From assembly GCA_944387885.1 (NCBI GenBank), contig CALXGR010000001.1, positions 88,044 through 152,043 of the forward strand: a stretch of DNA of 64,000 nt. The letters are read 5' to 3'. Positions 1-64,000 of the stretch are shown in pieces. A model generated the notes under the pieces. It saw only the letters and a program-made list of their open reading frames with translations. It was not told the DNA's origin and did no database searches. Each line of letters starts with the position of its first letter. Positions within the stretch are counted from its first letter, which is position 1. The position numbers were made by a program, and so were the translations under genes. The stretch comes from an uncultured Clostridia bacterium (GTDB taxonomy: Bacteria > Bacillota > Clostridia > Oscillospirales > Ruminococcaceae).

Positions 1-489
1 GACCTTGTATCCGTGTGCTTCTGCCCACCGCTTGTACATCCGGAGCAGCATCTCTGCCCAGTCCTGGGCCTCGGTACCGCCGGTGCCTGCATGGAAGGTC
101 AGGATGGCGTTGCAGTGGTCGTATTCGCCGCTGAGCATGGTCACCAGCTGAAGCTGGTCCACGGCCTTCTCCACGGCGTTGACAGCCTCCTCCCCTTCCG
201 GAATGAGAGCGGGATCATTTTCCTCCTCCAGCATTTCCAGGAGGGTCTGGGCATCTTCATACTGGGTTTTCAGCTTGGCAAAGCTCTCCAGCTTATTTTT
301 CAGGTCGCTCAGCTCTGCATACACCTTCTGGCTGGCTGCCTGGTCGTCAAAAAAGCCGGGCATGGTCATTTTATGCTCCAGCTCCGCCACCCGCTTTTCG
401 CTGGGGCCGATGGCCAGGGCCTCCTGAAGGTCGTTGACCGCAGTTTCAAAACTGCCCAGTTTTGTTTTCAGTTCATCAATGGTAATCAT
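1..489 (-). CDS. prfB: Peptide chain release factor 2, N-terminal part (runs off the window)
   Basis: Class I release factor for UGA and UAA stop codons, acting in the ribosomal A site. The visible 163 residues begin MITIDELKTKLGSF and cover the N-terminal helical domain. They run into the RF2-type motif GTGGTEAQDWAEMLLRMYKRW; the GGQ and anticodon-like motifs lie beyond base 1. The ATG at 487-489 is preceded by AAGAAAGG. No in-frame UGA is present around codon 26, where most bacteria carry the autoregulatory +1 frameshift site, so this copy reads through in one frame. A Shine-Dalgarno-like AGGAGG remains at 420-425. Family assignment is secure; the rest of the gene is not visible. Confidence 0.95.
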   Translation of the reverse strand, partial: MITIDELKTKLGSFETAVNDLQEALAIGPSEKRVAELEHKMTMPGFFDDQAASQKVYAELSDLKNKLESFAKLKTQYEDAQTLLEMLEEENDPALIPEGEEAVNAVEKAVDQLQLVTMLSGEYDHCNAILTFHAGTGGTEAQDWAEMLLRMYKRWAEAHGYKV

Positions 490-542
490 ATAAAATCGAT
501 CAGCCTTTCTTGGTTGTCTAAAGTTTTCTCATAGTTAATTTT

Positions 543-571
543 AGTATACCGAAAATTCCCTTTTAATGCAA
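543..571 (-). promoter_or_regulatory. Promoter of prfB
   Basis: On the minus strand TTGCAT (566-571) and TATACT (543-548) are separated by 17 bases, a good sigma-A type match. It lies about 55 bases upstream of the prfB ATG. Confidence 0.7.
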
Positions 572-651
572 GGCTTTTCCCCCAGATAGACAGGATTTGC
601 ACTTATCTTATAATAAACGGAAAATATTCACTGACTATTCATACCTTTTCT

Positions 652-680
652 TTGCTTTTCTGGTAAGATTAGGCTATAAT
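652..680 (+). promoter_or_regulatory. Promoter of the RING/DUF2628 gene
   Basis: TTGCTT (652-657), a 17-base spacer and TATAAT (675-680) lie 30 bases before the ATG at 711. The -10 is perfect; the -35 is partial. Confidence 0.65.
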
Positions 681-710
681 ACAAACAACACCGTATTTTG
701 GAGGATCTAA

Positions 711-1700
711 ATGACTAAATATTCCGGTTATCACTGTCCGGTCTGCGGCGGTGTCTTTACCGATCAGGATGATATTGTAGTTTGTCCCCAGTGCGGCACC
801 CCCCATCACCGGGAGTGCTGGAGCCGCCTGGGGCATTGCGCTTATGAGGAACGTCACAAGGAAAACCTTGAGTGGCATGAGGACCAGCTGATTCAGCCCG
901 GCACCGCCCAGCAGATTGCCTGCCCGGCCTGCGGTACCCGCAACAATCCTGCCGCTTCCAACTGCACTCACTGCGGTGCTCCCTTGGGCCAGACCCAGGA
1001 GCCGCCCAAAACTGAATCTGCTTCTTCCGGACCCAAGTATGCCCGTTCTTCCAGGCAGACTACCGGTCCTGGTGTTCCCCCTCCCTTCCCCGGCAATGCC
1101 CAGGTAGTGGGACCCGAGGACGAAATCGGAGGCATCAAATCCAAGGACTGGGCCAGCTTTATCCGCCGCTCGGTTCCCTACTATCTCATGCGCTTTTTCC
1201 AGATGGAGCTGGGTGGCTCCAAGATTGCCGTCAGCCTCAGCGCCTTCATTTTTGGGGCATACTATTTTTTCTACCGGAAAATGTACCGGATCGCTCTGCT
1301 TTTCTGTGGTGCCGATCTTCTGCTTACCCTGCCCAGTCTGGTGCTGTTCTGGTATGATACCGGAAGTTTCCTCACCACCGGCATCAATCCTGAGTTCTGG
1401 CTGACCATGGGTACCATCTGTGCCTACCTGAATTGGGGTGTCCGGCTGGTTGTCGGTCTGTTCGGTGTCTTCCTCTACAAGAAGCACGCCTCCAAGACCA
1501 TCCGGCGGATTTGTGAAACCACCCCGGAGGGCTCCCAGCGTTCCCTCCGTCTTTCCGCAGTGGGTGGGGTCAATCTTCCTGCCTCCATCGCCGCCGCTCT
1601 GATTATGAACGCTCTTGTCTGTGCCCTCATATTCGCCTTTGCCGGCCCTCAGCTGATGGATGTGCTCCGGCTTTACGCCTCCCAGATGTATGCTATCTGA
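711..1700 (+). CDS. RING-like zinc-binding membrane protein with DUF2628-like region
   Basis: A 329-residue protein of unknown function. Residues 8-50 contain paired Cys and His (CPVCGG, CPQCGTPHHRECW) as in the prokaryotic RING finger family 1. A second zinc ribbon (CPACGTRNN..CTHCGAPLG) follows at about 67-87. A Pro/Ser-rich linker leads to a C-terminal half with four or so hydrophobic segments that resembles DUF2628, including YYLMRFFQMELGGSK and FGAYYFFYRKMYRIALLF. Such proteins are common in Clostridia. A role in membrane protein handling or signalling would only be a guess. The start has GGAGG nine bases upstream. galU follows after 62 bases, so the two may be cotranscribed. Confidence 0.75.
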   Translation: MTKYSGYHCPVCGGVFTDQDDIVVCPQCGTPHHRECWSRLGHCAYEERHKENLEWHEDQLIQPGTAQQIACPACGTRNNPAASNCTHCGAPLGQTQEPPKTESASSGPKYARSSRQTTGPGVPPPFPGNAQVVGPEDEIGGIKSKDWASFIRRSVPYYLMRFFQMELGGSKIAVSLSAFIFGAYYFFYRKMYRIALLFCGADLLLTLPSLVLFWYDTGSFLTTGINPEFWLTMGTICAYLNWGVRLVVGLFGVFLYKKHASKTIRRICETTPEGSQRSLRLSAVGGVNLPASIAAALIMNALVCALIFAFAGPQLMDVLRLYASQMYAI

Positions 1701-1762
1701 GTATCTGCCCCGCTTCTTTAAGGGGCTTTGGTTTTGAAAACAAAAAGAAAGGAACGCTAACT

Positions 1763-2635
1763 ATGTCTGTGAAGAAAGCCATTATTCCCGCAGCCGGTCT
1801 GGGGACCCGGGTGCTCCCTGCCACCAAGGCTATGCCCAAGGAAATGCTTCCCATTGTGGACAAACCTGCCATTCAGTACCTGGTGGAGGAAGCTGTCAAG
1901 AGCGGCATTACCGACATTCTCATCATTCTGGGCCGGAATAAAGGAATCATCGAGGATCACTTTGACCGGAACCCCGAATTGGAGACTGCCCTTTCCAAGC
2001 CCGGCAAGGAAAAGATGCTGGAAGAATGCCTTGGCATTGCCAACCTGGCCAACATTTTCTTTGTCCGTCAGAAGCAGACCCTGGGCCTGGGCCATGCGGT
2101 TCTCGCCGGCAAGGCCTTTGTGGGAGACGACCCCTTTGTGGTCATCTACGGTGACGATGTAATCGTGGGTGATGATCCTGTCTGCGCCCAGCTCATCCGT
2201 GCTTACGAGAAGTATCATCGTCCCGCTGTGGGTGTCAACCAGGTTCCCTGGGAGGATGTGAGCCGGTATTGCAGTCTCAAGACCACTCCCATTGAGGACA
2301 ACTGCTTCTTTGTAGACGATATGATCGAAAAGCCCAAGAAGGGCCAGGAGTTCAGCAACTACTCCATTCTGGGCCGGGTCCTGCTGGAGCCTGAAATCTT
2401 TGAGATTCTGGAGCACACTGCCCCCGGTGCCAACAATGAAATCCAGCTCACCGATGCCATGGCCGTGGTGGCCCGGGAAAGAGGCGGCATGACCGCTGTG
2501 GAGTTCACCGGTAAGCATTACGACATGGGCAACAAGCTCTGCGTCATGCAGGCACAGGTGGAAATGAGTTTGAAGCACCCCGAGATTGGCCCCGCTTTCC
2601 GGGAATACCTGAAAGAGATTGCCAAAACTCTGTAA
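1763..2635 (+). CDS. galU: UTP-glucose-1-phosphate uridylyltransferase
   Basis: Makes UDP-glucose from glucose-1-phosphate and UTP in the cytoplasm, the glucose donor for surface polysaccharides and glycolipids. The 290-residue length is typical. The N-terminus KKAIIPAAGLGTRVLPATKAMPKEMLPIVDKPAIQYLVEEA is the nucleotide-binding signature of the family. FVVIYGDDVIVG and EIQLTDAM are further family motifs. The RBS AAAGGAA precedes the ATG, and a strong hairpin terminator follows the stop. It could supply the polysaccharide locus 33 kb downstream, although no direct link is visible. Confidence 0.96.
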   Translation: MSVKKAIIPAAGLGTRVLPATKAMPKEMLPIVDKPAIQYLVEEAVKSGITDILIILGRNKGIIEDHFDRNPELETALSKPGKEKMLEECLGIANLANIFFVRQKQTLGLGHAVLAGKAFVGDDPFVVIYGDDVIVGDDPVCAQLIRAYEKYHRPAVGVNQVPWEDVSRYCSLKTTPIEDNCFFVDDMIEKPKKGQEFSNYSILGRVLLEPEIFEILEHTAPGANNEIQLTDAMAVVARERGGMTAVEFTGKHYDMGNKLCVMQAQVEMSLKHPEIGPAFREYLKEIAKTL

Positions 2636-2648
2636 TTTTCTGTATATT

Positions 2649-2677
2649 GGGCGGGTCCCTTCGGGGGCCCGCTTTTT
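2649..2677 (+). terminator. Rho-independent terminator after galU
   Basis: The stem GCGGGTCCC-TTCG-GGGGCCCGC carries one G-U pair and is followed by TTTTT. Confidence 0.85.
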
Positions 2678-2710
2678 CGGGAAAAATTTCCGGTTTTTGT
2701 AAAAAAACAG

Positions 2711-2740
2711 TTGACAGGCCGGGAATCCTGCTGGTATAAT
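2711..2740 (+). promoter_or_regulatory. Promoter of rpsF-ssb-rpsR
   Basis: A perfect TTGACA (2711-2716) and a perfect TATAAT (2735-2740) are separated by 18 bases. The first gene begins 130 bases downstream, leaving a long leader. Confidence 0.85.
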
Positions 2741-2744
2741 AAAT

Positions 2745-2870
2745 TGTCCCTTTGCGGGGAAGGTGGCGTTATGCCTCTTTTTCCCGGGAAGTAAGACCAC
2801 CGAGCCCATTTGGCCGGTGTATCCTTCCCTCCCCTGAGGAGGGCATAAGTCCAAAAGGAGGTGCACAGAT
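2745..2870 (+). promoter_or_regulatory. Candidate S6:S18 autoregulatory leader of the rpsF mRNA
   Basis: The 5' leader between promoter and rpsF holds complementary segments: GGTGG at 2761-2765 against CCACC near 2798, CACCGA against CGGTG around 2800-2820, and a CCCTCC...GGAGGG hairpin near 2826-2842. In many bacteria the S6:S18 complex binds a structured rpsF leader with an exposed CCG and represses translation. The position, length and the CACCGAG element fit that, but no covariation model was run. Confidence 0.45.
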
Positions 2871-3155
2871 ATGGCAAAGTACGAAACCATGCTGGTTACC
2901 AGCGCAAATCTGGATGAGGAAGCTTCCACCGCTTTGGTGAACAAGTTCAAGTCCATGATCGAGGCTAATGGTACCATTGATTCTGTTGACGAGTGGGGCA
3001 AGAAGCATCTTGCTTATCCCATCAACAAGGAGACCGAGGGTGTTTACACCGTGATTAAGTTCACCAGCAACCCCGACTTCCCCGCCGAGCTGGATCGTGT
3101 TTACAAGATCACCGATGGTGTTCTGCGTACTCTGATCGTAGCCGAGGCCGAATAA
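2871..3155 (+). CDS. rpsF: 30S ribosomal protein S6
   Basis: Binds 16S rRNA together with S18 in the platform of the small subunit. The 94 residues match the family: MAKYETMLVTSANLDEEAS at the start, DEWGKKHLAYPINKETEGVY in the middle, and LDRVYKITDGVLRTLI at the end. The RBS AAAAGGAGGTG is nearly perfect. It is the first gene of the classic rpsF-ssb-rpsR operon, with 16 bases to ssb. Confidence 0.98.
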   Translation: MAKYETMLVTSANLDEEASTALVNKFKSMIEANGTIDSVDEWGKKHLAYPINKETEGVYTVIKFTSNPDFPAELDRVYKITDGVLRTLIVAEAE

Positions 3156-3171
3156 CAGGAGGGATCACCCG

Positions 3172-3648
3172 ATGCTGAACGTTGTAGCTTTGGTAGGCCG
3201 CTTGGTGGCCAACCCGGAACTGCGTCAGACTCCCCAGGGAGTAAGCGTAGTAACCTTCCGCATTGCTGTGGATCGGAATTTTGCTCGGGCGGGCGAACAG
3301 CGGCAGGCCGATTTTATTGACATTGTCGCCTGGCGTCAGCAGGCCGAGTTTGTTTGCAAGTATTTCCAGAAGGGCAGCTGGATCGCCGTGAACGGCAGCA
3401 TCCAGACTCGCAGCTATCAGGACAAGAACGGCAACAACCGTACCGCTGTGGAAGTGGTAGCTGATCAGATCAGCTTCTGCGGCAACAAGGCATCCGGCGG
3501 CTCCGGCAGCTACGGAAACGACAGTTACGGCGCTGCCCCTGCTCCCAGTTATTCCCGCCCTGCTCCTGTGGAAGCGGCTCCCGCCTATTCCGCCGGAAGC
3601 AACGATGACTTCTCTGTCATTGATGAGGGCGAAGATCTCCCGTTCTGA
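3172..3648 (+). CDS. ssb: Single-stranded DNA-binding protein
   Basis: Coats single-stranded DNA during replication, repair and recombination and recruits partners through its C-terminal tip. The OB-fold occupies residues 1-105 (MLNVVALVGRLVANPELRQTPQGVSVVTFRIAVDRNF; FIDIVAWRQQAEFVCKYFQKGSWIAVNGSIQTRSY). A Gly/Ser/Pro-rich flexible linker leads to the acidic tip DEGEDLPF. It sits between rpsF and rpsR, the usual arrangement, and is coexpressed with them. Confidence 0.98.
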   Translation: MLNVVALVGRLVANPELRQTPQGVSVVTFRIAVDRNFARAGEQRQADFIDIVAWRQQAEFVCKYFQKGSWIAVNGSIQTRSYQDKNGNNRTAVEVVADQISFCGNKASGGSGSYGNDSYGAAPAPSYSRPAPVEAAPAYSAGSNDDFSVIDEGEDLPF

Positions 3649-3689
3649 TTATCAGAACCACAACAGAATTTTAACAGGAGGAAAATACC

Positions 3690-3941
3690 ATGGCTTTTGA
3701 AAAGTCTGATCGTCCCGCACGCCCCATGCGTCGTGGCCGTAAGAAGGTTTGCAGTTTCTGCGTTGACCGGATCGAGAACATCGACTACAAGGATGTTCCC
3801 CGTCTGCGCAAGTATGTGAGCGAGCGCTCCAAGATCATTCCCCGCCGTGTAACCGGCACCTGCGCTTATCATCAGCGTGCTCTCACCGTGGCTATCAAGC
3901 GTGCCCGTCACGTTGCTCTGATGCCCTACGTGAGCGATTGA
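3690..3941 (+). CDS. rpsR: 30S ribosomal protein S18
   Basis: Partner of S6 on the 30S platform. The 83-residue protein has the typical [22 protein letters not shown] segment and the conserved [38 protein letters not shown] core. The CxxC pair suggests a zinc-binding (C+) form. The start has AACAGGAGG upstream. It is the last gene of the operon and is followed by a 12-bp perfect-stem terminator. Confidence 0.98.
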
Positions 3942-3966
3942 TCTTGTAACCCCAGCAAAAAAAGAA

Positions 3967-4003
3967 GAGGTACAGCTCTTTCGGGAGCTGTACCTCTTTT
4001 TTT
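3967..4003. terminator. Bidirectional terminator between rpsR and the DUF454 gene
   Basis: The perfect 12-bp stem GAGGTACAGCTC/GAGCTGTACCTC has a TTTCGG loop. It is flanked by A-rich sequence on the left and seven T on the right, so it can end transcription from both converging operons. Confidence 0.9.
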
Positions 4004-4004
4004 G

Positions 4005-4388
4005 TTATTCCGGTTTTCTGGTTTTTACTCCAAAGGCAAAATAGAAAAGATGTCCTACCCAGACAATTCCCAGAATGATGCAGGGCAGGTAGATGGTTTT
4101 CAAATACATGATGGTAAAGCCCATGGCCATGATTAAGGTCAGGGTGACCATCACCCTGATTTTGACTTTCCAGGTCATCCCCTCCCCTTTCACATAGCTT
4201 TCCAGATTGCTCTTATAAAGGCGGGTCCCCAAAAACCACTGATGAAGCCGCCGGGAACTTTTCCCGAAACTGAAAGCCGCCAGAAGCAGAAATGGAAAGG
4301 CCGGCAGAAGAGGAAGCACCGCTCCCACTGCCCCAAAAGCCAGGCTCAGGAAGCCCACTCCAATCCAGAATAGCTTTTTCAAATTCAT
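4005..4388 (-). CDS. DUF454 (YbaN-like) small membrane protein
   Basis: A 127-residue integral membrane protein of unknown function. It starts MNLKKLFWIGVGFLSLAFGAVGAVLPLLPAFPFLLLAAFSFGKSSRRLHQWF, which is the DUF454 signature (a hydrophobic segment, LP.LP..PFLLLA, then the FGKSS..LH.W motif). Two further membrane segments follow. The ATG overlaps the stop of the upstream gene as ATGA, so translation is probably coupled. It is the last gene of the ABC exporter operon. DUF454 genes are often found next to iron or heme genes, and that context holds here. Confidence 0.85.
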   Translation of the reverse strand: MNLKKLFWIGVGFLSLAFGAVGAVLPLLPAFPFLLLAAFSFGKSSRRLHQWFLGTRLYKSNLESYVKGEGMTWKVKIRVMVTLTLIMAMGFTIMYLKTIYLPCIILGIVWVGHLFYFAFGVKTRKPE

Positions 4389-4723
4389 AAGGTTCCCTCC
4401 ATCTTTTTCTCTTTCCTGGTTTCCACCAAATGCCGGATGGCAATCACCGGATGACAGAATAACATCCTCGGCCCGGAAAATGCCATGACTTTCCGGATTT
4501 CCTGTCTCATATCCTCCCTGTAACAATGAACCTTACAGTTGGAGCAGAAAGTCTTTGTTTCCATAAAAGGGCAATGATCGCTGCGGCGGCAGGCATAAAC
4601 GTATAATTCCTGGCAGTGAGGGCAAAGCCCCTGTCTTTTTCCGTGTTTCTTGTGGCAGTAAAGGCGGATCATCAGGCCCACCACCTGTTTTTCCTTCTCC
4701 CTCTTGGCTTCAATGCTGGGCAC
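4385..4723 (-). CDS. Nitrous oxide-stimulated promoter family Cys-rich protein
   Basis: A 112-residue soluble protein that matches the family named after a nitrous-oxide-stimulated promoter. Family hallmarks are the Cys pattern YCHKKHG...LCPHCQELYVYACRRSDHCPF....FCSNCKVHCY and the following REDMRQEIRKVMAFSGPRMLFCHPVIAIRHL. The cysteines could bind a metal or Fe-S cluster, but the function is unknown. The start is GTG at 4723, chosen because AAAGGAGGGG lies six bases upstream. It overlaps the end of the ABC gene by 14 bases and the start of the DUF454 gene by 4, so the four genes form one translationally coupled unit. Confidence 0.85.
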   Translation of the reverse strand: MPSIEAKREKEKQVVGLMIRLYCHKKHGKRQGLCPHCQELYVYACRRSDHCPFMETKTFCSNCKVHCYREDMRQEIRKVMAFSGPRMLFCHPVIAIRHLVETRKEKKMEGTL

Positions 4724-6401
4724 AGATTCTCCCCTCCTTTATCCGGTACACCCGGTCTGCAATGGCCATGGTGGATTCCCGGTGGGAAACCAGGATGATT
4801 CCCCGTTCCCCCTTCTGCTTTTTCAAGGCCTTCAGAATGATTCCCTCATTGATGCTGTCCACATTACTGGTAGGCTCATCCAGGAGAATCAGGCCGCTTC
4901 CCCGGAGAAATGCCCGGGCCAGTCCGATTCGCTGCTTTTCCCCAGCCGACAGATTTTCTCCCATGGCTCCCACTCTGGTCTCATACCCCTGGGGCAGGCT
5001 TTTGATGAATTCATCCACCGAAGCCATCCGGCAGGCATTCTCCAGCTCCTCCCGGGTAGCGGAGGGTTTTGCGATTCTCAGGTTTTCCTCAATGGTCTGG
5101 TCAAAAAGATATGTGGTCTGACTGACCATTGTGACCTGTTCCAGAAGGCTTTGGGTATTGAGGGTATCAATATCACTTCCGGAGTAGAGGATTTTTCCCT
5201 GTTCCTTTTCCCAGAACCGGAGGAGCAGCTTGAGAAGGGTGGATTTTCCGCATCCGGATTCCCCCACGATACCTACGATTTCCCTTTTGCTTACGGAAAG
5301 GGAAATGTCCCGCAGTATGGGATGAACCCCATCATAGGAGAAGGAGAGGTCCTCCACATCCAGCCGGGAACTGTCTGCGGGAACACCGTTCAGCACAGGA
5401 GTTACCGCCGGCTTTTCCTTGAGGAGATCAAGCACCCGGTCCCCTGCCGCAAAGGTCTGGGTCAGATTTCCCGGAAGAGCCGAGATGGCCAGCACCGGCC
5501 CAAACGACCCAAAAACTGCCGCCACCCCGATTATCATTCGCCCGGGGGTGACGCTCTGATTCAGCACCAGGAAAATTCCTGTTCCCAGGGTCAGCAGAAT
5601 GAAGAGGGATACCCACAGTTCTGTTCCCGCAGAAGCCCGGGCCATCTCCTGCTTCATTTTCCTAGTCTCCTCCAGAAGGATTCCGGAGCGGACTTCCACC
5701 TGATGTTCCCGCTTTTCCCCACCGTTGTGAAGCAGAATGTCCCGGATTCCTTTAATGCTGTCCAGGAAATAGCTGTTGAAGGAAGCAAACTGCCGGCGGT
5801 AATTTACTCCGGCTTCCTTAATGCGGCGGGAAAATACCAGAGGGAGAAGTATCCCCACGGTGACAAACCCGCCCAGGGCCGTAAGCCCCAGCCAGGGGCT
5901 GGCTACCCATCTTACAAAAAGCACCACCCCTGCGGATAAAATTCCCGCAATACAGATGGGAGAAATGGTATGTGCATAGAACACTTCCAGGGTCTCAATG
6001 TCCGAGGTGATCATGGCAATGATGGAACCTTTTTGTTTGGTCTCCAGCTTGGCCGGACAAAGGATCCGCAGGGCTCCAAAGATTTTGCTTCGCAGCACTG
6101 CCAAAAGCCGAAACGCAATATAATGGTTGCTGTACTGTTCCAGATACCGCAAAATTCCCCGCAGAACCCCGCAGCTCACAGCCAGGGCCATGATAGCCCC
6201 AAAGGAAAGGGGAATCGCTTCTCCCAGTGCCTTTGCCACTCCGACCGCTCCCAAAAGCGGGACCGCCATGGCGCAGATAAATCCCAGGGTCCCGTTGAAA
6301 ACCGCCAGGGCCATGATTCCCGCCAGATTTCCCAAAAGCAGAATAAGGCTGGCCATGATTCTGGCTCCGCTTCTCCGCAGTTTTTCCTGTTTGGTTTTCA
6401 T
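4710..6401 (-). CDS. ABC exporter subunit, CydC-like (permease-ATPase fusion)
   Basis: A half-transporter of 563 residues with a six-helix membrane domain (1-310) and an ATPase domain (330-560). Walker A is GESGCGKST, the signature is NLSAGEKQR (LSAGE in place of LSGGQ), Walker B is GLILLDEPTS, and the switch His is in VSHRES. Length and order resemble CydC of the CydDC thiol exporter. It pairs with the CydD-like protein encoded just upstream, overlapping it by 4 bases. No cytochrome bd genes are nearby. The iron-transport neighbourhood suggests export of an iron-, heme- or thiol-related compound, which is an inference. Substrate unknown. Confidence 0.85.
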   Translation of the reverse strand: MKTKQEKLRRSGARIMASLILLLGNLAGIMALAVFNGTLGFICAMAVPLLGAVGVAKALGEAIPLSFGAIMALAVSCGVLRGILRYLEQYSNHYIAFRLLAVLRSKIFGALRILCPAKLETKQKGSIIAMITSDIETLEVFYAHTISPICIAGILSAGVVLFVRWVASPWLGLTALGGFVTVGILLPLVFSRRIKEAGVNYRRQFASFNSYFLDSIKGIRDILLHNGGEKREHQVEVRSGILLEETRKMKQEMARASAGTELWVSLFILLTLGTGIFLVLNQSVTPGRMIIGVAAVFGSFGPVLAISALPGNLTQTFAAGDRVLDLLKEKPAVTPVLNGVPADSSRLDVEDLSFSYDGVHPILRDISLSVSKREIVGIVGESGCGKSTLLKLLLRFWEKEQGKILYSGSDIDTLNTQSLLEQVTMVSQTTYLFDQTIEENLRIAKPSATREELENACRMASVDEFIKSLPQGYETRVGAMGENLSAGEKQRIGLARAFLRGSGLILLDEPTSNVDSINEGIILKALKKQKGERGIILVSHRESTMAIADRVYRIKEGRICAQH

Positions 6402-8134
6402 TGGTTTTCTTCCTCCCGGTATCCTTCTTCCAGTTCTTTCTGTGCTGCGTACAGGCCGGCATATCTCCCCTGCCGTTCCATCAACTGGGCATGCGTTCCC
6501 CGTTCCAACACCTGCCCCGATTCCATATAAAGAATCTCATCCGCCTGGACCACATTGGCCAACCGGTGGGAAATGACCAGAATCAGATGATCCCGGGCCA
6601 GCCTGAGAATATTGTCCATAATGATTTTTTCGCTCTCCGGGTCGATGTTGCTGGTGGCTTCATCAAACAGGTAAACATCCTTTTTCCCTACCAGATTGAT
6701 TCCCAGGGCCAGCCTCTGTTTCTGCCCTCCCGAAAGGTTGGCTCCTTCTTCCGCAACAGGCCGGTCCAGTCCTCTGTTTTCCCGGATAAACCGGTCCAGA
6801 TTCACCAGCTTGAGGGCCCCGAAGATTTCCTTATCTGTTACATCCTCTTTTGCCAGCCGGAAATTTTCCCTCACCGACTGGTTAAAAACATAGGTATTGT
6901 AGCTTACCAGCCCCAGGTGTTTATAGAGGTCTTCCCGGGAAAGCTGTTCCAGGGGAATCCCCCCTACCACCACTTGACCGACCTCCGGGCGCAGTTCCCC
7001 AGACAGAAGCCCCACAATGGTGGACTTTCCGCACCCGGAAGGTCCTACCAGAGCAATCATTCCGGTTTTGGGGAACTTGACCGAGAGATTCTTTACCGCC
7101 TGCCGGCTTCCATCGTAGGAGTAGGATACATCTTTCAGTTCCAGCTCCATCTTCCTGACCGTCTCCTCTCCCCAGACCGGTTCAGGCTGGTTGAGAAGTT
7201 CCAGAATCTGGTTTCCTGCGCTGGCTCCGTTCATGGCCACATGGAAGGCCGCTCCAAAGGTCCGCAAGGGAAGGAAGAATTCCACCGCCACCAACACCAG
7301 AAAAAGAGCTGAGAAGGGAGAGAGGTTTCCCTCTGCAACACTTTTCAGGGTGAGGGCAATTCCCACTCCCGCCCCGCCGTAGGCTACCAGGTCCATGATG
7401 GTGGTGCTGGCCAGCTGCATGACCAGTACCTTCATGGTGATCCTCCGGAACTCCTGGCTGGACCGGTCCATTTCCTCCTGCCGGGCCTGATCCGCAGTAA
7501 AGATTTTCAGCTCCCGAAGTCCCTGAACACTGTCCAGAAAATCATCTCCCATAGCGGTATACTTGCCCCAGTATTTCCGGAAAATCCTTTTGGCATAGCG
7601 GGACACTGCCACAATGGAGAGAGGAATGAGAGGAACACAGGCCAGAAGCACCACCGCCACCGGAAGGGAAATCCAGACAGTAATACCAAAAAGAACCAGC
7701 GGCGCTATCATGGCATAGAAAAACTGCGGAATATAATTGGAATAGTAAAGGTCCAGCTGCTCTACCCCTTCCAGGGCAAGCTGAGTCAGCCCCGCCCGGT
7801 TTCCTCCCTGCCGGTTGCCCAGCCGCAATACCTTTGCGTATACTTTCCGCCGCAGTTCCCGTTTGGCATTACGCCCCAGAAGATCTCTCAGGCTGCCCAC
7901 AGTACGGCTGGTCCAGTAACGAAGGACCAGGGCGGCCACTGCCACAAAGGCCGGCAGAAGAAAAATCTCTCCTCTTTCTCCATATTCCCGGAACCGGACC
8001 GCCATTTCCAAAGCCTTGCAAATGCTGGCAGTAAAGGCCAGGTTTGCTCCCAGCCCTGCAGTCATGAGGCCTACCGTCCACCCAATGTACTTTCTGTCCT
8101 TTCCCAACAGGGCAAGCAGTTTTTTATCTACCAC
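6398..8134 (-). CDS. ABC exporter subunit, CydD-like (permease-ATPase fusion)
   Basis: A 578-residue half-transporter, partner of the CydC-like protein. The membrane domain occupies about 1-320 and includes GDDFLDSVQGLRELKIF, a hallmark of CydD-type exporters. The ATPase domain follows, with Walker A GPSGCGKST, signature NLSGGQKQR, Walker B DVYLFDEATSN and switch His in ISHRL. The start is taken as GTG at 8134 with AAAGGATG upstream; the only nearby ATG is out of frame. Palindromic TTAG-N6-CTAA sites lie 20-80 bases upstream and probably control this operon, which also contains the CydC-like, Cys-rich and DUF454 genes. Confidence 0.85.
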   Translation of the reverse strand: MVDKKLLALLGKDRKYIGWTVGLMTAGLGANLAFTASICKALEMAVRFREYGERGEIFLLPAFVAVAALVLRYWTSRTVGSLRDLLGRNAKRELRRKVYAKVLRLGNRQGGNRAGLTQLALEGVEQLDLYYSNYIPQFFYAMIAPLVLFGITVWISLPVAVVLLACVPLIPLSIVAVSRYAKRIFRKYWGKYTAMGDDFLDSVQGLRELKIFTADQARQEEMDRSSQEFRRITMKVLVMQLASTTIMDLVAYGGAGVGIALTLKSVAEGNLSPFSALFLVLVAVEFFLPLRTFGAAFHVAMNGASAGNQILELLNQPEPVWGEETVRKMELELKDVSYSYDGSRQAVKNLSVKFPKTGMIALVGPSGCGKSTIVGLLSGELRPEVGQVVVGGIPLEQLSREDLYKHLGLVSYNTYVFNQSVRENFRLAKEDVTDKEIFGALKLVNLDRFIRENRGLDRPVAEEGANLSGGQKQRLALGINLVGKKDVYLFDEATSNIDPESEKIIMDNILRLARDHLILVISHRLANVVQADEILYMESGQVLERGTHAQLMERQGRYAGLYAAQKELEEGYREEENQ

Positions 8135-8152
8135 GGTACTGTCATCCTTTCA

Positions 8153-8214
8153 GTTAGTATATGCTAACCTTTTGCTCAAAAAAGAGCAACGGCTTGTAAT
8201 TAGCCATTGCTAAC
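8153..8214. promoter_or_regulatory. Paired palindromic operators before the ABC exporter operon
   Basis: Two matching palindromes are present: GTTAG-TATATG-CTAAC (8153-8168) and ATTAG-CCATTG-CTAAC (8199-8214), both TTAG-N6-CTAA and 46 bases apart. On the minus strand the first overlaps a TATACT -10-like element. A third inverted repeat, TTGCTC-N6-GAGCAA (8172-8189), lies between them. The composition recalls DtxR/IdeR-type metal boxes, and feoAB is the adjacent operon. The regulator itself is not in the window. Confidence 0.6.
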
Positions 8215-8272
8215 CATTGAAGAATACCGGATTTTTCACAAAAAGTCAAGAGGGCAACTGTTATTGTTTTTC

Positions 8273-8308
8273 AAAAAAAGAACGGGGAAGGATTCCTTCT
8301 CCGTTCTT
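8273..8308 (-). terminator. Terminator after feoAB
   Basis: The stem AAGAACGGGGAAGG/CCTTCTCCGTTCTT is followed on the minus strand by a run of T. It separates feoAB from the ABC exporter operon. Confidence 0.88.
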
Positions 8309-8317
8309 TTTATTCTA

Positions 8318-10660
8318 TTACCAGAAAAGCAGGCCCAAGCGGTAGACCAGGAAGGCCATGACCCAGGCCAGGGCGGTCTGTCCTACCACCATGGCGACAG
8401 CCCATTTTCCGCCCAGCTCCCGTTTTACCGAGGCAATGGCTGCCACGCAGGGAGTATACAGAAGGCAGAACACCAGCAGGCTGGCTGCTGCGGCCTGGCT
8501 GAGGGTATTCTGAAGGGCAGCAGTGGAGCCGAACAGGATGCTCAGGGTGGAGACCACGCTCTCCTTGGCCATGAATCCGGAGAGGAGCGCCGTGGAAACA
8601 CGCCAGTCTCCGAAGCCCAAGGGTGCAAGAGCAGGAGCGATCCACCCTGCCAGGGCTGCCAGAATACTCTGGGAGGAATCGGCCACCACGTTCATCCTCA
8701 TATCAAAGGTCTGGAGGAACCAAATCAGAACGGTGGCCAGGAAGATAACGGTAAAGGCTCGCTGCAAAAAGTCCTTGGCCTTTTCCCAAAGCAGCTGTGC
8801 CACATTCCGGGCTCCCGGCAGGCGGTAGTTGGGCAGTTCCATTACAAAGGGAACCGGCTCCCCCTTGAACTGAGTGTTCTTGAGGATAAGCGCTGCCAGA
8901 ATTCCGGTGAGGATTCCAAAGGCATAGAGAGCAATCATGACCAGCGCTCCCCTGCCCGGGAAAAAAGCTGCGGCAAAGAATCCGTAAATGGGCAGCTTGG
9001 CGCTGCAGCTCATGAAGGGGGTCAGGAGAATGGTCATCTTCCGGTCCCGCTGAGAGGAAAGGGTCCGGCTGGCCATGACACCCGGAACAGTGCACCCGAA
9101 GCCCATCAGCATGGGGACGATGCTCCGGCCAGAAAGCCCCAGTTTCCGGAGAAGCTGGTCCATGATAAAGGCTACCCGGGCCATGTATCCGCTGTCCTCC
9201 AGAATGGACAGGAAGAAGAACAGGGTGACGATTACCGGCAGGAAGCTAAGTACGCTGCCAACACCGCCCAGAATACCATCCACCACCAGGGAATGTACCA
9301 CCGGGTTTACATGCCAGTTCAGGAACATCTGGTGAACCATCTGGGTGAAAGCCGCTACTCCCTGCTCCATCAGTCCCTGGAGGAAGGCTCCTATCACATT
9401 GAAGGTAAGCCAGAACACCAGCGCCATGATTCCTGCAAAGGCGGGAAGTGCAGTATATTTTCCCGTAAGGATCCGGTCAATCACCTTGGAGCGGAGCCGC
9501 TCCTTGCTTTCGTGGGGCTTTACCACGGTCTGGGAACAAATCCAATGAATGTAAGCGAACCGCATGGAAGCCACGGCACTGGCCCGGTCCATCCCCTGTT
9601 CCTGCTCCATCTGGACCAGGATATGTTCCAGCAGTTCCATCTCGTTCTTGTCCAGCTTGAGCCGGGGCAGAAGGCTGGTATCCCCTTCCGCCAGCTTGCT
9701 GGCCGTGAACCGACAGGGCAGGTCTGCCCGGACTGCATGGTCCTCGATCAGGTGCATGATGGCGTGGATACATCTGTGGACGGCAGCGCCATTCTCTTCC
9801 CGGCAGAAGTCCACCCGTCCGGGGGCTTCCTGGTATTTGGCCAGGTGGACGGCATGTTCCACCAGTTCTTCAACTCCTTCTCCCTTGGCAGCGGAGATGG
9901 GTACTACCGGAACTCCCAGCAATTCCTCCAACTGGTTGATCCGGATGGCTCCCTCGTTGGCCCGGACTTCGTCCATCATGTTCAGGGCCACCACCATGGG
10001 GATATTCAGTTCCATCAGCTGTAAAGTGAGGTACAAGTTCCGTTCAATGTTGGTTGCATCCAGAATATTGATGATTCCCTTGGGCCGGTTGGTGAGAAGA
10101 AACTCCCGGGTAACGATTTCCTCGTTGCTGTAGGGGGACATGGAATAGATACCCGGCAGGTCAGTGATGAGGGTGTCCGGGTGTCCCTTGATCACGCCGT
10201 CCTTCCGGTCCACTGTCACGCCAGGGAAGTTTCCCACGTGCTGGTTGGAGCCGGTAAGCTGGTTGAACAAGGTAGTCTTGCCGCAGTTCTGGTTTCCTAC
10301 CAGGGCAAAGGTAAGGGTCGTTCCCTCCGGGAGAGGGTTTTCCTCCTTTTTGGAGTGGTACTTTCCGCTTTCGCCGTATCCGGGGTGAGGATAAAGGACC
10401 CGGCCGGAATTGCTTCCCTTCCGGGGTTCCTCCTCGCAGGGCTGGCCGATTTGAATCTGAGCGGCATCCTCCAACCGGATGGTCAGTTCATAGCCATGGA
10501 CCCGCAGTTCCACCGGGTCTCCCATAGGGGCATATTTTACCACCGTCACCTGGGCGCCCTGAATCAGGCCCATATCCAGAAGATGCTGACGAAGGGCACC
10601 GCTGCCCCCCACGGACAATATTGTTGCTGTTTTTCCTAACTGAAGCTCATTCAGTGTCAT
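8318..10660 (-). CDS. feoB: Ferrous iron transporter, FeoA-FeoB fusion
   Basis: Imports Fe(II) across the cytoplasmic membrane. Residues 1-75 are a FeoA SH3-like domain ([40 protein letters not shown]). A linker leads to the FeoB G domain, with G1 GNQNCGKTT near 122-130, [10 protein letters not shown] and [15 protein letters not shown]. The C-terminal membrane part contains two Gate-type regions, including [14 protein letters not shown] and [15 protein letters not shown]. The total of 780 residues exceeds a standalone FeoB because of the FeoA fusion. The ATG at 10658-10660 has AAGGAGAA eight bases upstream; a longer reading frame exists but lacks such a site. Rubrerythrin is divergent from it. 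Confidence 0.95.
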
Positions 10661-10712
10661 AGATTGGTTCTCCTTGGGCGACCTTCCGCCCGGCTGATTT
10701 TCACACAGTCCC

Positions 10713-10741
10713 ATTATACTATTTTGGATTTAGGAATACAA
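10713..10741 (-). promoter_or_regulatory. Promoter of feoAB
   Basis: On the minus strand TTGTAT (10736-10741), 17 bases and TATAAT (10713-10718) lie about 55 bases before the ATG. No clear copy of the TTAG-N6-CTAA palindrome was found here, although CCTAAA lies in the spacer. Confidence 0.75.
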
Positions 10742-10864
10742 CCGGCCTTATTTCCCCTCCGTGTAAGTTTTTCTTTACTTGAACGGAAAAGCATAAATCC
10801 TTCCTGTTCCCCCATACTATGGGTGAAGGGGCCATTTTGCCCTGTTTCAAGGAGGAGTTTTGAC

Positions 10865-11401
10865 ATGAACCAATACCAAGGAACCCAGACCCTGATCAAT
10901 CTTCAGACCGCCTTTGCCGGGGAGTCCCAGGCCAGGAACAAGTATACCTATTACGCTTCCATTGCCAAAAAGGAAGGATATGAGCAAATCGCCGCCCTGT
11001 TTCTTGAGACGGCGGACAATGAGCGGGAACACGCCAAGCTTTGGTTCCGGGAATTGGGTGGAATGGGAGATACCGCCCAAAATCTTACCGATGCCGCAGC
11101 CGGTGAAAACTACGAGTGGACGGATATGTATGCCGGGTTTGCCGATACTGCTCAGGAGGAAGGCTTCCCTGAGCTGGCTGCCAAATTCCGGATGGTGGCT
11201 CAGATCGAGAAATCCCACGAGGAGCGGTATCGGGCTCTGCTGAACAACGTGGAGACTCAGCAGGTATTCCAGCGCAGTCAGGTCAAAGTATGGGAGTGCC
11301 GGAATTGCGGGCACATTGTAGTCGGCACTCAGGCTCCTCAGGTCTGTCCCGTCTGCCAGCATCCCCAGGCATTTTTTGAGATTCGGGCCGAAAATTACTG
11401 A
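10865..11401 (+). CDS. Rubrerythrin
   Basis: Non-heme diiron peroxidase that detoxifies hydrogen peroxide in anaerobes. The 178-residue protein has a ferritin-like four-helix domain (residues 1-135) with metal-binding Glu and His in [37 protein letters not shown] and [12 protein letters not shown]-terminal rubredoxin domain carries CRNCGH and CPVCQH. The ATG at 10865 is preceded by AAGGAGG. It lies divergent from feoAB, which makes sense because iron uptake and peroxide defence are linked. A terminator follows the stop. Confidence 0.96.
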
Positions 11402-11417
11402 TTATTTTTTGCCGTTC

Positions 11418-11456
11418 AAGGGAGAAAGTACACTATGGTGTGCCTTCTCCCTTTTC
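11418..11456 (+). terminator. Terminator after rubrerythrin
   Basis: AAGGGAGAA (11418-11426) pairs with TTCTCCCTT (11445-11453), with an inner CAC/GTG pairing, and a T-rich tail follows. Confidence 0.8.
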
Positions 11457-11474
11457 TGTTTTCCCTGCCCTGCC

Positions 11475-11503
11475 TTTACCCCGGAGCCTAATTAAGGTAT
11501 AAT
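11475..11503 (+). promoter_or_regulatory. Promoter of brnQ
   Basis: TTTACC (11475-11480), 17 bases and TATAAT (11498-11503). The leader to the brnQ ATG is about 95 bases. No T-box or other known riboswitch core was recognised in it. Confidence 0.65.
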
Positions 11504-11603
11504 AGAAGTAATATCTTTCTGATTCATACACAGCTTGCGCTCTTTATCTCTGACAGTGTCAAGAAAAGAGAATGGATCATTCAAAATATTAAGGAGTTTC
11601 TAT

Positions 11604-12950
11604 ATGCAAAAACGCAGATTTCAGCAGCTGGTTCTGGTGGCCAGCATGCTGTTTGGAATGTTTTTTGGTGCAGGAAATCTGATCTTTCCTGTATCCATGG
11701 GTCAGCTGGCAGGCTCCAATCTCTGGTGGGCCGTGGCAGGTTTTCTGATTACCGGCGTGGGGCTTCCCCTTCTGGGTGTAGCCGCCCTGGGTGTCAGCCG
11801 TGAAGAGGGGCTTTACGACCTCAGCTGCCGGGTAAGCAAGGGATACGGACTCTTTTTCACCTGTCTGCTTTATCTCACCATCGGGCCTTTCTTCGCCATT
11901 CCCCGTTGTGCCACCGTTTCCTTTACGGTGGGCATCCAGCAGATGTTCCCCCAGGGAGAGGCCGGTGCTCTGGCCATTTTCTCCCTTGTCTTTTTTGGTG
12001 CGGTCCTCTTCTTCTCCCTTCGTCCGGGAGAAATTCTTACCTGGATCGGCAAGGTGCTGAATCCTCTTTTCCTTTGCTTTTTGGCCCTTCTGGTTCTGCG
12101 GGCCCTCACCTCACCCCTGGGGCAGGTGGCAGACATTGCTCCCTCCGGAAACTATGTCACCTCTGCCTTCTCCACCGGTCTTTTGGAAGGATACAACACC
12201 ATGGATGCCCTGGCCGGTTTGGCCTTTGGTATCGTTGTGGTCCAGGCCATCCGCCAGCAGGGAATTGAGAAACCCGGGGATGTGGCCAAAAGTACCGTTC
12301 TGGCCGGGCTGCTCAGCTCCCTGCTGATGGCCCTCATCTATCTTCTGGTTGCCCTGGTGGGCACCCAAAGCCGTGGAATGTTTGAGGCTTCCGCCAACGG
12401 CGGCGAAGCATTGGCGCTCATTGCCCGTCATTATTTTGGCGGAGCAGGCGCCCTGATTCTGGCAGCTACCGTGACTATCGCCTGTCTGAAAACCGCTGTG
12501 GGGCTTATCACCAGCTGCAGCGAGACTTTTGTCCAGCTTTTCCCCAAAGGTCCCTCCTACAAGGTATGGGCCGTTTCCTTCTGCCTCTTCTCCTTCCTGG
12601 TGGCCAACCTGGGGCTGAACACCATTCTGGACTACTCTCTGCCGGTGCTTATGTTCCTCTATCCCCTCTCCATTGTCCTGATTCTTCTTACCCTTACGGG
12701 GCACTGGTTCGGCAATCATCCCACCGTTCTCCGGTGGACCATCGGATTCAGCGGAGTGGCAGCAGTTCTTGATTTTATGAAGGCACTGCCCGCTCCCGCC
12801 CGGGCTCTTTTCCATCTGGACCCCTTCCTGGAAATCGTAGAGAAAGTTCTTCCTCTCTACTCCCTGGGCTTCGGATGGGTCTGCCCTGCTCTGATCGGGT
12901 TCTGTATCGGAATGGCTCTGCGGCATTTCCGGCGGCAGCCTCAGCTTTGA
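11604..12950 (+). CDS. brnQ: Branched-chain amino acid:cation symporter
   Basis: Imports leucine, isoleucine and valine with sodium or protons. The 448-residue protein has about 12 hydrophobic segments. The N-terminal LVLVASMLFGMFFGAGNLIFPVSMGQLAG is the strong family signature, and the IGPFFAIPRCATVSFTVGI segment also fits. The ATG at 11604 is preceded by AAGGAG seven bases upstream; an upstream in-frame start lacks an RBS. It is monocistronic, lying between its own promoter and a bidirectional terminator shared with ftsQ. Confidence 0.94.
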   Translation: MQKRRFQQLVLVASMLFGMFFGAGNLIFPVSMGQLAGSNLWWAVAGFLITGVGLPLLGVAALGVSREEGLYDLSCRVSKGYGLFFTCLLYLTIGPFFAIPRCATVSFTVGIQQMFPQGEAGALAIFSLVFFGAVLFFSLRPGEILTWIGKVLNPLFLCFLALLVLRALTSPLGQVADIAPSGNYVTSAFSTGLLEGYNTMDALAGLAFGIVVVQAIRQQGIEKPGDVAKSTVLAGLLSSLLMALIYLLVALVGTQSRGMFEASANGGEALALIARHYFGGAGALILAATVTIACLKTAVGLITSCSETFVQLFPKGPSYKVWAVSFCLFSFLVANLGLNTILDYSLPVLMFLYPLSIVLILLTLTGHWFGNHPTVLRWTIGFSGVAAVLDFMKALPAPARALFHLDPFLEIVEKVLPLYSLGFGWVCPALIGFCIGMALRHFRRQPQL

Positions 12951-12965
12951 TAGTTTTATATAGCA

Positions 12966-12999
12966 AAAACTCCCGGGGATTTCTTCCCGGGAGTTTTTT
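12966..12999. terminator. Bidirectional terminator between brnQ and ftsQ
   Basis: The perfect stem AAAACTCCCGGG/CCCGGGAGTTTT has an 8-base loop, with T tracts available on both strands. It ends both brnQ and the division cluster. Confidence 0.9.
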
Positions 13000-13001
13000 A
13001 T

Positions 13002-13949
13002 TTATTGCGGAGTATAATAAGCTTTTCCTGTGTTGGGAGAATTAGACACATCCAGAACTCCCACATCGTTTTCAGTCAGACCATCGTCCCCTTCGCTGTG
13101 GAAAATGGTCCCCACCATCTGGAATTTGTAATCCAGGTTGTTCAGGGTGCCCAGCTCGATGGTGATTCGGCCACTAATGGTGACCGTGATATTTTCCATG
13201 TCCCGCAGATCGATCTGGCTGACCCGGGTATACAGGTCTTCCTGATGAAGATATCCGGACAAGGTCTCCAAAGCCTGGGCCAATGTCTGGTTTTGAGCCT
13301 CGGTTTCGGCGTTGGCTTCCTGGTCCTCCCCTACCACCTTGGTGGCATCCAGGGAATATCCCACCTGGGGTTCTCCTCCCAGGGTAGCCTGCAGTTCAAT
13401 CAGACCGTCCGGCAGGGTATCTGTGATCCGCAGCACCCGCAGGGTCTCGCTGAGGATGGCATATCCTTCCTCCAAGGGCATATAAAGACTTTCCACTGCA
13501 GGAGTTACCTGAATCACAATGGTGGTGGGAAGGCTGTACTTTACCTCCACCTCTTCCAGGTAAGGCAGGGCAACAAGAAGTTTATCCTCCAGCTTGTTTC
13601 CGTCTACCGCAAAAAGGGCCTGCCCCGGGGTGATTTCTGTAGCCAGGGCTATATCTTCCTGGGAATAGATTCCTGTATTGGGCGGATCGCTTCCGTCAGG
13701 ATTTTCAATCCGCAGGGTCTCCACCTTAAAAATCACATCAGTGCTGAACACAATGGCCAGCAGAATCAGGAGAAGGGTCACCAGGAGAACCATCACCCGC
13801 CGGCGGATCCGGCGCATTCTTTTGATAGCCGCAGGGCTTCCGGCACGGTAGCTGACCCTCCGCCGCCGGGGTTTTCGCCGGGGAGGAGGTGCAGGTCTTT
13901 CAGGGTGCGGTGAGCCGGGTGATGCGGGATTTCGGGTGATGTGGCTCAT
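13002..13949 (-). CDS. ftsQ: Cell division protein FtsQ/DivIB
   Basis: Bitopic divisome protein that forms a complex with FtsL and FtsB/DivIC at the septum. The 315 residues comprise a basic, Pro/Arg-rich cytoplasmic tail (1-50), one membrane segment (VMVLLVTLLLILLAIVF, about 52-68), a POTRA domain starting FKVETLRIENPDG, and a FtsQ/DivIB beta domain (VALPYLEEVEVKYSLPTTIVIQVTPAVE). The C-terminus is acidic and polar. It is the last gene of the minus-strand division cluster, 28 bases after murG, and ends at a strong terminator. Confidence 0.92.
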   Translation of the reverse strand: MSHITRNPASPGSPHPERPAPPPRRKPRRRRVSYRAGSPAAIKRMRRIRRRVMVLLVTLLLILLAIVFSTDVIFKVETLRIENPDGSDPPNTGIYSQEDIALATEITPGQALFAVDGNKLEDKLLVALPYLEEVEVKYSLPTTIVIQVTPAVESLYMPLEEGYAILSETLRVLRITDTLPDGLIELQATLGGEPQVGYSLDATKVVGEDQEANAETEAQNQTLAQALETLSGYLHQEDLYTRVSQIDLRDMENITVTISGRITIELGTLNNLDYKFQMVGTIFHSEGDDGLTENDVGVLDVSNSPNTGKAYYTPQ

Positions 13950-13977
13950 GCTCCTTCCCCCCTTCCTTGCGCTTTTC

Positions 13978-15096
13978 TCAATGGTTCAGAATCTCCTTCA
14001 ATTTTCCGGTAATCAAGTCCAGGCTGTCCGGCTGGGCAAGGCTCTGGGCTTTCCGCCCCATGAGCATCAGTTCTGCCCGGTCGGCGGTAAGCTGTTCCAC
14101 TGCCTGAATCAGCTTTGCCCCTGTCAGGTCTTTTTCCTCAATGACCTGAGCGGCTCCTGCCTTTTCCAATTCCAGTGCGTTGTAATACTGGTGATTCTCT
14201 GCCACGTTGGGGCTGGGAATCAGAATTGCTGCCCGGCCTACTGCTTCCAGCTCTGCCAGGGTCAAGGCCCCTGCACGGCTGATGACCAAATCCGCCGCAG
14301 CCAGCATCTGGGGCATATCCTGGATGTATTCCTTTACCATCATCTTATCCAGGTCAAAGCCCTTTTCTTTGGCCAGGTTCCGGAACAGCTGAACGCCCCG
14401 GCTTCCGGTGGCATGAATCTGGAAAAGGCCTTTTTCCTCTTTCTGATTCCAGGCAGCCAGGTCGGCGACCACCTCATTGATTCTGCGGGCACCCAGGCTC
14501 CCCCCGAAGGAGAGAACTACCAGCTGGTCTTCAGACAGACCCAGGGTCTGACGTGCAGATTGCCGGTCCTGAGCAAAAATCTCAGGCCGGACAGGGTTCC
14601 CCACTACCATGGTTTTCTCAGGCGCTCCCAGCCGTTCCACTGCTCCGGGGACTGCCGCAAACACTACGGTGGCTCCCTTGGCCAGCAGTTTGTTGGTCAC
14701 TCCCGGGAACGCATTCTGCTCATGAATGGCAGTCTTGATTCCCATTTTAGAAGCGCAGCGGACCACCGGACCGCTCACATATCCGCCGCAGCCGATGACC
14801 AGGTCCGGCTGCACCTCTTTCATAATGGCCTTGGCCCGGGGGCCGGACAGAGCCAGATGCCAGAGTGCCTTCACATTCCGGATAATATTTTCCGGGGTCA
14901 GCCGGCGCTGGATTCCGTTTACCTCAATATGGTGGAAGGGATATCCGGCTGCGGTAACCAGGCCGTATTCCATGCCTTCCCTTCTTCCGGCAAAGTGGAT
15001 CTCTGCTCCGGGAAACTTATCCCGGATGGCTCCGGCAATGGCCAGGGCCGGATTGATATGTCCGGCGGTGCCGCCGGCTGCAATCAGTACCCGCAT
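13978..15096 (-). CDS. murG: UDP-N-acetylglucosamine:lipid I transferase
   Basis: Transfers GlcNAc from UDP-GlcNAc to lipid I, giving lipid II on the cytoplasmic membrane face. The 372 residues form a GT-B fold. The N-terminal MRVLIAAGGTAGHINPALAIAGAI is the diagnostic Gly-rich loop, the central part has FGGSLGARRINE, and the sugar-binding segment reads SRAGALTLAELEAVGRAAILIPSPNVAENHQYYNAL. It lies 12 bases downstream of ftsW and upstream of ftsQ. Confidence 0.97.
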   Translation of the reverse strand: MRVLIAAGGTAGHINPALAIAGAIRDKFPGAEIHFAGRREGMEYGLVTAAGYPFHHIEVNGIQRRLTPENIIRNVKALWHLALSGPRAKAIMKEVQPDLVIGCGGYVSGPVVRCASKMGIKTAIHEQNAFPGVTNKLLAKGATVVFAAVPGAVERLGAPEKTMVVGNPVRPEIFAQDRQSARQTLGLSEDQLVVLSFGGSLGARRINEVVADLAAWNQKEEKGLFQIHATGSRGVQLFRNLAKEKGFDLDKMMVKEYIQDMPQMLAAADLVISRAGALTLAELEAVGRAAILIPSPNVAENHQYYNALELEKAGAAQVIEEKDLTGAKLIQAVEQLTADRAELMLMGRKAQSLAQPDSLDLITGKLKEILNH

Positions 15097-15108
15097 AAAA
15101 ACTCTCCT

Positions 15109-16353
15109 TTATTGGATTTGATTTTCCGGCTGAAGCTCCCGGTGAATCTGAGCCTCCCGCCGGGCCCGTTCCTGGGCTTGGTTTCCTGCACGGCCTATAT
15201 TCAAAAGAATCCCCATTTCGCCCAAAAGAAGCACCAGACTGGTTCCGCCGTCAGAGAAGAAGGGCAGGCTGATTCCTGTGTTGGGACCGATGGAGGTAAC
15301 CACAAACAGGTTGAAAATAACCTGCCAGGCAATCTGTGCAGTAATACCGGTTGCCAGCACCACCCCGTAAATATCCGGAGCCTGAATGGCAATCATAAGG
15401 GACTGAATAATAAGCCAGGCGAACAGGCCAATGCAGATCACGGCTCCGATAAAGCCCAGCTCCTCACAGAGGACTGCAAAGATGAAGTCGTTCACGGATT
15501 CGGGAAGCCAGAGCTGTTTCTGCTTTCCGTTTCCGATTCCTACCCCGCCCAGACGCCCGGAGGCAATGGCCAGGATACTCTGCTTGGTCTGATAATGCAG
15601 CACATCCCAGTCCAGGTTAAAGGACCAGGTGGCCAATCGGGTCTCTACGTAGTCTTCCTGGGTCATCAGATAGGCGACCACGCAGATGACACCGCCCACA
15701 GCCGTAAAAATCAGCTGGAAGATATCTGCTCCGCCCACAGCGATCATGGTAAAGACAATACAGAGAACGATGATCATACCGGATTTATGGGACTGAGCCA
15801 GAAGCAGAAGCACCATGGGCCCGGCCACCAGTACCACCGGATATAAAATTCCGTAAGAATACTTTTTCAGTTCGTTCCGTTTTGCCTGGTAGATGGCTGC
15901 CACCCCCAGCATAATGGCTACCTTTGCAAACTCGGAAGGCTGGAGGGTAAAGGGAAGGTTATCCCCGTGAATCCAGCGGCGGCAGCCTGAAATAGGTTCA
16001 CAGAAAAGCGCCGCTATCATGAGGGCCACCGTGACACCGTAAATGATGAGGGCGAAGCGGCGGTAGATATGGTAGTCCAGTTTGGAGACTACCAGCATTA
16101 TCACCAGGCCGCCAACGGCCAGAATGGCCTGAGGGCGTATGTAATGGTACACATCCCCAAACCGATAATATCCGGTCACATAGCTGGCGCTGAACAGAAT
16201 GATCAGTCCGAACACCAGCAGGATAAGAAGATTCAAAAGCAAAAGGGTGGGCATTTTTCCCTGAGGACGGCGAATCAGCCGGACCAGGTCCAGGACGTGC
16301 CATCCCAGGGAACCCTGCCGGGGCAGGACCTTTGCGTTCTGTTTGGCGGCCAT
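15109..16353 (-). CDS. ftsW: SEDS-family peptidoglycan glycosyltransferase FtsW/SpoVE
   Basis: Polymerises lipid II during septation together with the cognate penicillin-binding protein, encoded in the same cluster. The 414-residue protein has about ten membrane segments. Family signatures include QPSEFAKVAIMLGVAAIYQAK, SHKSGMIIVLCIVF and FFSDGGTSLVLLLGEMGILLNIGR. The ATG at 16351-16353 is chosen because AAAGGGGGG lies just upstream; a longer frame starts 36 bases earlier. In Clostridia this position is filled by ftsW or spoVE, and sequence alone does not separate them. Confidence 0.93.
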   Translation of the reverse strand: MAAKQNAKVLPRQGSLGWHVLDLVRLIRRPQGKMPTLLLLNLLILLVFGLIILFSASYVTGYYRFGDVYHYIRPQAILAVGGLVIMLVVSKLDYHIYRRFALIIYGVTVALMIAALFCEPISGCRRWIHGDNLPFTLQPSEFAKVAIMLGVAAIYQAKRNELKKYSYGILYPVVLVAGPMVLLLLAQSHKSGMIIVLCIVFTMIAVGGADIFQLIFTAVGGVICVVAYLMTQEDYVETRLATWSFNLDWDVLHYQTKQSILAIASGRLGGVGIGNGKQKQLWLPESVNDFIFAVLCEELGFIGAVICIGLFAWLIIQSLMIAIQAPDIYGVVLATGITAQIAWQVIFNLFVVTSIGPNTGISLPFFSDGGTSLVLLLGEMGILLNIGRAGNQAQERARREAQIHRELQPENQIQ

Positions 16354-16385
16354 GCTTCTGCCCCCCTTTCTGTTTACTGTTCCTG

Positions 16386-17414
16386 TCAACTAAAGAATAC
16401 CCATACACTTGCCAGCAGTACTCCCAAAGCTGCAATACCGCTGAAGACGCTTACGATTTTCACCTCGCTCCATCCCCGCAGCTCAAAGGAATGGTGGATG
16501 GGAGTCATTTTGAAGATACGGCGGCCCACATGGTCCTTACTGAACTTTTTGGTGAATTTGAAGTAGCTCACCTGAATCACCACACAGCCTGCCTCCCAGA
16601 TGTAGACGCAGCCCAGGAGAATCAGCAGTTCCGGACGGTTGAGGCAGAAAGCCATGGAGGTGACCAAGCCCCCCAGGAACATGCTTCCCGTATCCCCCAT
16701 AAAGGTTTTGGCGGGATAGAAGTTATAAATCAGGAATCCGATAAGGGCTCCTGCCATACAGGCGGCATACACCGACAGATGATAATATCCTAATACCCCG
16801 CAGAGGAGGATATATCCCAGCATGACCACAAAGGTCACCGAGGAAGCAAGCCCGTCAATTCCGTCTGTCAGGTTGACTGCATTGACCAGGAAGATAATGA
16901 AGAGGAATGCAATGGGATAGAAGATCCAGCCCAGGTCCACCAGCCCCATTCCCGGCAGGGAAATAGCGGTGGTCAGGGTGCCGTTCAGGGTCAGCCCCCC
17001 CAGCAGCACCAGAGTAACTACCACCTGGCCGATGATCTTCTGCCAGACCCCCAGACCCAGGTTCTGTTTCTTGACCACCTTGATGTAGTCATCCACAAAG
17101 CCGATCAGTCCGAACCCAAAGGCACTGAACATGCAGAGAATCAACCCCATGTCCTGGCTGGTGCCGAACATCTGGGGGCGGCTGAAAATCAGGGTGGTGA
17201 ATACCACGCCCAATGCAATGGTGCTGGACAGGATAAAGCAGATCCCTCCCATGGTGGGGGTCCCCTGCTTATTCTGGTGCCACTTGGGGCCGTTGGTCAT
17301 CTTGATGGTCTGGCCAAACTTCAGTTTGTGGAGGAAAGGCACCAGAAAATGACCGATGAGGGCGGAGAGCAAAAAGGCAATCATTGCCCCCACCATCAGC
17401 ATATACCGTTCCAT
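16386..17414 (-). CDS. mraY: Phospho-N-acetylmuramoyl-pentapeptide transferase
   Basis: Integral membrane enzyme that attaches phospho-MurNAc-pentapeptide to undecaprenyl phosphate, giving lipid I. The 342 residues make about ten membrane segments. Catalytic motifs are visible: FVDDYIKVVKKQNLGL (the DDxxK type), NAVNLTDGIDGLASSV, FMGDTGSMFLGG, and the HHSFE segment (MTPIHHSFELRGWSE). It lies between murF and ftsW; murD, often present here, is absent. Confidence 0.97.
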   Translation of the reverse strand: MERYMLMVGAMIAFLLSALIGHFLVPFLHKLKFGQTIKMTNGPKWHQNKQGTPTMGGICFILSSTIALGVVFTTLIFSRPQMFGTSQDMGLILCMFSAFGFGLIGFVDDYIKVVKKQNLGLGVWQKIIGQVVVTLVLLGGLTLNGTLTTAISLPGMGLVDLGWIFYPIAFLFIIFLVNAVNLTDGIDGLASSVTFVVMLGYILLCGVLGYYHLSVYAACMAGALIGFLIYNFYPAKTFMGDTGSMFLGGLVTSMAFCLNRPELLILLGCVYIWEAGCVVIQVSYFKFTKKFSKDHVGRRIFKMTPIHHSFELRGWSEVKIVSVFSGIAALGVLLASVWVFFS

Positions 17415-17432
17415 ACGAATACTCCTTCTCTC

Positions 17433-18785
17433 TTATTGCTGGTAATAAAGGGCCAGGATTTCTTCCAGGGCTGTACCCCGGCTGGCCTTTGCAAGAAGCG
17501 CATCACCCGGTTCCAGATTTTGGCAGAGAATCCGGGCTGCCTCCTCCTTATCAAGACAATGGATGGCTTTAAGCCCCTGTTCCCGGGCAGACCGGGCCAT
17601 CTCCTCGCTCAAAGGGCCGTAGGCAACCAGCAGGTCCACCCCTGCCTGAGCCGCCATCTCGCCCACCTGACGGTGGGCCTGCCGACTGATTTCTCCCAGT
17701 TCCAGCATATCTCCCAGAAGCGCCACATGACGCCGGCCGGGGATTTCCCGGAACATGGAGAGCGCCGCCTTCATGCTGTCAGGGCTGGCATTATAGCAGT
17801 CCTCCACCACGCTGACCCCCTTCCGAATCACCAACCGTTGGCGCATGCCGGTGGGCTGATATCGGGAAAGAGCCTGAGCGCACCGGGCAGGGTCCAGCCC
17901 CAAGCCGGTGGCGGCAGCGTAGGCTGCCAGGGCGTCATACACAGTGTGCCGTCCCAGGGTGGGGATATAGACCTGGAACTCCCCTGTCCCCTCGTGAATG
18001 AGTGTAAAGCTCTGTCCCTGTCCCTGGGTTTTGATTTGTACTGCCCGGACCTGGGCGGCAGGATCATCAATGCTGTACCATACGGGACGGATATGCTCCG
18101 GAATTTCAGCCCCTGCCAGGTAAGGATCATCCCGGTTGAGAGCCAGGGGTGCCCCCTGGGGAAGGCCACGGCAGATTTCCATCTTGGCCTTCAGGATATT
18201 TCCCCGGCTGCCCAGGTTCTCAATATGGGACACTCCAATACAGGTAATCAGCCCAGCCTGGGGCCGGACTGCCTCCACCAGGGCTGCGATTTCCCCGGCG
18301 TGGCTCATTCCCATTTCCACTACCCCATAACGGGTGGTAGAATCCAGTCGAAACAGGGTATTGGGAACTCCGATTTCGTTATTCTGGTTTCCCTCGGTCT
18401 TGATGGCAGGGCCAAATTCCGAGAGGATGGCATAGGTAAATTCCTTGGTGGTGGTCTTGCCCACGCTTCCGGTCACCCCAATAAGGGTGGGAGAAAAACA
18501 CCGCCGGTAGTTTGCTCCCATTTTAAGCATGGCGATCCGGCTGTCCGCCACCAGAATCTGCCGGTCTTCCGGGATTCCTTCCAGAATCCGGTTGACCACA
18601 ATATAGGCAGCACCCTTATCATAACATTCCCTGGCAAAGTCGTGTCCGTCCACCCGGGCTCCCGGGAAACAGACAAACACACAGCCCGGTACTACCTTTC
18701 TGCTATCGGTGACCACCCCGGTGACGGTGATATCCTCTCCGGGGCAAAGCCCTTCCAAAAGGACTTTGGCTGAGATAGGCTCCAT
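17433..18785 (-). CDS. murF: UDP-MurNAc-tripeptide:D-Ala-D-Ala ligase
   Basis: Adds D-Ala-D-Ala to the UDP-MurNAc-tripeptide in the cytoplasm. The 450-residue Mur ligase shows the ATP-binding loop GVTGSVGKTTTKEF near 113-126, EMGMSHAGEI, and the C-terminal DCYNASPDSMKAAL typical of MurF. Neighbouring murE is missing, so the preceding step must be encoded elsewhere. It lies 37 bases downstream of the penicillin-binding protein gene and 19 bases upstream of mraY. Confidence 0.96.
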   Translation of the reverse strand: MEPISAKVLLEGLCPGEDITVTGVVTDSRKVVPGCVFVCFPGARVDGHDFARECYDKGAAYIVVNRILEGIPEDRQILVADSRIAMLKMGANYRRCFSPTLIGVTGSVGKTTTKEFTYAILSEFGPAIKTEGNQNNEIGVPNTLFRLDSTTRYGVVEMGMSHAGEIAALVEAVRPQAGLITCIGVSHIENLGSRGNILKAKMEICRGLPQGAPLALNRDDPYLAGAEIPEHIRPVWYSIDDPAAQVRAVQIKTQGQGQSFTLIHEGTGEFQVYIPTLGRHTVYDALAAYAAATGLGLDPARCAQALSRYQPTGMRQRLVIRKGVSVVEDCYNASPDSMKAALSMFREIPGRRHVALLGDMLELGEISRQAHRQVGEMAAQAGVDLLVAYGPLSEEMARSAREQGLKAIHCLDKEEAARILCQNLEPGDALLAKASRGTALEEILALYYQQ

Positions 18786-18821
18786 GAAAAGTTCCTCCTT
18801 CTCTTTCCTTCTCTTAACAGC

Positions 18822-21143
18822 TTATTCCCCTGTTGTGGTATCCACCACTTCCAGAGTGACCACAGCGCCCTTGGGGACCTGAGACCCGGCAGTAGGATAC
18901 TGGCTCTGAACTACCTGGCTTCCGTTGGAATTGCCCGGGTTGAGCCCTGCGGCAGAGAGAAGCTGGTTGGCCGCAGTGGCCGTCTTGCCCACCACATCCG
19001 GGACTTCCACCATTTCCTGTTCTTCGCTTTCGGTGTAAAGGTAAACAATGGATCCCGCCGGAGCAGTCATGCCTGCCTCAGGATACTGGGCCAGCACGGT
19101 GGTCCCGCTGCCCACCACCTGATGTTCCAGACCACTCTGGTTCAGGGTAGCCTGGGAGGCGGAGGTATCATGGTTGATCAGGTAAGGCACCCGCACATTG
19201 CCCGTAATGACAGTGTTGGGGTCGGTTTCCAGGCCCAGATAAGGGGCGATCTCGCTGACAATGTTACCAACCACGGGAGCCACGATCTGGCTGGCGTAGT
19301 CATTGATGGAGCGGGGGTCATCCAGCATGACATAGACCAGGATCTCCGGGTCATTGATGGGCAGAACTGCCACAAAGCTGGACACCTTCTTGTAGTCGCC
19401 GTCCTCACGCTTGTCCTGGTTCAGCTGTTCGGTAGTACCGGACTTGCCGCCCATCTGGTAACCGGGGACCTTGGCGTTGACGCCGCCCACATCCATGACC
19501 AGATTCATCATGGTCCGAATCTGGTCGCTGACCTCCTGGCTGATGACTTGGCGCTTGACGGTGGTCTCGGTGGTCTGAACTACATTGCCGGTACTGTCGG
19601 TAATATGGTCCACCACATAAGGGGTGACCAGGTATCCCCCGTTTACTGCTGCTGCAATGGCAGTGCAGAGCTGGATGGGGGTGACCGACTGGGACTGACC
19701 GAAGGCGGTGGATGCCAATTCAGTGGGACCCATCTCCTCGGCGGTATAGTAGCTCATCCAGGGAGTTTCATAAGGCAGGTCGATGCCGGTGGTCTCGGTA
19801 AAGCCGAAGGCCTCGAAGTAGTCATAGAGCACATCAGCGCCCATGGTCTGGGCAGCCTGAATGAAGTAAACGTTACAACTGTGGCCCAGAGCGCCGGCCA
19901 TGTCCTGCCAGCCGTGGTTGGTACCCTTGGACTCGTAGTCGGCGCAGCGGTAAGTATAGTCTGCAACCTGAATGTAGCCGGGGCAGAAGAAGCTGGAAGC
20001 AGTGGTCAGAAGTCCGCTGTCCAGGCCCGCAGCACTGGTGATGACCTTGTAAATGGAGCCGGGGCTGTACAGTTCGGTGATGGCCTTGTTCTTCCACTGG
20101 GCTTCACGCATCATACCCTGAAGGGTATTGTATTCGTCCGTCCCAATGATGGAATCGGCCAGAATCTCTTCCACGTTCTTGGTTCCCAGCCGGTTCTTCA
20201 GGCTGGCGATCTGCTCTGCGGAGAGCTCCCCCTCGGTTTCCAGGGCGGTGGTAAAGACATCCTCCTGGAGGGTGTAGGGCTCGTTAGGGTCAAAGTTGTC
20301 GCTGGTAGCCATGGCCATGACTGCGCCGGTGTTCACGTCCATTACAATGGCGCAGGCCCGGTTCTGCACATTGTACCGCTCCACTGCGGCATCCAGGTAA
20401 TTCTGGACCACGCTCTGGATATAGGTATCAATGGTAAGGTGGAGGCTGTAGCCGTCCACCGGAGCATAGACCTGGTTTTCAGTGCCGCCCATCTCATAGC
20501 CCTGGGCATTTTCCTCGGTCAGGGCACGGCCGTCGGTGCCGGACAGGGCATCATCGTAATATTTTTCCAGACCATAGGCACCGCCCTCGTCGTTGCAGAA
20601 GCCCAGCACGGTGGACAGGTAAGCCCCATAGGGATATTCCCGCACCGAGCTTTGCTCCAAAGCAATATAAAGGACCGTCCGTCCGTATTCGGTGTTCAGC
20701 TGGGTGGCATATTCCTTTACCGCATCTGCTGTGGGTTTATCCACCTTGGTTGCCAGGGTCTGGTATTTATTGGTAGCAGTCAGCTTCTGGTAAATGGTCT
20801 CCCGGTCCGTGCCCAGAATCTCGGCGATTTTATCAGCCGCTTCACTGGCGACTTCCTCATCGGTAAGGGACGGGTCGGTGGTCACATTCCAGGCAATGGT
20901 ACTGCGGGCCAGTGTCTTCCCGTTGGAATCGTAGATAGAACCCCGGGCAGCGGGGATGGTGGTGTCCGAAACCTGCTGTTCCACGGCCATTACCTTGTAC
21001 TGGGCATAGTCCCGGATCTGGATGGTAAACAGCCTGTAAATCACCAGCCCGAAGGCCAGTGCCAGAATCAGTATTCCCGAAGCAAGCACCATTCTGCGCC
21101 GGGCGGGTGAGAGTCCTCCCCCCTGTTTCTGCGGCTCTGTCAT
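18822..21143 (-). CDS. Division penicillin-binding protein with two PASTA domains (FtsI/PBP2B/SpoVD type)
   Basis: Class B transpeptidase that cross-links septal peptidoglycan. The 773-residue protein has one membrane segment (residues 21-43), a dimerisation domain, and a transpeptidase domain with active-site SPGSIYK, SCN (GHSCNVYF) and KSG (GGKSGTTEQ). Two PASTA domains end the protein (VPYLINHDTSASQATLNQSG and VPDVVGKTATAANQLLSAAG). Two PASTA repeats fit PBP2B better than SpoVD, but both names are used in this lineage. The ATG at 21141-21143 has GGAGG six bases upstream, preferred over a TTG two codons earlier. Confidence 0.93.
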   Translation of the reverse strand: MTEPQKQGGGLSPARRRMVLASGILILALAFGLVIYRLFTIQIRDYAQYKVMAVEQQVSDTTIPAARGSIYDSNGKTLARSTIAWNVTTDPSLTDEEVASEAADKIAEILGTDRETIYQKLTATNKYQTLATKVDKPTADAVKEYATQLNTEYGRTVLYIALEQSSVREYPYGAYLSTVLGFCNDEGGAYGLEKYYDDALSGTDGRALTEENAQGYEMGGTENQVYAPVDGYSLHLTIDTYIQSVVQNYLDAAVERYNVQNRACAIVMDVNTGAVMAMATSDNFDPNEPYTLQEDVFTTALETEGELSAEQIASLKNRLGTKNVEEILADSIIGTDEYNTLQGMMREAQWKNKAITELYSPGSIYKVITSAAGLDSGLLTTASSFFCPGYIQVADYTYRCADYESKGTNHGWQDMAGALGHSCNVYFIQAAQTMGADVLYDYFEAFGFTETTGIDLPYETPWMSYYTAEEMGPTELASTAFGQSQSVTPIQLCTAIAAAVNGGYLVTPYVVDHITDSTGNVVQTTETTVKRQVISQEVSDQIRTMMNLVMDVGGVNAKVPGYQMGGKSGTTEQLNQDKREDGDYKKVSSFVAVLPINDPEILVYVMLDDPRSINDYASQIVAPVVGNIVSEIAPYLGLETDPNTVITGNVRVPYLINHDTSASQATLNQSGLEHQVVGSGTTVLAQYPEAGMTAPAGSIVYLYTESEEQEMVEVPDVVGKTATAANQLLSAAGLNPGNSNGSQVVQSQYPTAGSQVPKGAVVTLEVVDTTTGE

Positions 21144-21261
21144 TGGCAATCCTCCAAAATCCCATAGATATAAGTATTATAAAACAACAGAAAGCGTGAG
21201 TCAATGAACAGTTCCTTGACTCACGCTTATTTCCTTCATCTTCCAGTCATTTTCCCCTTTG

Positions 21262-21723
21262 TCAGCCAAGGCTGTTCCAAAGGCTCAGGGCTGCGGCCTG
21301 AATTCCGGAAAAGAATCTCTGGAATCCGTTTTCTGCACAGACAATGCTGTTCTGGTTTTCCAGGGTAACATAGGTGATCTGGCTGGCGTCCAGCTTGGTC
21401 ATTCCCAACTGGTCTACGGCAATCTCCTCCACGTTCTTCATGGTGCTGATTCCTTCCAGCTGTCCCTGAAGGTAATCGTAAGTGCTCTGGCTGGTAGTCA
21501 GTTCCTTCTGGGTGGCCTGAATTTCTCCGGTCAGCTCGGTGAGGCGTGCGTTGCAGGAAAGAAGGGTAACCACCATTCCCACCAGAATCAGGCTGGCGGC
21601 GGTTACCCGAAACCGCTTGAGGGCCTGCATCCGGGAAGCCCTCTTCCCTCCCTGAACTGCCCGGAACTCCCGATGTACCTTAGGCTGTTCGAATTGTTCA
21701 AAGTTATAAGCTGCCTGACCCAT
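21262..21723 (-). CDS. ftsL: FtsL-like cell division protein
   Basis: A small bitopic divisome protein, expected to pair with FtsB/DivIC and FtsQ. The 153 residues have a basic cytoplasmic region (1-42), one membrane helix (VTAASLILVGMVVTLLSCNARL), a coiled coil (LTELTGEIQATQKELTTSQSTYDYLQGQLEGI) and then VEEIAVDQLGMTKLDASQITYVTL, the usual FtsL end motif. The family is poorly conserved, so position between rsmH and the penicillin-binding protein gene is a large part of the evidence. An unusual 35-residue tail follows the core. Confidence 0.85.
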   Translation of the reverse strand: MGQAAYNFEQFEQPKVHREFRAVQGGKRASRMQALKRFRVTAASLILVGMVVTLLSCNARLTELTGEIQATQKELTTSQSTYDYLQGQLEGISTMKNVEEIAVDQLGMTKLDASQITYVTLENQNSIVCAENGFQRFFSGIQAAALSLWNSLG

Positions 21724-21753
21724 GGCAGGGTCCTCCCTTCTCTCTATCGCAGG

Positions 21754-22677
21754 TTAGCATTTTTCCAAAACACGAAGCTTGGCGCTCCGGCTGCGGCGGT
21801 TTTCCTCCAGTTCCCGGGCAGAAGGCTCAATAGGCTTGCGGGTAATGAGCTTTGCCTTGGGCTTTCCGCCGCAGACACAAACGGGATATTCCGGCGGACA
21901 GGTGCAGCGCTGTGCCCACCGCTTGAATTTCTGTTTTACCAGACGGTCCTCCAGGCTGTGGAAGGTGATGATGCACATCCGTCCTCCGGGAGCCAGCCGT
22001 TCAAACAACCCGTCCAGTCCCTGATTCAGTACATCCAGTTCACTGTTCACTGCAATTCTCAGTGCCTGGAAGGTACGGCGGGCGGGGTTCTTTGCCTTTC
22101 GCCGCTCTGCCGGGGGTACTGCTGCCGCCACCAGCTGAGCCAGTTCCAAAGTGGTCCGGATGGGATGTTCCTCCCGGGTGGCCACGATCTTGCCAGCAAT
22201 CTGCCAGGCGTAAGGTTCCTCCCCGTAATCCCGCAGGATCCGGGTCAGTTCCTCCCGGTCCCGGGTGGCGATCAGGTCGGCGGCGGTCTCCCCTTCCTGG
22301 CTCATCCGCATATCCAGGGGTGCGTCTGCATGGTAGCTGAATCCTCTCCAGGGGGAATCCAATTGATGACTGGAAACTCCCAGATCCAGCAGAACTCCGT
22401 TGATCTGAGAGATTCCCAGCTCATCCAGAACCTGAGGAGCACGGCAGAAGTTGGTTTGAACTACCTGAGCCGGCAGACCCTTGAGCCTTTCGGTGGCGAT
22501 TGCCACCGCATCCGGGTCCTGATCCAGTGCGATCAGCTGTCCGGTGGTCAACCTCCGGGCGATCTCCTTGGAGTGCCCGGCCCCGCCGGCAGTACCGTCC
22601 AGGTAAATTCCTGCAGGATCAATGGCCAGTCCGTCCATGCATTCTTCCAGCATGACCGAATAGTGTTTGAATTCCAT
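21754..22677 (-). CDS. rsmH: 16S rRNA (cytosine(1402)-N(4))-methyltransferase
   Basis: Methylates C1402 in the ribosomal P site, using S-adenosylmethionine. The 307-residue protein starts with FKHYSVMLEECMDGLAIDPAGIYLDGTAGGAGHSKEIARRL, the family signature with the SAM-binding GTAGGAGH loop. It also has GVLLDLGVSSHQLDSPWRGFSY, RRTFQALRIAVNSELD and FHSLEDRLVKQKF. It is the second gene of the division cluster, as in most bacteria (formerly mraW), 24 bases after mraZ. Confidence 0.97.
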   Translation of the reverse strand: MEFKHYSVMLEECMDGLAIDPAGIYLDGTAGGAGHSKEIARRLTTGQLIALDQDPDAVAIATERLKGLPAQVVQTNFCRAPQVLDELGISQINGVLLDLGVSSHQLDSPWRGFSYHADAPLDMRMSQEGETAADLIATRDREELTRILRDYGEEPYAWQIAGKIVATREEHPIRTTLELAQLVAAAVPPAERRKAKNPARRTFQALRIAVNSELDVLNQGLDGLFERLAPGGRMCIITFHSLEDRLVKQKFKRWAQRCTCPPEYPVCVCGGKPKAKLITRKPIEPSARELEENRRSRSAKLRVLEKC

Positions 22678-22701
22678 CTGTCCTGCTCCCTTCCGTCCTA
22701 A

Positions 22702-23121
22702 TTAGAAATCCAGTGCGTCGATGGCCTGGGCAATGCTTTCAGTGTCCATGGCATCCTGACGCTGGTTCCATGCCTGGGTGTTCCAGATCTCCGCATGGTT
22801 CATGTTTCCGATAATGGTTACTTCCTTGTCCAGCCCTGCGTGCTCCCGCAGTTTGGCAGGCAGGAGAATCCGTCCCTGCTTGTCCGGCTCCACCTCGGTG
22901 GCTGCGGCAAAAAGGAACCGCTGCACATCCCGGTTTTTGGTAATACCTTTGCTCATGAGCAGCTGGGCCATCTGCTGGAATTCTTCCTTGGGAAAAGCCA
23001 CCAGGCAGTCATCCAGCCAGCGGGTGACAATGAAGCTGTCCCCCATATCCTCCCGAAATTTGGCGGGGAAATTCAGCCGGCCCTTAGGGTCAATGGAGTA
23101 ATCATATTGTCCCAGCAGCAT
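22702..23121 (-). CDS. mraZ: Transcriptional regulator MraZ
   Basis: AbrB-like DNA-binding protein that regulates the division cluster, including itself, by binding TGGG repeats. The 139 residues contain two SpoVT/AbrB-like halves: MLLGQYDYSIDPKGRLNFPAKFRED near the start and VEPDKQGRILLPAKLREHAGL near the middle. The ATG at 23119-23121 follows AAAGGGGG; a longer frame would add ten residues without an RBS. Two TGGG repeats ten bases apart lie about 80 bases upstream, fitting self-regulation. Confidence 0.96.
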   Translation of the reverse strand: MLLGQYDYSIDPKGRLNFPAKFREDMGDSFIVTRWLDDCLVAFPKEEFQQMAQLLMSKGITKNRDVQRFLFAAATEVEPDKQGRILLPAKLREHAGLDKEVTIIGNMNHAEIWNTQAWNQRQDAMDTESIAQAIDALDF

Positions 23122-23201
23122 GGCAGCTTTCCCCCTTTCGGAAGTTTTCAAGAGTTTTCAGGATTCTCTGTGGAAAACTCGGTGGAAAAGGTTGAAAACC
23201 A

Positions 23202-23215
23202 CCCACTTTTACCCA
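23202..23215 (-). promoter_or_regulatory. mraZ: Candidate MraZ-binding TGGG repeats upstream of mraZ
   Basis: On the minus strand TGGG-TAAAAG-TGGG has two repeats starting exactly 10 bases apart, the spacing reported for MraZ boxes. They lie between a TATAGT-like -10 (near 23238) and the gene. A third, poorer copy may be present. The rest of the 213-base leader holds several GAAAAC/GTGGAAAA repeats of unknown meaning. Confidence 0.5.
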
Positions 23216-23334
23216 CATCTAACCTCAATTACACCACTATACTAACACACACCCCGGTTGAAATCAAGGGAAAAGCCCAAAAAGGCTTATAGTTCCGGGC
23301 AATTTTCACATTTACAAAGCTCTCTTTCGGGCAC

Positions 23335-23376
23335 AAAAAAAGGACCCCTTTCCCCGGATGGGGAAAAGAGTCCTTT
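23335..23376 (-). terminator. Terminator after the coiled-coil gene, before mraZ
   Basis: The long stem AAAGGAC-TTTCCCC/GGGGAAA-GTCCTTT has a GGAT loop and an asymmetric bulge. A T run follows on the minus strand. Confidence 0.85.
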
Positions 23377-23390
23377 TTGTCATATTGACC

Positions 23391-23849
23391 TTATTTATTG
23401 CCGGGATTCTTCCGAAGAGTAGCCCGGAGCATTTTGATGTCTGCAGCATATTTCAGCAGCCGGTCTTCGGTGTCCGCCATAACGGAATCACACCGGCCGA
23501 ACACACCCACCAGCAGGCTCTTGGACCGGGCGTTGGCTTCGGACAGAATCTCCTCGGCACGCTTCTTGGCAGCCTTGACGATTTCCTGTTCCTCCACCAT
23601 GGCACGGGCCTTTTTCTCGGCAGTCTGAATGATTTTCTCCGACTCTGCCTTGGCATCCCCCAAAATCTGAGACCGGTCCGAAACAATGTTCCGGGCCTGG
23701 CTGATTTCTCCGGGCAGGCTCTCCCGGATATCATTGATGATTTCCCGGACCTTTTCTACATCTACCATTCGCTTGCCGCCGCCCAGGGGCAGGGGCATTC
23801 CGTCTTCCAGGGTCTCGTCCATCAGGTCAAGCAGTTCGTCCACATTCAT
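23391..23849 (-). CDS. Coiled-coil protein of unknown function (DivIVA/AtpF-like helix pattern)
   Basis: A 152-residue, almost entirely helical protein without a membrane segment. It begins with an acidic MNVDELLDLMDETLEDGMPLPLGGGKRMVDVEKV. A long charged heptad region follows (REIINDIRESLPGEISQARNIVSDRSQILGDAKAESEKIIQTAEKKARAMVEEQEIVKAAKKRAEEI). This resembles DivIVA or the stalk of ATP synthase subunit b, without a clear family call. It starts three bases after the rsmD stop, so it is probably cotranslated with rsmD, and a terminator follows. A role as a scaffold or division accessory is only a guess. Confidence 0.7.
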   Translation of the reverse strand: MNVDELLDLMDETLEDGMPLPLGGGKRMVDVEKVREIINDIRESLPGEISQARNIVSDRSQILGDAKAESEKIIQTAEKKARAMVEEQEIVKAAKKRAEEILSEANARSKSLLVGVFGRCDSVMADTEDRLLKYAADIKMLRATLRKNPGNK

Positions 23850-23852
23850 GGT

Positions 23853-24398
23853 TCATTCCCCTTTCTCGTATCGAGTTACCAGCACCTTACCGTAATGGTG
23901 CTGCTTTTTCAGTACCAGACCGCCGCATTCCTGGGGCAGTGGGCAGTCCAGCTCACTCTCACAGATCACGCTTCCTCCGGGGGCAGTTACCTGAGCGATT
24001 CTGGGAAGGATCTGGTTCAGGATTCCCTGATGGTAGGGCGGGTCCAGCAGAATAATATCAAACTGATCTGTCAGGCGGTTGAGATAGACCTGGGCCTGAG
24101 CCATCATAACCTTGGCCTGGTTCTGTACCCGGGCGGTTTTGCAGTTCCGGGTGATGATTTCCACTGCTTCCCGGCTCTGGTCCACCATGATGCACTGTGC
24201 CGCACCCCGGCTGAGAGCTTCAATTCCCAGCTGGCCGCTACCTGCAAACAGGTCCAGGACCTTGGCCCCCGGCAGCTGAAACTGAAGGCTGCTGAACATA
24301 GCTTCTTTGACCCGGTTGATGGTGGGACGGGTCACGTCCTCCCCCGGCAATGCTTCCAGCTTTATCCCTCGGGCGCTGCCTGCAATAACTCGCATCAT
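23853..24398 (-). CDS. rsmD: 16S rRNA (guanine(966)-N(2))-methyltransferase
   Basis: SAM-dependent methylase of G966 in 16S rRNA. The 181-residue protein begins MMRVIAGSARGIKLEALPGEDVTRPTINRVKEAMFSSL, the family N-terminus. It contains VLDLFAGSGQLGIEALSRGA (SAM site) and the catalytic DPPY (IILLDPPYHQGIL). The start was placed at the first of two adjacent ATG codons, eight bases after AAGGAGGAG. It follows uvrC and is coupled to the coiled-coil gene. Confidence 0.95.
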   Translation of the reverse strand: MMRVIAGSARGIKLEALPGEDVTRPTINRVKEAMFSSLQFQLPGAKVLDLFAGSGQLGIEALSRGAAQCIMVDQSREAVEIITRNCKTARVQNQAKVMMAQAQVYLNRLTDQFDIILLDPPYHQGILNQILPRIAQVTAPGGSVICESELDCPLPQECGGLVLKKQHHYGKVLVTRYEKGE

Positions 24399-24459
24399 GC
24401 TTCTATCTCCTCCTTCCAGGTGATATTCCCCGTTATTATCTCGTTTTTTCAGGTTTTTG

Positions 24460-26295
24460 TCAAGTAGCGTGGAAGCTGTCAAAAATCACCTGTGCCAGCT
24501 TGGGGCCGATTCCCTTCACCTGACACAGCTCTTCCAGGCTGGCTTCCCGCACAGCCGTTACCGTTTTGAAGTGGGCCATAAGGGCCTTGGCAGCCACCGG
24601 TCCCACCCCGGGGATGGCAGTCAGGCTGGAAGCGTAGGATTTCTTGTTCATCTGCTGTTTCCGGTACCGGTTGGCAAACCGGTGGGTCTCGTCCTGAATG
24701 GAGGTGATAAAGGTGAAAATTCCCCGGTGGATGCTGATGGCAATTTCCCGGTCATCCGGGGCAATGATGGCCCGTGTCCGGTGATGGTCATCCTTCACCA
24801 TGCCGTAAAGGGGGACATCCTCCAAAGCCGTTCCCCGCAGGACCTGCTGGACCGCATGGACCTGGCCCTTTCCGCCGTCCAGAAGAATCAGGTCCGGCTT
24901 GACCGAAAACTGATTGTCAGTGACCTTTCCCTCAAAGGAAGCATACTCTGCCGCCCGGCGGGAAAGGGTCTCCGCCATGCTGGCGTAGTCGTCGGTGCCT
25001 GCCACCGTCTTCATTTTGAAGGTGCGATAGCCGCTTTTCTTGGGCTTTCCCTTTTCAAAAACCACCATGCCGCAGACGCTGCTTCCCTCTCCCCAGTTGG
25101 AGATATCGTAGCTTTCTATCACCTGGGGCGGCTGGGGGAGTCCCAGCACATGGGCGGTCTCCTCCAGCAGCTTTTCCTCCCGGCTGAACCGACCGCTTTC
25201 CCGGCCCAGCCGCTCCACTGCGTTGGTATAGGCCATGGTTACCAGCTTAGCAATGTCCCCCCGCTGGGGTACATAGACCTTGACCTTGGTGCCCCGGGTC
25301 TTGGCGAGGGCCTCCTGAAGCGCCTCCCAGTCAGAAGGGAGCTGATCCAGGGCCACCACCTTGGGGATCTCCTCCCCAATCAGGTAATACTGGGGAAGGA
25401 ACTCTTCCCGCAGGCTTTCCACATCGGTGGTATTGTGGAAAACAAATTCCCGCTTATCCGTCAGCCGGCCCTCCCGATACCGGAGGATGGCGGCACAGAC
25501 GGCAGAGGCAGTCCCTGCAAAGGCGATGATATCCATCTCTTCCCCTTCGTCCAGCACCACCTTTTGTCCTGCGGATACTTTGGTAATGGCAGCGATCTGG
25601 TCCCGGATGAGAGCGGCATTCTCGAAATCCAGCCGTTCTGCCGCCGTTTCCATCCGCTGGTTCAGTTCCTTGAGAATCTCCTTTTTTCCGTACCGAATCA
25701 TCCGCTGGGCATTCTCCACTGCCTGGCAGTAGGCTTCCCGGGGAACTTTGCCGCTGCACACTCCCATGCACTTGCCAATGTGGTAATTGAGGCAGGGCCT
25801 TCCCTTCCCCAGGTCCTGGGGGAACCGCTTATTGCACCGGGGCAGAAGGAACCAGTCCTGAGCCCGGTTGACCATTTCGTTCACTGCAAAACTGGAAGTG
25901 AAGGGACCGATATACTCGGCATTCTCGTCGTCCTTCTGGAGAGCAGCCGACAGCCGGGGCCAGGATTCTTTGGTGATTTTTACATAGCTGTACCCCTTAT
26001 CATCTTTCAGGAGGATGTTATATTTAGGGGTATGGGCCTTGATTTGGCTGGCTTCCAGCACCAGGGCTTCGAACTCGCTTTGGCAGACAATTACATCGAA
26101 GGTGAAGGCATGGGCGATCATCTGGGTCACCTTGGCATCGTGGGGAACTCCTGGGCGGAAATACTGGCTTACCCGATTTCGGAGCCGCTTGGCCTTACCG
26201 ATATAGATGATTTCATCCGTCTTGTCCCGGATAATATAGACTCCCGGAAGCTGGGGAAGCATTTTTGCTTTTTCATACAGTTGGTCTTTGGTCAT
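24460..26295 (-). CDS. uvrC: Excinuclease ABC subunit C
   Basis: Makes both incisions around bulky DNA lesions in nucleotide excision repair with UvrA and UvrB. The 611 residues contain a GIY-YIG nuclease (LPGVYIIRDKTDEIIYIGKAKRLRNRV), a UvrB-binding UVR motif (KEILKELNQRMETAAERLDFENAALIRDQI), an RNase H-like nuclease domain (ESYDISNWGEGSSVCGMVVFEKGKP; LILLDGGKGQV) and C-terminal helix-hairpin-helix repeats (IPGVGPVAAKALMAHF; VKGIGPKLAQVIF). The ATG at 26293-26295 follows AGAGGTGG. A terminator separates it from the upstream ptsH. Confidence 0.97.
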   Translation of the reverse strand: MTKDQLYEKAKMLPQLPGVYIIRDKTDEIIYIGKAKRLRNRVSQYFRPGVPHDAKVTQMIAHAFTFDVIVCQSEFEALVLEASQIKAHTPKYNILLKDDKGYSYVKITKESWPRLSAALQKDDENAEYIGPFTSSFAVNEMVNRAQDWFLLPRCNKRFPQDLGKGRPCLNYHIGKCMGVCSGKVPREAYCQAVENAQRMIRYGKKEILKELNQRMETAAERLDFENAALIRDQIAAITKVSAGQKVVLDEGEEMDIIAFAGTASAVCAAILRYREGRLTDKREFVFHNTTDVESLREEFLPQYYLIGEEIPKVVALDQLPSDWEALQEALAKTRGTKVKVYVPQRGDIAKLVTMAYTNAVERLGRESGRFSREEKLLEETAHVLGLPQPPQVIESYDISNWGEGSSVCGMVVFEKGKPKKSGYRTFKMKTVAGTDDYASMAETLSRRAAEYASFEGKVTDNQFSVKPDLILLDGGKGQVHAVQQVLRGTALEDVPLYGMVKDDHHRTRAIIAPDDREIAISIHRGIFTFITSIQDETHRFANRYRKQQMNKKSYASSLTAIPGVGPVAAKALMAHFKTVTAVREASLEELCQVKGIGPKLAQVIFDSFHAT

Positions 26296-26311
26296 GGGCC
26301 ACCTCTTTGAT

Positions 26312-26358
26312 AAAAAAGCCGGACCGCTGCCCCAAACACGGGGCTGCGGTCCGGCTTT
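26312..26358 (-). terminator. Terminator after ptsH
   Basis: The very strong stem AAAGCCGGACCGC/GCGGTCCGGCTTT has further GCCCC/GGGGC pairing inside. T6 follows on the minus strand. Confidence 0.92.
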
Positions 26359-26379
26359 CAATTCTGAATGTGAAGGGGA

Positions 26380-26643
26380 TTACTCGGCGAAGCCGGACTC
26401 CACCAGCTTTACCAGACCTTCCACTGCGGCTTCCTCATCGGCGCCATCGGCAATGATCCGGATGGGGGTACCGCCAACAATACCAAGGCTCAGAACGCCC
26501 AGCAGGCTCTTAGCGTTGACCCGGCGCTCCTCTTTTTCCACCCAGATGGAGGACTTGTACTCATTGGCCCGCTGGATGAAGAAGGTGGCAGGACGAGCAT
26601 GCAGCCCTACCTGATTCTCAACAGTAACCTCTTTTACATACAT
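26380..26643 (-). CDS. ptsH: Phosphocarrier protein HPr
   Basis: Phosphoryl carrier of the phosphotransferase sugar system, and in Gram-positives a CcpA corepressor when phosphorylated on Ser46. The 87 residues include the active-site His15 in VGLHARPATFF and Ser46 in NAKSLLGVLSLGI. Both key residues are present, so it is a true HPr and not the His-less Crh. It stands alone with its own promoter and terminator. ptsI is not next to it, which is common in Clostridia. Confidence 0.93.
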   Translation of the reverse strand: MYVKEVTVENQVGLHARPATFFIQRANEYKSSIWVEKEERRVNAKSLLGVLSLGIVGGTPIRIIADGADEEAAVEGLVKLVESGFAE

Positions 26644-26700
26644 AATTCATACGCTCCTTATCCCAGATCGAGGGAAACTAAATTGGCTTTGCTGATAGTT

Positions 26701-26729
26701 ATTTTAGTACTTTTTACCCCATTTGTACA
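26701..26729 (-). promoter_or_regulatory. Promoter of ptsH
   Basis: On the minus strand TGTACA (26724-26729), 17 bases and TAAAAT (26701-26706) lie about 60 bases before the ATG. Confidence 0.55.
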
Positions 26730-26873
26730 CCCTTTGCTCCGAATTTTGGCGGTTTTCATAAACTGCAATGGGCGCATTTATCTTCTTTGTACAAACTTAA
26801 CAGTTTTTTTAGGCTTCCCTTGTTAAGGGATTCTAAAAGTTTTCCACAATGAATGGTTGCCGAATCCGCTCTA

Positions 26874-27599
26874 TTATTTTGTACCCTTTTCCTTCTCCTC
26901 ATACAGGGCATAGAGATCAGGGCGGCGGACCCGGGTGCGCTCCAGGCTTTGTTCCTGGCGCCATTTCTGGATATTTGCGTGATGTCCCGACAGCAAAACA
27001 CCCGGGACTGTGCGGCCTTCCCATACTTCGGGGCGGGTGTACTGAGGATATTCCAGCAAGCCGTTCCAGTGGCTTTCCTCCTGGTAGCCTTTTTCCTCTG
27101 CCAGCACTCCCGGCTGGAGGCGGAGCACGCTGTCCGCCACCACCAGGGCGGCCAGTTCTCCCCCGGTGAGGACATAGTCCCCAATGGAGATCTCCTCGTC
27201 CGCAAAGGCTTCAATGACTCGTTCGTCGATTCCTTCGTAATGGCCGCAGACCAGCAGCAGGCTGTCGTACTCTGCCAGCCGCTTGGCATCTTCCTCGGAG
27301 TACCGTTTTCCTGCCGCAGTCATAAAAATCACATGGGGCTTGGACCGGCCGCTCTCCTCCACCTGACGGTTGATCTCCCGGATGCAGTCCGCGATGGGCT
27401 GGGCATACATGACCATGCCGCAGCCGCCGCCGTAAGGGTAATCGTCAGTCTGTTTCTGCTTATTCAGGGTGTAGTCCCGAATCTGATGGCAGTGAGTTTC
27501 AATGTATCCCCGGGCAGCTGCCCGGCCCAGAATGCTCTGGTCCAGGTAGTTCTGGCACTCCTGGGGAAAAAGAGTGGCAATATCAACACGCATTCCCAT
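26874..27599 (-). CDS. trmD: tRNA (guanine(37)-N(1))-methyltransferase
   Basis: Methylates G37 of tRNAs to prevent frameshifting. The 241-residue protein has the SPOUT knot signatures: [97 protein letters not shown], and [33 protein letters not shown]. The start overlaps the rimM stop as TAATG. It is the last gene of the ylxM-ffh-rpsP-khpA-rimM-trmD string; rplS, often next, is absent. Confidence 0.97.
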
Positions 27600-28129
27600 T
27601 ATTCTTTGTCTCCGTTTACAGCATCTTCAAACATTCCGGGGATGGGGGTGACCAGCACTTTCCCCTCCTGAGGATTGATTTCTTTCAGGAACTGAGGCAC
27701 ACCGGGGAAGTAATAGACCTTCCCGTCCTCCCCTTTCACGGTGTAGACATCCTGGGCGCCCTGATAAATGTCGGTGACTTTTCCGTATACCTTGCCGGTA
27801 TCTGCATCCACCACCTGGCATCCGATGATGTCCGCAATGTAATGGCAGCCTTCCTCCAGTTCCACCTCATCCCGGGAGAAATACAGGGTCTTCCCCACCA
27901 GCGCCCGGGCCTTGTCCATGGTGTCCACCCCTTCCAGGGTAATGAGTGCCATTCTGCCCTGGGGACGAATCCGCTCTGCCTCCACCCAGATCTTTCCCTG
28001 GGGGTCCAGATAGAACCCTTCAAATTCGCTGAAGAACTCAAAGTCATCACACCAGACCTCTGCCTTCAGTTCCCCCCGCACGCCGTGGGTAGTAACCAGT
28101 TTTCCTGCTTCCAGAAATTCCTTCATCAT
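27599..28129 (-). CDS. rimM: Ribosome maturation factor RimM
   Basis: Assists assembly of the 30S head by binding S19. The 176 residues start with [24 protein letters not shown], the family N-terminus (G.I...HG..GE). A PRC-barrel domain follows from about residue 95 ([39 protein letters not shown]), ending in [20 protein letters not shown]. Its stop overlaps the trmD start, so the two are coupled. Confidence 0.96.
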
Positions 28130-28169
28130 AGCCCTTAATTCCTTTATCTCAGATTGACCTCATTGTAAC

Positions 28170-28206
28170 AAAAAAAGAACCCTTGCACAAGGGCAAAGGT
28201 TCTTTC
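28170..28206 (-). terminator. Hairpin terminator between khpA and rimM
   Basis: AAAGAACC (28174-28181) pairs with GGTTCTTT (28199-28206), with additional inner pairs, and seven T follow on the minus strand. It lies inside the gene string and probably lowers expression of rimM-trmD relative to the ribosomal protein gene. Confidence 0.75.
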
Positions 28207-28210
28207 ACGG

Positions 28211-28444
28211 TCAGTCGATTTCTACAATGACCTTTTCGCCTTGACGGACGGCAGCGGCACGCATGACCACACGGATAGCCTTGGCGATCCGGCCCTGCTT
28301 GCCGATGACCCGGCCCATGTCGCCTTCTGCCACAGACAGATGATAGACGACAGTTCCATCCTCCCGGGGAGCATCCACCGTCACTTTGACGGCTTCCTTA
28401 TCGTCCACAAGGCCACGGGCTACTGCCAACAACAGCTCTTGCAT
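28211..28444 (-). CDS. khpA: KH-domain RNA-binding protein KhpA
   Basis: A 77-residue single KH domain protein that in Firmicutes pairs with KhpB/Jag and affects cell division and RNA metabolism. The KH signature GDMGRVIGKQGRIAKAIRVVMRAAA contains the GKQG loop. It was placed at the ATG at 28442-28444, after GGGGGA; an upstream TTG would extend it by five residues. It lies 15 bases after rpsP, its conserved neighbour. Confidence 0.93.
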   Translation of the reverse strand: MQELLLAVARGLVDDKEAVKVTVDAPREDGTVVYHLSVAEGDMGRVIGKQGRIAKAIRVVMRAAAVRQGEKVIVEID

Positions 28445-28459
28445 GGATTGTTCCCCCAA

Positions 28460-28705
28460 TTACTTCAGGATCTCAGCCTTCTTCAGCAGAACCCGAACAG
28501 TGTCGGTGGGCTGAGCGCCATTGGCGATCCACTTCTGGGCCTTCTCGGCGTCGATGTTTACAACGGAAGGCTCCTTGGTGGGATCGTAGTAGCCGATCTC
28601 CTCGATGAAGCGGCCGTCACGGGGGCTGCGGCTGTCAGCCACTACCACACGATAGAAGGGAGCTTTCTTGGCGCCCATGCGGCGCAGACGAATTTTAACT
28701 GCCAT
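28460..28705 (-). CDS. rpsP: 30S ribosomal protein S16
   Basis: Assembly protein of the 30S body. The 81 residues [42 protein letters not shown]... are a full match to the family. The ATG at 28703-28705 has GGAGG seven bases upstream; the longer frame covers non-coding leader. A weak promoter could lie in the 100-base gap after ffh (TTGACC on the minus strand near 28778), but no good -10 goes with it. Confidence 0.98.
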
Positions 28706-28807
28706 GATTGTTACCTCCAAAAAATCTGTATATCCCCTGCCTGGGGAATTCTCTATCTTGTATCCCCGCCCCTGTTGGGTCAAGGTAATACCATTATAAT
28801 GTCCGGA

Positions 28808-30145
28808 TCAGCGGCGTCCAAAACCGCCCATGCCCAACCCACGCATGAAACCACGGGGATTCCGGCGGACCTGTTTCATAACTTTCTGCATCTGCTCATA
28901 CATCCGGAGCAGACGGTTGACTTCCTCCACGGAGGTTCCGCTTCCTGCAGCGATCCGGCGCTTTCGCTTGGGATTGATGATGGAAGGCTTTTCCCTCTCC
29001 TGAGGAGTCATACTCTGGATAATGGCCTCAATGTGGACAAACTGCTTCTCGTCCAGATCTTCCGGGTTTAGTCTGTTTCCTCCCGGCATCATGGAGAGCA
29101 TAGCGGACACGCCGCCCATCTTCTTCATCTGGGCGAACTGAGCCAGCAGGTCGTTCATATCAAACTTGTTTTCCATCATCCGGCGGGCAGTCTCAGCAGC
29201 CTGTTTCTGGTCGGCCACATCCTGAGCCTTTTCAATCAGGCTGAGCACGTCCCCCATTCCCAGAATCCGGCCGGCCATCCGGGCGGGATGGAACACTTCC
29301 AGGTCATCCAGCTTTTCGCCCACACCCTGGAACTTGATGGGTTTTCCGGTGACTGCCAGAACCGAGAGGGCTGCACCGCCACGGGTATCGCCGTCGGTCT
29401 TGGTCAGGATTATTCCGTCAATGCCCACCTTCTGATTGAAGGTATCGGCCACGTTCACGGCTTCCTGGCCTGCCATGGCATCCACCACCAGCAGGGTCTC
29501 GTCCACCTCTACGGTGCTTTTGATTTCCACCAGCTCGTTCATCAGCTTGTCATCGATCTGAAGCCGGCCGGCAGTATCCAGAATCACAATGTCATTGCCG
29601 TAGTCCTTGGCATGAGCCACGGCCTGACGGGCGATCTGAGCAGGAGCCTGGGTTCCCAGGGTAAAGACGGGCACATCTGCCTGAGCGCCCACCACCTGCA
29701 GCTGATCAATAGCAGCAGGACGGTAGATATCGCAGGCTACCAGCAGAGGCCGGTGGCCCATCTTCTTGTAATACTTGCCCAGCTTGGCGGCGTGGGTGGT
29801 TTTACCGTTACCCTGAAGGCCGCACATCATGAGAACGGTAGGCCCCTTGGACTTCAGGTTGATCCGGGCGGCCTCGTCGCCCCCCATAAGGGCGGTCAGT
29901 TCCTCGTTGACGATCTTGATGACCTGCTGGGCGGGGGTCAGGCTTTCCATGACCTCCTGGCCCATGGCCCGCTCACTGACCTGGGCCACAAAATCCTTGG
30001 CTACCTTGTAGTTAACGTCGGCTTCCAGCAGAGCCATCCGGACTTCCCGCATGGCGGCCTTGATGTCCCCTTCGGACAGTTTGCCGTGGCCCCGCAGCTT
30101 TTTGAATACGCCATTCAGGCGATCAGAGAGGGATTCAAACGCCAT
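28808..30145 (-). CDS. ffh: Signal recognition particle protein Ffh
   Basis: GTPase that targets nascent membrane proteins to FtsY with 4.5S RNA. The 445 residues comprise the N domain (MAFESLSDRLNGVFKKLRGHGKLSEGDIKAAMREVRMALLEADVN), the G domain (GLQGNGKTTHAAKLGKYY; DTAGRLQIDDKLMNEL; TKTDGDTRGGAALS) and the Met-rich M domain (FDMNDLLAQFAQMKKMGG; GSGTSVEEVNRLLRMYEQMQKVM). Its start overlaps the end of ylxM by 11 bases. Confidence 0.98.
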   Translation of the reverse strand: MAFESLSDRLNGVFKKLRGHGKLSEGDIKAAMREVRMALLEADVNYKVAKDFVAQVSERAMGQEVMESLTPAQQVIKIVNEELTALMGGDEAARINLKSKGPTVLMMCGLQGNGKTTHAAKLGKYYKKMGHRPLLVACDIYRPAAIDQLQVVGAQADVPVFTLGTQAPAQIARQAVAHAKDYGNDIVILDTAGRLQIDDKLMNELVEIKSTVEVDETLLVVDAMAGQEAVNVADTFNQKVGIDGIILTKTDGDTRGGAALSVLAVTGKPIKFQGVGEKLDDLEVFHPARMAGRILGMGDVLSLIEKAQDVADQKQAAETARRMMENKFDMNDLLAQFAQMKKMGGVSAMLSMMPGGNRLNPEDLDEKQFVHIEAIIQSMTPQEREKPSIINPKRKRRIAAGSGTSVEEVNRLLRMYEQMQKVMKQVRRNPRGFMRGLGMGGFGRR

Positions 30146-30524
30146 CTGCCAATTCCTCCTGTGTTTCCATTTGTTCCAGAATTTCCAGCATCTCTGCGGA
30201 AATCTGTTCCACCTGAATGCTGGTCAGCCGGTTTTCCCGGTTGTTGAACCGGAGCTGTTTGGCCAATATCTGGAGCCGGTCCACCTGACGGGTCAAGGCT
30301 TTGTGCCGGGCTGCCACTCCCACTGCCTGCTCCAGCTGGAGCAAAATGGCTTCGCTGTGCTTTATGGCATCCCGCACCCCCTGCCGGCTGATGGACAGGT
30401 TATCGGCAATTTCAGCCAGGGAAAGGTCCTCGTTGTAATACTGCTCCATAACGGTGCGTTGCTTATCCGTGAGCATTTCCCCGTAGAAATCCAGAAGGTA
30501 GGAAAATTCCATGCTCTTTTCCAT
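30135..30524 (-). CDS. ylxM: YlxM-like helix-turn-helix protein
   Basis: A 129-residue protein of the YlxM/p13 family, encoded before ffh in Firmicutes and linked to the signal recognition particle. The sigma-70 region 4-like helix-turn-helix reads LTDKQRTVMEQYYNEDLSLAEIADNLSISRQGVRDAIKHSEAILLQLE (about 18-66). A second helical half follows. The ATG at 30522-30524 has GGGAGG seven bases upstream. Its DNA-binding motif and the inverted repeats in its own promoter region make autoregulation possible; this is inference. Confidence 0.9.
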   Translation of the reverse strand: MEKSMEFSYLLDFYGEMLTDKQRTVMEQYYNEDLSLAEIADNLSISRQGVRDAIKHSEAILLQLEQAVGVAARHKALTRQVDRLQILAKQLRFNNRENRLTSIQVEQISAEMLEILEQMETQEELADGV

Positions 30525-30552
30525 GAAACATCCTCCCTTCCCTTCAAAAAAT

Positions 30553-30623
30553 GTAAAGTTATTTTCTTTACACCTTTGTCAGTATACCACATTTTGGGAG
30601 AGTGTCAAGTATTTTTCTTTACA
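30553..30623. promoter_or_regulatory. Repeated operator-like elements around the ylxM promoter
   Basis: On the minus strand a perfect inverted repeat TGTAAAG-N7-CTTTACA covers 30552-30572, just downstream of the -10. A direct copy of one half, TGTAAAGAAAAATA (30610-30623), lies just upstream of the -35, 51 bases away. The promoter is thus framed by two related elements. Confidence 0.5.
30581..30608 (-). promoter_or_regulatory. Promoter of ylxM-ffh
   Basis: On the minus strand TTGACA (30603-30608), 16 bases and TATACT (30581-30586). It is a strong match, 57 bases before the ylxM ATG. Confidence 0.85.
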
Positions 30624-30639
30624 GATTGAAAAAAGAAGA

Positions 30640-30677
30640 AAAAAGCGGAAAGTTCCCGAAAGAACTTTCCGCTTTTT
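30640..30677 (-). terminator. Terminator directly after tRNA-Gln
   Basis: A perfect stem of at least 15 bp, AAAAGCGGAAAGTTC/GAACTTTCCGCTTTT, has a CCGAAA loop. On the minus strand it begins right at the CCA end of tRNA-Gln. Confidence 0.85.
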
Positions 30678-30751
30678 GGTTGGGCCGGCGAGATTCGAAC
30701 TCACGGATGCGGGAGTCAAAGTCCCGTGCCTTACCGCTTGGCGACGGCCCA
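30677..30751 (-). tRNA. tRNA-Gln (anticodon UUG)
   Basis: The cloverleaf on the minus strand has acceptor TGGGCCG/CGGCCCA, anticodon stem CGGGA/TCCCG with loop CTTTGAC giving UUG, T-arm GTGAG-TTCGAAT-CTCGC, and encoded CCA. The U1-A72 pair is typical of bacterial tRNA-Gln. It lies between two terminator hairpins. Confidence 0.95.
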
Positions 30752-30759
30752 ATAAAAAG

Positions 30760-30788
30760 AAAAAGGCGGAAGCAACTTCCGCCTTTTT
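30760..30788 (-). terminator. Terminator-like hairpin between tRNA-His and tRNA-Gln
   Basis: The perfect stem AAAAAGGCGGAAG/CTTCCGCCTTTTT has a CAA loop. On the minus strand it is followed by TTTTTCTTTTT that runs up to the 5' end of tRNA-Gln. Confidence 0.8.
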
Positions 30789-30792
30789 GGTG

Positions 30793-30870
30793 TGGGGTGC
30801 CTGGAGGGATTCGAACCCTCGGCCTCCAGAGCCACAATCTGGCGCGCTAACCAACTGCGCCACAGGCACC
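30793..30870 (-). tRNA. tRNA-His (anticodon GUG)
   Basis: Minus strand. The anticodon stem CCAGA/TCTGG with loop TTGTGGC gives GUG. The extra G-1 pairs with C73, the identity element of tRNA-His. The T-arm is GAGGG-TTCGAAT-CCCTC and CCA is encoded. Confidence 0.96.
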
Positions 30871-30878
30871 ATACCGTG

Positions 30879-30955
<77 letters not shown>

Positions 30956-30996
30956 TTAGTAACCGGTAAGAACCATCCGGACACGCTACGCAGGTT

Positions 30997-31026
30997 ATAT
31001 TATCACACTCCCCCCGCAAAAGTCAA
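30997..31026 (-). promoter_or_regulatory. Promoter of the tRNA cluster
   Basis: On the minus strand TTGACT (31021-31026), 18 bases and TAATAT (30997-31002) lie 42 bases before tRNA-Arg. Confidence 0.7.
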
Positions 31027-31095
31027 TAGCTCTTGTGAAAAAACTTTTTTCTTTTTTTCGTTTCATTTCCTGTTTATTAAATTTTCCTTGCTTTG

Positions 31096-31124
31096 TTGTC
31101 TTATAGCGACAAGGCTGGTATAAT
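31096..31124 (+). promoter_or_regulatory. Promoter of the MacB-type ABC operon
   Basis: TTGTCT (31096-31101), 17 bases and a perfect TATAAT (31119-31124) lie 48 bases before the ATPase gene. Confidence 0.75.
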
Positions 31125-31171
31125 GTCGGGGAAAGGCTTTTTCCCTTTCCCCTATTTTGCGAGGTGATGAG

Positions 31172-31921
31172 ATGACCCCTGTGATCGAAGTAACAAATCT
31201 CAGGAAGATATATAAGGTAGGAAATGAAAAAGTTTACGCGCTGAACAATGTGAATCTGGAGATCTATCCCGGTGAAGTATGCTGCATTGTAGGTCAGTCC
31301 GGCAGCGGTAAATCCACCCTGCTGAACCAGCTTGCCGGTTTGGAGAAACCCACCACCGGCCAGGTCAAGATATTGGGCAAGGAAATCAGCGCCATGACGG
31401 AAAACCAGCTGGCCAAATTCCGCCAGGAAAATCTGGGCTTTATCTTCCAGAGCTACAACCTGCTTCCCAGCATGACCGCAGTGGAAAACGTTGCTCTCCC
31501 TCTCATGTTCAAGGGGGTTCCCCTTCAAAAGCGGACCCAATTGGCCAAAGCCGCTCTGGCCCAGATGGGGCTGAGCCGCCGGGCCAACCACAAGCCCACT
31601 GAAATGAGCGGCGGCCAGCAGCAGCGTGTGGGCATAGCCCGTGCCTTTGTAAGTCATCCCAAGGTGGTATTTGCGGACGAACCTACCGGCAACCTGGACA
31701 GTTATACCACTAAAAAGGTACTGTACCAGATGTTGAGCATGGCTTATCAGCAGGGAATCACTTTCATTATGGTCACCCACGAACCGGAGCTCGCCGCCTG
31801 CGCAGACCGGGTGATCACCTTATTGGACGGCGTGGTTCAAAGCAACCATCTGCTGCCGGTCCAGGAAATCGAACACAACCGGGCAGAACTGTTCCGGGAA
31901 TTGGAGGAAACACAGGAATGA
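31172..31921 (+). CDS. ABC transporter ATPase, MacB/LolD type
   Basis: A 249-residue ATPase that would drive the FtsX-type permease encoded two genes downstream. Visible motifs are Walker A GQSGSGKST (about 42-50), the Q-loop (GFIFQSYNLLPSMTAVENVALPLMFKG, the MacB/LolD form), the signature MSGGQQQRVGIARAF, Walker B VVFADEPTGNLD and the switch His in VTHEPELA. The ATG at 31172 has GAGGTG five bases upstream. Its stop overlaps the next ATG as ATGA. Such ATPases power mechanotransmission or peptide/lipoprotein export; the substrate is unknown. Confidence 0.92.
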   Translation: MTPVIEVTNLRKIYKVGNEKVYALNNVNLEIYPGEVCCIVGQSGSGKSTLLNQLAGLEKPTTGQVKILGKEISAMTENQLAKFRQENLGFIFQSYNLLPSMTAVENVALPLMFKGVPLQKRTQLAKAALAQMGLSRRANHKPTEMSGGQQQRVGIARAFVSHPKVVFADEPTGNLDSYTTKKVLYQMLSMAYQQGITFIMVTHEPELAACADRVITLLDGVVQSNHLLPVQEIEHNRAELFRELEETQE

Positions 31922-33498
31922 AACATCTGAGAAAGATCGCACTGGGTATGACTGCGGCACTGGCTTTGACCTTTGCCTTGGGCACCGTAAGCTTCGCAAC
32001 TGAAACGACCCCACAGCCCCAGCAGTCCCCCGCCGCCATAACGACCCCTTCCCCTACTGCTACTCCCACTCCTACCGCCACTGCTACTCCTTCCCCTGTA
32101 TATACCAAGGGTCAACCCGCCTACATCAGCAACTATCGGATCACCGACCTGAACGGCAACGAGATCACCGGCGATATCACCCCCGGTGATCACTTCAACC
32201 TGTACGTCTACATCCGGGACGAGAGCAACACCGTCACCTACATGCGCCTTACCGATATCCGGGCCAAGGTGAACAGCTCCGCCTTTACCTGCCCCACTTT
32301 GGGCGAGGCCAACTACTGGGCTCAGGCTGACGACATTGAAGCCATGGAGAATGGGGAAATGCCCATCCGCCAGTTCTGGATCCTCTTCCGTGACGTGACC
32401 TATAATGGCGGCAGCACCGATTTCCAGTTTGACCTGTCCTACGACGGCGTCACCACCATGCCGGTTCAGCCCATGTCCCTGACCCTGAACCAGATGTCCA
32501 GCGGACATACTCCCAGCCTTATTGTCCGGGAGGCCAACTACGGCGGCCAGGTATACGCCGGTCAGGAATTTAACCTGACCCTGACCCTGTTCAGCAGCAT
32601 TGGCGAGGAGTCCCTCACCGACGTGATCGTAAGCCTGAATCTGCCTGAGGATGTATATCTGGTCTCCTCCAAGCAGAGTGTCTGCATCACTTCCATGGAG
32701 CCCCGCTCCACAGCCACTGCCACTTTCCGTCTGACTACCGCCAGCAACATTGCTGCTTCGGTAGCCAACATTGGAGTGAACATCAACGCCACCGGCACTT
32801 CCAGCTACTCCGCAGTCAGCGGCAGCGGCAATGTGTCCATTCCCATCAGTCAGCCCGAGCGGTTTGAAATCACCGGCATTGAGGCCCCCGGCACCATGAT
32901 GCTGGGTGAAGAGCAGTATGTTTCTGTGACCTGCGTCAACAAGGGCAAGCGGGAAATCAGCAACCTGAGCGGCAGCATCTCCGGTGAGAATCTTGCCAAT
33001 CCCGGCCAGAACCAGTATATCGGAAACGTCGCCTCCGGTACCGAGAAAACTGTGGAATTCTCTGTCATGGCCAACGAAGTGGGTGTCATGAACGGCACCA
33101 TCACCCTCACTTATGAGAACAGCAAGGGCGAGGAAGTATCCCTGACCAAGGACTATTCCATCACTGTTGAGGAAATGCCGGTTTGGGAGGACCCCATGAT
33201 GACCGATCCCGGACTCTATCCTGAAGAGCCCGTTTCTACCGGCGCTCCCCTCTGGATCTTCCTGGTAGCCGGCGCCGGAGTTCTGGTCGTTCTGTTCTTC
33301 GTGGTACGGACCATCAAGAAGAAGCGGGCCAAGAAAGCCGCCGAGCAGGAGCTCCTGGCTGAAGCAGCCGTCGAGGATCTCCAGCCCACCTACCGGCCCA
33401 TCCCCCCTGCCGCCGTGCGGGAGGAAGAGCCTGCTCAGGAGGAGTCCCCCAAGGAAGAGCCTGCTCAGGAGGAGAAGGCTTCGGAAAACAAGGAGTGA
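31918..33498 (+). CDS. Membrane-anchored surface protein with Pro/Thr stalk and CARDB-like domains
   Basis: A 526-residue exported protein. A signal peptide (1-27, LGMTAALALTFALGTVSFA) leads to a low-complexity stalk of Thr, Pro and Ala (about 30-60). Beta-rich repeats of the CARDB/COG1361 type occupy about 65-420, such as GDHFNLYVYIRDESNT and GEEQYVSVTCVNKGKREISNLSGSI. A C-terminal membrane helix (APLWIFLVAGAGVLVVLFFVVRTI) is followed by a basic then acidic cytoplasmic tail with a 10-residue repeat, EEPAQEESPK/EEPAQEEKAS. It lies between the ATPase and the permease and is probably the extracytoplasmic partner of that transporter. Confidence 0.75.
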   Translation: MKHLRKIALGMTAALALTFALGTVSFATETTPQPQQSPAAITTPSPTATPTPTATATPSPVYTKGQPAYISNYRITDLNGNEITGDITPGDHFNLYVYIRDESNTVTYMRLTDIRAKVNSSAFTCPTLGEANYWAQADDIEAMENGEMPIRQFWILFRDVTYNGGSTDFQFDLSYDGVTTMPVQPMSLTLNQMSSGHTPSLIVREANYGGQVYAGQEFNLTLTLFSSIGEESLTDVIVSLNLPEDVYLVSSKQSVCITSMEPRSTATATFRLTTASNIAASVANIGVNINATGTSSYSAVSGSGNVSIPISQPERFEITGIEAPGTMMLGEEQYVSVTCVNKGKREISNLSGSISGENLANPGQNQYIGNVASGTEKTVEFSVMANEVGVMNGTITLTYENSKGEEVSLTKDYSITVEEMPVWEDPMMTDPGLYPEEPVSTGAPLWIFLVAGAGVLVVLFFVVRTIKKKRAKKAAEQELLAEAAVEDLQPTYRPIPPAAVREEEPAQEESPKEEPAQEEKASENKE

Positions 33499-33502
33499 TT
33501 CC

Positions 33503-34960
33503 ATGAAGGTTACAGACATTCTTCGGCTGGCCAGAGAAAACCTCCGCCGCCGAAAAGGCCGCACCGCCCTGACCGTTATCGGCGTGGTGGTGGGCACCTG
33601 TGCCATTGTGGTCATGATCAGTCTGGGTCTGGCCATGAGCCAGAGCATTGAATCCATGCTGGCCAGCTGGGGCGATCTGACCCAGATTCAGATTTATAAC
33701 TATGTGTACGGTTCCACCGATGCACCTACCCTGGACGATGAAATGCTGGCCTCCATAAAGTCTCTGGAGCATGTGACAGCCGTCACCCCCTACTATCAGG
33801 CCAGGAATGTGAATGCCACCATTGTGGCCGGCAAAAACGACCGGTACAATTCCTACTTCTACGAAACCTATGGCCTCTACCCTGATGCCGTGGAAGCTCT
33901 GGGAATCCAGCTCATCAGCGGCGATTACCTTACCGAGACCACGGATGTGGGAAAAGGAAAAATTCCGGTTCTTGTAGGTGAAAACTTTGCCTACAGCTTC
34001 TATGATTCCACCAAGGACTGGAACAGCAGCAAATATCAGGTTTACCAGGGGCAGACCGATGCCTTGGGCAACCCGGTCGATCCTTTCGTAAATGTGGAAA
34101 AGGATAAAATGTGGATCCGTCTCCAGACCTGGGACGATGACGGCAACGAGAAGCATGAGGATTACCAAATGGTAGTGGTTGGCGTCATGGCCAGCGACTA
34201 CGCCAAAGGCTACTTTACCGACAGCGGTATCGTCATGCGGCTGGCTGATTTGAAGCGGTTGGAACAGGCTTATGAAAAGCTTGCCGGGAAACGCTCCAGC
34301 GGTTCTGCCAGTTATATGGTCGGCGTGAACGGCGGCGGCATGGTCGCCCAGCAGGACAACGGCTACGAAAATGTTTATGTCAAGGTCGACAGTGTGGACC
34401 ATGTGGAAGAGGTTGAAGAGATCATTCAATCCTACGGCTACCAGACCAACAGTATGGTCCAGACCCGGGAAGCCATGCAGGCCCAGGTAGCCCAGACCCA
34501 GTTCATTCTGGGCGGTCTGGCCGCCATCAGCCTCTTTGTTGCAGCTCTGAACATTGCCAACACCATGACCATGGCCATCTACGAACGGACCCGTGAAATT
34601 GGTGTTATGAAAGTCCTGGGCTGCGAATTGGGAAAGATTCGTACCCTCTTCCTGGTGGAAGCAGGCGGAATCGGATTCCTGGGGGGCGTGATCGGCGTGA
34701 TACTCAGCCTGATCATCAGCTTCATTATGAACAATTTTGCTCTCATTGCCGCTGTGCTGGGCTTTGGGGGTGCAGGAATGGGCGATTTGTCCAGCATCTT
34801 CGGAATGTACACCGATGGCAGCAGTGCCGCCTCGGTAATTCCCATCTGGCTCATCCTGTTTGCCTTGGCCTTTGCCACTCTGGTCGGCGTTCTCAGCGGC
34901 ATCATGCCTGCTGTCCGGGCCACCAAAATCAGCGCACTGGAAGCCATCCGGCACGAATAA
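33503..34960 (+). CDS. FtsX-type ABC permease (MacB family)
   Basis: A 485-residue permease. The N-terminus ILRLARENLRRRKGRTALTVIGVVVGTCAIVVMISLGLAM is the MacB_PCD signature with the first membrane helix. A large extracytoplasmic domain (about 45-330) follows. Three C-terminal helices carry the FtsX core (FILGGLAAISLFVAALNIANTMTMAIYERTREIGVMKVLGCELGKIRTLFLVEAG). The end GIMPAVRATKISALEAIRHE is typical. It starts 4 bases after the surface protein gene and forms a tripartite operon with it and the ATPase. Confidence 0.92.
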   Translation: MKVTDILRLARENLRRRKGRTALTVIGVVVGTCAIVVMISLGLAMSQSIESMLASWGDLTQIQIYNYVYGSTDAPTLDDEMLASIKSLEHVTAVTPYYQARNVNATIVAGKNDRYNSYFYETYGLYPDAVEALGIQLISGDYLTETTDVGKGKIPVLVGENFAYSFYDSTKDWNSSKYQVYQGQTDALGNPVDPFVNVEKDKMWIRLQTWDDDGNEKHEDYQMVVVGVMASDYAKGYFTDSGIVMRLADLKRLEQAYEKLAGKRSSGSASYMVGVNGGGMVAQQDNGYENVYVKVDSVDHVEEVEEIIQSYGYQTNSMVQTREAMQAQVAQTQFILGGLAAISLFVAALNIANTMTMAIYERTREIGVMKVLGCELGKIRTLFLVEAGGIGFLGGVIGVILSLIISFIMNNFALIAAVLGFGGAGMGDLSSIFGMYTDGSSAASVIPIWLILFALAFATLVGVLSGIMPAVRATKISALEAIRHE

Positions 34961-34967
34961 GCACAGT

Positions 34968-35003
34968 GGGAGAAGGGATGAAAAATTCCTTCTCCCCTTT
35001 TTC
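34968..35003 (+). terminator. Terminator after the MacB-type operon
   Basis: GGGAGAAGG (34968-34976) pairs with CCTTCTCCC (34988-34996), followed by CTTTTTCTT. Confidence 0.8.
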
Positions 35004-35066
35004 TTGCAATCAGAATCGGTTTCGCTTATGATGGAACCATACTATAATCATTCCGGGGGAACAGCC

Positions 35067-35582
35067 ATGAATTCTCTGCTTGCTTACGAAAAGACCCTCT
35101 ATTTCACCGACCGGCGGGATTACTGGATCTGCCGCCTTACAGGAGATCAGAATTATTATCTCTGGAAATATCAGATGTACCTTCGCAAAGAGGAAGCCGC
35201 CCGGACTCTTCTCGGGAAATTCTGGTACCGCCGCCAAAAGAACCGGCTGGGAGCCAAGCTGGGGTTTGCCATCTGGGCGGGCAGCTGCGGCAAGGGTCTG
35301 CGCATCTGGCACCCTGGCTGTGTCATTATCAATGGCTACGCCAAACTGGGAGAAAACTGCACCCTGCGGGGGCAGAACTGCATTGGCACCAACTCCAGCG
35401 ATCCCCATACTGTTCCCAAAATCGGGAACGGAGTGGACATCGGAATGGGTGCTTCCGTTCTGGGAGACATCACCATCGCAGACGGCGTGACCATCGGTGC
35501 CGGAGCGGTAGTGGTCCACAGCTGTCTGGAGCCTGGTGCCACTTTGGTTGGCGTTCCCGCCAGACCTCTGAAAAAAGTTTAA
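35067..35582 (+). CDS. Serine-acetyltransferase-like hexapeptide acetyltransferase
   Basis: A 171-residue left-handed beta-helix acyltransferase. The hexapeptide repeats run from about residue 80 (GLRIWHPGCVIINGYAKLGENCTLRGQNCIGTN) to the end, with the catalytic-type His and the VGVPARPL terminus common to polysaccharide O-acetyltransferases and serine acetyltransferases. It lacks the long N-terminal domain of CysE. At the head of the glycosyltransferase locus, O-acetylation of a sugar is more likely than cysteine synthesis. The ATG at 35067 follows GGGGGAA. A TATAAT at 35043 suggests a promoter with a poor -35. Confidence 0.8.
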   Translation: MNSLLAYEKTLYFTDRRDYWICRLTGDQNYYLWKYQMYLRKEEAARTLLGKFWYRRQKNRLGAKLGFAIWAGSCGKGLRIWHPGCVIINGYAKLGENCTLRGQNCIGTNSSDPHTVPKIGNGVDIGMGASVLGDITIADGVTIGAGAVVVHSCLEPGATLVGVPARPLKKV

Positions 35583-35593
35583 AGGAAGATTTT

Positions 35594-36958
35594 ATGAAAA
35601 CCTCTTTTTTCAAAAATCCGGTTGTCCTTCTCCGGATCCTGGGCAGTCTTTTCCTGACTGTCATCTACATTACCTGGTGGGCAGAACAGCCCGGGCTCTC
35701 CGCACCGGCTCAGCTGGCTTCCCTGGTCAGTTTGGGATTATTCTGGGGAATCGGCTGGCGGTTTGCTCCTGTCCTTGTCCGGTCCTGGACCCCTGGTCCT
35801 TCCCCCTCTGTCACGGTTTCTCCCCCGCCCCGCCGGGTCCTTTTAGGCATCTTTGGAAGTCTGTTGCTTTTTTGTGCCGGGATTTACCTCTGGGTCTATC
35901 TTCTCCGCCGGAGCGCAGGAACTCCCGGCAGCTTTCAGGAAACCCTTTCCTTCTGGACCTGCCTGGACAGCGGTCATTTTCTGGACATTGCCCGAGACTG
36001 GTATCTTTCCCAGGGAGACTGGGACCGCCTGGTCCAGCTGGTCTTTCTTCCCGGATATCCGTTGGCCATCCGTTTGGCGGCTCTGGTCACCGGGGATTAT
36101 CTGATAGGAGCCATTGCGGTTTCCTGGCTTGCTTTTGCGGCATCCGGATGCCTGCTCTATCTTTTGGTCCGGCTGGACTGCTCCCACTCCACCGCAATCT
36201 GGAGCGTAGTCTTTCTCTGTCTTGCTCCCGGCTCCTTTTTCTTTGCCGCTCCTATGAGCGAAAGCCTGTTTTTGCTTCTCTGTCTGGGATGTCTTTATCT
36301 GGCCCGGACCGGTCATTGGTGGACGGCCTGTCTGCTGGGCGGAATGGCTGCTTTCACCCGCACCCTGGCTGTTTCCCTGGTGGTCCCTCTTCTCTTCGAG
36401 TTAATAATCGAGTTTACCCATCCCCCCCGCCACAGTCTGGTTCCTCCCCGTCCCGGGCAGGTCATCAGCCGCCTGATTCCTTTGGCTCTGGTGCCCCTTG
36501 GGTTTGGTCTTTATTGTCTTATCAATTATCAGGTAGCAGGTGATCCCTTTCAGTTTTTGGAGTATCAGCGGGTCCACTGGAACAATGAAACCGGCTGGTT
36601 TTTTGATACTGCCGGCTACCATATCGACCTGGTGCTGAGAGGCCTGAAAGAGAACCTGCATGATGCCCTGGGGCTTTGGATTCCCAACTTCCTTGCCTGT
36701 CTGTGCAGTTTGGGAATCACTTTGGTCGGGGTAAAAAAGCTGCGTCCCAGCTACACCGCCTGGTTCATGGTCTACTTTTTCCTTTGCGCCGGAGTGACCT
36801 GGCTCATCAGCGCTCCCCGTTACATGGTTGCCTTCTTTCCCCTTTCCATCATTGCAGCGCAATTTTCTTCCCGCCTGCGCTGGGCGACGCTCCCCCTTCT
36901 TTTTTTGACAGGGACCTTTTATCTAACAGCCTTTGCCCTTCGGTGGCAGGTGTGGTAA
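35594..36958 (+). CDS. PIG-V-like (GT-C fold) integral membrane glycosyltransferase
   Basis: A 454-residue protein with about ten membrane segments. The segments FWTCLDSGHFLDIARDWY and LVFLPGYPLAIRLAALVTG match the D-x-x-x-Y/F-x-x-I-A and FxPxYP motifs of PIG-V/GT76-type mannosyltransferase-like proteins. Such GT-C enzymes use polyprenyl-phosphate sugars outside the membrane. A GtrB/DPM-like synthase for such donors is encoded at 57869. It starts 11 bases after the acetyltransferase stop and ends at a terminator. Donor and acceptor are unknown. Confidence 0.78.
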   Translation: MKTSFFKNPVVLLRILGSLFLTVIYITWWAEQPGLSAPAQLASLVSLGLFWGIGWRFAPVLVRSWTPGPSPSVTVSPPPRRVLLGIFGSLLLFCAGIYLWVYLLRRSAGTPGSFQETLSFWTCLDSGHFLDIARDWYLSQGDWDRLVQLVFLPGYPLAIRLAALVTGDYLIGAIAVSWLAFAASGCLLYLLVRLDCSHSTAIWSVVFLCLAPGSFFFAAPMSESLFLLLCLGCLYLARTGHWWTACLLGGMAAFTRTLAVSLVVPLLFELIIEFTHPPRHSLVPPRPGQVISRLIPLALVPLGFGLYCLINYQVAGDPFQFLEYQRVHWNNETGWFFDTAGYHIDLVLRGLKENLHDALGLWIPNFLACLCSLGITLVGVKKLRPSYTAWFMVYFFLCAGVTWLISAPRYMVAFFPLSIIAAQFSSRLRWATLPLLFLTGTFYLTAFALRWQVW

Positions 36959-36969
36959 ATATCCACTTG

Positions 36970-37007
36970 AACAGTCTGAAGTCCTTCTTGGATTTCAGAC
37001 TGTTTTT
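36970..37007 (+). terminator. Terminator after the PIG-V-like gene
   Basis: AACAGTCTGAA (36970-36980) pairs with TTCAGACTGTT (36994-37004), with T-rich sequence after. Confidence 0.85.
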
Positions 37008-37030
37008 CTTTCCGCATATAGGGGATTTGA

Positions 37031-37059
37031 TTGCCAAAAGAAGTATTTTCCTATATAAT
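37031..37059 (+). promoter_or_regulatory. Promoter of the main polysaccharide operon
   Basis: TTGCCA (37031-37036), 17 bases and TATAAT (37054-37059) lie 37 bases before the first glycosyltransferase ATG. It probably drives the ten glycosyltransferase genes that follow with little or no spacing. Confidence 0.75.
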
Positions 37060-37096
37060 AGGTAATGATTATATCTAAAAGGAGGCGGAGTCGGTC

Positions 37097-38209
37097 ATGG
37101 AGCCCATTCGTGTGTTGCAGATTATGCCTGCCATGAACGCAGGCGGGATGGAAAGCTTCGTCATGAACGTCTACCGGACCATCGACCGGGAGAAGGTTCA
37201 GTTTGACTTCCTCTACCATTACGATATGCCCTGCTTTTTTGATGAGGAGATACGGGCTTTGGGCGGGCAGATCACCAAGCTCACCGTCCGGCAGGATAAT
37301 AACCTGCCCCGGTATCTCTCCCAGCTGAAAAAGTTTTTCCTGGCCAATCCCCAGTATCGGGTCATTCACGGCCATTACAGCGGCTTTGGCATGTTCTATA
37401 ACCCCATTGCCGAAAAATGCGGCATTACCGTCCGGGCCGGGCACAGCCACAACACCAATTATGAAAACAATCTGGTAGGCCGGCTGGACCGCCTTATGAG
37501 CAGCCGGTTCAGCGCCGGGCTGACCCATCGTTTTGCCTGCGGCATGGAAGCAGGCAAGGCCCTGTTCGGGGACAAGCCCTTTGTATTCCTTCCCAACGGG
37601 GTAGATGCTGCCGCCTTCGCTGCTCCCGACCCCCAGGGCCGGGAAGCCCTCCGCCGCCAATTGGGAGTGAAGGATGACGAAATTCTTTACGGTCATGTAG
37701 GCCGGTTCACCCAGCAGAAAAACCACAAATACCTCCTGGAAATCTTTGCCGCCCTTCTCAAAGTACAGCCTCAGGCAAGGCTGCTGCTGCTGGGTGAGGG
37801 TCAGCTTTTGGAGGAGATTCGCACCCTGGCCGCCCCCCTGGGAGACCGGGTGATTTTTGCGGGGGTCCAGTCCGACACTGCCGGGTATTACCGGGCCATG
37901 GATGCCTTCCTTCTGCCCAGCCTGTTTGAAGGGCTCCCGGTGGTGATGGTGGAGGCCCAGGCCGCTGGTCTTCCCTGCTTTGTCAGCGATACAGTGGACC
38001 ATTCTGCCGCCTTTGCCGACCGGGTGGAGTTCTTGCCCCTGGAAAATTCCCAGGCCTGGGTCAAGGCGCTTACTGCCGCCCCCCTCGCCCGGAATCCCCA
38101 GGCCCTGGCCCAGACCAAAGCCGCCGGGTACGACATCTGCACCACGGCTGCCTATCTTGAAAATTTCTATCTGACGGAGCATTTCAAAGCCCCTTCCAGA
38201 GAGGTTTGA
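37097..38209 (+). CDS. GT4-family glycosyltransferase (EpsF-like)
   Basis: A retaining GT-B glycosyltransferase of 370 residues. The N-terminus IRVLQIMPAMNAGGMESFVMNVYRTIDREKVQFDFLYHYD is typical of the EpsF-like group. FVFLPNGVDAAAF and the donor-site FEGLPVVMVEAQAAGLPCFVSDTV follow; the acidic pair of the EX7E motif reads as FEGLPVVMVE. It is cytoplasmic or membrane-associated and the first gene of the operon. The sugar is not predictable. Confidence 0.88.
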   Translation: MEPIRVLQIMPAMNAGGMESFVMNVYRTIDREKVQFDFLYHYDMPCFFDEEIRALGGQITKLTVRQDNNLPRYLSQLKKFFLANPQYRVIHGHYSGFGMFYNPIAEKCGITVRAGHSHNTNYENNLVGRLDRLMSSRFSAGLTHRFACGMEAGKALFGDKPFVFLPNGVDAAAFAAPDPQGREALRRQLGVKDDEILYGHVGRFTQQKNHKYLLEIFAALLKVQPQARLLLLGEGQLLEEIRTLAAPLGDRVIFAGVQSDTAGYYRAMDAFLLPSLFEGLPVVMVEAQAAGLPCFVSDTVDHSAAFADRVEFLPLENSQAWVKALTAAPLARNPQALAQTKAAGYDICTTAAYLENFYLTEHFKAPSREV

Positions 38210-38212
38210 TTT

Positions 38213-39124
38213 ATGAGCGTATCTGTTTCTATTTTTACCCCCACCTACAACCGGGCCCATATTCTGGGCCGGGCCTACCAAAGCCTGCTGGCCCAGACCT
38301 GCAAAGACTTTGAGTGGGTCATTGCCGATGACGGTTCCGCAGACAACACCGCCGAGCTGGTAAAATCCTGGCAGGCAGAAGCCCCCTTCCCCATCCGGTA
38401 TTTCCAGTTTCCCCACCGGGGAAAACCCTATGCCATGCGGGACGGGTTCCAGAAATGCGAGGGAAAATATCTTTACGAACTGGACAGCGACGATGAGATG
38501 GTTCCCACCGCTGTGGAACGGGGTCTGGCGCTCTGGGCCAGTCTGGACCATCCGGAGGAATACCACGATGTAAATGCCTGGGGCTGGATTCCCGAACTGA
38601 ACCAGCCCACCGGGGAAGCTTACCCGGACAACATCAATGCCCTTTCCATTCCCCAGCAACGGGCCCTTAACAAGAAGCTGTCCAAGGGGCACTGCGGAGA
38701 GCAGCGGAGTTTCCGGGTGACCCGCCACTGTCAGGAATACCCCTTCCCCATTCCGGAAGGGCTCACCTTCATCCCCGAGAATGCTTTCTGGGATAGAATC
38801 TACTGCGACTACAAGCGGTTTTACACCAACGAGTTCTTTATGCTCTACCACTGGCAGGAGCAGCCGGACAGCCTTATGAAAACCGTCAAGGACGCCCGGC
38901 CTGCCTACTTCTTCTACCTGTACCATCTCAATGACATCTATCCCCGGGACCCCTACGCCACCCTGGCCAACCGGATGAAGGCCCGTATCGGGATTTGCTA
39001 TGCAGCCCGACGGTGCAAGTTTTCCCTGGGACGGATGATAAAGGAACTGTCCCATCCTCTGGACAAGGTGCTCTGCGGATTGTTTTACTTCCCTGTCGCT
39101 CTGATGCAGAAGGTTCATCCTTAA
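38213..39124 (+). CDS. GT2-family glycosyltransferase
   Basis: A 303-residue GT-A enzyme. The nucleotide-binding start VSVSIFTPTYNRAHILGRAYQSLLAQTCKDFEWVIADDGSADNTAEL and the DxD-like LDSDDEM (about residue 89) are clear. The C-terminal part has a long variable region with several aromatic residues and no membrane helix. It starts three bases after the stop of the previous gene. Confidence 0.87.
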   Translation: MSVSVSIFTPTYNRAHILGRAYQSLLAQTCKDFEWVIADDGSADNTAELVKSWQAEAPFPIRYFQFPHRGKPYAMRDGFQKCEGKYLYELDSDDEMVPTAVERGLALWASLDHPEEYHDVNAWGWIPELNQPTGEAYPDNINALSIPQQRALNKKLSKGHCGEQRSFRVTRHCQEYPFPIPEGLTFIPENAFWDRIYCDYKRFYTNEFFMLYHWQEQPDSLMKTVKDARPAYFFYLYHLNDIYPRDPYATLANRMKARIGICYAARRCKFSLGRMIKELSHPLDKVLCGLFYFPVALMQKVHP

Positions 39125-39134
39125 AGGAGTTTTC

Positions 39135-40091
39135 ATGGTCACTGTAAGCATTATCGTTCCGGTCTACAATGTGGGAGAATATCTGCTGCCCTGTCTGGAC
39201 AGCCTTGCCGCCCAGAGTTTCAGAGACTGGGAATGTGTTCTGGTGGACGACGGCTCCACCGACGGCAGCGGTGAAGTATGCGACCGCTATGCCGCCGGGG
39301 ATTTCCGGTTCCGGGTGGTTCACCAGCCCAACAGCGGGGTAGCCGCCGCCCGGGCCGCCGGCGTCCGTCAGGCTGCCGGGGAATATCTCTGGTTTGTGGA
39401 CGGGGATGACCTGGCCCATCCCCGCTTTCTGGAAGAGATGACAACCGCTGTCCGCTCCGGAGACTTCCCTATCCTGGGCTGCCGGGTAGTTCCTTTCTAT
39501 GGAAATCCGCCCCAGCCGGGAGATGCCGGAGACTGTCAGGTCTGGGAGGGCGAGGAAGCCATCCATCACCTTCTCCATGACAAGGCCCTGGACTACGGCC
39601 TTTACAACCGGCTGTTCCGTCGGGATGTGATGGTCCCGGAATTTCTGGACAACGGGTTCAGGTACAACGAGGACCTTCTTGCCAACTGGTATGCCCTGGA
39701 ACGGGCCGGAAAAATGGCCTTTCTGGACTTTGGAGGCTACTTCTACCGCCAGGTAGAGGGAAGCGCCAGCCGGAAAAAGCTGACCGTTCCCTTTATCACC
39801 CAGCAATGGCAGGTGGCAGGGCTGATTGCCCGGGACCGCCGGGAAGACACCATCCGCAGCTTTTACTATGAAAAGCTGCTTTACCTGTACAGCATGATTC
39901 TCCGCCAGGACCACTGGCAGGAGTTTTCCTATTTGGGAAGCACCCTCCAAGGGTTTATCCGGAAAGAATTTTCCACCGCCCTTGGATACAAAACCCTCCC
40001 CCTTGGGATGAAGTTGGCGGCCTGTCTTAGTCTGCTGCCCCCGGTCTGGTACCGGGGAATCTGCCGGGCTCTTTTGAAGGACCGCCGTTAA
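39135..40091 (+). CDS. GT2-family glycosyltransferase
   Basis: A 318-residue GT-A enzyme beginning MVTVSIIVPVYNVGEYLLPCLDSLAAQSFRDWECVLVDDGSTDGSGE, with the metal-binding motif VDGDDLAHP. The catalytic domain covers about 1-210 and the rest is helical. It resembles the enzymes encoded at 42596, 43613, 44627 and 46764 in overall layout, so these probably arose from one another or from a common source. The RBS AAAGGAG precedes the ATG. Confidence 0.88.
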   Translation: MVTVSIIVPVYNVGEYLLPCLDSLAAQSFRDWECVLVDDGSTDGSGEVCDRYAAGDFRFRVVHQPNSGVAAARAAGVRQAAGEYLWFVDGDDLAHPRFLEEMTTAVRSGDFPILGCRVVPFYGNPPQPGDAGDCQVWEGEEAIHHLLHDKALDYGLYNRLFRRDVMVPEFLDNGFRYNEDLLANWYALERAGKMAFLDFGGYFYRQVEGSASRKKLTVPFITQQWQVAGLIARDRREDTIRSFYYEKLLYLYSMILRQDHWQEFSYLGSTLQGFIRKEFSTALGYKTLPLGMKLAACLSLLPPVWYRGICRALLKDRR

Positions 40092-40107
40092 ACCGTCGAG
40101 GAAGATT

Positions 40108-41322
40108 ATGCGGATTCTTATTATCACCGATCAGGTGGACTATCACAATGCCATCAACCCCCTGCTGGCCCGCCGGGTGGCAGGAGAGCTGGCTGAGATG
40201 GGGCACACCGTTCATCTGCTGGAACTCTGGGACGGAGAGCATCCTCTCCCCCCTGCCCCGGAGAAAGTTGAGCGGTTTGCCCTGGCCTTTTCTCAGGAAG
40301 CTGCCATGAACCGGGCTCTGGAACATGGCCGGGCAGGCGGCTCTGCCCTGAAACGGCTGGTCCGGCTGGGGCTTTGCCCTCCCGCCTGGGAGGCCGCCTT
40401 CCGGCAGTTGGTCCTCAAGGAGCCCCTCCGCCAGAAAGCCTGTCTGGCCTTTCTGGAACATCACCCGGACTATGAGGCCGTGGTTGCAGTGGGAGCCCCC
40501 TTCTGGTCTGCCTTTGCCCTGGCCCAGGCCTGTATCCCCGGAAAGAAAGCAGTCTGGATGATGGACCCCTACAGCGCCAACCGGGAGTATACCGCCCCGG
40601 GGGGAGCTGAGAAAGAGCTGGCCATGGGGAATGCCATGTCCCGCATTTTCATTACCCGGCTGATGGAGAAAGATTATCAGGAAGGGCCCCTGGCTCCCCT
40701 TCAGAAAAAGACTCAGGTTCTGGAATTTCCCTGCCTGGTCCCGGGGCAGCCTGTTCCTCCCAAGAAACCGGGGCAAGGGCTGGAGCTGGTGTTCTGCGGG
40801 AATCTCTATCCCAACATCCGCACCCCCTGGGCTTTGCTGGAACTGATGACCCGGCTGGAAAATCCGGACATTCATCTGACCATGATCGGAGGCGGCTGGG
40901 AACACTTTGACCCTGACCGGGTGGAGGAATACCGCCGGAAGCTGGGAGACCGGCTGGAAATTGCCCGGTATCTCCCCTACCCCCAGGCTCAGAAACGAAT
41001 TGCCGCCGGGGATGTTCTGGTGAACATCGGGAACGATGTGGCCAACCAGCTGCCCAGCAAAATTTTTGATTACTTCGGCACCGGGAAACCCATCCTGCAG
41101 CTGGCTGCCCGGATGGATGACCCTGCCAATCCCTATTTTTCCCGGTATCCCCTGGCTTTGATTCAGGGTCCCGGGGAGGATCCCCGCCGGGTGGAGGAAT
41201 GGCTTTCCACCCTGGAGGACCGCCGCCTGACCTATGAGCAGGTATCCCAGCTGTTCTGGGAGAACACACCTTCCGCTGTGGCCAACCGGCTTTTGGAAGG
41301 ATTACAGGAGGACCCAGTATGA
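40108..41322 (+). CDS. GT-B fold glycosyltransferase (GT4-like)
   Basis: A 404-residue protein with a GT-B layout. It starts MRILIITDQVDYHNAINPLLARRVAGELAEMGHTVHLLELW, and the C-terminal domain has LELVFCGNLYPNIRTPWALLELM, HLTMIGGGWEHF and IFDYFGTGKPILQLA. The EX7E motif of classical GT4 enzymes is not evident, so the subfamily is uncertain. Its last bases overlap the start of the next gene by four, giving translational coupling. Confidence 0.8.
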   Translation: MRILIITDQVDYHNAINPLLARRVAGELAEMGHTVHLLELWDGEHPLPPAPEKVERFALAFSQEAAMNRALEHGRAGGSALKRLVRLGLCPPAWEAAFRQLVLKEPLRQKACLAFLEHHPDYEAVVAVGAPFWSAFALAQACIPGKKAVWMMDPYSANREYTAPGGAEKELAMGNAMSRIFITRLMEKDYQEGPLAPLQKKTQVLEFPCLVPGQPVPPKKPGQGLELVFCGNLYPNIRTPWALLELMTRLENPDIHLTMIGGGWEHFDPDRVEEYRRKLGDRLEIARYLPYPQAQKRIAAGDVLVNIGNDVANQLPSKIFDYFGTGKPILQLAARMDDPANPYFSRYPLALIQGPGEDPRRVEEWLSTLEDRRLTYEQVSQLFWENTPSAVANRLLEGLQEDPV

Positions 41323-42599
41323 GAGTGGTATGGCTGGTCAGTGTGACCATGCCCCAGGCTGCCCGGCTGTTTGGCCTGGAAGCCGGAATCGGGGGCGGCT
41401 GGCTGGAAAGCCAGCTGGAAGCCCTGCGGACCCGGTGCAGCGTAACCGTGATTGCAGTGAATCCCCAGGTAAAAACCATCTGCCAGGGGCTTTCCGAGGG
41501 GGTGGAATATATCCTGCTGCCCCATGGCAGCTTTGAGGAGTTTGTGGCGGTGTTGGGCCGGGTCCAGCCTGCCCTGGTCCACATTTGGGGAACAGAGTAT
41601 CCTGCCGCTGCTACCCTGGGAGAGATTGCCGACCCGGACCACACCCTGGTGAGTATTCAGGGGGTCATGACCGCCTGTGCCCGGCATCTGAACGACGGCG
41701 TTCCTGAAAAAATCATCCGCTCCACCTTCTGGCAGCGGCTGCTGGACGGATTTGTTCCCGGACATCTGCCAGACAAAATGCAGGAAGAGTTTGACGTTTC
41801 CGCCCAGCGGGAGCAGGCATTCCTGAAAAATGTCCGTCATCTCACCGGGCGCACCGCCTGGGACAAGGAAGAGATGTCCCGGCTGGCTCCCCAGGCCGCC
41901 TACTATCACTGCGGGGAGGTGCTTCGGGCTCCATTCTACCAGGCCACCGTATGGCAGAGAAAAGATTTTGGACAAGCCCCTGTCTTGTTCCTTCCTGCGG
42001 GAAATTACCCCCTGAAAGGGCTGCACCGTCTTATCCCTGCCCTGGCAAAAATCAAGCGGGTTTATCCCGGAGTGAAGCTTCAAATCGCCGGCTGGAAACC
42101 GGTGGACAAGGGGCCTGCCCTCCGATGGCTTACCGATGCCATCTTCCCCTATGAGACTTGGTGCAGGAAAATGGCCCAGGAACTGGGGGTATGGGAAAAC
42201 ATGGAGTACACCGGTCCCCTCTCCTGTGAAAAGATGATTCAGGCGTATCTGGACGCCGATTGTGTCTGCGTTTGCAGCAGTGTGGAGAACAGTCCCAACA
42301 GCCTGGGAGAAGCCATGCTGCTGGGTGTTCCCTGCGTGGCAAGCCAGGTAGGCGGTATTCCCAGCATGGTCAATCCTGGAGAGGATTGTCTCCTCTACCC
42401 TGCCCCTGATTCCAACGCTTTGGCTCAGCAGATTCTTCAAATTCTCCGGGAGCCTGCCCTGGCTGCCCGACTGGGAAGTCTGGGCCGGGTCCAGGCAGCC
42501 AGGACCTACTCCCTGGACAACACCGAAGTCCTCTATGACATTTACGGCCAGATTCTGGATGCCCAGGCTCCCCTGGACTACAAGGGGGGCGCCCTATGA
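41319..42599 (+). CDS. GT4-family glycosyltransferase
   Basis: A 426-residue retaining GT-B enzyme. The N-terminal domain has an acceptor-binding GIGGGWLESQLEAL segment. The C-terminal donor domain has FLPAGNYPLKGLHRLIPALAKI and the EX7E motif in ENSPNSLGEAMLLGVPCVASQVGGIPSMV. It overlaps its two neighbours by 4 bases on both sides. Confidence 0.88.
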   Translation: MRVVWLVSVTMPQAARLFGLEAGIGGGWLESQLEALRTRCSVTVIAVNPQVKTICQGLSEGVEYILLPHGSFEEFVAVLGRVQPALVHIWGTEYPAAATLGEIADPDHTLVSIQGVMTACARHLNDGVPEKIIRSTFWQRLLDGFVPGHLPDKMQEEFDVSAQREQAFLKNVRHLTGRTAWDKEEMSRLAPQAAYYHCGEVLRAPFYQATVWQRKDFGQAPVLFLPAGNYPLKGLHRLIPALAKIKRVYPGVKLQIAGWKPVDKGPALRWLTDAIFPYETWCRKMAQELGVWENMEYTGPLSCEKMIQAYLDADCVCVCSSVENSPNSLGEAMLLGVPCVASQVGGIPSMVNPGEDCLLYPAPDSNALAQQILQILREPALAARLGSLGRVQAARTYSLDNTEVLYDIYGQILDAQAPLDYKGGAL

Positions 42600-43600
42600 A
42601 GGTTTCGGTCAGCGTAATTGTCCCCGTCTACCGGGCAGAAAACACCCTGGACCGGTGTGTAAAGAGCATTCTTTCCCAGCTGCCTGAGGACGGAGAACTG
42701 ATTCTGGTGGAGGACGGCAGTCCCGACCAAAGCGGCATTCTCTGCGATGGGTGGGCCGCCCGGGATAAGCGGGTGAAAACTCTTCACCAGGAAAACGGCG
42801 GAGCCAGCGCTGCCCGGAATACTGGTCTGAAAGCGGCCCGGGGAGAAGTGATCCAGTTTGTGGATTCCGATGACGAATTGCTTCCGGGGTTGTACGAGAC
42901 CCTGCTTCCCTTGATGGCAGATTCTGACCTTTGCTTTTTCCCCTGCTGCACCGGGGATTCGGACACTCCCAACGAGGCGGTCCCTTCCCGGAGGTATTCT
43001 TCCTTCCGGGAGATGGAGGAAAGTCAGCTGGAGGAATATCTGTTCTCCTCCGAGCTGTTCTATCATCCTATCAACAAGCTTTACTCTGCCCAGTTGATTC
43101 AGCGGGCAGGGGCCCTCTTTGACCCGGCCCTTCCGGTGAACGAGGACATCCAGTTCAACTTCAAGGTAATGGCCCACTGCGGGGCTTTCGTGTTGAGCCC
43201 CCGGGTATTTTACCGAATCCACCCCGACGACCCCAATTCCCTTTCCCGGCAGTTCCGCACCGACCTGTGCGCCTGCGCCGGAAAGGTGGTTCCCTCCCTG
43301 GTATCTTTTCTGACCAGCACCGGGATGGACCCTGCCAAGGCCCGGGACTGGGGAAACCGGTTCCTGGCCCAGAGTGCCAGCAATCAATACGGGATTCTGT
43401 CCAGCCGTCCCGGCTCTTTTTCCCGGCGGCGGGCCGCTCTGAAAGAGCTGCTGGCCCATCCGGTCCTCCGCCGGGGGATTCTGGACCGTCTGGCCCGGGA
43501 CCCCAATCGTCTGCTGGCGTTTCCTTTGCGGGTCTGTGTATATTTTCGGCTGTCCGGTCTGCTGGCGGTTTTGTTCCAGCTGCGGACCCGGCAGTCTTAA
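42596..43600 (+). CDS. GT2-family glycosyltransferase
   Basis: A 334-residue GT-A enzyme starting MKVSVSVIVPVYRAENTLDRCVKSILSQLPEDGELILVEDGSPDQSG, with the metal site FVDSDDELLPG near residue 87. The second half contains FYHPINKLYSAQLIQ and VNEDIQFNFKVM, a pattern shared by polysaccharide GT2 enzymes of this locus. No membrane segment is seen. Confidence 0.88.
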   Translation: MKVSVSVIVPVYRAENTLDRCVKSILSQLPEDGELILVEDGSPDQSGILCDGWAARDKRVKTLHQENGGASAARNTGLKAARGEVIQFVDSDDELLPGLYETLLPLMADSDLCFFPCCTGDSDTPNEAVPSRRYSSFREMEESQLEEYLFSSELFYHPINKLYSAQLIQRAGALFDPALPVNEDIQFNFKVMAHCGAFVLSPRVFYRIHPDDPNSLSRQFRTDLCACAGKVVPSLVSFLTSTGMDPAKARDWGNRFLAQSASNQYGILSSRPGSFSRRRAALKELLAHPVLRRGILDRLARDPNRLLAFPLRVCVYFRLSGLLAVLFQLRTRQS

Positions 43601-43612
43601 AGGAGTTATTTC

Positions 43613-44611
43613 ATGCCTGAAATCAGCATTATCACCACCTTTTACGATGCGGTGGATTACCTTCCCCTGACGGTGAAGGCCATTCTGGACAGCACCTTCA
43701 CTGACTTTGAGCTGCTTCTCATTGATGACGGCGGCCCCAATGACTGCGGGAAAATCTGTGACATCCTGGCCGAGACCGACCCCCGTATCCGGGTCTTTCA
43801 CAAAAAGAACGGAGGGCCTGCCAGTGCCGCCAATGTGGGGCTGAAAAATGCCCGGGGCCGGTACATTGCCACCGTGGACAGCGATGATATCATCGAACCC
43901 ACCATGCTGGAGACCCTTTACCGGCAGATTCAGGAGAGCGGCTGCCCCATGGCCGCCTGCGCCGGGGACTGCATTGACGGCCAGGGCAATCCCCTGCCCG
44001 GGTACAATCCGGTGGTCTGTTCCCTGACCGGGAAAATCGATGCCCTGGAGCTGTTCCGGGATGCTTTTTCCACCGGCAGTTTTTACGGTCCCCTCAGCTG
44101 GAACAAGCTGATTGACATCCGGCTGTTCCGGGACCGTGGAATTCTGTATGATGAAAAAATGTTTTACGGGGACGATGCCAGCGTGCTCCACCGGGTGTTT
44201 GAGGGGCAGACCATCTACTGCACCAACCAGTTTCTCTACCATTACCGGAGCCGTCAGGGCAGCATGACCGCCCTCACCTTCAATCCCCGGAAGCTGGACG
44301 ACCTGACCATGTACTATGACTGGGTGCAGTTCTTTGCCGCCCGGCCCCAGTATGCGGAAATCTACCGTCTGGGCCTGAAACGTTTCTGGCAGGTCTATTA
44401 TCTCTTCTACCATCAGGCAGTGCAGGCCGGTAAGATGGCCGACTGCCGCCAGGCTTTTGCCCCTCATTTTGAACATCTGAAAGAACTGTCCCGGCCCCTG
44501 CTGGCCCAGTGCGGGCTTTCCTTTGGGGAAAAGCTCCGGCTCCGGCTGTTTCTTTTCAATCCCGCCCTGGCCTACAAGCTGGCCCGGCTGCGGGGGAACC
44601 TTTCCAAGTAA
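43613..44611 (+). CDS. GT2-family glycosyltransferase
   Basis: A 332-residue GT-A enzyme starting MPEISIITTFYDAVDYLPLTVKAILDSTFTDFELLLIDDGGPNDCG, with metal-binding VDSDDIIEP and the later SWNKLIDIRLF and FYGDDASVLHRVF. It starts 12 bases after the stop of the previous gene with AAAGGAG upstream. The specificity cannot be predicted. Confidence 0.88.
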   Translation: MPEISIITTFYDAVDYLPLTVKAILDSTFTDFELLLIDDGGPNDCGKICDILAETDPRIRVFHKKNGGPASAANVGLKNARGRYIATVDSDDIIEPTMLETLYRQIQESGCPMAACAGDCIDGQGNPLPGYNPVVCSLTGKIDALELFRDAFSTGSFYGPLSWNKLIDIRLFRDRGILYDEKMFYGDDASVLHRVFEGQTIYCTNQFLYHYRSRQGSMTALTFNPRKLDDLTMYYDWVQFFAARPQYAEIYRLGLKRFWQVYYLFYHQAVQAGKMADCRQAFAPHFEHLKELSRPLLAQCGLSFGEKLRLRLFLFNPALAYKLARLRGNLSK

Positions 44612-44626
44612 GAAGGAGTATCAGGT

Positions 44627-45577
44627 ATGCCTGCTGTCAGTGTGATTCTTCCCGTTTATAATGTAGCCCCTTGGCTGCCCCCCTGTCTGGAAAGCATTGC
44701 CGCCCAGACCTTCCGGGACTACCAGCTGATTCTGGTGGACGACGGTTCCACCGACGAAAGCGGCGCCCTCTGTGATGCGTGGGCTGCCCGGGACCCTCAG
44801 TGTCTGGTCATTCATCAGAAGAACAAGGGACTTTCCGGGGCCAGAAATGCAGGGCTGGAAAAGGCCGTGGGAGAGTACATTGCCTTTGTGGACACCGATG
44901 ACCTGATTCTTCCCCGTTATCTGGAACTTCTTTACAACGCCTGTCTCACCACCGGCGCAAAAATGTCCATCTGCGCTGTGGAGGATGTGTCTGAGGAGGG
45001 TACTCCCCTTTCTCAGCCGGTGCTGACCAGTCCCATCCAGGCCGGGGTATTCTCCGGCAAGGAATTGCTGGAGACCTTCTACACACCTCAGTCCACCTAT
45101 TACACTGTGGCCTGGAACAAACTCTACCACCGCAGTCTTTGGGAAGACCTGCGGTATCCCTTGGGAAAAATTCACGAGGATGATGCGGTAGCCCACCGCC
45201 TTTTCCTGGAATGTGACCGGGTGGCCTGTCTGGACCAGGTGCTCTATTATTACCGGCTGCGCCAGGGAAGCATCTGCCGCACCCAGCTGAAGCCCTCCGC
45301 CTTTGACAGTGTGGAAGCCCTTCTGGACCGGTACGGATATTTCGTGTCCCGACAGGTGGACCCTTCTCTTCAGGCTCAGGCAGCGGCTGCCTGCTGGCGG
45401 CGGTATTTACAGCTTTGCAGCCAGGTTGCCGCCCAGCCCTCCCCCGCCCTCTGGGCCAGGCTGGAGGACTGCCGCAAAGCCATGAAGGAAATCCCCACCA
45501 GCGGGCTTTCCCTCCGGGAAAAGGCCACCGCCCTGCGCTGGAGCCGGTTCCCGGTTTCCAAAAAGGAGTTATCTTAA
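44627..45577 (+). CDS. GT2-family glycosyltransferase
   Basis: A 316-residue GT-A enzyme. MPAVSVILPVYNVAPWLPPCLESIAAQTFRDYQLILVDDGSTDESGALCD is followed by VDTDDLILP, AWNKLYHRSLWEDLRYP and HEDDAVAHRLF. It is a close architectural match to EpsJ/CpsJ-like capsule glycosyltransferases. The stop is one base from the start of the next gene. Confidence 0.89.
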   Translation: MPAVSVILPVYNVAPWLPPCLESIAAQTFRDYQLILVDDGSTDESGALCDAWAARDPQCLVIHQKNKGLSGARNAGLEKAVGEYIAFVDTDDLILPRYLELLYNACLTTGAKMSICAVEDVSEEGTPLSQPVLTSPIQAGVFSGKELLETFYTPQSTYYTVAWNKLYHRSLWEDLRYPLGKIHEDDAVAHRLFLECDRVACLDQVLYYYRLRQGSICRTQLKPSAFDSVEALLDRYGYFVSRQVDPSLQAQAAAACWRRYLQLCSQVAAQPSPALWARLEDCRKAMKEIPTSGLSLREKATALRWSRFPVSKKELS

Positions 45578-45578
45578 G

Positions 45579-46760
45579 ATGAAAGTATTTCTCATTCCCC
45601 CTCCCGAGCTGCCCATTCCCGCAGTAAAGGGCGGGGCTGTGGAGACCCTGGTCACCCATCTGCTGGAAGAAAACGAAGTTCAGGGCAAGCTGGAACTGGT
45701 TTCCGCCAGCATTCCCGACCCTGAAGCCCAGGCTCAGGCCCGGAACTATACCCACAGCCGGGTGCTCTATCTGCCCCGGCCGGAGGATACCCTTTCCATC
45801 AAAATCCGCCGGGTGATTCGGCGGCTGAAAGGCTGCCCTCCCTCCATTGACCCCTGGTATTTTGCGGTGGAGGAAGCGGTAAAGCAGGAGCAGCCTGACT
45901 TTATCATTGCGGAGGGGGGCAACCTGAACGAGCCTGCCCTTATCTGCCGCAAGATGGGCCGGGAGCACAGCCTGTTCCACCTTCACGGGGAGACTATGGG
46001 AAGCCCCCATCTTGCCAAATATTACGGAGGCGGACTGATTCTCAGCGATTATGTAAAACGGGTGTTTCTGGAAGGGTGTCCCATCCCTGCCGGAAAGGCC
46101 CGAATCCTTCCCAACTGCATTGACCTGAACCGGTTCAGCCCTGTTTCCCCTGCCCTTCGGGAGGAAAAGCAGGCAGAGCTGGGGTATACCCCCGAGGACT
46201 TTGTGGTGATTTTCTGCGGACGGATCGCCCCGGACAAGGGAATCCACCAGCTTCTGGAAGCTATGCTGGAAATCCCGGACCCTGCCATCAAACTGCTGAT
46301 TGTGGGCAGCCCCTTCTTTGGGGCAGCGGCCACCGACCCCTTTATGCAGTCCCTGAAAGAAAAGGGGCTCGCCCTGGGAAACCGGATCCAGTTCACCGGG
46401 TATCTGCCCAACCAGCTGCTCCGGGAGTACTACGGAGCGGCGGACCTTTCCTGTGTTCCCTCCCTTTGTCAGGAAGCCGCCGGGCTGGTAGCCATTGAGG
46501 CTATGGCCTGCGGTCTGCCGGTGGTGGCCACCCAAAGCGGCGGAATGCCGGAATACCTGGCAGGAAGCGAGAGTGTCCTGGTGGACCAGGGAGAGGGACT
46601 TGTTTCCCGTCTGGCCCGGGCCATCACCCAACTGAAAGCCGACCCGGAACGCCGGGCCCGGATGTCCGCCCTTGGCCTGGAAACCGCCTGCCGGTACGGA
46701 CGGCCAGCTTTTTATGAGACCTTTGTCTCCCATCTGGAAGAATTCCAAAAGGAGTGCTGA
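45579..46760 (+). CDS. GT4-family glycosyltransferase
   Basis: A 393-residue retaining GT-B enzyme. The N-terminus IPPPELPIPAVKGGAVETLVTHLLEEN is of the type found in spore coat and capsule GT4 proteins. The donor domain has VIFCGRIAPDKGIHQLLEAMLEI and the EX7E motif in QEAAGLVAIEAMACGLPVVATQSGGMPEYL. SALFLHGE-type residues (SLFHLHGETMG) sit in the hinge region. Confidence 0.9.
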   Translation: MKVFLIPPPELPIPAVKGGAVETLVTHLLEENEVQGKLELVSASIPDPEAQAQARNYTHSRVLYLPRPEDTLSIKIRRVIRRLKGCPPSIDPWYFAVEEAVKQEQPDFIIAEGGNLNEPALICRKMGREHSLFHLHGETMGSPHLAKYYGGGLILSDYVKRVFLEGCPIPAGKARILPNCIDLNRFSPVSPALREEKQAELGYTPEDFVVIFCGRIAPDKGIHQLLEAMLEIPDPAIKLLIVGSPFFGAAATDPFMQSLKEKGLALGNRIQFTGYLPNQLLREYYGAADLSCVPSLCQEAAGLVAIEAMACGLPVVATQSGGMPEYLAGSESVLVDQGEGLVSRLARAITQLKADPERRARMSALGLETACRYGRPAFYETFVSHLEEFQKEC

Positions 46761-46763
46761 TTT

Positions 46764-47828
46764 ATGCCTGCTCTTTCCATTGTCACCCCTGTATATAATG
46801 CAGTGAAAACCCTGGAAAAAACCGCCGCCACCGTTCTGGCCCAGACCTTTGAGGACTGGGAATGGGTCCTGGTGGATGACGGTTCCACCGATGAGACTGC
46901 TTCCCTCTGCCAAAAGCTGGCGGAGCAAGATAACCGGATCCGGTTTTTCCAGATTCCTCCCAAGGGCGTTTCCACCGCCCGGAACGAGGGCGTGTCCCAT
47001 GCCCAGGGGGAATACCTGATGTTCCTGGATGCGGACGACCTTCTGGAGCCCAATGCAACCGCCCGGGCTTTGGAGCTGCAGGCCCAGCACCCCGGACACT
47101 GGATCATCTGGCGGTACAGCGTGGGGAAAGCTGACCGGGCTTTCTGGGGGGAGGAGATGGACGCTCAGGGCGTCACCCTTCACACCGGGGCAGACCTGGC
47201 CTATCTCTACCGGAAGTGCGTTTTTTCCATGCCCTGGAACAAGCTTTACCGCACCGCCCTGGCCAAGGAGATTCCCTTTGACCCCTCCTATTCCCTGGGG
47301 GAGGATCTGCTCTATTGTCTGGATTATCTGGAACTGCTTCACCGGCAGGGAGAGGACAAAATCTGTCTTGCCCATGAGAGCCTGATTGAATATGTCTGCA
47401 CGGTTTCGGGAGACACCCTCAGTTCCAAATATCTTCCTGATTATCTTCCTCTGTGGGAGCATCACTTTGAACGGCTCAATAACTGCTGCCTGGAACTGAA
47501 CGCTCCCAAGGAGGAAATGCTCAGCCTTTACCGTCAGGAGCTTCTGGTCATGGCCCGGGGAATCCGGGATATTCTGGTTCGGGACCCTCTGGCCCCCGAT
47601 AAGCGTATCGATAAAGCCAAGGCTGCTCTGGGCTCTGCCTGGCTCAAGGGACTTTGCAAGACTATGAAGCAGGAAAAGTGCTACTCCCCCTACTATCTGC
47701 CGGTAAAGCTGCAGATGCTCTGGATTCTGTGCCGGTTGCAATACTGGCAGTCGGTGAACAGCCCCTGGTTCGGAAGGCTGGACTGGGGCGGATATTACCT
47801 CCTGGGGAGGAACTGGAACCGGGAATAG
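46764..47828 (+). CDS. GT2-family glycosyltransferase
   Basis: A 354-residue GT-A enzyme, the last of ten consecutive glycosyltransferase genes. PALSIVTPVYNAVKTLEKTAATVLAQTFEDWEWVLVDDGSTDETA is followed by FLDADDLLEP, MPWNKLYRTAL and LGEDLLYCLDYL. It starts three bases after the previous stop. After its stop comes a 70-base gap with a fresh promoter for the exporter genes. Confidence 0.88.
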   Translation: MPALSIVTPVYNAVKTLEKTAATVLAQTFEDWEWVLVDDGSTDETASLCQKLAEQDNRIRFFQIPPKGVSTARNEGVSHAQGEYLMFLDADDLLEPNATARALELQAQHPGHWIIWRYSVGKADRAFWGEEMDAQGVTLHTGADLAYLYRKCVFSMPWNKLYRTALAKEIPFDPSYSLGEDLLYCLDYLELLHRQGEDKICLAHESLIEYVCTVSGDTLSSKYLPDYLPLWEHHFERLNNCCLELNAPKEEMLSLYRQELLVMARGIRDILVRDPLAPDKRIDKAKAALGSAWLKGLCKTMKQEKCYSPYYLPVKLQMLWILCRLQYWQSVNSPWFGRLDWGGYYLLGRNWNRE

Positions 47829-47831
47829 CTA

Positions 47832-47860
47832 TTGGAAAACAGTGAAAAGTGTGGTATACT
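47832..47860 (+). promoter_or_regulatory. Internal promoter before the exporter genes
   Basis: TTGGAA (47832-47837), 17 bases and TATACT (47855-47860) lie 38 bases before the permease ATG. The exporter and the ulosonic acid genes may therefore be transcribed separately from the glycosyltransferase genes. Confidence 0.7.
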
Positions 47861-47898
47861 GAACTGTTGAGAAATATTTCCGAAAAGGATTTTTAATT

Positions 47899-48744
47899 AT
47901 GGACGAAAAATGGACTACTGAAATCAAGCCCAAAACCGGATGGTTTGACATCGACCTGCAGGAGCTGTGGCAGTACCGTGACCTGGTGGTCATGTTTGTA
48001 AAGCGGAACTTCACCGTTCTTTACAAGCAGACCATTCTGGGCCCTGCCTGGATCCTGCTGAATCCCCTGATCACCACCGTCATCTTCAACATTGTGTTCG
48101 GCGGCATTGCGGGAATCAGCACCGACGGTGTTCCCGGCTTCCTGTTTTACATGGCAGGCAACACCATGTGGACCTTCTTTTCCAGCTGTATCAACAATAC
48201 CGCCAACACCTTTGTGACCAATGCCGGGGTATTCGGAAAGGTATACTTTCCCCGTCTTACCATGCCGGTAAGCCAGGTGTTGACCAGCCTTATCAACTTC
48301 CTCATCCAGTTTGCCATGTACGCCTGTTTCTGGCTCTATTTTGCAGTCCAGGGAGAGGTACATCTCACCGTCTGGATGTGGTATCTGCCCATTGCAGTGA
48401 TTCAGACCATGCTGCTGGGCCTGGGGGTAGGCATCATTGTTTCCAGCCTGACCACCAAATACCGGGACCTGGCCATTGCGGTGGGCTTCGGGGTACAGCT
48501 CTGGATGTACGCCACCCCTGTGGTCTATCCCCTGTCCAGCCTTTGGAATCAGCCCAAGCTTTCCTTTATTGTAAGCATCAATCCCATGACCGCTCCGGTG
48601 GAAGCCTTCCGTCTGGCCACTCTGGGCACCGGCAGCGTTTCCCTGGGCGGGATCCTGTACAGCCTGATTGCCACTGCCGTTCTGCTGATCATCGGTGTGG
48701 TTCTGTTCAGCCGGATTGAAAAGACCTTTATGGATACGGTGTAA
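47899..48744 (+). CDS. ABC-2 type polysaccharide export permease (Wzm/TagG-like)
   Basis: A 281-residue membrane protein with six predicted helices. The N-terminal amphipathic DLQELWQYRDLVVMFVKRNFTVLYKQTILGPAWILLNPLITTVIFNIVFGGIAGI is the family signature. Later come VFGKVYFPRLTMPVSQVLTSLINF and YATPVVYPLSSLWNQPKLSFIVSINPMTAPVEAFR. It forms the channel for a finished, lipid-linked glycan, working with the Wzt-like ATPase encoded 14 bases downstream. Confidence 0.93.
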   Translation: MDEKWTTEIKPKTGWFDIDLQELWQYRDLVVMFVKRNFTVLYKQTILGPAWILLNPLITTVIFNIVFGGIAGISTDGVPGFLFYMAGNTMWTFFSSCINNTANTFVTNAGVFGKVYFPRLTMPVSQVLTSLINFLIQFAMYACFWLYFAVQGEVHLTVWMWYLPIAVIQTMLLGLGVGIIVSSLTTKYRDLAIAVGFGVQLWMYATPVVYPLSSLWNQPKLSFIVSINPMTAPVEAFRLATLGTGSVSLGGILYSLIATAVLLIIGVVLFSRIEKTFMDTV

Positions 48745-48758
48745 GGAGGATGAATTCT

Positions 48759-50048
48759 ATGGATAATATGAGCATCCCCCAGCGGGAACCGGTGATCCAG
48801 GTCAAGGGTCTCAAGAAGCAGTACAAGCTGGGGCAGATTGGGGGAGGCACCCTTACCGCCGACCTGCAGAGCTGGTGGGCCCGGGTGCGGGGAAAAGAAG
48901 ACCCTAACACCATCATCGGCACTGACACCCGGCTCTTTGGTCAGACCTTCATGGCCCTCAACGGCCTGGACCTGACCGTCTACAAGGGAGAAGCCCTGGG
49001 AATCATCGGCCGGAACGGTGCAGGCAAAAGTACCTTCCTGAAAATCCTTTCCCGGATCACCGCCCCCACCGAGGGTTCCATCAAAATCAAAGGCCGGGTC
49101 GCCAGTATGCTGGAAGTAGGCACCGGCTTCAACCAGGAAATGACCGGCCGGGAAAACATCTACATGAACGGCGCCATCCTGGGCATGACCAAGGCAGAAG
49201 TAGATGCCAAGCTGGACCAGATCATTGAATTCAGCGAATGCGGAGACTTCATTGACACCCCCGTCAAGCGGTATTCCAGCGGTATGTTCGTCAAGCTGGC
49301 CTTTGCGGTGGCTGCCCACCTGGACAGCGAGATCATGGTCATGGACGAAGTTCTGGCCGTGGGTGATATGAAGTTCCAGCAGAAGTGTCTGGGCAAAATG
49401 AGCGATGTGGCCGGTCAGGAAGGCCGGACCGTCCTCTATGTAAGCCATAACATGAGCACCATCCGTCAGCTCTGCACCCGGTGCGTAGTACTGGACCAGG
49501 GCCGCATCATCTTTGACGGTGATGTGGAACAGGCCATTGCCATCTACATGGACACCACCGACGTGAACCTGGTCCACTATGACCTGGAGCATGTGAACCG
49601 GATGAACGTGGGCGGCGGCAAGCGGCTGCGGCTCCAGAGTCTCGACTTTCTGGGCAAGGAGAGCAGCGTGTTCTCTGACACTGAGCTGATCAAAATTCAG
49701 ATCAAGTGGGCGGTCAGCGAGCCTTTCAGCGGAATCAACCTGAAAATGAACCTGCACTTCCGGGACGGCAGCCCGGTGGGTATCACCCATCCTGTGGACA
49801 TTGGCGCCGCCCAGCCCGGAAAGACCTACACCACCACCTTTACCTTTGACCCCAGCCTTCTGGGAGAAGGTCAGTATTACTTCTATCTGGACATTTTTGA
49901 CGGAGACCTGGTTCGGGCGGTCTGTCTGGACAAGCCTGTGACCGAGTTCCGGTTTGAGGTGACCAGCGGTAATCTGTCCATGCCTGAGTGGTCTGCAGGC
50001 TGGGGCCGAATCCACTTCCCCGGAGTGAAGCTTTTGGAGGAAGACTAA
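48759..50048 (+). CDS. ABC polysaccharide export ATPase with C-terminal glycan-binding domain (Wzt-like)
   Basis: A 429-residue protein. The ATPase domain (about 1-250) has Walker A IIGRNGAGKST, the signature RYSSGMFVKLAFAVAA and Walker B MVMDEVLAVGD. A second, beta-rich domain of about 150 residues (RMNVGGGKRLRLQSLDFLGKESSVF ... FRFEVTSGNLSMPEWSAGWGRIHFPGVKL) matches the Wzt C-terminal domain that recognises the chain end of the exported polysaccharide. Simple TagH-like ATPases lack it. The ATG at 48759 is preferred to one nine bases earlier because GGAGG lies nine bases upstream of it. Its stop overlaps the next start as TAATG. Confidence 0.92.
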   Translation: MDNMSIPQREPVIQVKGLKKQYKLGQIGGGTLTADLQSWWARVRGKEDPNTIIGTDTRLFGQTFMALNGLDLTVYKGEALGIIGRNGAGKSTFLKILSRITAPTEGSIKIKGRVASMLEVGTGFNQEMTGRENIYMNGAILGMTKAEVDAKLDQIIEFSECGDFIDTPVKRYSSGMFVKLAFAVAAHLDSEIMVMDEVLAVGDMKFQQKCLGKMSDVAGQEGRTVLYVSHNMSTIRQLCTRCVVLDQGRIIFDGDVEQAIAIYMDTTDVNLVHYDLEHVNRMNVGGGKRLRLQSLDFLGKESSVFSDTELIKIQIKWAVSEPFSGINLKMNLHFRDGSPVGITHPVDIGAAQPGKTYTTTFTFDPSLLGEGQYYFYLDIFDGDLVRAVCLDKPVTEFRFEVTSGNLSMPEWSAGWGRIHFPGVKLLEED

Positions 50049-50995
50049 TGGATCTCTATGTGTGTCACACCAGCTACCAGCTGATGATTGCCCTGGTCCG
50101 GGCCTGGCGTCAGGACGGCGGCCAGAGTATCCTTCTCAGCAAGAAGGTCCCCGGCGGTCTGCCTCTCTGGCAGCGGATCCAGGAGAGCGGCGCCTTTGAT
50201 GAAGTAGCCGTGGTGGACGAGGAAAAGTGGCCCGGCATTGCCCGGGGGCTTTTTGCCCGGTGGAAAAACAAGCGGGGCTTTGAGAAGAACTGCGGTTGGT
50301 ATCTCAAGCCCGGCAAATACCGGGACATCTACATCTGCAATGACTGGAGCGTCATTGGCCGGTATCTTCAGGACTGCCGGTATCCCTACATCCTCTGTGA
50401 GGACACCATCGGCAGCACCCTTCACGATGACCAGAGCCTGGTATGGGACCAGCGGAAGAATCCGCCCAAGGACTACCAGTACTGGGGAGACTATCCCCTC
50501 TGCAAAATGGTGGAGAGTGAGGATGCCGACCAGTGCACTCTCTTTCCCCGGGAAAAGATGGTCACTTTCAGCAAGCGGGAACTGCTGGCCAGCCTGACCT
50601 CTGGCGAGAAGGAAATGCTCCAGAAGGTGTTCATCACCCAGCCGCTCCCCTCTTCCCAGGAAGCCCCCTGTCTCCTGCTCCCCCGCAGCTTTGTGCTGGA
50701 CGGTCTTATGGACCAGGAGACCCAGGACCGGCTGTTCCGGGCTGTGGCGGAAAAATACTGCACTGAGCCTCTTTTCATTAAGACCCATCCCCGGGATGAG
50801 ACCGATTATCAGGCCCTCTTCCCCCGGGCCGTGGTGCTGGACCGGACCATGCCCAGCGAAATTCTGAATTTTTGTCTTCCCTTCCGGTTTTCCAGGGCGG
50901 TTACTGTACAGTCCTGGGCTTTGGAGGGCTTTACCGCCGCCGATGAAAACATCCGGATCACTCTGGAAGATGCTATGAAGCTTATCTCTCACTAA
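50048..50995 (+). CDS. GT52/polysialyltransferase-like glycosyltransferase
   Basis: A 315-residue protein. The start MDLYVCHTSYQLMIALVRAW and the later LFIKTHPRDETDYQALFPRAVVLDRTMPSEILNF resemble GT52 and bacterial polysialyltransferase-type enzymes, which have CHTPLQ-like N-termini and a KPHPRD box (here KTHPRD). Those families use CMP-sialic acid. A CMP-ulosonate synthetase of the KdsB type is encoded next, so this enzyme is a good candidate to transfer that sugar. The alternative is a sialic acid-like donor. Start chosen by the TAATG overlap with the Wzt-like gene. Confidence 0.7.
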   Translation: MDLYVCHTSYQLMIALVRAWRQDGGQSILLSKKVPGGLPLWQRIQESGAFDEVAVVDEEKWPGIARGLFARWKNKRGFEKNCGWYLKPGKYRDIYICNDWSVIGRYLQDCRYPYILCEDTIGSTLHDDQSLVWDQRKNPPKDYQYWGDYPLCKMVESEDADQCTLFPREKMVTFSKRELLASLTSGEKEMLQKVFITQPLPSSQEAPCLLLPRSFVLDGLMDQETQDRLFRAVAEKYCTEPLFIKTHPRDETDYQALFPRAVVLDRTMPSEILNFCLPFRFSRAVTVQSWALEGFTAADENIRITLEDAMKLISH

Positions 50996-51014
50996 CCAAG
51001 AAAGGAAACGCTGT

Positions 51015-51743
51015 ATGAAAATCATTGGTGTCATTCCCGCCCGGTATCAGAGCAGCCGTATGCCCGGCAAGCCCCTGGCGGATATTCTGGGCAAACCTAT
51101 GATCTGGTGGGTCTACCAGGAAGCCATCAAGGCAAAAGGACTGGATCAGGTGGTCATTGCCACCGACGACGACCGGATCGCTGAAAAGTGCCGGGAACTG
51201 GGGATGGACTACCTGATGACCAGCGCCAGTCACGATACCCCCACCAGCCGGATCTACGAGGTCAGCACCAAGCTGGATGCGGACCTGTATCTCCAGATCA
51301 TGGGGGACGAGCCCCTCATCAATGTGGCCGCCTTCGACCTGATTCTGCCCGAGACCCTTCCGGAGGACCCCTACTATGTAGCGGGAATCACCAACGTCAT
51401 GGAACATCCTGCAGACGTCATTGATTTCAGCAACCAGAAGGTAGCCTGCAACCAGAATCGGGAGATTCTTCTGATTTCCCGCAGTCCTATCCCCTATCCC
51501 AAAGGAAGCCTGGACATTCAGTACGAAAAAATCACCGGGATCCAGCTTTTCTCCAAGCAGGCCCTGGCTTTTTATAACGCAACCCCCAAGAGTATCCTGG
51601 AAAAGGCGGAGGAGAACGACCTGATGCGGTTTGTGGAAAACGGCCACAAGGTCCACGCCATCTGCAGTCCCTACAAGACTATAAGTGTGGATACCCCCAA
51701 AGACCTGACACTGGTTCAGGAGATTTTAAAACAGAGGACTTAA
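51015..51743 (+). CDS. kdsB: CMP-Kdo synthetase-like cytidylyltransferase
   Basis: Activates a 3-deoxy-ulosonic acid with CTP. The 242 residues fit the KdsB family: MKIIGVIPARYQSSRMPGKPLADILGKPMIWWVYQEA, QVVIATDDDRIAEKC, DYLMTSASHDTPTSRIYEVS and LQIMGDEPLIN. The nucleotide-binding ARYQSSRMPGKPL loop is intact. KdsB is normal in Gram-negative lipopolysaccharide producers and unexpected in a Gram-positive-type cell. Neither kdsA nor neuB is nearby. The substrate may be Kdo or a related sugar. An unequivocal call between KdsB and sialic-acid synthetases needs an alignment, but the sequence leans to KdsB. Confidence 0.85.
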   Translation: MKIIGVIPARYQSSRMPGKPLADILGKPMIWWVYQEAIKAKGLDQVVIATDDDRIAEKCRELGMDYLMTSASHDTPTSRIYEVSTKLDADLYLQIMGDEPLINVAAFDLILPETLPEDPYYVAGITNVMEHPADVIDFSNQKVACNQNREILLISRSPIPYPKGSLDIQYEKITGIQLFSKQALAFYNATPKSILEKAEENDLMRFVENGHKVHAICSPYKTISVDTPKDLTLVQEILKQRT

Positions 51744-51747
51744 AACT

Positions 51748-53298
51748 ATGGGAAAAATCAATCTTCTCGACTGCACCTTGCGGGACGGCGGCTACGTCAA
51801 TGACTGGAAGTTCGGCCGCCGCTCCACCCATCAGATCATCCGGAGCCTGGTACGGGCCGGAGTGGATATTGTGGAGGTAGGATTCCTCAACAAGACCGTC
51901 ACCCCTCAGCCCGGAGTCACCCGCTGGCAGACCATGGACCAGCTGAAGGAAGTTCTTCCCCAGCGGTCCAAGCGGGGCAGTGCCATCTTCAGCGCCATGT
52001 GCATCCACAACTTCTATGATGTGGACCTCCTCCCCCAGCGGGACGAGACCACCGTGGATATGCTCCGGGTTACTTTCCACGATTACGATGCTCCCCAGGG
52101 ACTGGAATTCTGCCGCCGGGCCAAGGAGAAGGGTTACCTTCTCAGCTGCAACCCCATCAACATTATGGGATATACCGATGAGCAGGTTCTCTGGCTTACC
52201 AAGGAGATTGCAAAAATCCACCCCTACGCCATGAGCATTGTGGACACCCACGGCAGCATGAACCACCGGGACCTGCAGCGTCTGGTAGGTCTGGTGGACA
52301 ATAACCTGCCCCGGGACATCTGTCTGGGACTTCATCTCCACGAGAACATGGCCCAGAGCTTCAGCCTGGCCCAGCGGTTTGTGGACTACCATCTCAACCG
52401 GGATATTACTGTGGACGGCAGCCTGGAAGGAATGGGCCGTATCCCCGGCAACCTTCCCATTGAGCTGATGGCCCATTATCTCAATGAGAACATGAACACC
52501 CACTACGATCTGGACCCCATGCTGGATGCCATTGAGGACTGCATCAACCCCATCAAGGGAAGTCCTCTCTGGGGATATACCCCCATTTACTTCCTCAGTG
52601 CCAAGTACAACCTCCACCGCACCTATGCGGAGCATCTCAGCCAGAAGGGCACTCTCACCCATCGGGATATCAATCACATTCTCAGCCAGATCGCCCCTGA
52701 GAAGAAAACTGCCTTTGACGCCGAATATGCCGACCAGCTCTACTACCAGTACCAGCACCGGCAGGTAGATGACTCCGCTGCCCGTGCCAAGCTGCGCCAG
52801 GAACTGGAAGGGAAAACCGTTCTGGTGGTGGCCCCTGGTTCCAGCCTGACCCGGTGCGCCGACCAGGTGGAGAACGCTTTGAAGGAAGCAGATGTGGCCA
52901 TCAGCGCCAACTTTGTTCCTGACTTTGCAGTGGACTATTCTTTCTTTACCAGCAGCAAGCGGTATGACCGGCTGGGCGGTCCCCTCTGCCCTGTCATTGC
53001 CACCAGCAACCTGACCGGTGCCCAGTTTACCATCGACTATGACAGTGTCTGCGGCACCTTCCCCGGAGGGGCCAACAGTGTAATTATGCTGTTGAATCTG
53101 CTCAAGGACATGGATGTGAAAGAGGTCCTGCTGGCCGGTGCCGACGGTTACTCCACCGGTGCTGCCGATTACTTTGACAACAGCTATCACGCACACACCC
53201 GGCGTGACGATCAGTTCAACCGGGATATGGCCCAGGCCATTGCCGCCTGCGGGCTGAATCTTCGCTTTGTAACCCCCAGCGCCTACCAGAAAGGATAA
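51748..53298 (+). CDS. HOA-aldolase-type (DRE-TIM) enzyme fused to a C-terminal Rossmann-like domain
   Basis: A 516-residue two-part protein. Residues 1-300 are a DRE-TIM aldolase of the 4-hydroxy-2-oxovalerate aldolase type: INLLDCTLRDGGYVNDWKFG carries the DxxLRDG motif, GLHLHENMA gives the metal HxH, and VDGSLEGMGRIPGNLPIE matches the VDxSLxGxGxxxGN motif. A C-terminal domain (about 345-516) starts LEGKTVLVVAPGSSLTRCADQVENAL and ends in LLNLLKDMDVKEVLLAGADGYSTGAADYFDNSYH; it recalls DUF115/MptE-like Rossmann domains. Between kdsB-like and kdsC-like genes, it is the likely source of a pyruvate-derived sugar acid. Exact reaction unknown. Confidence 0.75.
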   Translation: MGKINLLDCTLRDGGYVNDWKFGRRSTHQIIRSLVRAGVDIVEVGFLNKTVTPQPGVTRWQTMDQLKEVLPQRSKRGSAIFSAMCIHNFYDVDLLPQRDETTVDMLRVTFHDYDAPQGLEFCRRAKEKGYLLSCNPINIMGYTDEQVLWLTKEIAKIHPYAMSIVDTHGSMNHRDLQRLVGLVDNNLPRDICLGLHLHENMAQSFSLAQRFVDYHLNRDITVDGSLEGMGRIPGNLPIELMAHYLNENMNTHYDLDPMLDAIEDCINPIKGSPLWGYTPIYFLSAKYNLHRTYAEHLSQKGTLTHRDINHILSQIAPEKKTAFDAEYADQLYYQYQHRQVDDSAARAKLRQELEGKTVLVVAPGSSLTRCADQVENALKEADVAISANFVPDFAVDYSFFTSSKRYDRLGGPLCPVIATSNLTGAQFTIDYDSVCGTFPGGANSVIMLLNLLKDMDVKEVLLAGADGYSTGAADYFDNSYHAHTRRDDQFNRDMAQAIAACGLNLRFVTPSAYQKG

Positions 53299-53301
53299 GG
53301 T

Positions 53302-53835
53302 ATGGAGATCAAACTCATGGTCCTGGACGTGGATGGAACCCTCACCGACGGGGGAATCTACTACGACGACCAGGAAAATGAAACCAAAAAGTTCAGTGTA
53401 AAGGACGGTGCCGGAATCGTTCTGGGCCGGGCTGCCGGACTGCAGTTCATGATCTGCACCGGCCGGGAATGCCCTGCTGTGGCCCGGCGTGCCCGGGACC
53501 TGAAAATTGACTATGTCTACCAGAATGTGTCCCGAAAGTGGGAGTTTCTGGAGGATTTTATGATTCTCCACGGCCTGGAAAAATCCCAGGTGGCCTACTG
53601 CGGGGATGACTGGAACGACCTGGCTGCCATGGCCCTCTGCGGCTGGGTGGCCTGCCCTGCGGATGCTGCCTCTCAGGTCAAAGCTGTGGCAGATTATGTC
53701 TGCCCCCACGTGGGCGGGCAGGGTGCTGTCCGGGATGCCATCATTCAGCTTCTTACCCGGGACGGTGTTCTGGACCAGGCTCTGGAAAAGGCTTTCGGAG
53801 TCAAGAAGGAGGGTTCTCCATGTACCAGGAATTGA
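53302..53835 (+). CDS. kdsC: KdsC-like HAD phosphatase
   Basis: A 177-residue HAD phosphatase of the type that removes phosphate from Kdo-8-phosphate. Motif I is LDVDGTLTDGGIYYDD, the conserved FSVKDGAGIVLGRAAGLQFMICTGRE follows, then VAYCGDDWNDLAAMALCGWVACPADA and ADYVCPHVGGQGAVRDA. Length and the short cap-less C1 type agree with KdsC. A close relative (sialic-acid-9-phosphatase or NeuA-linked HAD) remains possible. The next gene starts 16 bases before its stop. Confidence 0.85.
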   Translation: MEIKLMVLDVDGTLTDGGIYYDDQENETKKFSVKDGAGIVLGRAAGLQFMICTGRECPAVARRARDLKIDYVYQNVSRKWEFLEDFMILHGLEKSQVAYCGDDWNDLAAMALCGWVACPADAASQVKAVADYVCPHVGGQGAVRDAIIQLLTRDGVLDQALEKAFGVKKEGSPCTRN

Positions 53836-54509
53836 AAGAAGCTGCCTATCTGGCCAACATGACCATTGCACGCAGCGGGCTTATCCCGGTGGATTCCACC
53901 TGGGGAAACGCCAGCCAGTGTGACCGGCAGGCCGGGGTTATGGCCATCAAGCCCTCCGGGGTGGATTATTCCCTTCTCACCGTGAAAGATATGGTGGTGG
54001 TGGACCTGGCTACCGGACAGGTGGTGGAAGGACGGCTTCGTCCCTCCAGCGACACCCCCACTCATCTGGAACTTTACCGGGCTTTCCCTGAAATTGGAGG
54101 CGTAGCCCACACCCACAGCCGCTGGGCCACCATCTTCGCCCAGAGCCGCCGGGACATTCCTCCCTACGGCACCACCCATGCAGATACCTTTTACGGCGCT
54201 GTCCCCTGTGTTCCCGCTCTGAGCCGGGAGCAGGTGGAAGGCGACTACGAAGGGAATACCGGCCGGGTGATGGCTGCCCATTGTCAGAACATCTATAACC
54301 AGATTCCCGCCGCCCTGGCAGCGGGACATGGTCCCTTTACCTGGGGCGCTACCGCCGCCAAAGCGGTGGAAAATGCCATTATTCTGGAAGAATGCGCCGC
54401 CATGGCCTATTATTCCATCCAGATGGGCGCTCCTGTTCTGGAGCAGTATGTGCTGGACAAGCACTATTCCCGGAAACACGGGCCCAAGGCCTACTACGGC
54501 CAGAAATAA
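53820..54509 (+). CDS. L-ribulose-5-phosphate 4-epimerase family enzyme (AraD)
   Basis: A class II aldolase/epimerase of 229 residues. AraD motifs are clear: STWGNASQCDRQAGVMAIKPSGVDY, VVVDLATGQVVEGRLRPSSDTPTHLELYRAFPEIGGVAHTHSRWATIFAQSRRDIPPYGTTHADTFYGAVPCV, with metal-binding HTHS and THAD. AraD interconverts L-ribulose-5-phosphate and D-xylulose-5-phosphate. No ara operon surrounds it. Its coupling to the KdsC-like gene suggests it makes or shapes the pentose phosphate that the aldolase module uses. That is an inference. AAGGAGGG precedes the ATG. Confidence 0.85.
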   Translation: MYQELKEAAYLANMTIARSGLIPVDSTWGNASQCDRQAGVMAIKPSGVDYSLLTVKDMVVVDLATGQVVEGRLRPSSDTPTHLELYRAFPEIGGVAHTHSRWATIFAQSRRDIPPYGTTHADTFYGAVPCVPALSREQVEGDYEGNTGRVMAAHCQNIYNQIPAALAAGHGPFTWGATAAKAVENAIILEECAAMAYYSIQMGAPVLEQYVLDKHYSRKHGPKAYYGQK

Positions 54510-54526
54510 TTGCCGGGGAGGGCTCT

Positions 54527-56701
54527 ATGAAAGATTCTTCTTGGAAGAAAAAGCTCTGGTCTCTGCGGCACTTCTTTGTAGCAGGGGGCATCGTCTTTTT
54601 CTGCATGGTGATTGCCCTGCTGGTCTATCTGCTGAAGGTGCAGGGACAGGGTTCCAAAAGTCTGCGGATTGCCTGGAATGACAACTTTGAGCTGGTCACT
54701 GCTCCCGTTCAGGAGGAGTTGGTTCAGGAGTTTGACTATGACCTGAATCTGTACAGCCTGATGGTCAAGTTTCAGTTTGACACCCAGCCTCAGGGTGCTC
54801 TGGAACTGGTGATGGAGGACGCTGCCACCGGCGAGACCCTGGCCACCGGCAGTGTGGATATGAGCCTGTTTATCTCAGGGGAGTATACCACCATCGGTTT
54901 TACCTCTTCCCTGCCCCAGGCGGAAGGCCGGCGCTGCCGGCTTATCCTTCGCCCCCATTACGAGGGAGAGGGCCAGATCAGTCTTATGTACTCTGCAACT
55001 ACCCCGGAAGGGTCCACCCTCTCGGTGGACGGCCAGGCTCTGGACGGGGCTTTGGCCATGCAGATCAACTATCACCAGATCGGCAGTTTCCTGACCCGGT
55101 TCTACTGGGGCATCTGTATCTGCCTCAGCCTTATGGCGGGAGGTGCTTACCTCTACTGCCGCAGCTGTTTCTTTAAATTGCACATCTTTGTGCTGGCAGC
55201 TGTCATCCTGCTGGGCGGGGTATACAATGCCGTGTTGCCTCCCTACTCTGCGCCGGATGAACAGTTTCACATCAACCAAAGTTTTAGCATTGCCTCTGTC
55301 TGGGCCAACCGGTTTGCCCCGGAGGGGATCTGGAAAATGAACTCTGTTCCCCTGAATGAGACCCGGCGCCGTCCCTCTGACCAGAATGCGCTGGTTCAGG
55401 TGGAGGAAACTACGGTTTTCCAGTGGAGCACCATAGCGGAGCATCTCACTGACCGGACCCAGGACAATTACTACGACCAGCAGCTCTACCTTGAATATCA
55501 GGTAGACAACACCAACACCCTTTACTATCTTACCGGAGGTGTGGTGTTCCTCTGCTATCTTCTCAAGCTGGGCTTTGTGCCTGCTCTCCTGTTAGGACGG
55601 CTGGCCAATCTGATTCTTTTTGCTCTCTGTGCCAGCTGGGCGGTAAAGCGGATTCCCGTAGGGAAAAATATCCTTACCGTAATAGCCTTTCTCCCCATGA
55701 CCTTACATCTGGCAGCTTCCTTCAGCCGGGACAGCGTTATTATGAGCCTTTCCCTGGTCTATCTGGCCATGGTCCTGGCAGGGTGTCTGGATGAGAATTT
55801 CCGGTTCCGGTGGTATCATTGGGTCATTGCGGCCTTGATTGCCTACGCCCTTATCCCTGCCAAATATGTTTATATTCCCCTGGTACTCACCATCCTGGTC
55901 CTTCCCGCCAAAAAGCTGGGAAAGCGCCCCCGACTGGCCCGGGTGGGACTGGCTGTCTATATGCTGGCAGTATTGCTGGGACGGAGTGTCATTGCTCCCG
56001 CTTTGGAGAATTACCTCTACCTGCTCAGCACCCCCTACGACACCTACGAGGAGGCCATGGAAGCAGACGAGTACTACTCCCAGAATCCCGAATTGCTGGA
56101 AGAAGCACCGGGACAAACATCCCTGGAAGAAGAGTTGGCTCTCCTGGAGGATTCCCGTGCTCAGGATTCTTCCGCTGTTGAGGAAACCGGCGAGGAAACC
56201 GTCAATCCTGACTCCATCTGTTATAGCTTCTCCTATATTCTCTCCCATCCGGTGGACACCTTCCTGTTGGGAGTGAACTCCATCATTGAACTGGGCGACC
56301 ACTATGTCCGAACCCTGGTAGGTGGGTCTCTCAGCTACTACAATCTGGACCTGGCCTGGACCTGGGTATTGCTGCTCTACGCACTTCTCTTCTTTGCGGC
56401 TCTTCCTGTTTCCGGGGAGGCAGGTCTGCCCTTCACCCTTCGGCTGGTGCTGGGCGGGGCCGCTCTCCTCTGCGCCGGGTTTGCCGTGGGCGGATGTGTC
56501 CTTTGGACCCCCACCTATTACACCACCATTTACGGTTTCCAGGGCCGGTATCTGCTGCCCGCCCTTCCTGCCGCACTTCTGGCTCTCTCCCCTGTTCGGC
56601 TGAAATATGCCGGCGATCTGCGGCCCGGCCTGGCCTGTGCCACTGTCTGGATCAACGCCGGGGTGCTGCTCAACGCCATGCTGGTCATTATCGCCCGTTA
56701 A
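54527..56701 (+). CDS. DUF2142 multi-spanning membrane protein (GT-C-like)
   Basis: A 724-residue membrane protein of the DUF2142 family, which belongs to the GT-C-type glycosyltransferase superfamily. The family motif near residue 245 reads AVLPPYSAPDEQFHINQSFSI. An N-terminal helix, a beta-rich external domain (about 55-205) and about eleven further helices are visible. A polar, acidic loop (about 560-600) lies between two helices. The ATG at 54527 follows GGGGAGGG. A lipid-linked sugar donor could come from the GtrB/DPM-like enzyme encoded two genes downstream. The transferred sugar is unknown. Confidence 0.82.
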   Translation: MKDSSWKKKLWSLRHFFVAGGIVFFCMVIALLVYLLKVQGQGSKSLRIAWNDNFELVTAPVQEELVQEFDYDLNLYSLMVKFQFDTQPQGALELVMEDAATGETLATGSVDMSLFISGEYTTIGFTSSLPQAEGRRCRLILRPHYEGEGQISLMYSATTPEGSTLSVDGQALDGALAMQINYHQIGSFLTRFYWGICICLSLMAGGAYLYCRSCFFKLHIFVLAAVILLGGVYNAVLPPYSAPDEQFHINQSFSIASVWANRFAPEGIWKMNSVPLNETRRRPSDQNALVQVEETTVFQWSTIAEHLTDRTQDNYYDQQLYLEYQVDNTNTLYYLTGGVVFLCYLLKLGFVPALLLGRLANLILFALCASWAVKRIPVGKNILTVIAFLPMTLHLAASFSRDSVIMSLSLVYLAMVLAGCLDENFRFRWYHWVIAALIAYALIPAKYVYIPLVLTILVLPAKKLGKRPRLARVGLAVYMLAVLLGRSVIAPALENYLYLLSTPYDTYEEAMEADEYYSQNPELLEEAPGQTSLEEELALLEDSRAQDSSAVEETGEETVNPDSICYSFSYILSHPVDTFLLGVNSIIELGDHYVRTLVGGSLSYYNLDLAWTWVLLLYALLFFAALPVSGEAGLPFTLRLVLGGAALLCAGFAVGGCVLWTPTYYTTIYGFQGRYLLPALPAALLALSPVRLKYAGDLRPGLACATVWINAGVLLNAMLVIIAR

Positions 56702-56725
56702 TTTCACCTTTTAAGGAGGTTTCCC

Positions 56726-57853
56726 ATGCAGGTATGCTTTTTCTCCGCCCAGTATCTTCCCACCATCGGAGGAGTGGAGCGGTATACCTACAACCTGGCC
56801 AAGCGGCTGATTGCTGCGGGACACCAGGTATTGGTGGTAACCTCCCTCAAACCGGGGCTGGCCCAAAGGGAAACTGACCCCAGCGGAATCCGGATTCTCC
56901 GGGTTCCCTGTTATCTGGCCATGAACGGCCGTTTTCCCTTTCCCTATCCCGGTGCTTTGAAGGAACTGGAAAAGGAAACCATCGACTTTGCGGTGATTCA
57001 GACCCGGTTCTACCCTATCAGCTTTGGTGCTTCCTGGTTCTGCCGGAAGAAAAAGATTCCCTCCATTGTGGTGGATCATTCCACCGGACACATGCCCATG
57101 GGAAATCCCATTCTCAACTTTGCCGGCGGGCTGTATGAGCACTTTGCGGCCTGGTATATCAAACGCAGGGTCAATGGTTTTTATGGGGTCAGTCTGGCAG
57201 TAAACCAGTGGCTCACCCACTTTGGGATCAAGGCCAAAGGCTGTCTCCACAATGCCGTAGACCCGGAAGAGCTGGAAAAAACCGCCAGCCAAAAAGATTG
57301 GCGGGCTGAGTTGGGGCTGGACCCTGACACCCGGCTGGTAGCCTTTGTAGGGCGTATCATTCCCGAGAAAGGGGTGGAACCCCTGGCCCGGGCTTTCGGG
57401 GCTCTGAACCGGCAGGATGCCCGGCTTCTGGTGGCGGGAGAAGGCCCCCAGCTGGAACAGCTGAAAGCCCTTGGCCTGCCCGGGGTGATTTTTCTGGGCG
57501 CTGTCCCCTACCCCGATGTACTGGCTCTGCTCCGGCAGGCAGACCTCTACTGTCTGCCCACCACCTATGCGGAAGGGTTTCCCACCACATTCCTGGAAGC
57601 GGCGGCCTGCGGCTGTCCCATCCTCTCCACGGTAACAGGGGGAAGCAAAGAACTGATGCCCACCCCTGACTATGGAATCCAGTTGGAGGACACCAACCCG
57701 GAGACCTGGAAAAAGGCTTTGGCCGAGGCATTGGACAATGAATCCTGGCGGAAGGAAGCCTCCCGCCTTTGCCGCGCCAACCTGGATGCCCATTTCACCT
57801 GGGACCGGGTGGCCGGAGAACTGCTGACGATTCTCCAATCGTCAGAAAGATAA
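56726..57853 (+). CDS. GT4-family glycosyltransferase (PimA/PimB-like)
   Basis: A 375-residue retaining GT-B enzyme. The N-terminus MQVCFFSAQYLPTIGGVERYTYNLAKRLIAAGHQVLVVTSL and the segment VAFVGRIIPEKGVEPLARAFGAL are typical. The EX7E motif reads EGFPTTFLEAAACGCPILSTVTGGSKELM. The RBS AAGGAGG is good. It is the eleventh cytoplasmic glycosyltransferase gene of the locus. Confidence 0.9.
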   Translation: MQVCFFSAQYLPTIGGVERYTYNLAKRLIAAGHQVLVVTSLKPGLAQRETDPSGIRILRVPCYLAMNGRFPFPYPGALKELEKETIDFAVIQTRFYPISFGASWFCRKKKIPSIVVDHSTGHMPMGNPILNFAGGLYEHFAAWYIKRRVNGFYGVSLAVNQWLTHFGIKAKGCLHNAVDPEELEKTASQKDWRAELGLDPDTRLVAFVGRIIPEKGVEPLARAFGALNRQDARLLVAGEGPQLEQLKALGLPGVIFLGAVPYPDVLALLRQADLYCLPTTYAEGFPTTFLEAAACGCPILSTVTGGSKELMPTPDYGIQLEDTNPETWKKALAEALDNESWRKEASRLCRANLDAHFTWDRVAGELLTILQSSER

Positions 57854-57868
57854 AGGAGTATGAACCTG

Positions 57869-58588
57869 ATGGCAAACTTGCTCATTGTGATCCCTGCCTA
57901 TAACGAGGAAGAAAGTATTCAGCGGGTAGTGGATGATCTGATTCAGAATTATCCCCAATACGACTATGTGATCATCAACGACGGCAGCCGGGACAAAACC
58001 GCTTCCATCTGCCGCCAGCGGGGGTATCATCTCATTGATCTGCCTGTAAACCTGGGATTGGCCGGGGCCTTCCAGACCGGTCTTCGGTATGCGGCTGAAA
58101 AGGGATATGACTATGCCATCCAGCTGGATGCGGATGGTCAGCACCTGCCCCAATACATTGCACCCATGCTGGAACAGGCACAGCAGGGATATGATATTGT
58201 TATTGGCAGCCGTTTTCTGACCGTAAAGAAGCCCAAAACCCTTCGGATGCTGGGCAGCTATATTATCAGCTGGGCAATCCGCCTTACCACCGGCCGGGCC
58301 ATCTGCGACCCCACCAGCGGAATGCGGCTTTTGAACCGGAACATGATTCTGGAATTTGCACAGAATCTGAATTATGATCCTGAGCCGGACACCATCAGTT
58401 ATCTTATCAAGAACGGCGCCAAGGTAAAAGAATACCAGGTGACCATGAAGGAGCGGGAGGCCGGCCAAAGCTACCTGACCTTTATGCGAAGCGTAGAATA
58501 CATGGCCAGAATGGGCATTTCCATCCTGCTTATCCAGTGGTTCCGGAAGCGGGACCGTTCCACCCCCTACCCGGAAAGGAGCCTGTGA
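57869..58588 (+). CDS. Polyprenyl-phosphate sugar synthase-like GT2 (GtrB/DPM-like)
   Basis: A 239-residue GT2 enzyme: MANLLIVIPAYNEEESIQRVVDDLIQ, VIINDGSRDKTA and LDADGQHLPQYIAPMLE, then IVIGSRFL and CDPTSGMRLLNRNMI. This is the DPM1/GtrB group that makes polyprenyl-phosphate hexoses. The C-terminal membrane anchor typical of GtrB is missing; the following DUF2304 protein could provide one. The start was placed at the second of two ATG codons, ten bases after AAAGGAG; the first, at 57860, is only two bases from it. Confidence 0.88.
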   Translation: MANLLIVIPAYNEEESIQRVVDDLIQNYPQYDYVIINDGSRDKTASICRQRGYHLIDLPVNLGLAGAFQTGLRYAAEKGYDYAIQLDADGQHLPQYIAPMLEQAQQGYDIVIGSRFLTVKKPKTLRMLGSYIISWAIRLTTGRAICDPTSGMRLLNRNMILEFAQNLNYDPEPDTISYLIKNGAKVKEYQVTMKEREAGQSYLTFMRSVEYMARMGISILLIQWFRKRDRSTPYPERSL

Positions 58589-58590
58589 TC

Positions 58591-58950
58591 ATGGTACTCA
58601 CACCCAGTATTCGTATTTTGTTGGTTCTGGGCAGCCTGCTCACCGTCGTGTTTGTACTGTCCCGGATTCGGAAATCCAAGATGCAGATAGAGGATTCCCT
58701 GTTCTGGCTGGCTTTTTCCGCCGCCATGATCATCCTCAGCATTTTCCCGGAGATTGCTTTCTGGTGCAGTCAGTTTCTGGGATTTGAAGCTCCCATCAAT
58801 TTTGTTTACCTGGTCATTATTTTCCTGCTGATCATCAAGCAGTTCTATATGTCCATCAAAATCAGCCAGATGGACAACCGTATCCGGATCCTGACCCAGC
58901 GGATCGCCCTGAATCAGGAGGCTGCCGAGCGGGAAAAGCAGGACCTGTGA
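58591..58950 (+). CDS. DUF2304 small membrane protein
   Basis: A 119-residue protein with three hydrophobic segments (IRILLVLGSLLTVVFVLSRI; SLFWLAFSAAMIILSIFPEIAFW; NFVYLVIIFLLIIKQFYMSIKI) and a short C-terminal coiled coil. It matches DUF2304, which is encoded next to DPM/GtrB-like GT2 enzymes in many bacteria and probably works with them. It starts two bases after the GT2 stop. It is the last gene of the polysaccharide locus. Confidence 0.87.
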   Translation: MVLTPSIRILLVLGSLLTVVFVLSRIRKSKMQIEDSLFWLAFSAAMIILSIFPEIAFWCSQFLGFEAPINFVYLVIIFLLIIKQFYMSIKISQMDNRIRILTQRIALNQEAAEREKQDL

Positions 58951-58954
58951 CCGC

Positions 58955-58983
58955 TTGCGCTGACCCCGAATTTATGCTATACT
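58955..58983 (+). promoter_or_regulatory. Promoter of the small unknown gene at 59022
   Basis: TTGCGC (58955-58960), 17 bases and TATACT (58978-58983). Confidence 0.65.
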
Positions 58984-59021
58984 GACAGTTAGACACTAAG
59001 AACTACGGAGGAACTAAGACT

Positions 59022-59309
59022 ATGGCATTCACTCCCAAACTCACTTATAAAGGCCGTCCCCTGGTTCGGAGCGGTAAAGAGATTTATTACGGCAATATGA
59101 CCGATCCCTATGTAGCTTACCTCCAGATCCTGACCACCACCAAGATGGGCGATCAGGAAATTGCAGATAAGGTGATGGTTGCCATCCTCTCCACCGACGA
59201 GAGCAAACCTCTCCCCGAGCGTATCATGCGCCGCAGCACCAAGAACGGCCTGTACAACGCCCTGGATATCGGCAGCATCTGGCTGGAGCGGGCACTGCAG
59301 ATTCAGTAA
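59022..59309 (+). CDS. Small conserved-looking protein of unknown function
   Basis: A 95-residue protein not assigned to a family. It begins MAFTPKLTYKGRPLVRSGKEIYYGNMTDPYVAYLQILTTTKMGDQEIADKVMVAIL and ends in KNGLYNALDIGSIWLERALQIQ. Composition is mixed alpha/beta with neither Cys nor membrane segments. It has its own promoter, a good RBS (GGAGGAAC) and its own terminator, and codon use like that of highly expressed genes, so it is likely real. Confidence 0.75.
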   Translation: MAFTPKLTYKGRPLVRSGKEIYYGNMTDPYVAYLQILTTTKMGDQEIADKVMVAILSTDESKPLPERIMRRSTKNGLYNALDIGSIWLERALQIQ

Positions 59310-59317
59310 TACCCATA

Positions 59318-59356
59318 AAAAATCCCCGGAAGGATTTCTCCTTCCGGGGATTTTTT
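59318..59356. terminator. Bidirectional terminator between the small gene and the CD1247-like gene
   Basis: The perfect 12-bp stem ATCCCCGGAAGG/CCTTCCGGGGAT has an ATTTCT loop and A6/T6 on the two sides. Confidence 0.9.
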
Positions 59357-59377
59357 ATTCTTGTGTTAAGGGGGAGA

Positions 59378-59794
59378 TTACTCCTCGGTGGCCTCTTCCT
59401 CATCCTCAAAATGGATGTCAAAGTCAGCACCGCACTCAGGGCAGCAAATCTGCTCGTTCATGAGGGTCTCCTCATCCACTGCAGTGACAGTGCCGCACTT
59501 GGGGCAGGTCAGCTCATAGTCATACAGGTCATGGAGGTCTTCTTCCTCGTCTTCGTCCTCTTCATCCTCATCATCGGCAAAGAGAACTTCCTCGATGTCA
59601 TCCATATCCTCATCAATGGCATCCAGTTCCTCGTAGACCTGGTCCACATCCCCTTCCAGGGTCTCCACAGTGCCAGCCATCTCAGCCAGCAGCTCCTGCA
59701 TAGCAGCCAGGATCTTGCCTTCCTTCTTGGAAGTGTCCAGCTCCATACCGTCCATCAGGCCTTTGATGTAGGCAGCCTTTTCGCTCAGATTCAT
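59378..59794 (-). CDS. CD1247-like zinc-ribbon protein with acidic linker
   Basis: A 138-residue protein. The N-terminal MNLSEKAAYIKGLMDGMELDTSKKEGKILAAMQELLAEMAGTVETLEGDVDQV is the helical domain known from C. difficile CD1247-like proteins. A very acidic stretch follows (about 75-90). A C-terminal zinc ribbon carries CPKCGT and CCPECGADFDIHF. The function is unknown. It lies downstream of efp on the same strand, 82 bases apart with a possible terminator between, and shares a terminator with the convergent gene. Confidence 0.8.
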   Translation of the reverse strand: MNLSEKAAYIKGLMDGMELDTSKKEGKILAAMQELLAEMAGTVETLEGDVDQVYEELDAIDEDMDDIEEVLFADDEDEEDEDEEEDLHDLYDYELTCPKCGTVTAVDEETLMNEQICCPECGADFDIHFEDEEEATEE

Positions 59795-59837
59795 AATTCA
59801 ATCCTCCTGTTTTCTGGATTTGTTTTTTCAGAACACA

Positions 59838-59868
59838 AAGGGCCGGACGGCTTCCCGCCGCCCGGCCA
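59838..59868 (-). terminator. Possible terminator after efp
   Basis: The GC-rich stem GGCCGG-CGG/CCG-CCGGCC (one or two bulged bases) is followed on the minus strand by CTTTGTGTT, a weak T tract. Confidence 0.5.
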
Positions 59869-59876
59869 GAGTTCAA

Positions 59877-60434
59877 TCAGACACGCTCCATGTACTCGCA
59901 GGTGCGGGTATCGATCCGGATCTTGTCGCCCTCGTTGATGAACATGGGCACACGAATCTCGGCGCCGGTCTCAACCTTGGCGGGCTTCAGGGTGTTGGTA
60001 GCAGTGTTGCCCTTGAAGCCGGGCTCGGTCTCTACAACCTCCAGCTCGATGAAGTTGGGGATTTCCACGCTGAAAACCTTGCCCTTGTAGCTCAGGAGCT
60101 TGCAGGTCTCGTTCTCCTTGCAGAACTTGAAGTTCTCGGGAACGTCAGAAGCGTTTACAGGGATATCATCGTAGGTCTCCATATCCATGAAGTGGTACAG
60201 GTCACCGTCAGCGTAGCTGTAGGTAACTTCCTTGCGCTCAATAAAAGCCTGGGGGAATTTTGCGGTGGGGTTATAGCTGGTTTCAACCACAGAACCGGTA
60301 ATGACATTCTTGGTCTTGGTACGAACAAAGGCAGCGCCCTTGCCGGGTTTTACATGCTGAAACTCAACCACCTGCAGAACCTGACCGTCCTGCTCGAAGG
60401 TTACACCATTGCGAAATTCGCCTGCAGAAATCAT
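59877..60434 (-). CDS. efp: Translation elongation factor P
   Basis: Relieves ribosome stalling at polyproline. The 185-residue protein starts [47 protein letters not shown] with the tip Lys32 in PGKG. Three OB/KOW domains follow ([77 protein letters not shown]). The start has AGGAGG seven bases upstream. Confidence 0.98.
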
Positions 60435-60491
60435 AAGGAATCCTCCTAAATCAAATTGACGACATCATGCTTATCGCATTATCTATTATAT

Positions 60492-60520
60492 ATTTTACCT
60501 GATAACAGCCCTTTTTGCAA
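60492..60520 (-). promoter_or_regulatory. Promoter of efp
   Basis: On the minus strand TTGCAA (60515-60520), 17 bases and TAAAAT (60492-60497) lie about 55 bases before the efp ATG. Confidence 0.6.
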
Positions 60521-60558
60521 GGGTTTCCTCCCCATTTTTTGGGTGCCGCCTCAAAAAG

Positions 60559-61410
60559 TTAAAGGCTGTTGTAATACTGCTGCATCCAGGCCGCATCCTC
60601 CGCCTGAGTACCTGCGCTCTCGCAGATAATGGTGGGAGTAGCGCCCCGCTCTTTGAGCAGCTGGAGGAGGGGCTGAGGCTCAGGACCAAACTGGGTATCA
60701 GCAAAAGTCCAGTGCCGCTTCTCTCCTCCCTTGGTGTATTCGATCCGGCTGAAGTGGCTGTGGAAGTTGTTGGCCCGCTCTTCCCCCAGTTCTTCTTTCA
60801 GGGTATCCAGAATCTTGATATAATCCTCCCGGCCTGCAATACCGCCCAGGGTCCGGGCATTCAGATGACCAAAGTCAATGCAGGGGATGATTCGCTTGTC
60901 CACCTGGCAGAGAGCCATAACCTCCTCCAGGCTGCCCAGCTGACCGATTTTACCCATGGTCTCAGGGCAGAGGACCAGGTCCTCATACCCGGCTTCATCC
61001 ACCGCCTTGACCACCTTTTCCATGGTATCCAGGGCCTTTTCCAGGGCTTCTTCCCGGGACTGCTTTCCGCAGCTGCCCGAATGGAAAATCACCCGCCGGC
61101 CCCCCAAGGCTTTGACCACGGCGCAGCTTTGGAGGATGTACTGAATACTGTTCAGCCGCTTCTCCTCCTCCAGGCTGGACATGCTGATATAGTAAGGGGC
61201 ATGGACACTGAATACCAGCCCGGTTTCCTGGGCCTTTTTCGCCATAGCCGCAGCCTTTTCCAGACCCAACCGGACTCCATGCCCGCACTGGTACTCAAAA
61301 GCTCCCAGCTCAAAATGAGCCGCGTAGGCAGGGATATCCAGGCTGCTTTTGAATCCCATGGGGGCAAAGCTGTCCCCTGTTCCGGCGGCTCCAAATAAGA
61401 TCTTGCTCAT
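60559..61410 (-). CDS. TIM-barrel protein of the sugar isomerase/endonuclease IV-like superfamily
   Basis: A 283-residue AP endonuclease family 2 type TIM barrel. Metal-ligand-like residues are in VHAPYYIS, VIFHSGS, LCPETMGKIGQLGSLEEVMALC, CIDFGHLNAR, NFHSHFSRIEY and ICESAG, arranged as in endonuclease IV/Nfo. Either a DNA-repair nuclease or a sugar-phosphate isomerase is possible; the HSG/PETMGK/DFGHLNAR set fits the Nfo-like group best. The ATG at 61408-61410 follows AAAGGAGC. It lies downstream of rpsU beyond a terminator. Confidence 0.82.
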   Translation of the reverse strand: MSKILFGAAGTGDSFAPMGFKSSLDIPAYAAHFELGAFEYQCGHGVRLGLEKAAAMAKKAQETGLVFSVHAPYYISMSSLEEEKRLNSIQYILQSCAVVKALGGRRVIFHSGSCGKQSREEALEKALDTMEKVVKAVDEAGYEDLVLCPETMGKIGQLGSLEEVMALCQVDKRIIPCIDFGHLNARTLGGIAGREDYIKILDTLKEELGEERANNFHSHFSRIEYTKGGEKRHWTFADTQFGPEPQPLLQLLKERGATPTIICESAGTQAEDAAWMQQYYNSL

Positions 61411-61435
61411 AGACCAAGCTCCTTTCTTAAAAATA

Positions 61436-61462
61436 AAAGGGGGTCCGATACAGACCCCCTTT
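61436..61462 (-). terminator. Terminator after rpsU
   Basis: The perfect stem AAAGGGGGTC/GACCCCCTTT has a 7-base loop, then TTTTATTTTT on the minus strand. Confidence 0.88.
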
Positions 61463-61511
61463 ATCGCACCCGAAGGTACGAGTCTCATTCGCTTTGCGCT
61501 GCGGGCGGCAA

Positions 61512-61688
61512 TTACTTGAACTTCCGCTTACGAGCTGCTTCGGACTTCTTCTTGCGGCGAACGGAAGGCTTCTCGTAGGCCTCACGCTTACGCACCTCGG
61601 CGAGAACGCCGCTGCGAGCAGTGCTGCGCTTAAAACGACGCAGAGCGCTCTCCAGGGATTCGCCCTCTTTAACACGAATTTCAGACAT
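61512..61688 (-). CDS. rpsU: 30S ribosomal protein S21
   Basis: A small basic protein of the 30S subunit involved in mRNA binding. The 58 residues read [19 protein letters not shown], then [37 protein letters not shown]; both parts match S21. A GGGAGGG site precedes the ATG, and a strong promoter and a terminator make it a single-gene unit. Confidence 0.97.
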
Positions 61689-61750
61689 CTTGCTACCCTC
61701 CCTTTTTTTAGGAGTTTACGCTAGTTCACCATTGTTAACTAACAGAGTAA

Positions 61751-61779
61751 ATTCTACCATAAACTGTCGGTACTGTCAA
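61751..61779 (-). promoter_or_regulatory. Promoter of rpsU
   Basis: On the minus strand a perfect TTGACA (61774-61779), 17 bases and TAGAAT (61751-61756), about 60 bases before the ATG. Confidence 0.85.
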
Positions 61780-61815
61780 CTGATTTTGCCGGAGATTCCC
61801 AACATTCACAAAAAA

Positions 61816-63456
61816 TTAACTTCCTTCATAATTCCGGAATCGGACTACGATCATATCTTCTGTTTCCAGGATTTCCCCCGGTTCCATTTGTTCTCCCAGT
61901 TCCTCAGCCTTATCCAGCTGCTCCTGGGTACAGGGTTCAACCGGATACCCCAGACTGTTTGCCAAACCATGGATTTGGGTCTGCGGCTGTTGGAAGGCCC
62001 ATTGTCCCCAGTTCAAAACACTGGTAAGCATATTCTGGGAGCGCTGGAGCTGATTGTTGGCTCCGCCCATAGTCTGCCGGACAAGGTATGCAATCTTCTG
62101 GGAAAGGGCATCCGGATCGTTGATGGTATTTTTAGAAGTCAGCTCCTGAGGCAGTTCAACCTGCCCTACAAATGCCACCGGTTTTGTCTTGCCATTTTCA
62201 AGCTCATAGACAGCCTGACAGGCTTCCAGAAGGACCGACTTTTCGTATTCCCAGCGCATGGAATCCATTTGGAATAGCCCGCTTATGGAAAAGACCTGTC
62301 CCGCCACTACCAGAGTCAGCACTGCTCCTGCCAGATACCGCCGCCAGAGGTGCGGATGCTCTGTCACCCATTCCCAGATCAGCCAAAGGGCTAAACCGCA
62401 GAAGGGAGCAAAGCTTTGACAGGTTCTGAGCAGTTGGGACCGCCCCTGAACCAGGCTTAGGGCAAACTGAGCGCCGCACAGGACCAGCACGCTCCAGACC
62501 AAAGGCCAGTTTTGTCTCCTGATACCGTTGATTCCCAAAATCACCACAACCAGGGCACAGCCCCAGAACAAGGCCAGCGGGAAAAAATCGAGCGCAGTTG
62601 CCAGGTAATCAATAATAAATTCCCGAACCAGATTATTCAGTGTATAAAGGATATTCCCTTCCTTGAGCCAGCGAATCTCGCTGGCGCTGTCATTTTTAAC
62701 ATTCACCAGCTGGCTGCGGAAAATCCAGATACATATTTTTGACAGCACCATCTTGACTGCCAGTGCTCCGACCAACCCTGCCACCAGTTTTCCTGCAGCA
62801 ACAAACCAATCTTTTTGGGACAGGTTCTGCCGCCAAGACAAAAGCAGAAGAATTGAAAAGCACTGCGTGACAGCTACCATCAAGTAAGCATCATAGCATC
62901 CAACTGCAAGGGCGACCATCAGTCCCCCCAGGCCCAGGCAGCCCCATCTGACGGTTTCCTGGCAGGCAATCACCAACAGCAGAGACCCCACTGTGGTAAG
63001 CAGGAACGCCAATCCTACATAAGCGCTTTGTTCTGTAAAGACAAAAAGCTCTGCTTGAAGCGGGTATACCACCAAGGTTCCAGCTGCCAAAACCGCAGAC
63101 AATCCCGCGGGTCGCTGAGATGCTGCCAGAAGTGCTGCAGCAAACCCTGTCCCGGCCAGCATCAGCAAGAGAATCCCTACCAGCTGGGCCGGGCGCTGGT
63201 CATACTGCACCAGGGGAATAATTCTCTGAATCAGGAACTTTGTAAATCGTCCCTGCATCAGGAGTCCACCCTGATTCACATAATAATCTAGGGCAGCAGC
63301 AGTATCATCCATTCCTACAGCGGGATACACCATTGGAATCCAATAACCCGCTGCGGTACAGACAACCAATGCTGCCAGAAATAAGGGTTTGTGAAGAAGG
63401 TCCAGGAATTTTCTTTTCCAGGACTCGAAGGTCAAAAGCTGGGCTTTCTCCTTCAT
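61816..63456 (-). CDS. GtrII-like glucosyltransferase-domain membrane protein
   Basis: A 546-residue protein with about eleven membrane segments. The first external loop, GYWIPMVYPAVGMDDTAAALDYYVNQGGLLMQGRFTKFLIQRII, carries an acidic pair followed by RF, as in GtrII-type glucosyltransferase-domain proteins. These GT-C enzymes move a sugar from a polyprenyl phosphate onto surface glycans. Its ATG overlaps the leuS stop as ATGA, an unusual tie to an aminoacyl-tRNA synthetase gene. The C-terminal 130 residues are soluble and outside the membrane core. Confidence 0.78.
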   Translation of the reverse strand: MKEKAQLLTFESWKRKFLDLLHKPLFLAALVVCTAAGYWIPMVYPAVGMDDTAAALDYYVNQGGLLMQGRFTKFLIQRIIPLVQYDQRPAQLVGILLLMLAGTGFAAALLAASQRPAGLSAVLAAGTLVVYPLQAELFVFTEQSAYVGLAFLLTTVGSLLLVIACQETVRWGCLGLGGLMVALAVGCYDAYLMVAVTQCFSILLLLSWRQNLSQKDWFVAAGKLVAGLVGALAVKMVLSKICIWIFRSQLVNVKNDSASEIRWLKEGNILYTLNNLVREFIIDYLATALDFFPLALFWGCALVVVILGINGIRRQNWPLVWSVLVLCGAQFALSLVQGRSQLLRTCQSFAPFCGLALWLIWEWVTEHPHLWRRYLAGAVLTLVVAGQVFSISGLFQMDSMRWEYEKSVLLEACQAVYELENGKTKPVAFVGQVELPQELTSKNTINDPDALSQKIAYLVRQTMGGANNQLQRSQNMLTSVLNWGQWAFQQPQTQIHGLANSLGYPVEPCTQEQLDKAEELGEQMEPGEILETEDMIVVRFRNYEGS

Positions 63457-64000
63457 CAGCCTTTTACCGCCAGATTTACCAGCTTGCCGGGCACATAAAT
63501 CTCCTTGGCAATGGTTTTTCCTGCAATGGCAGCAGCCACAGCCTCCTGAGCCTTTGCCTGGGCAATGGCATCAGCAGCCTCAATATTGGCATCCACATTG
63601 AACCGGGCACGGACCTTGCCGTTTACCAGCACAGCGATTTCTACGGTGCTTTCCACGCACTTGGCTTCCTCATAGACGGGCCACTGAGTGTGGGCAATCT
63701 GGCCCTCAAAGCCGGCCTGTTCCCACATTTCCTCGGTAATATGGGGAGCCAGAGGGTTCATGAGGATGAGGAGGGTCCGCAGTTCGTCCCGGGTTGCGCC
63801 GCCGTTGTCATACAGGGCATTCACCAGGGTCATGAGCTGGGCAATGGCGGTGTTGGCCTTCAGGCTCTCAATATCCTCGCCCACCTTCTTGATGGTCCGG
63901 TGGAAGAGAGCCACCAGCTGGGGACGGTATCCTTCCCCATCCACGATCTTGTCGCCCAGGGCCCAGATATGGTGCGGGAAACGCTGGCAGCACTCGATGG
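63456..64000 (-). CDS. leuS: Leucine-tRNA ligase, C-terminal part (starts beyond the window)
   Basis: The last 180 residues of LeuS: the anticodon-binding helical domain (IECCQRFPHHIWALGDKIVDGEGYRPQLVALFHRTIKKVGEDIESLKANTAIAQLMTLVNAL, then LRTLLILMNPLAPHITEEMWEQAGF) and the C-terminal domain ending VEIAVLVNGKVRARFNVDANIEAADAIAQAKAQEAVAAAIAGKTIAKEIYVPGKLVNLAVKG. The HIGH and KMSKS motifs are outside the window. The reading frame continues past base 64000 without a stop. Confidence 0.95.
   Translation of the reverse strand, partial: IECCQRFPHHIWALGDKIVDGEGYRPQLVALFHRTIKKVGEDIESLKANTAIAQLMTLVNALYDNGGATRDELRTLLILMNPLAPHITEEMWEQAGFEGQIAHTQWPVYEEAKCVESTVEIAVLVNGKVRARFNVDANIEAADAIAQAKAQEAVAAAIAGKTIAKEIYVPGKLVNLAVKG

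Follow-up and report, generated by a model that had tools for sequence, protein, structure and literature searches.

Known routes to Kdo and to sialic-type acids use synthases that condense phosphoenolpyruvate (KdsA, NeuB). The locus described here raises the question of where such an acid could come from when a KdsB-like gene, a KdsC-like gene and a putative transferase gene are accompanied by a pyruvate-aldolase-type gene. It lies in a 64,000-nucleotide stretch of DNA (the window) from a MAG-like draft genome (64 contigs, 84.9% complete), and the operon is predicted to serve a surface sugar in a bacterium akin to gut Clostridia. We consider it probable that this operon makes and exports a glycan containing a Kdo-like 3-deoxy-2-ulosonic acid by way of the aldolase, and the system would then be a new variant of the known CMP-ulosonate pathway.

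Layout of the operon and its encoded proteins

All five open reading frames of the initially recognized block were confirmed on the + strand (50048-54509), and their tight packing is as first described: GT52, KdsB, aldolase and KdsC are separated by 19, 4 and 3 bases, and KdsC and AraD overlap by 16 bases. The limits had been drawn too narrowly, as the block is part of a longer operon (Wzm-Wzt-GT52-KdsB-aldolase-KdsC-AraD-DUF2142); Wzm also heads the operon, and DUF2142 keeps its position, in loci L125-L130 and L133. The features are:

47899..48744, + strand: Wzm-like polysaccharide ABC-transporter permease (ABC2_membrane; PF01061, 64.3 bits)
48750..50048, + strand: Wzt/TagH-like polysaccharide ABC-transporter ATPase (ABC_tran, weak Wzt_C; position conserved)
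50048..50995, + strand: GT52-like glycosyltransferase, candidate ketosyl (ulosonic acid) transferase (PF07922)
51015..51743, + strand: KdsB-like CMP-ulosonate synthetase (NF003952; CTP_transf_3, 139.8 bits)
51748..53298, + strand: two-domain aldolase, in the KdsA/KdsD slot (HMGL-like, 64.9 bits)
51748..52575, + strand: aldolase N-terminal TIM barrel, residues 1-276
52780..53295, + strand: aldolase C-terminal domain, residues 345-516
53302..53835, + strand: KdsC-like HAD phosphatase (TIGR01670; Hydrolase_3, 44.5 bits)
53820..54509, + strand: AraD-like L-ribulose-5-phosphate 4-epimerase, accessory (NF006047; Aldolase_II, 155.8 bits)
54527..56701, + strand: DUF2142 membrane protein, final conserved operon gene (PF09913, 105.4 bits)

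The family labels of the preliminary description held for the GT52-like, KdsC-like and AraD-like proteins, all of which score over cut-offs, and in part for the KdsB-like protein, which passes its subfamily model (NF003952, 212.8 bits; cut-off 193) but falls below the kdsB equivalog (TIGR00466, 114.7 bits; cut-off 155.2); its top PDB relative is the CMP-Kdo synthetase 1gq9 (151.9 bits). The window KdsB carries PTSR in place of the GT[DE]R motif, and in its group both this motif and the Gln preceding GDEP are altered; the canonical GT[DE]R is retained in some aldolase-partnered KdsB proteins (L043, L046, L074, L106 and L108). Such alterations may point to an acid different from Kdo, a reading that we infer from the motif because the available part of the KdsB paper gives no residue numbers for Kdo contacts. 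The KdsC-like protein, a HAD phosphatase of C0 type, passes the KdsC/YrbI model (TIGR01670, 129.5 bits; cut-off 106.95) and falls short of the equivalogs NF007019 and NF058599, with 3e81 (100.2 bits) and 4um5 (KdsC, 96.3 bits) as its PDB relatives. The GT52-like gene, which lies immediately 5' of KdsB in relatives too, encodes a protein that passes PF07922 (Glyco_transf_52) over residues 193-287 only (29.9 vs. 26.1 bits); of its homologues, that of genome G163 is under the Pfam cut-off (19.1) and that of genome G044 has no Pfam match, and a sequence search gave no PDB relative for the window protein.

The AraD-like protein passes NF006047 (312.4 bits; cut-off 257), remains below the equivalog TIGR00760 (288.7/389.1 bits) and matches PDB 1jdi (247.6 bits); its gene is the sole copy found in the window genome. 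AraD had been counted as a fifth member of the module, a role that we rejected given its patchiness among relatives: it adjoins KdsC in only 6 of 30 loci of the bacterial family, the window locus included (30 of the 34 family matches were covered), and a search at E<=1e-20 found no AraD in 8 of 26 aldolase genomes. There is a weaker pattern: AraD occurs somewhere in the genome of each of the nine tested relatives whose aldolase is 55% identical or more (in five as a single copy within the operon, in four elsewhere), and in 9 of the 17 relatives with a more distant aldolase.

A two-domain aldolase in the KdsA/KdsD slot

The original label of 4-hydroxy-2-oxovalerate aldolase was not borne out, as the protein scores far below both family cut-offs (TIGR03217, 65.9/286 bits; NF006049, 74.7/229 bits). 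It does belong with the DRE-TIM/HMGL-like metal-dependent pyruvate lyases, having an HMGL-like domain, a barrel fold and the conserved Arg-Asp and HxH; Arg12, Asp13, His196 and His198 of the barrel are invariant in 49 aligned sequences. On the AF2 model (pLDDT 91.8), the N-terminal part is a DmpG-like pyruvate-aldolase barrel. It nevertheless departs from the DmpG/BphI class II pyruvate aldolases in having a second domain of another fold and in its putative base: the residue after the TLRDG motif, the catalytic base His in DmpG/BphI, corresponds here to Tyr16, a substitution that speaks against the aldolase route, and this column varies among Y, F and H in relatives. The ten proteins scanned, from the operon and its end, include no aldehyde dehydrogenase, and this, together with the missed cut-offs, led us to reject 4-hydroxy-2-oxovalerate catabolism. 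The N-terminal domain of BVU_2661 of Bacteroides vulgatus (PDB 3dxi), a putative aldolase, is about 22-25% identical to the window protein. Alignment A3 draws on 37 of the 80 loci together with 11 of 120 listed proteins; of alignment A2, L040 was dropped for its ambiguous bases and L072 for its shortness. The tree was built without L040, without the window locus L095, whose sequence is the same as that of L096, and without the repeats L126-L131.

The second domain (residues 345-516) had escaped the preliminary description. In a fold search its similarity to DUF115/MptE, SteA and GT42/GT29 sialyltransferases is clear of background; the likeness of the aldolase to DUF115/MptE, Maf and GT42 sialyltransferases is confined to this domain, which possibly binds a CMP-sugar. 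GT42/GT29 sialyltransferases have a conserved catalytic His, and no invariant or near-invariant His appears in 38 sequences of the domain. We rejected a role as a sugar isomerase, which would have explained the missing KdsD, because the fold search led to DUF115/GT42/SteA; 4 of the 38 domain members gave weak matches to D-lyxose isomerase (best 0.00079), and the matches listed held no SIS-type isomerase, which excludes nothing. The large family to which the aldolase belongs is distributed, by record titles, through gut Clostridia, and databases name it merely 'aldolase catalytic domain-containing protein'. In the openly licensed PMC literature, no title or abstract opening among the matches listed describes an aldolase route to a CMP-ulosonate.

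Linkage with KdsB and exchange with kdsA-kdsD

The proposal that the aldolase may offer an alternative route drew its support from comparison across genomes. In 47 of 80 loci a cytidylyltransferase gene ends no more than 250 bases upstream of the aldolase; the same holds for 7 of 818 other + strand genes of these loci, so the linkage exceeds chance. Among 197 genomes of the same bacterial family, the aldolase accompanies 24 of 25 KdsB-like genes, and the sole exception, G044, carries kdsA-kdsD at the aldolase position of the same operon. In G163, of the same genus, that position is taken by the aldolase, and the five other operon genes of the two genomes encode proteins of 79-95% identity (KdsC 88%, GT52 79%). 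This exchange in place is, in our reading of the sequences, the best evidence for the aldolase as a synthase, and with the aldolase in the slot of the gene pair that starts Kdo synthesis, these bacteria likely make a Kdo-like sugar by other chemistry. The two KdsB proteins are only 39% identical, and the KdsA-partnered one of G044 passes the equivalog (177.1 vs. 155.2 bits); judging from these identities, KdsB has changed together with the synthase cassette, and an identical product therefore does not follow. A second difference lies 5' of Wzm (L125, 2383-4437), where a single short piece aligns (73%) and two glycosyltransferase-like genes are found, so the exported polymers may differ beyond this one sugar.

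We propose that the metal-dependent aldolase barrel would condense pyruvate with an aldose phosphate to a 3-deoxy-2-ulosonate phosphate without phosphoenolpyruvate, that the KdsC-like phosphatase would strip the phosphate and thereby draw the reversible aldol reaction forward, and that the KdsB-like enzyme would join the acid to CMP, after which the GT52-like enzyme would move it onto a glycan for Wzm/Wzt to carry out. The scheme resembles the CMP-Kdo pathway (KdsD, KdsA, KdsC, KdsB) in that a single operon unites KdsB-like and KdsC-like proteins with a transferase and with an ABC exporter; it differs in the pyruvate-aldolase-type protein, which stands here for the KdsA and KdsD that the G044 operon does hold, and in a diverged KdsB. 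With the NeuB-type nonulosonic pathways (sialic, legionaminic, pseudaminic) it would share CMP activation of a 3-deoxy-2-ulosonic acid, but the operon has no NeuB.

Some observations run against the route. KdsB is missing from 10 of the 34 aldolase genomes of the family, and in 27 of the 80 aldolase loci no same-strand cytidylyltransferase lies within 3 kb (three of these start <700 bases from a contig end); in 14 of the 27 the phosphatase is absent as well, and in 13 a ThDP enzyme is present instead. An acceptor source common to all loci is also absent: KdsD passes its cut-off in 2 of 36 genomes, AraD is patchy, and a Pfam scan of neighbours at KdsB-type loci (60 of 194 candidates; 25 of 65 families listed) gave no recurring acceptor-making enzyme beyond two Aldolase_II proteins.

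Alternative readings and wider meaning

Neither KdsA nor KdsD reaches its cut-off in the window genome (TIGR01362, 118.6 bits vs. 314; KdsD/KpsF TIGR00393, 25.7 bits vs. 203.7), in agreement with their absence as first noted, and the best KdsA-profile match is likely a DAHP synthase. An ordinary KdsA pathway whose kdsA was missed in this incomplete assembly is very improbable, since KdsA is over cut-off in only 2 of the 197 family genomes, neither with an aldolase at E<=1e-60, and 146 of the 197 have a completeness of 90% or more with contamination no higher than 5%. A kdsA or neuB co-occurring with these genes, named at the outset as what would refute the route, is mostly not found: in 36 other genomes with KdsB and aldolase (L080, with KdsB on the opposite strand, excluded), KdsA is over cut-off in 3, full-length NeuB is present in 13 and neither is present in 20. 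Gemmiger formicilis ATCC 27749 has the operon (L011) and a NeuB as well; in Mediterraneibacter glycyrrhizinilyticus, which has KdsB-aldolase-KdsC, neither a full NeuB nor a KdsA over cut-off was found. The window genome itself does have one full NeuB, which, like the 13 others, weighs against the route and would allow the CMP-sugar to arise through NeuB elsewhere, leaving the aldolase to supply another building block or to break down a keto acid. We regard this as unlikely and rejected NeuB as a hidden partner, given those 20 genomes and the position of the window genome's NeuB (at C46) in a different operon, of legionaminic type, where NeuA and NeuC genes accompany it; the exchange of aldolase for kdsA-kdsD in place argues likewise.

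If the aldolase is a synthase, its product has to be considered. It could be exactly Kdo-8-phosphate, from pyruvate and D-arabinose-5-phosphate, making the aldolase a plain stand-in for KdsA; this narrower version of the aldolase route would fit the retention of KdsC and GT52 between the KdsA and aldolase types within one genus, and the intact GT[DE]R of the five KdsB proteins named above. We nevertheless hold it to be doubtful, because KdsB was swapped with the cassette, the window protein fails the equivalog that the KdsA-partnered one passes, the window group is altered at both motif positions, and KdsD, the usual source of arabinose-5-phosphate, is over cut-off in only 2 of the 36 relatives and not in the window genome. 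Somewhat less probable still is a shorter (C6/C7) product, for example of the 2-keto-3-deoxy-gluconate-6-phosphate type from glyceraldehyde-3-phosphate, subsequently CMP-activated. Glyceraldehyde-3-phosphate is always available in metabolism, and a 2-keto-3-deoxy-gluconokinase-like PfkB kinase gene lies directly 3' of the aldolase in the KdsB loci L043 and L131; this kinase cluster, however, has only four sequences across the 80 loci, the window operon has no kinase gene, and KdsC and GT52 are common to the KdsA-KdsD operon, where the product would be C8.

Evenly poised, in our estimate, is a wider reading in which the two-domain aldolase family would constitute a second, phosphoenolpyruvate-free origin of CMP-ulosonates, replacing KdsA/KdsD in surface-glycan operons of Bacillota as well as some few spirochaetes, Melainabacteria and Verrucomicrobia, and working with a KdsB of its own toward non-Kdo acids; the fused sialyltransferase-like domain would sense or handle the CMP-sugar. 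G044 and G163 offer a testable pair, with closely related operons in which one phosphatase and one transferase would be fed either by KdsA-KdsD or by the aldolase. If the aldolase route is true, this class of surface sugars would have a second chemical origin, spread through gut Clostridia; KdsB/KdsC-type genes would be no sign of an LPS outer membrane; and a large, so far vaguely named aldolase family would gain a candidate function.

A predicted polysaccharide locus that includes an aldolase

We confirmed on the + strand the five genes with tiny gaps described in the preliminary description, and found them within a longer run ordered Wzm-like, Wzt-like, GT52-like, KdsB-like, aldolase, KdsC-like, AraD-like, DUF2142.

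37-47.8 kb, +, ten large ORFs upstream of the Wzm-like permease
47899-48744, +, Wzm-like permease, upstream part of the longer run
48750-50048, +, Wzt-like ATPase, upstream part of the longer run
50048-54509, +, five-gene run, ORFs separated by tiny gaps
54527-56701, +, DUF2142 membrane protein, downstream end of the longer run

Six of the ten upstream ORFs were scanned, and five exceeded a Pfam cut-off for glycosyltransferases (the sixth was a weak match); the remaining four appeared GT2/GT4-like by eye. Together with the Wzm/Wzt-containing run, this gene content marks the region as a predicted polysaccharide locus with ABC export. Close to the end of the sugar locus, a DUF2304 gene is overlapped by a GT2 gene (57860-58950).

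The KdsB-like protein fell within the NF003952 subfamily (212.8 bits, cut-off 193) but below the kdsB equivalog cut-off (114.7 vs. 155.2 bits), and its closest solved relative was the CMP-Kdo synthetase 1gq9. The KdsC-like protein matched TIGR01670 (129.5, cut-off 106.95), with a near tie in the PDB between KdsC 4um5 and 3e81, which is named there as an acylneuraminate cytidylyltransferase and which we take to be a KDN-9-P phosphatase. The AraD-like protein belongs clearly to the L-ribulose-5-P 4-epimerase family, and the operon's copy is the only one found in its own genome. The aldolase, though HMGL-like, scored far below the cut-offs for 4-hydroxy-2-oxovalerate aldolases.

Exchange with kdsA-kdsD

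Among 197 genomes of the window's taxonomic family, the aldolase was found in 34 (E<=1e-60) and KdsB in 25 (E<=1e-20), the two adjoining each other in 24; in the 30 family loci fetched, the aldolase neighboured KdsB (24), a PseF-like protein (3), a ThDP enzyme (2) or a contig end (1). The remaining KdsB genome, G044, lacks the aldolase; its locus L125 reads Wzm-Wzt-GT52-KdsB-KdsA-KdsD-KdsC-DUF2142, and both KdsA (388.8, cut-off 314) and KdsD (305.1, cut-off 203.7) exceed their cut-offs there. G163, which carries the same genus label, has Wzm-Wzt-GT52-KdsB-aldolase-KdsC-DUF2142 (L133). The shared proteins are closely similar (Wzm 95%, Wzt 94%, GT52 79%, KdsC 88% and DUF2142 81% identity), and the KdsB proteins are 39% identical. 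At the DNA level, the alignment runs from Wzm into GT52 (85%) and resumes at KdsC (82-88%); the part in between, kdsB-kdsA-kdsD in one locus and kdsB-aldolase in the other, does not align. Because of this natural exchange, the proposed aldolase-based route gains strong comparative support, while its chemistry remains predicted.

Since KdsC and GT52 are kept while the supply genes differ, one phosphatase and one transferase seem compatible with either supply. Upstream of Wzm the loci diverge around two glycosyltransferase-like genes (L125:2007-4317; divergence over 2383-4437, with one 73% piece) before alignment resumes at 94%, so the two polymers may differ in other sugars too. In the aldolase tree G163 groups with G048, G166, G088 and G083 (support 99-100), and all four of these genomes with a known upstream side (G163, G048, G166, G088) have GT52-KdsB-aldolase-KdsC, which suggests that the aldolase arrangement may be the ancestral one for the genus. 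In G228, the family's other KdsA genome, KdsA is paired with another cytidylyltransferase type (cupin protein, KdsA, PseF-like cytidylyltransferase, KdsC; L132:3243-5734).

PEP-dependent synthases elsewhere

In the window's own genome assembly, neither the KdsA nor the KdsD profile was matched over cut-off. The genome does encode two likely DAHP synthases and one true NeuB (328.2 bits), the latter in an operon of legionaminic type that also holds a NeuA and a NeuC of its own and whose genes other than NeuB were named by eye.

L006 (contig C46:1-9882 of the same genome), 3610-9557, separate from the window operon: CBS/NTP-transferase, NeuB, NeuC, two Gfo/Idh-like oxidoreductases, NeuA

Of the 37 loci that combine KdsB with the aldolase, all but L080 were followed up in their genomes. 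Among these 36 genomes, KdsA exceeded its cut-off in 3 (Akkermansia, Gastranaerophilales and Bacteroidales) and KdsD in 2; full-length NeuB (>190 bits) was present in 13, and 20 had neither KdsA over cut-off nor full NeuB. Other PF03102 matches were weaker or partial, yet above that family's low cut-off, and mostly coincided with DAHP-synthase-like places.

The sugar and the wider family

The exchange of KdsB together with the synthase, and its altered motifs, count against plain Kdo: GTER and [NT][VI]QGDEP, found in E. coli KdsB and in the G044 KdsB that is partnered with KdsA, are replaced in the window group by TPTSR/TPTGR/TPTAR and Q[ILV]MGDEP. Other aldolase-partnered KdsB proteins retain TGTDR or TGSDR, and from this variation several different acids are probably made across the family. 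AraD was present in 9/9 tested relatives with aldolases >=55% identical (5 in the operon, 4 elsewhere) and absent from 8/17 more distant aldolase genomes; for the clade of the window, its presence may point to pentose phosphates. Two loci have a KDG-kinase-like gene directly after the aldolase.

L043:9262-12612 and L131:8013-11383, KdsB-aldolase, then a PfkB kinase resembling 2-keto-3-deoxygluconokinase in place of KdsC

A scan of genome contigs gave at least 579 aldolase relatives among 591 stretches, and 80 loci were kept. In 47 of them the aldolase was preceded, at a distance of <=250 bases, by the end of a same-strand cytidylyltransferase (KdsB-like 27, PseF-like 20), vs. 7/818 other genes as a control; 6 more loci had one within 3 kb, and 27 had none within that distance. 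A ThDP enzyme lies within 3 kb in 13 of these 27, and three of the 27 begin <700 bases from a contig end. Sequence cluster c8, which takes in both GT52-like genes and a polysialyltransferase-type (PF07388) protein seen near the aldolase (L021:12218-13912 and similar loci), occurs in 16/80 loci. One protein, P0092 (767 residues), is a natural fusion of aldolase and HAD_2 phosphatase, and an archaeal MAG (L072, Methanomassiliicoccaceae) has the aldolase with a HAD phosphatase after it. A short contig of a Pseudogracilibacillus MAG (L017), with an aldolase nearly equal to that of Mediterraneibacter (L018), is probably mis-binned.

When the tree, which covers 109 aldolases, is drawn with a midpoint root, it has two halves of 52 and 57 rows. 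Part of the second lies beside or near a ThDP enzyme (L047, L058, L060, L061, L075, L084, L088), and in four of these loci (L058, L060, L061, L075) an AroB-like protein of the cyclising phospholyase TIGR04425 cluster is also nearby; given these neighbours, the aldolase likely serves other sugar pathways as well. On the sequence evidence, the window would encode a variant CMP-ulosonate biosynthesis whose first enzyme, the aldolase, is of a new kind.
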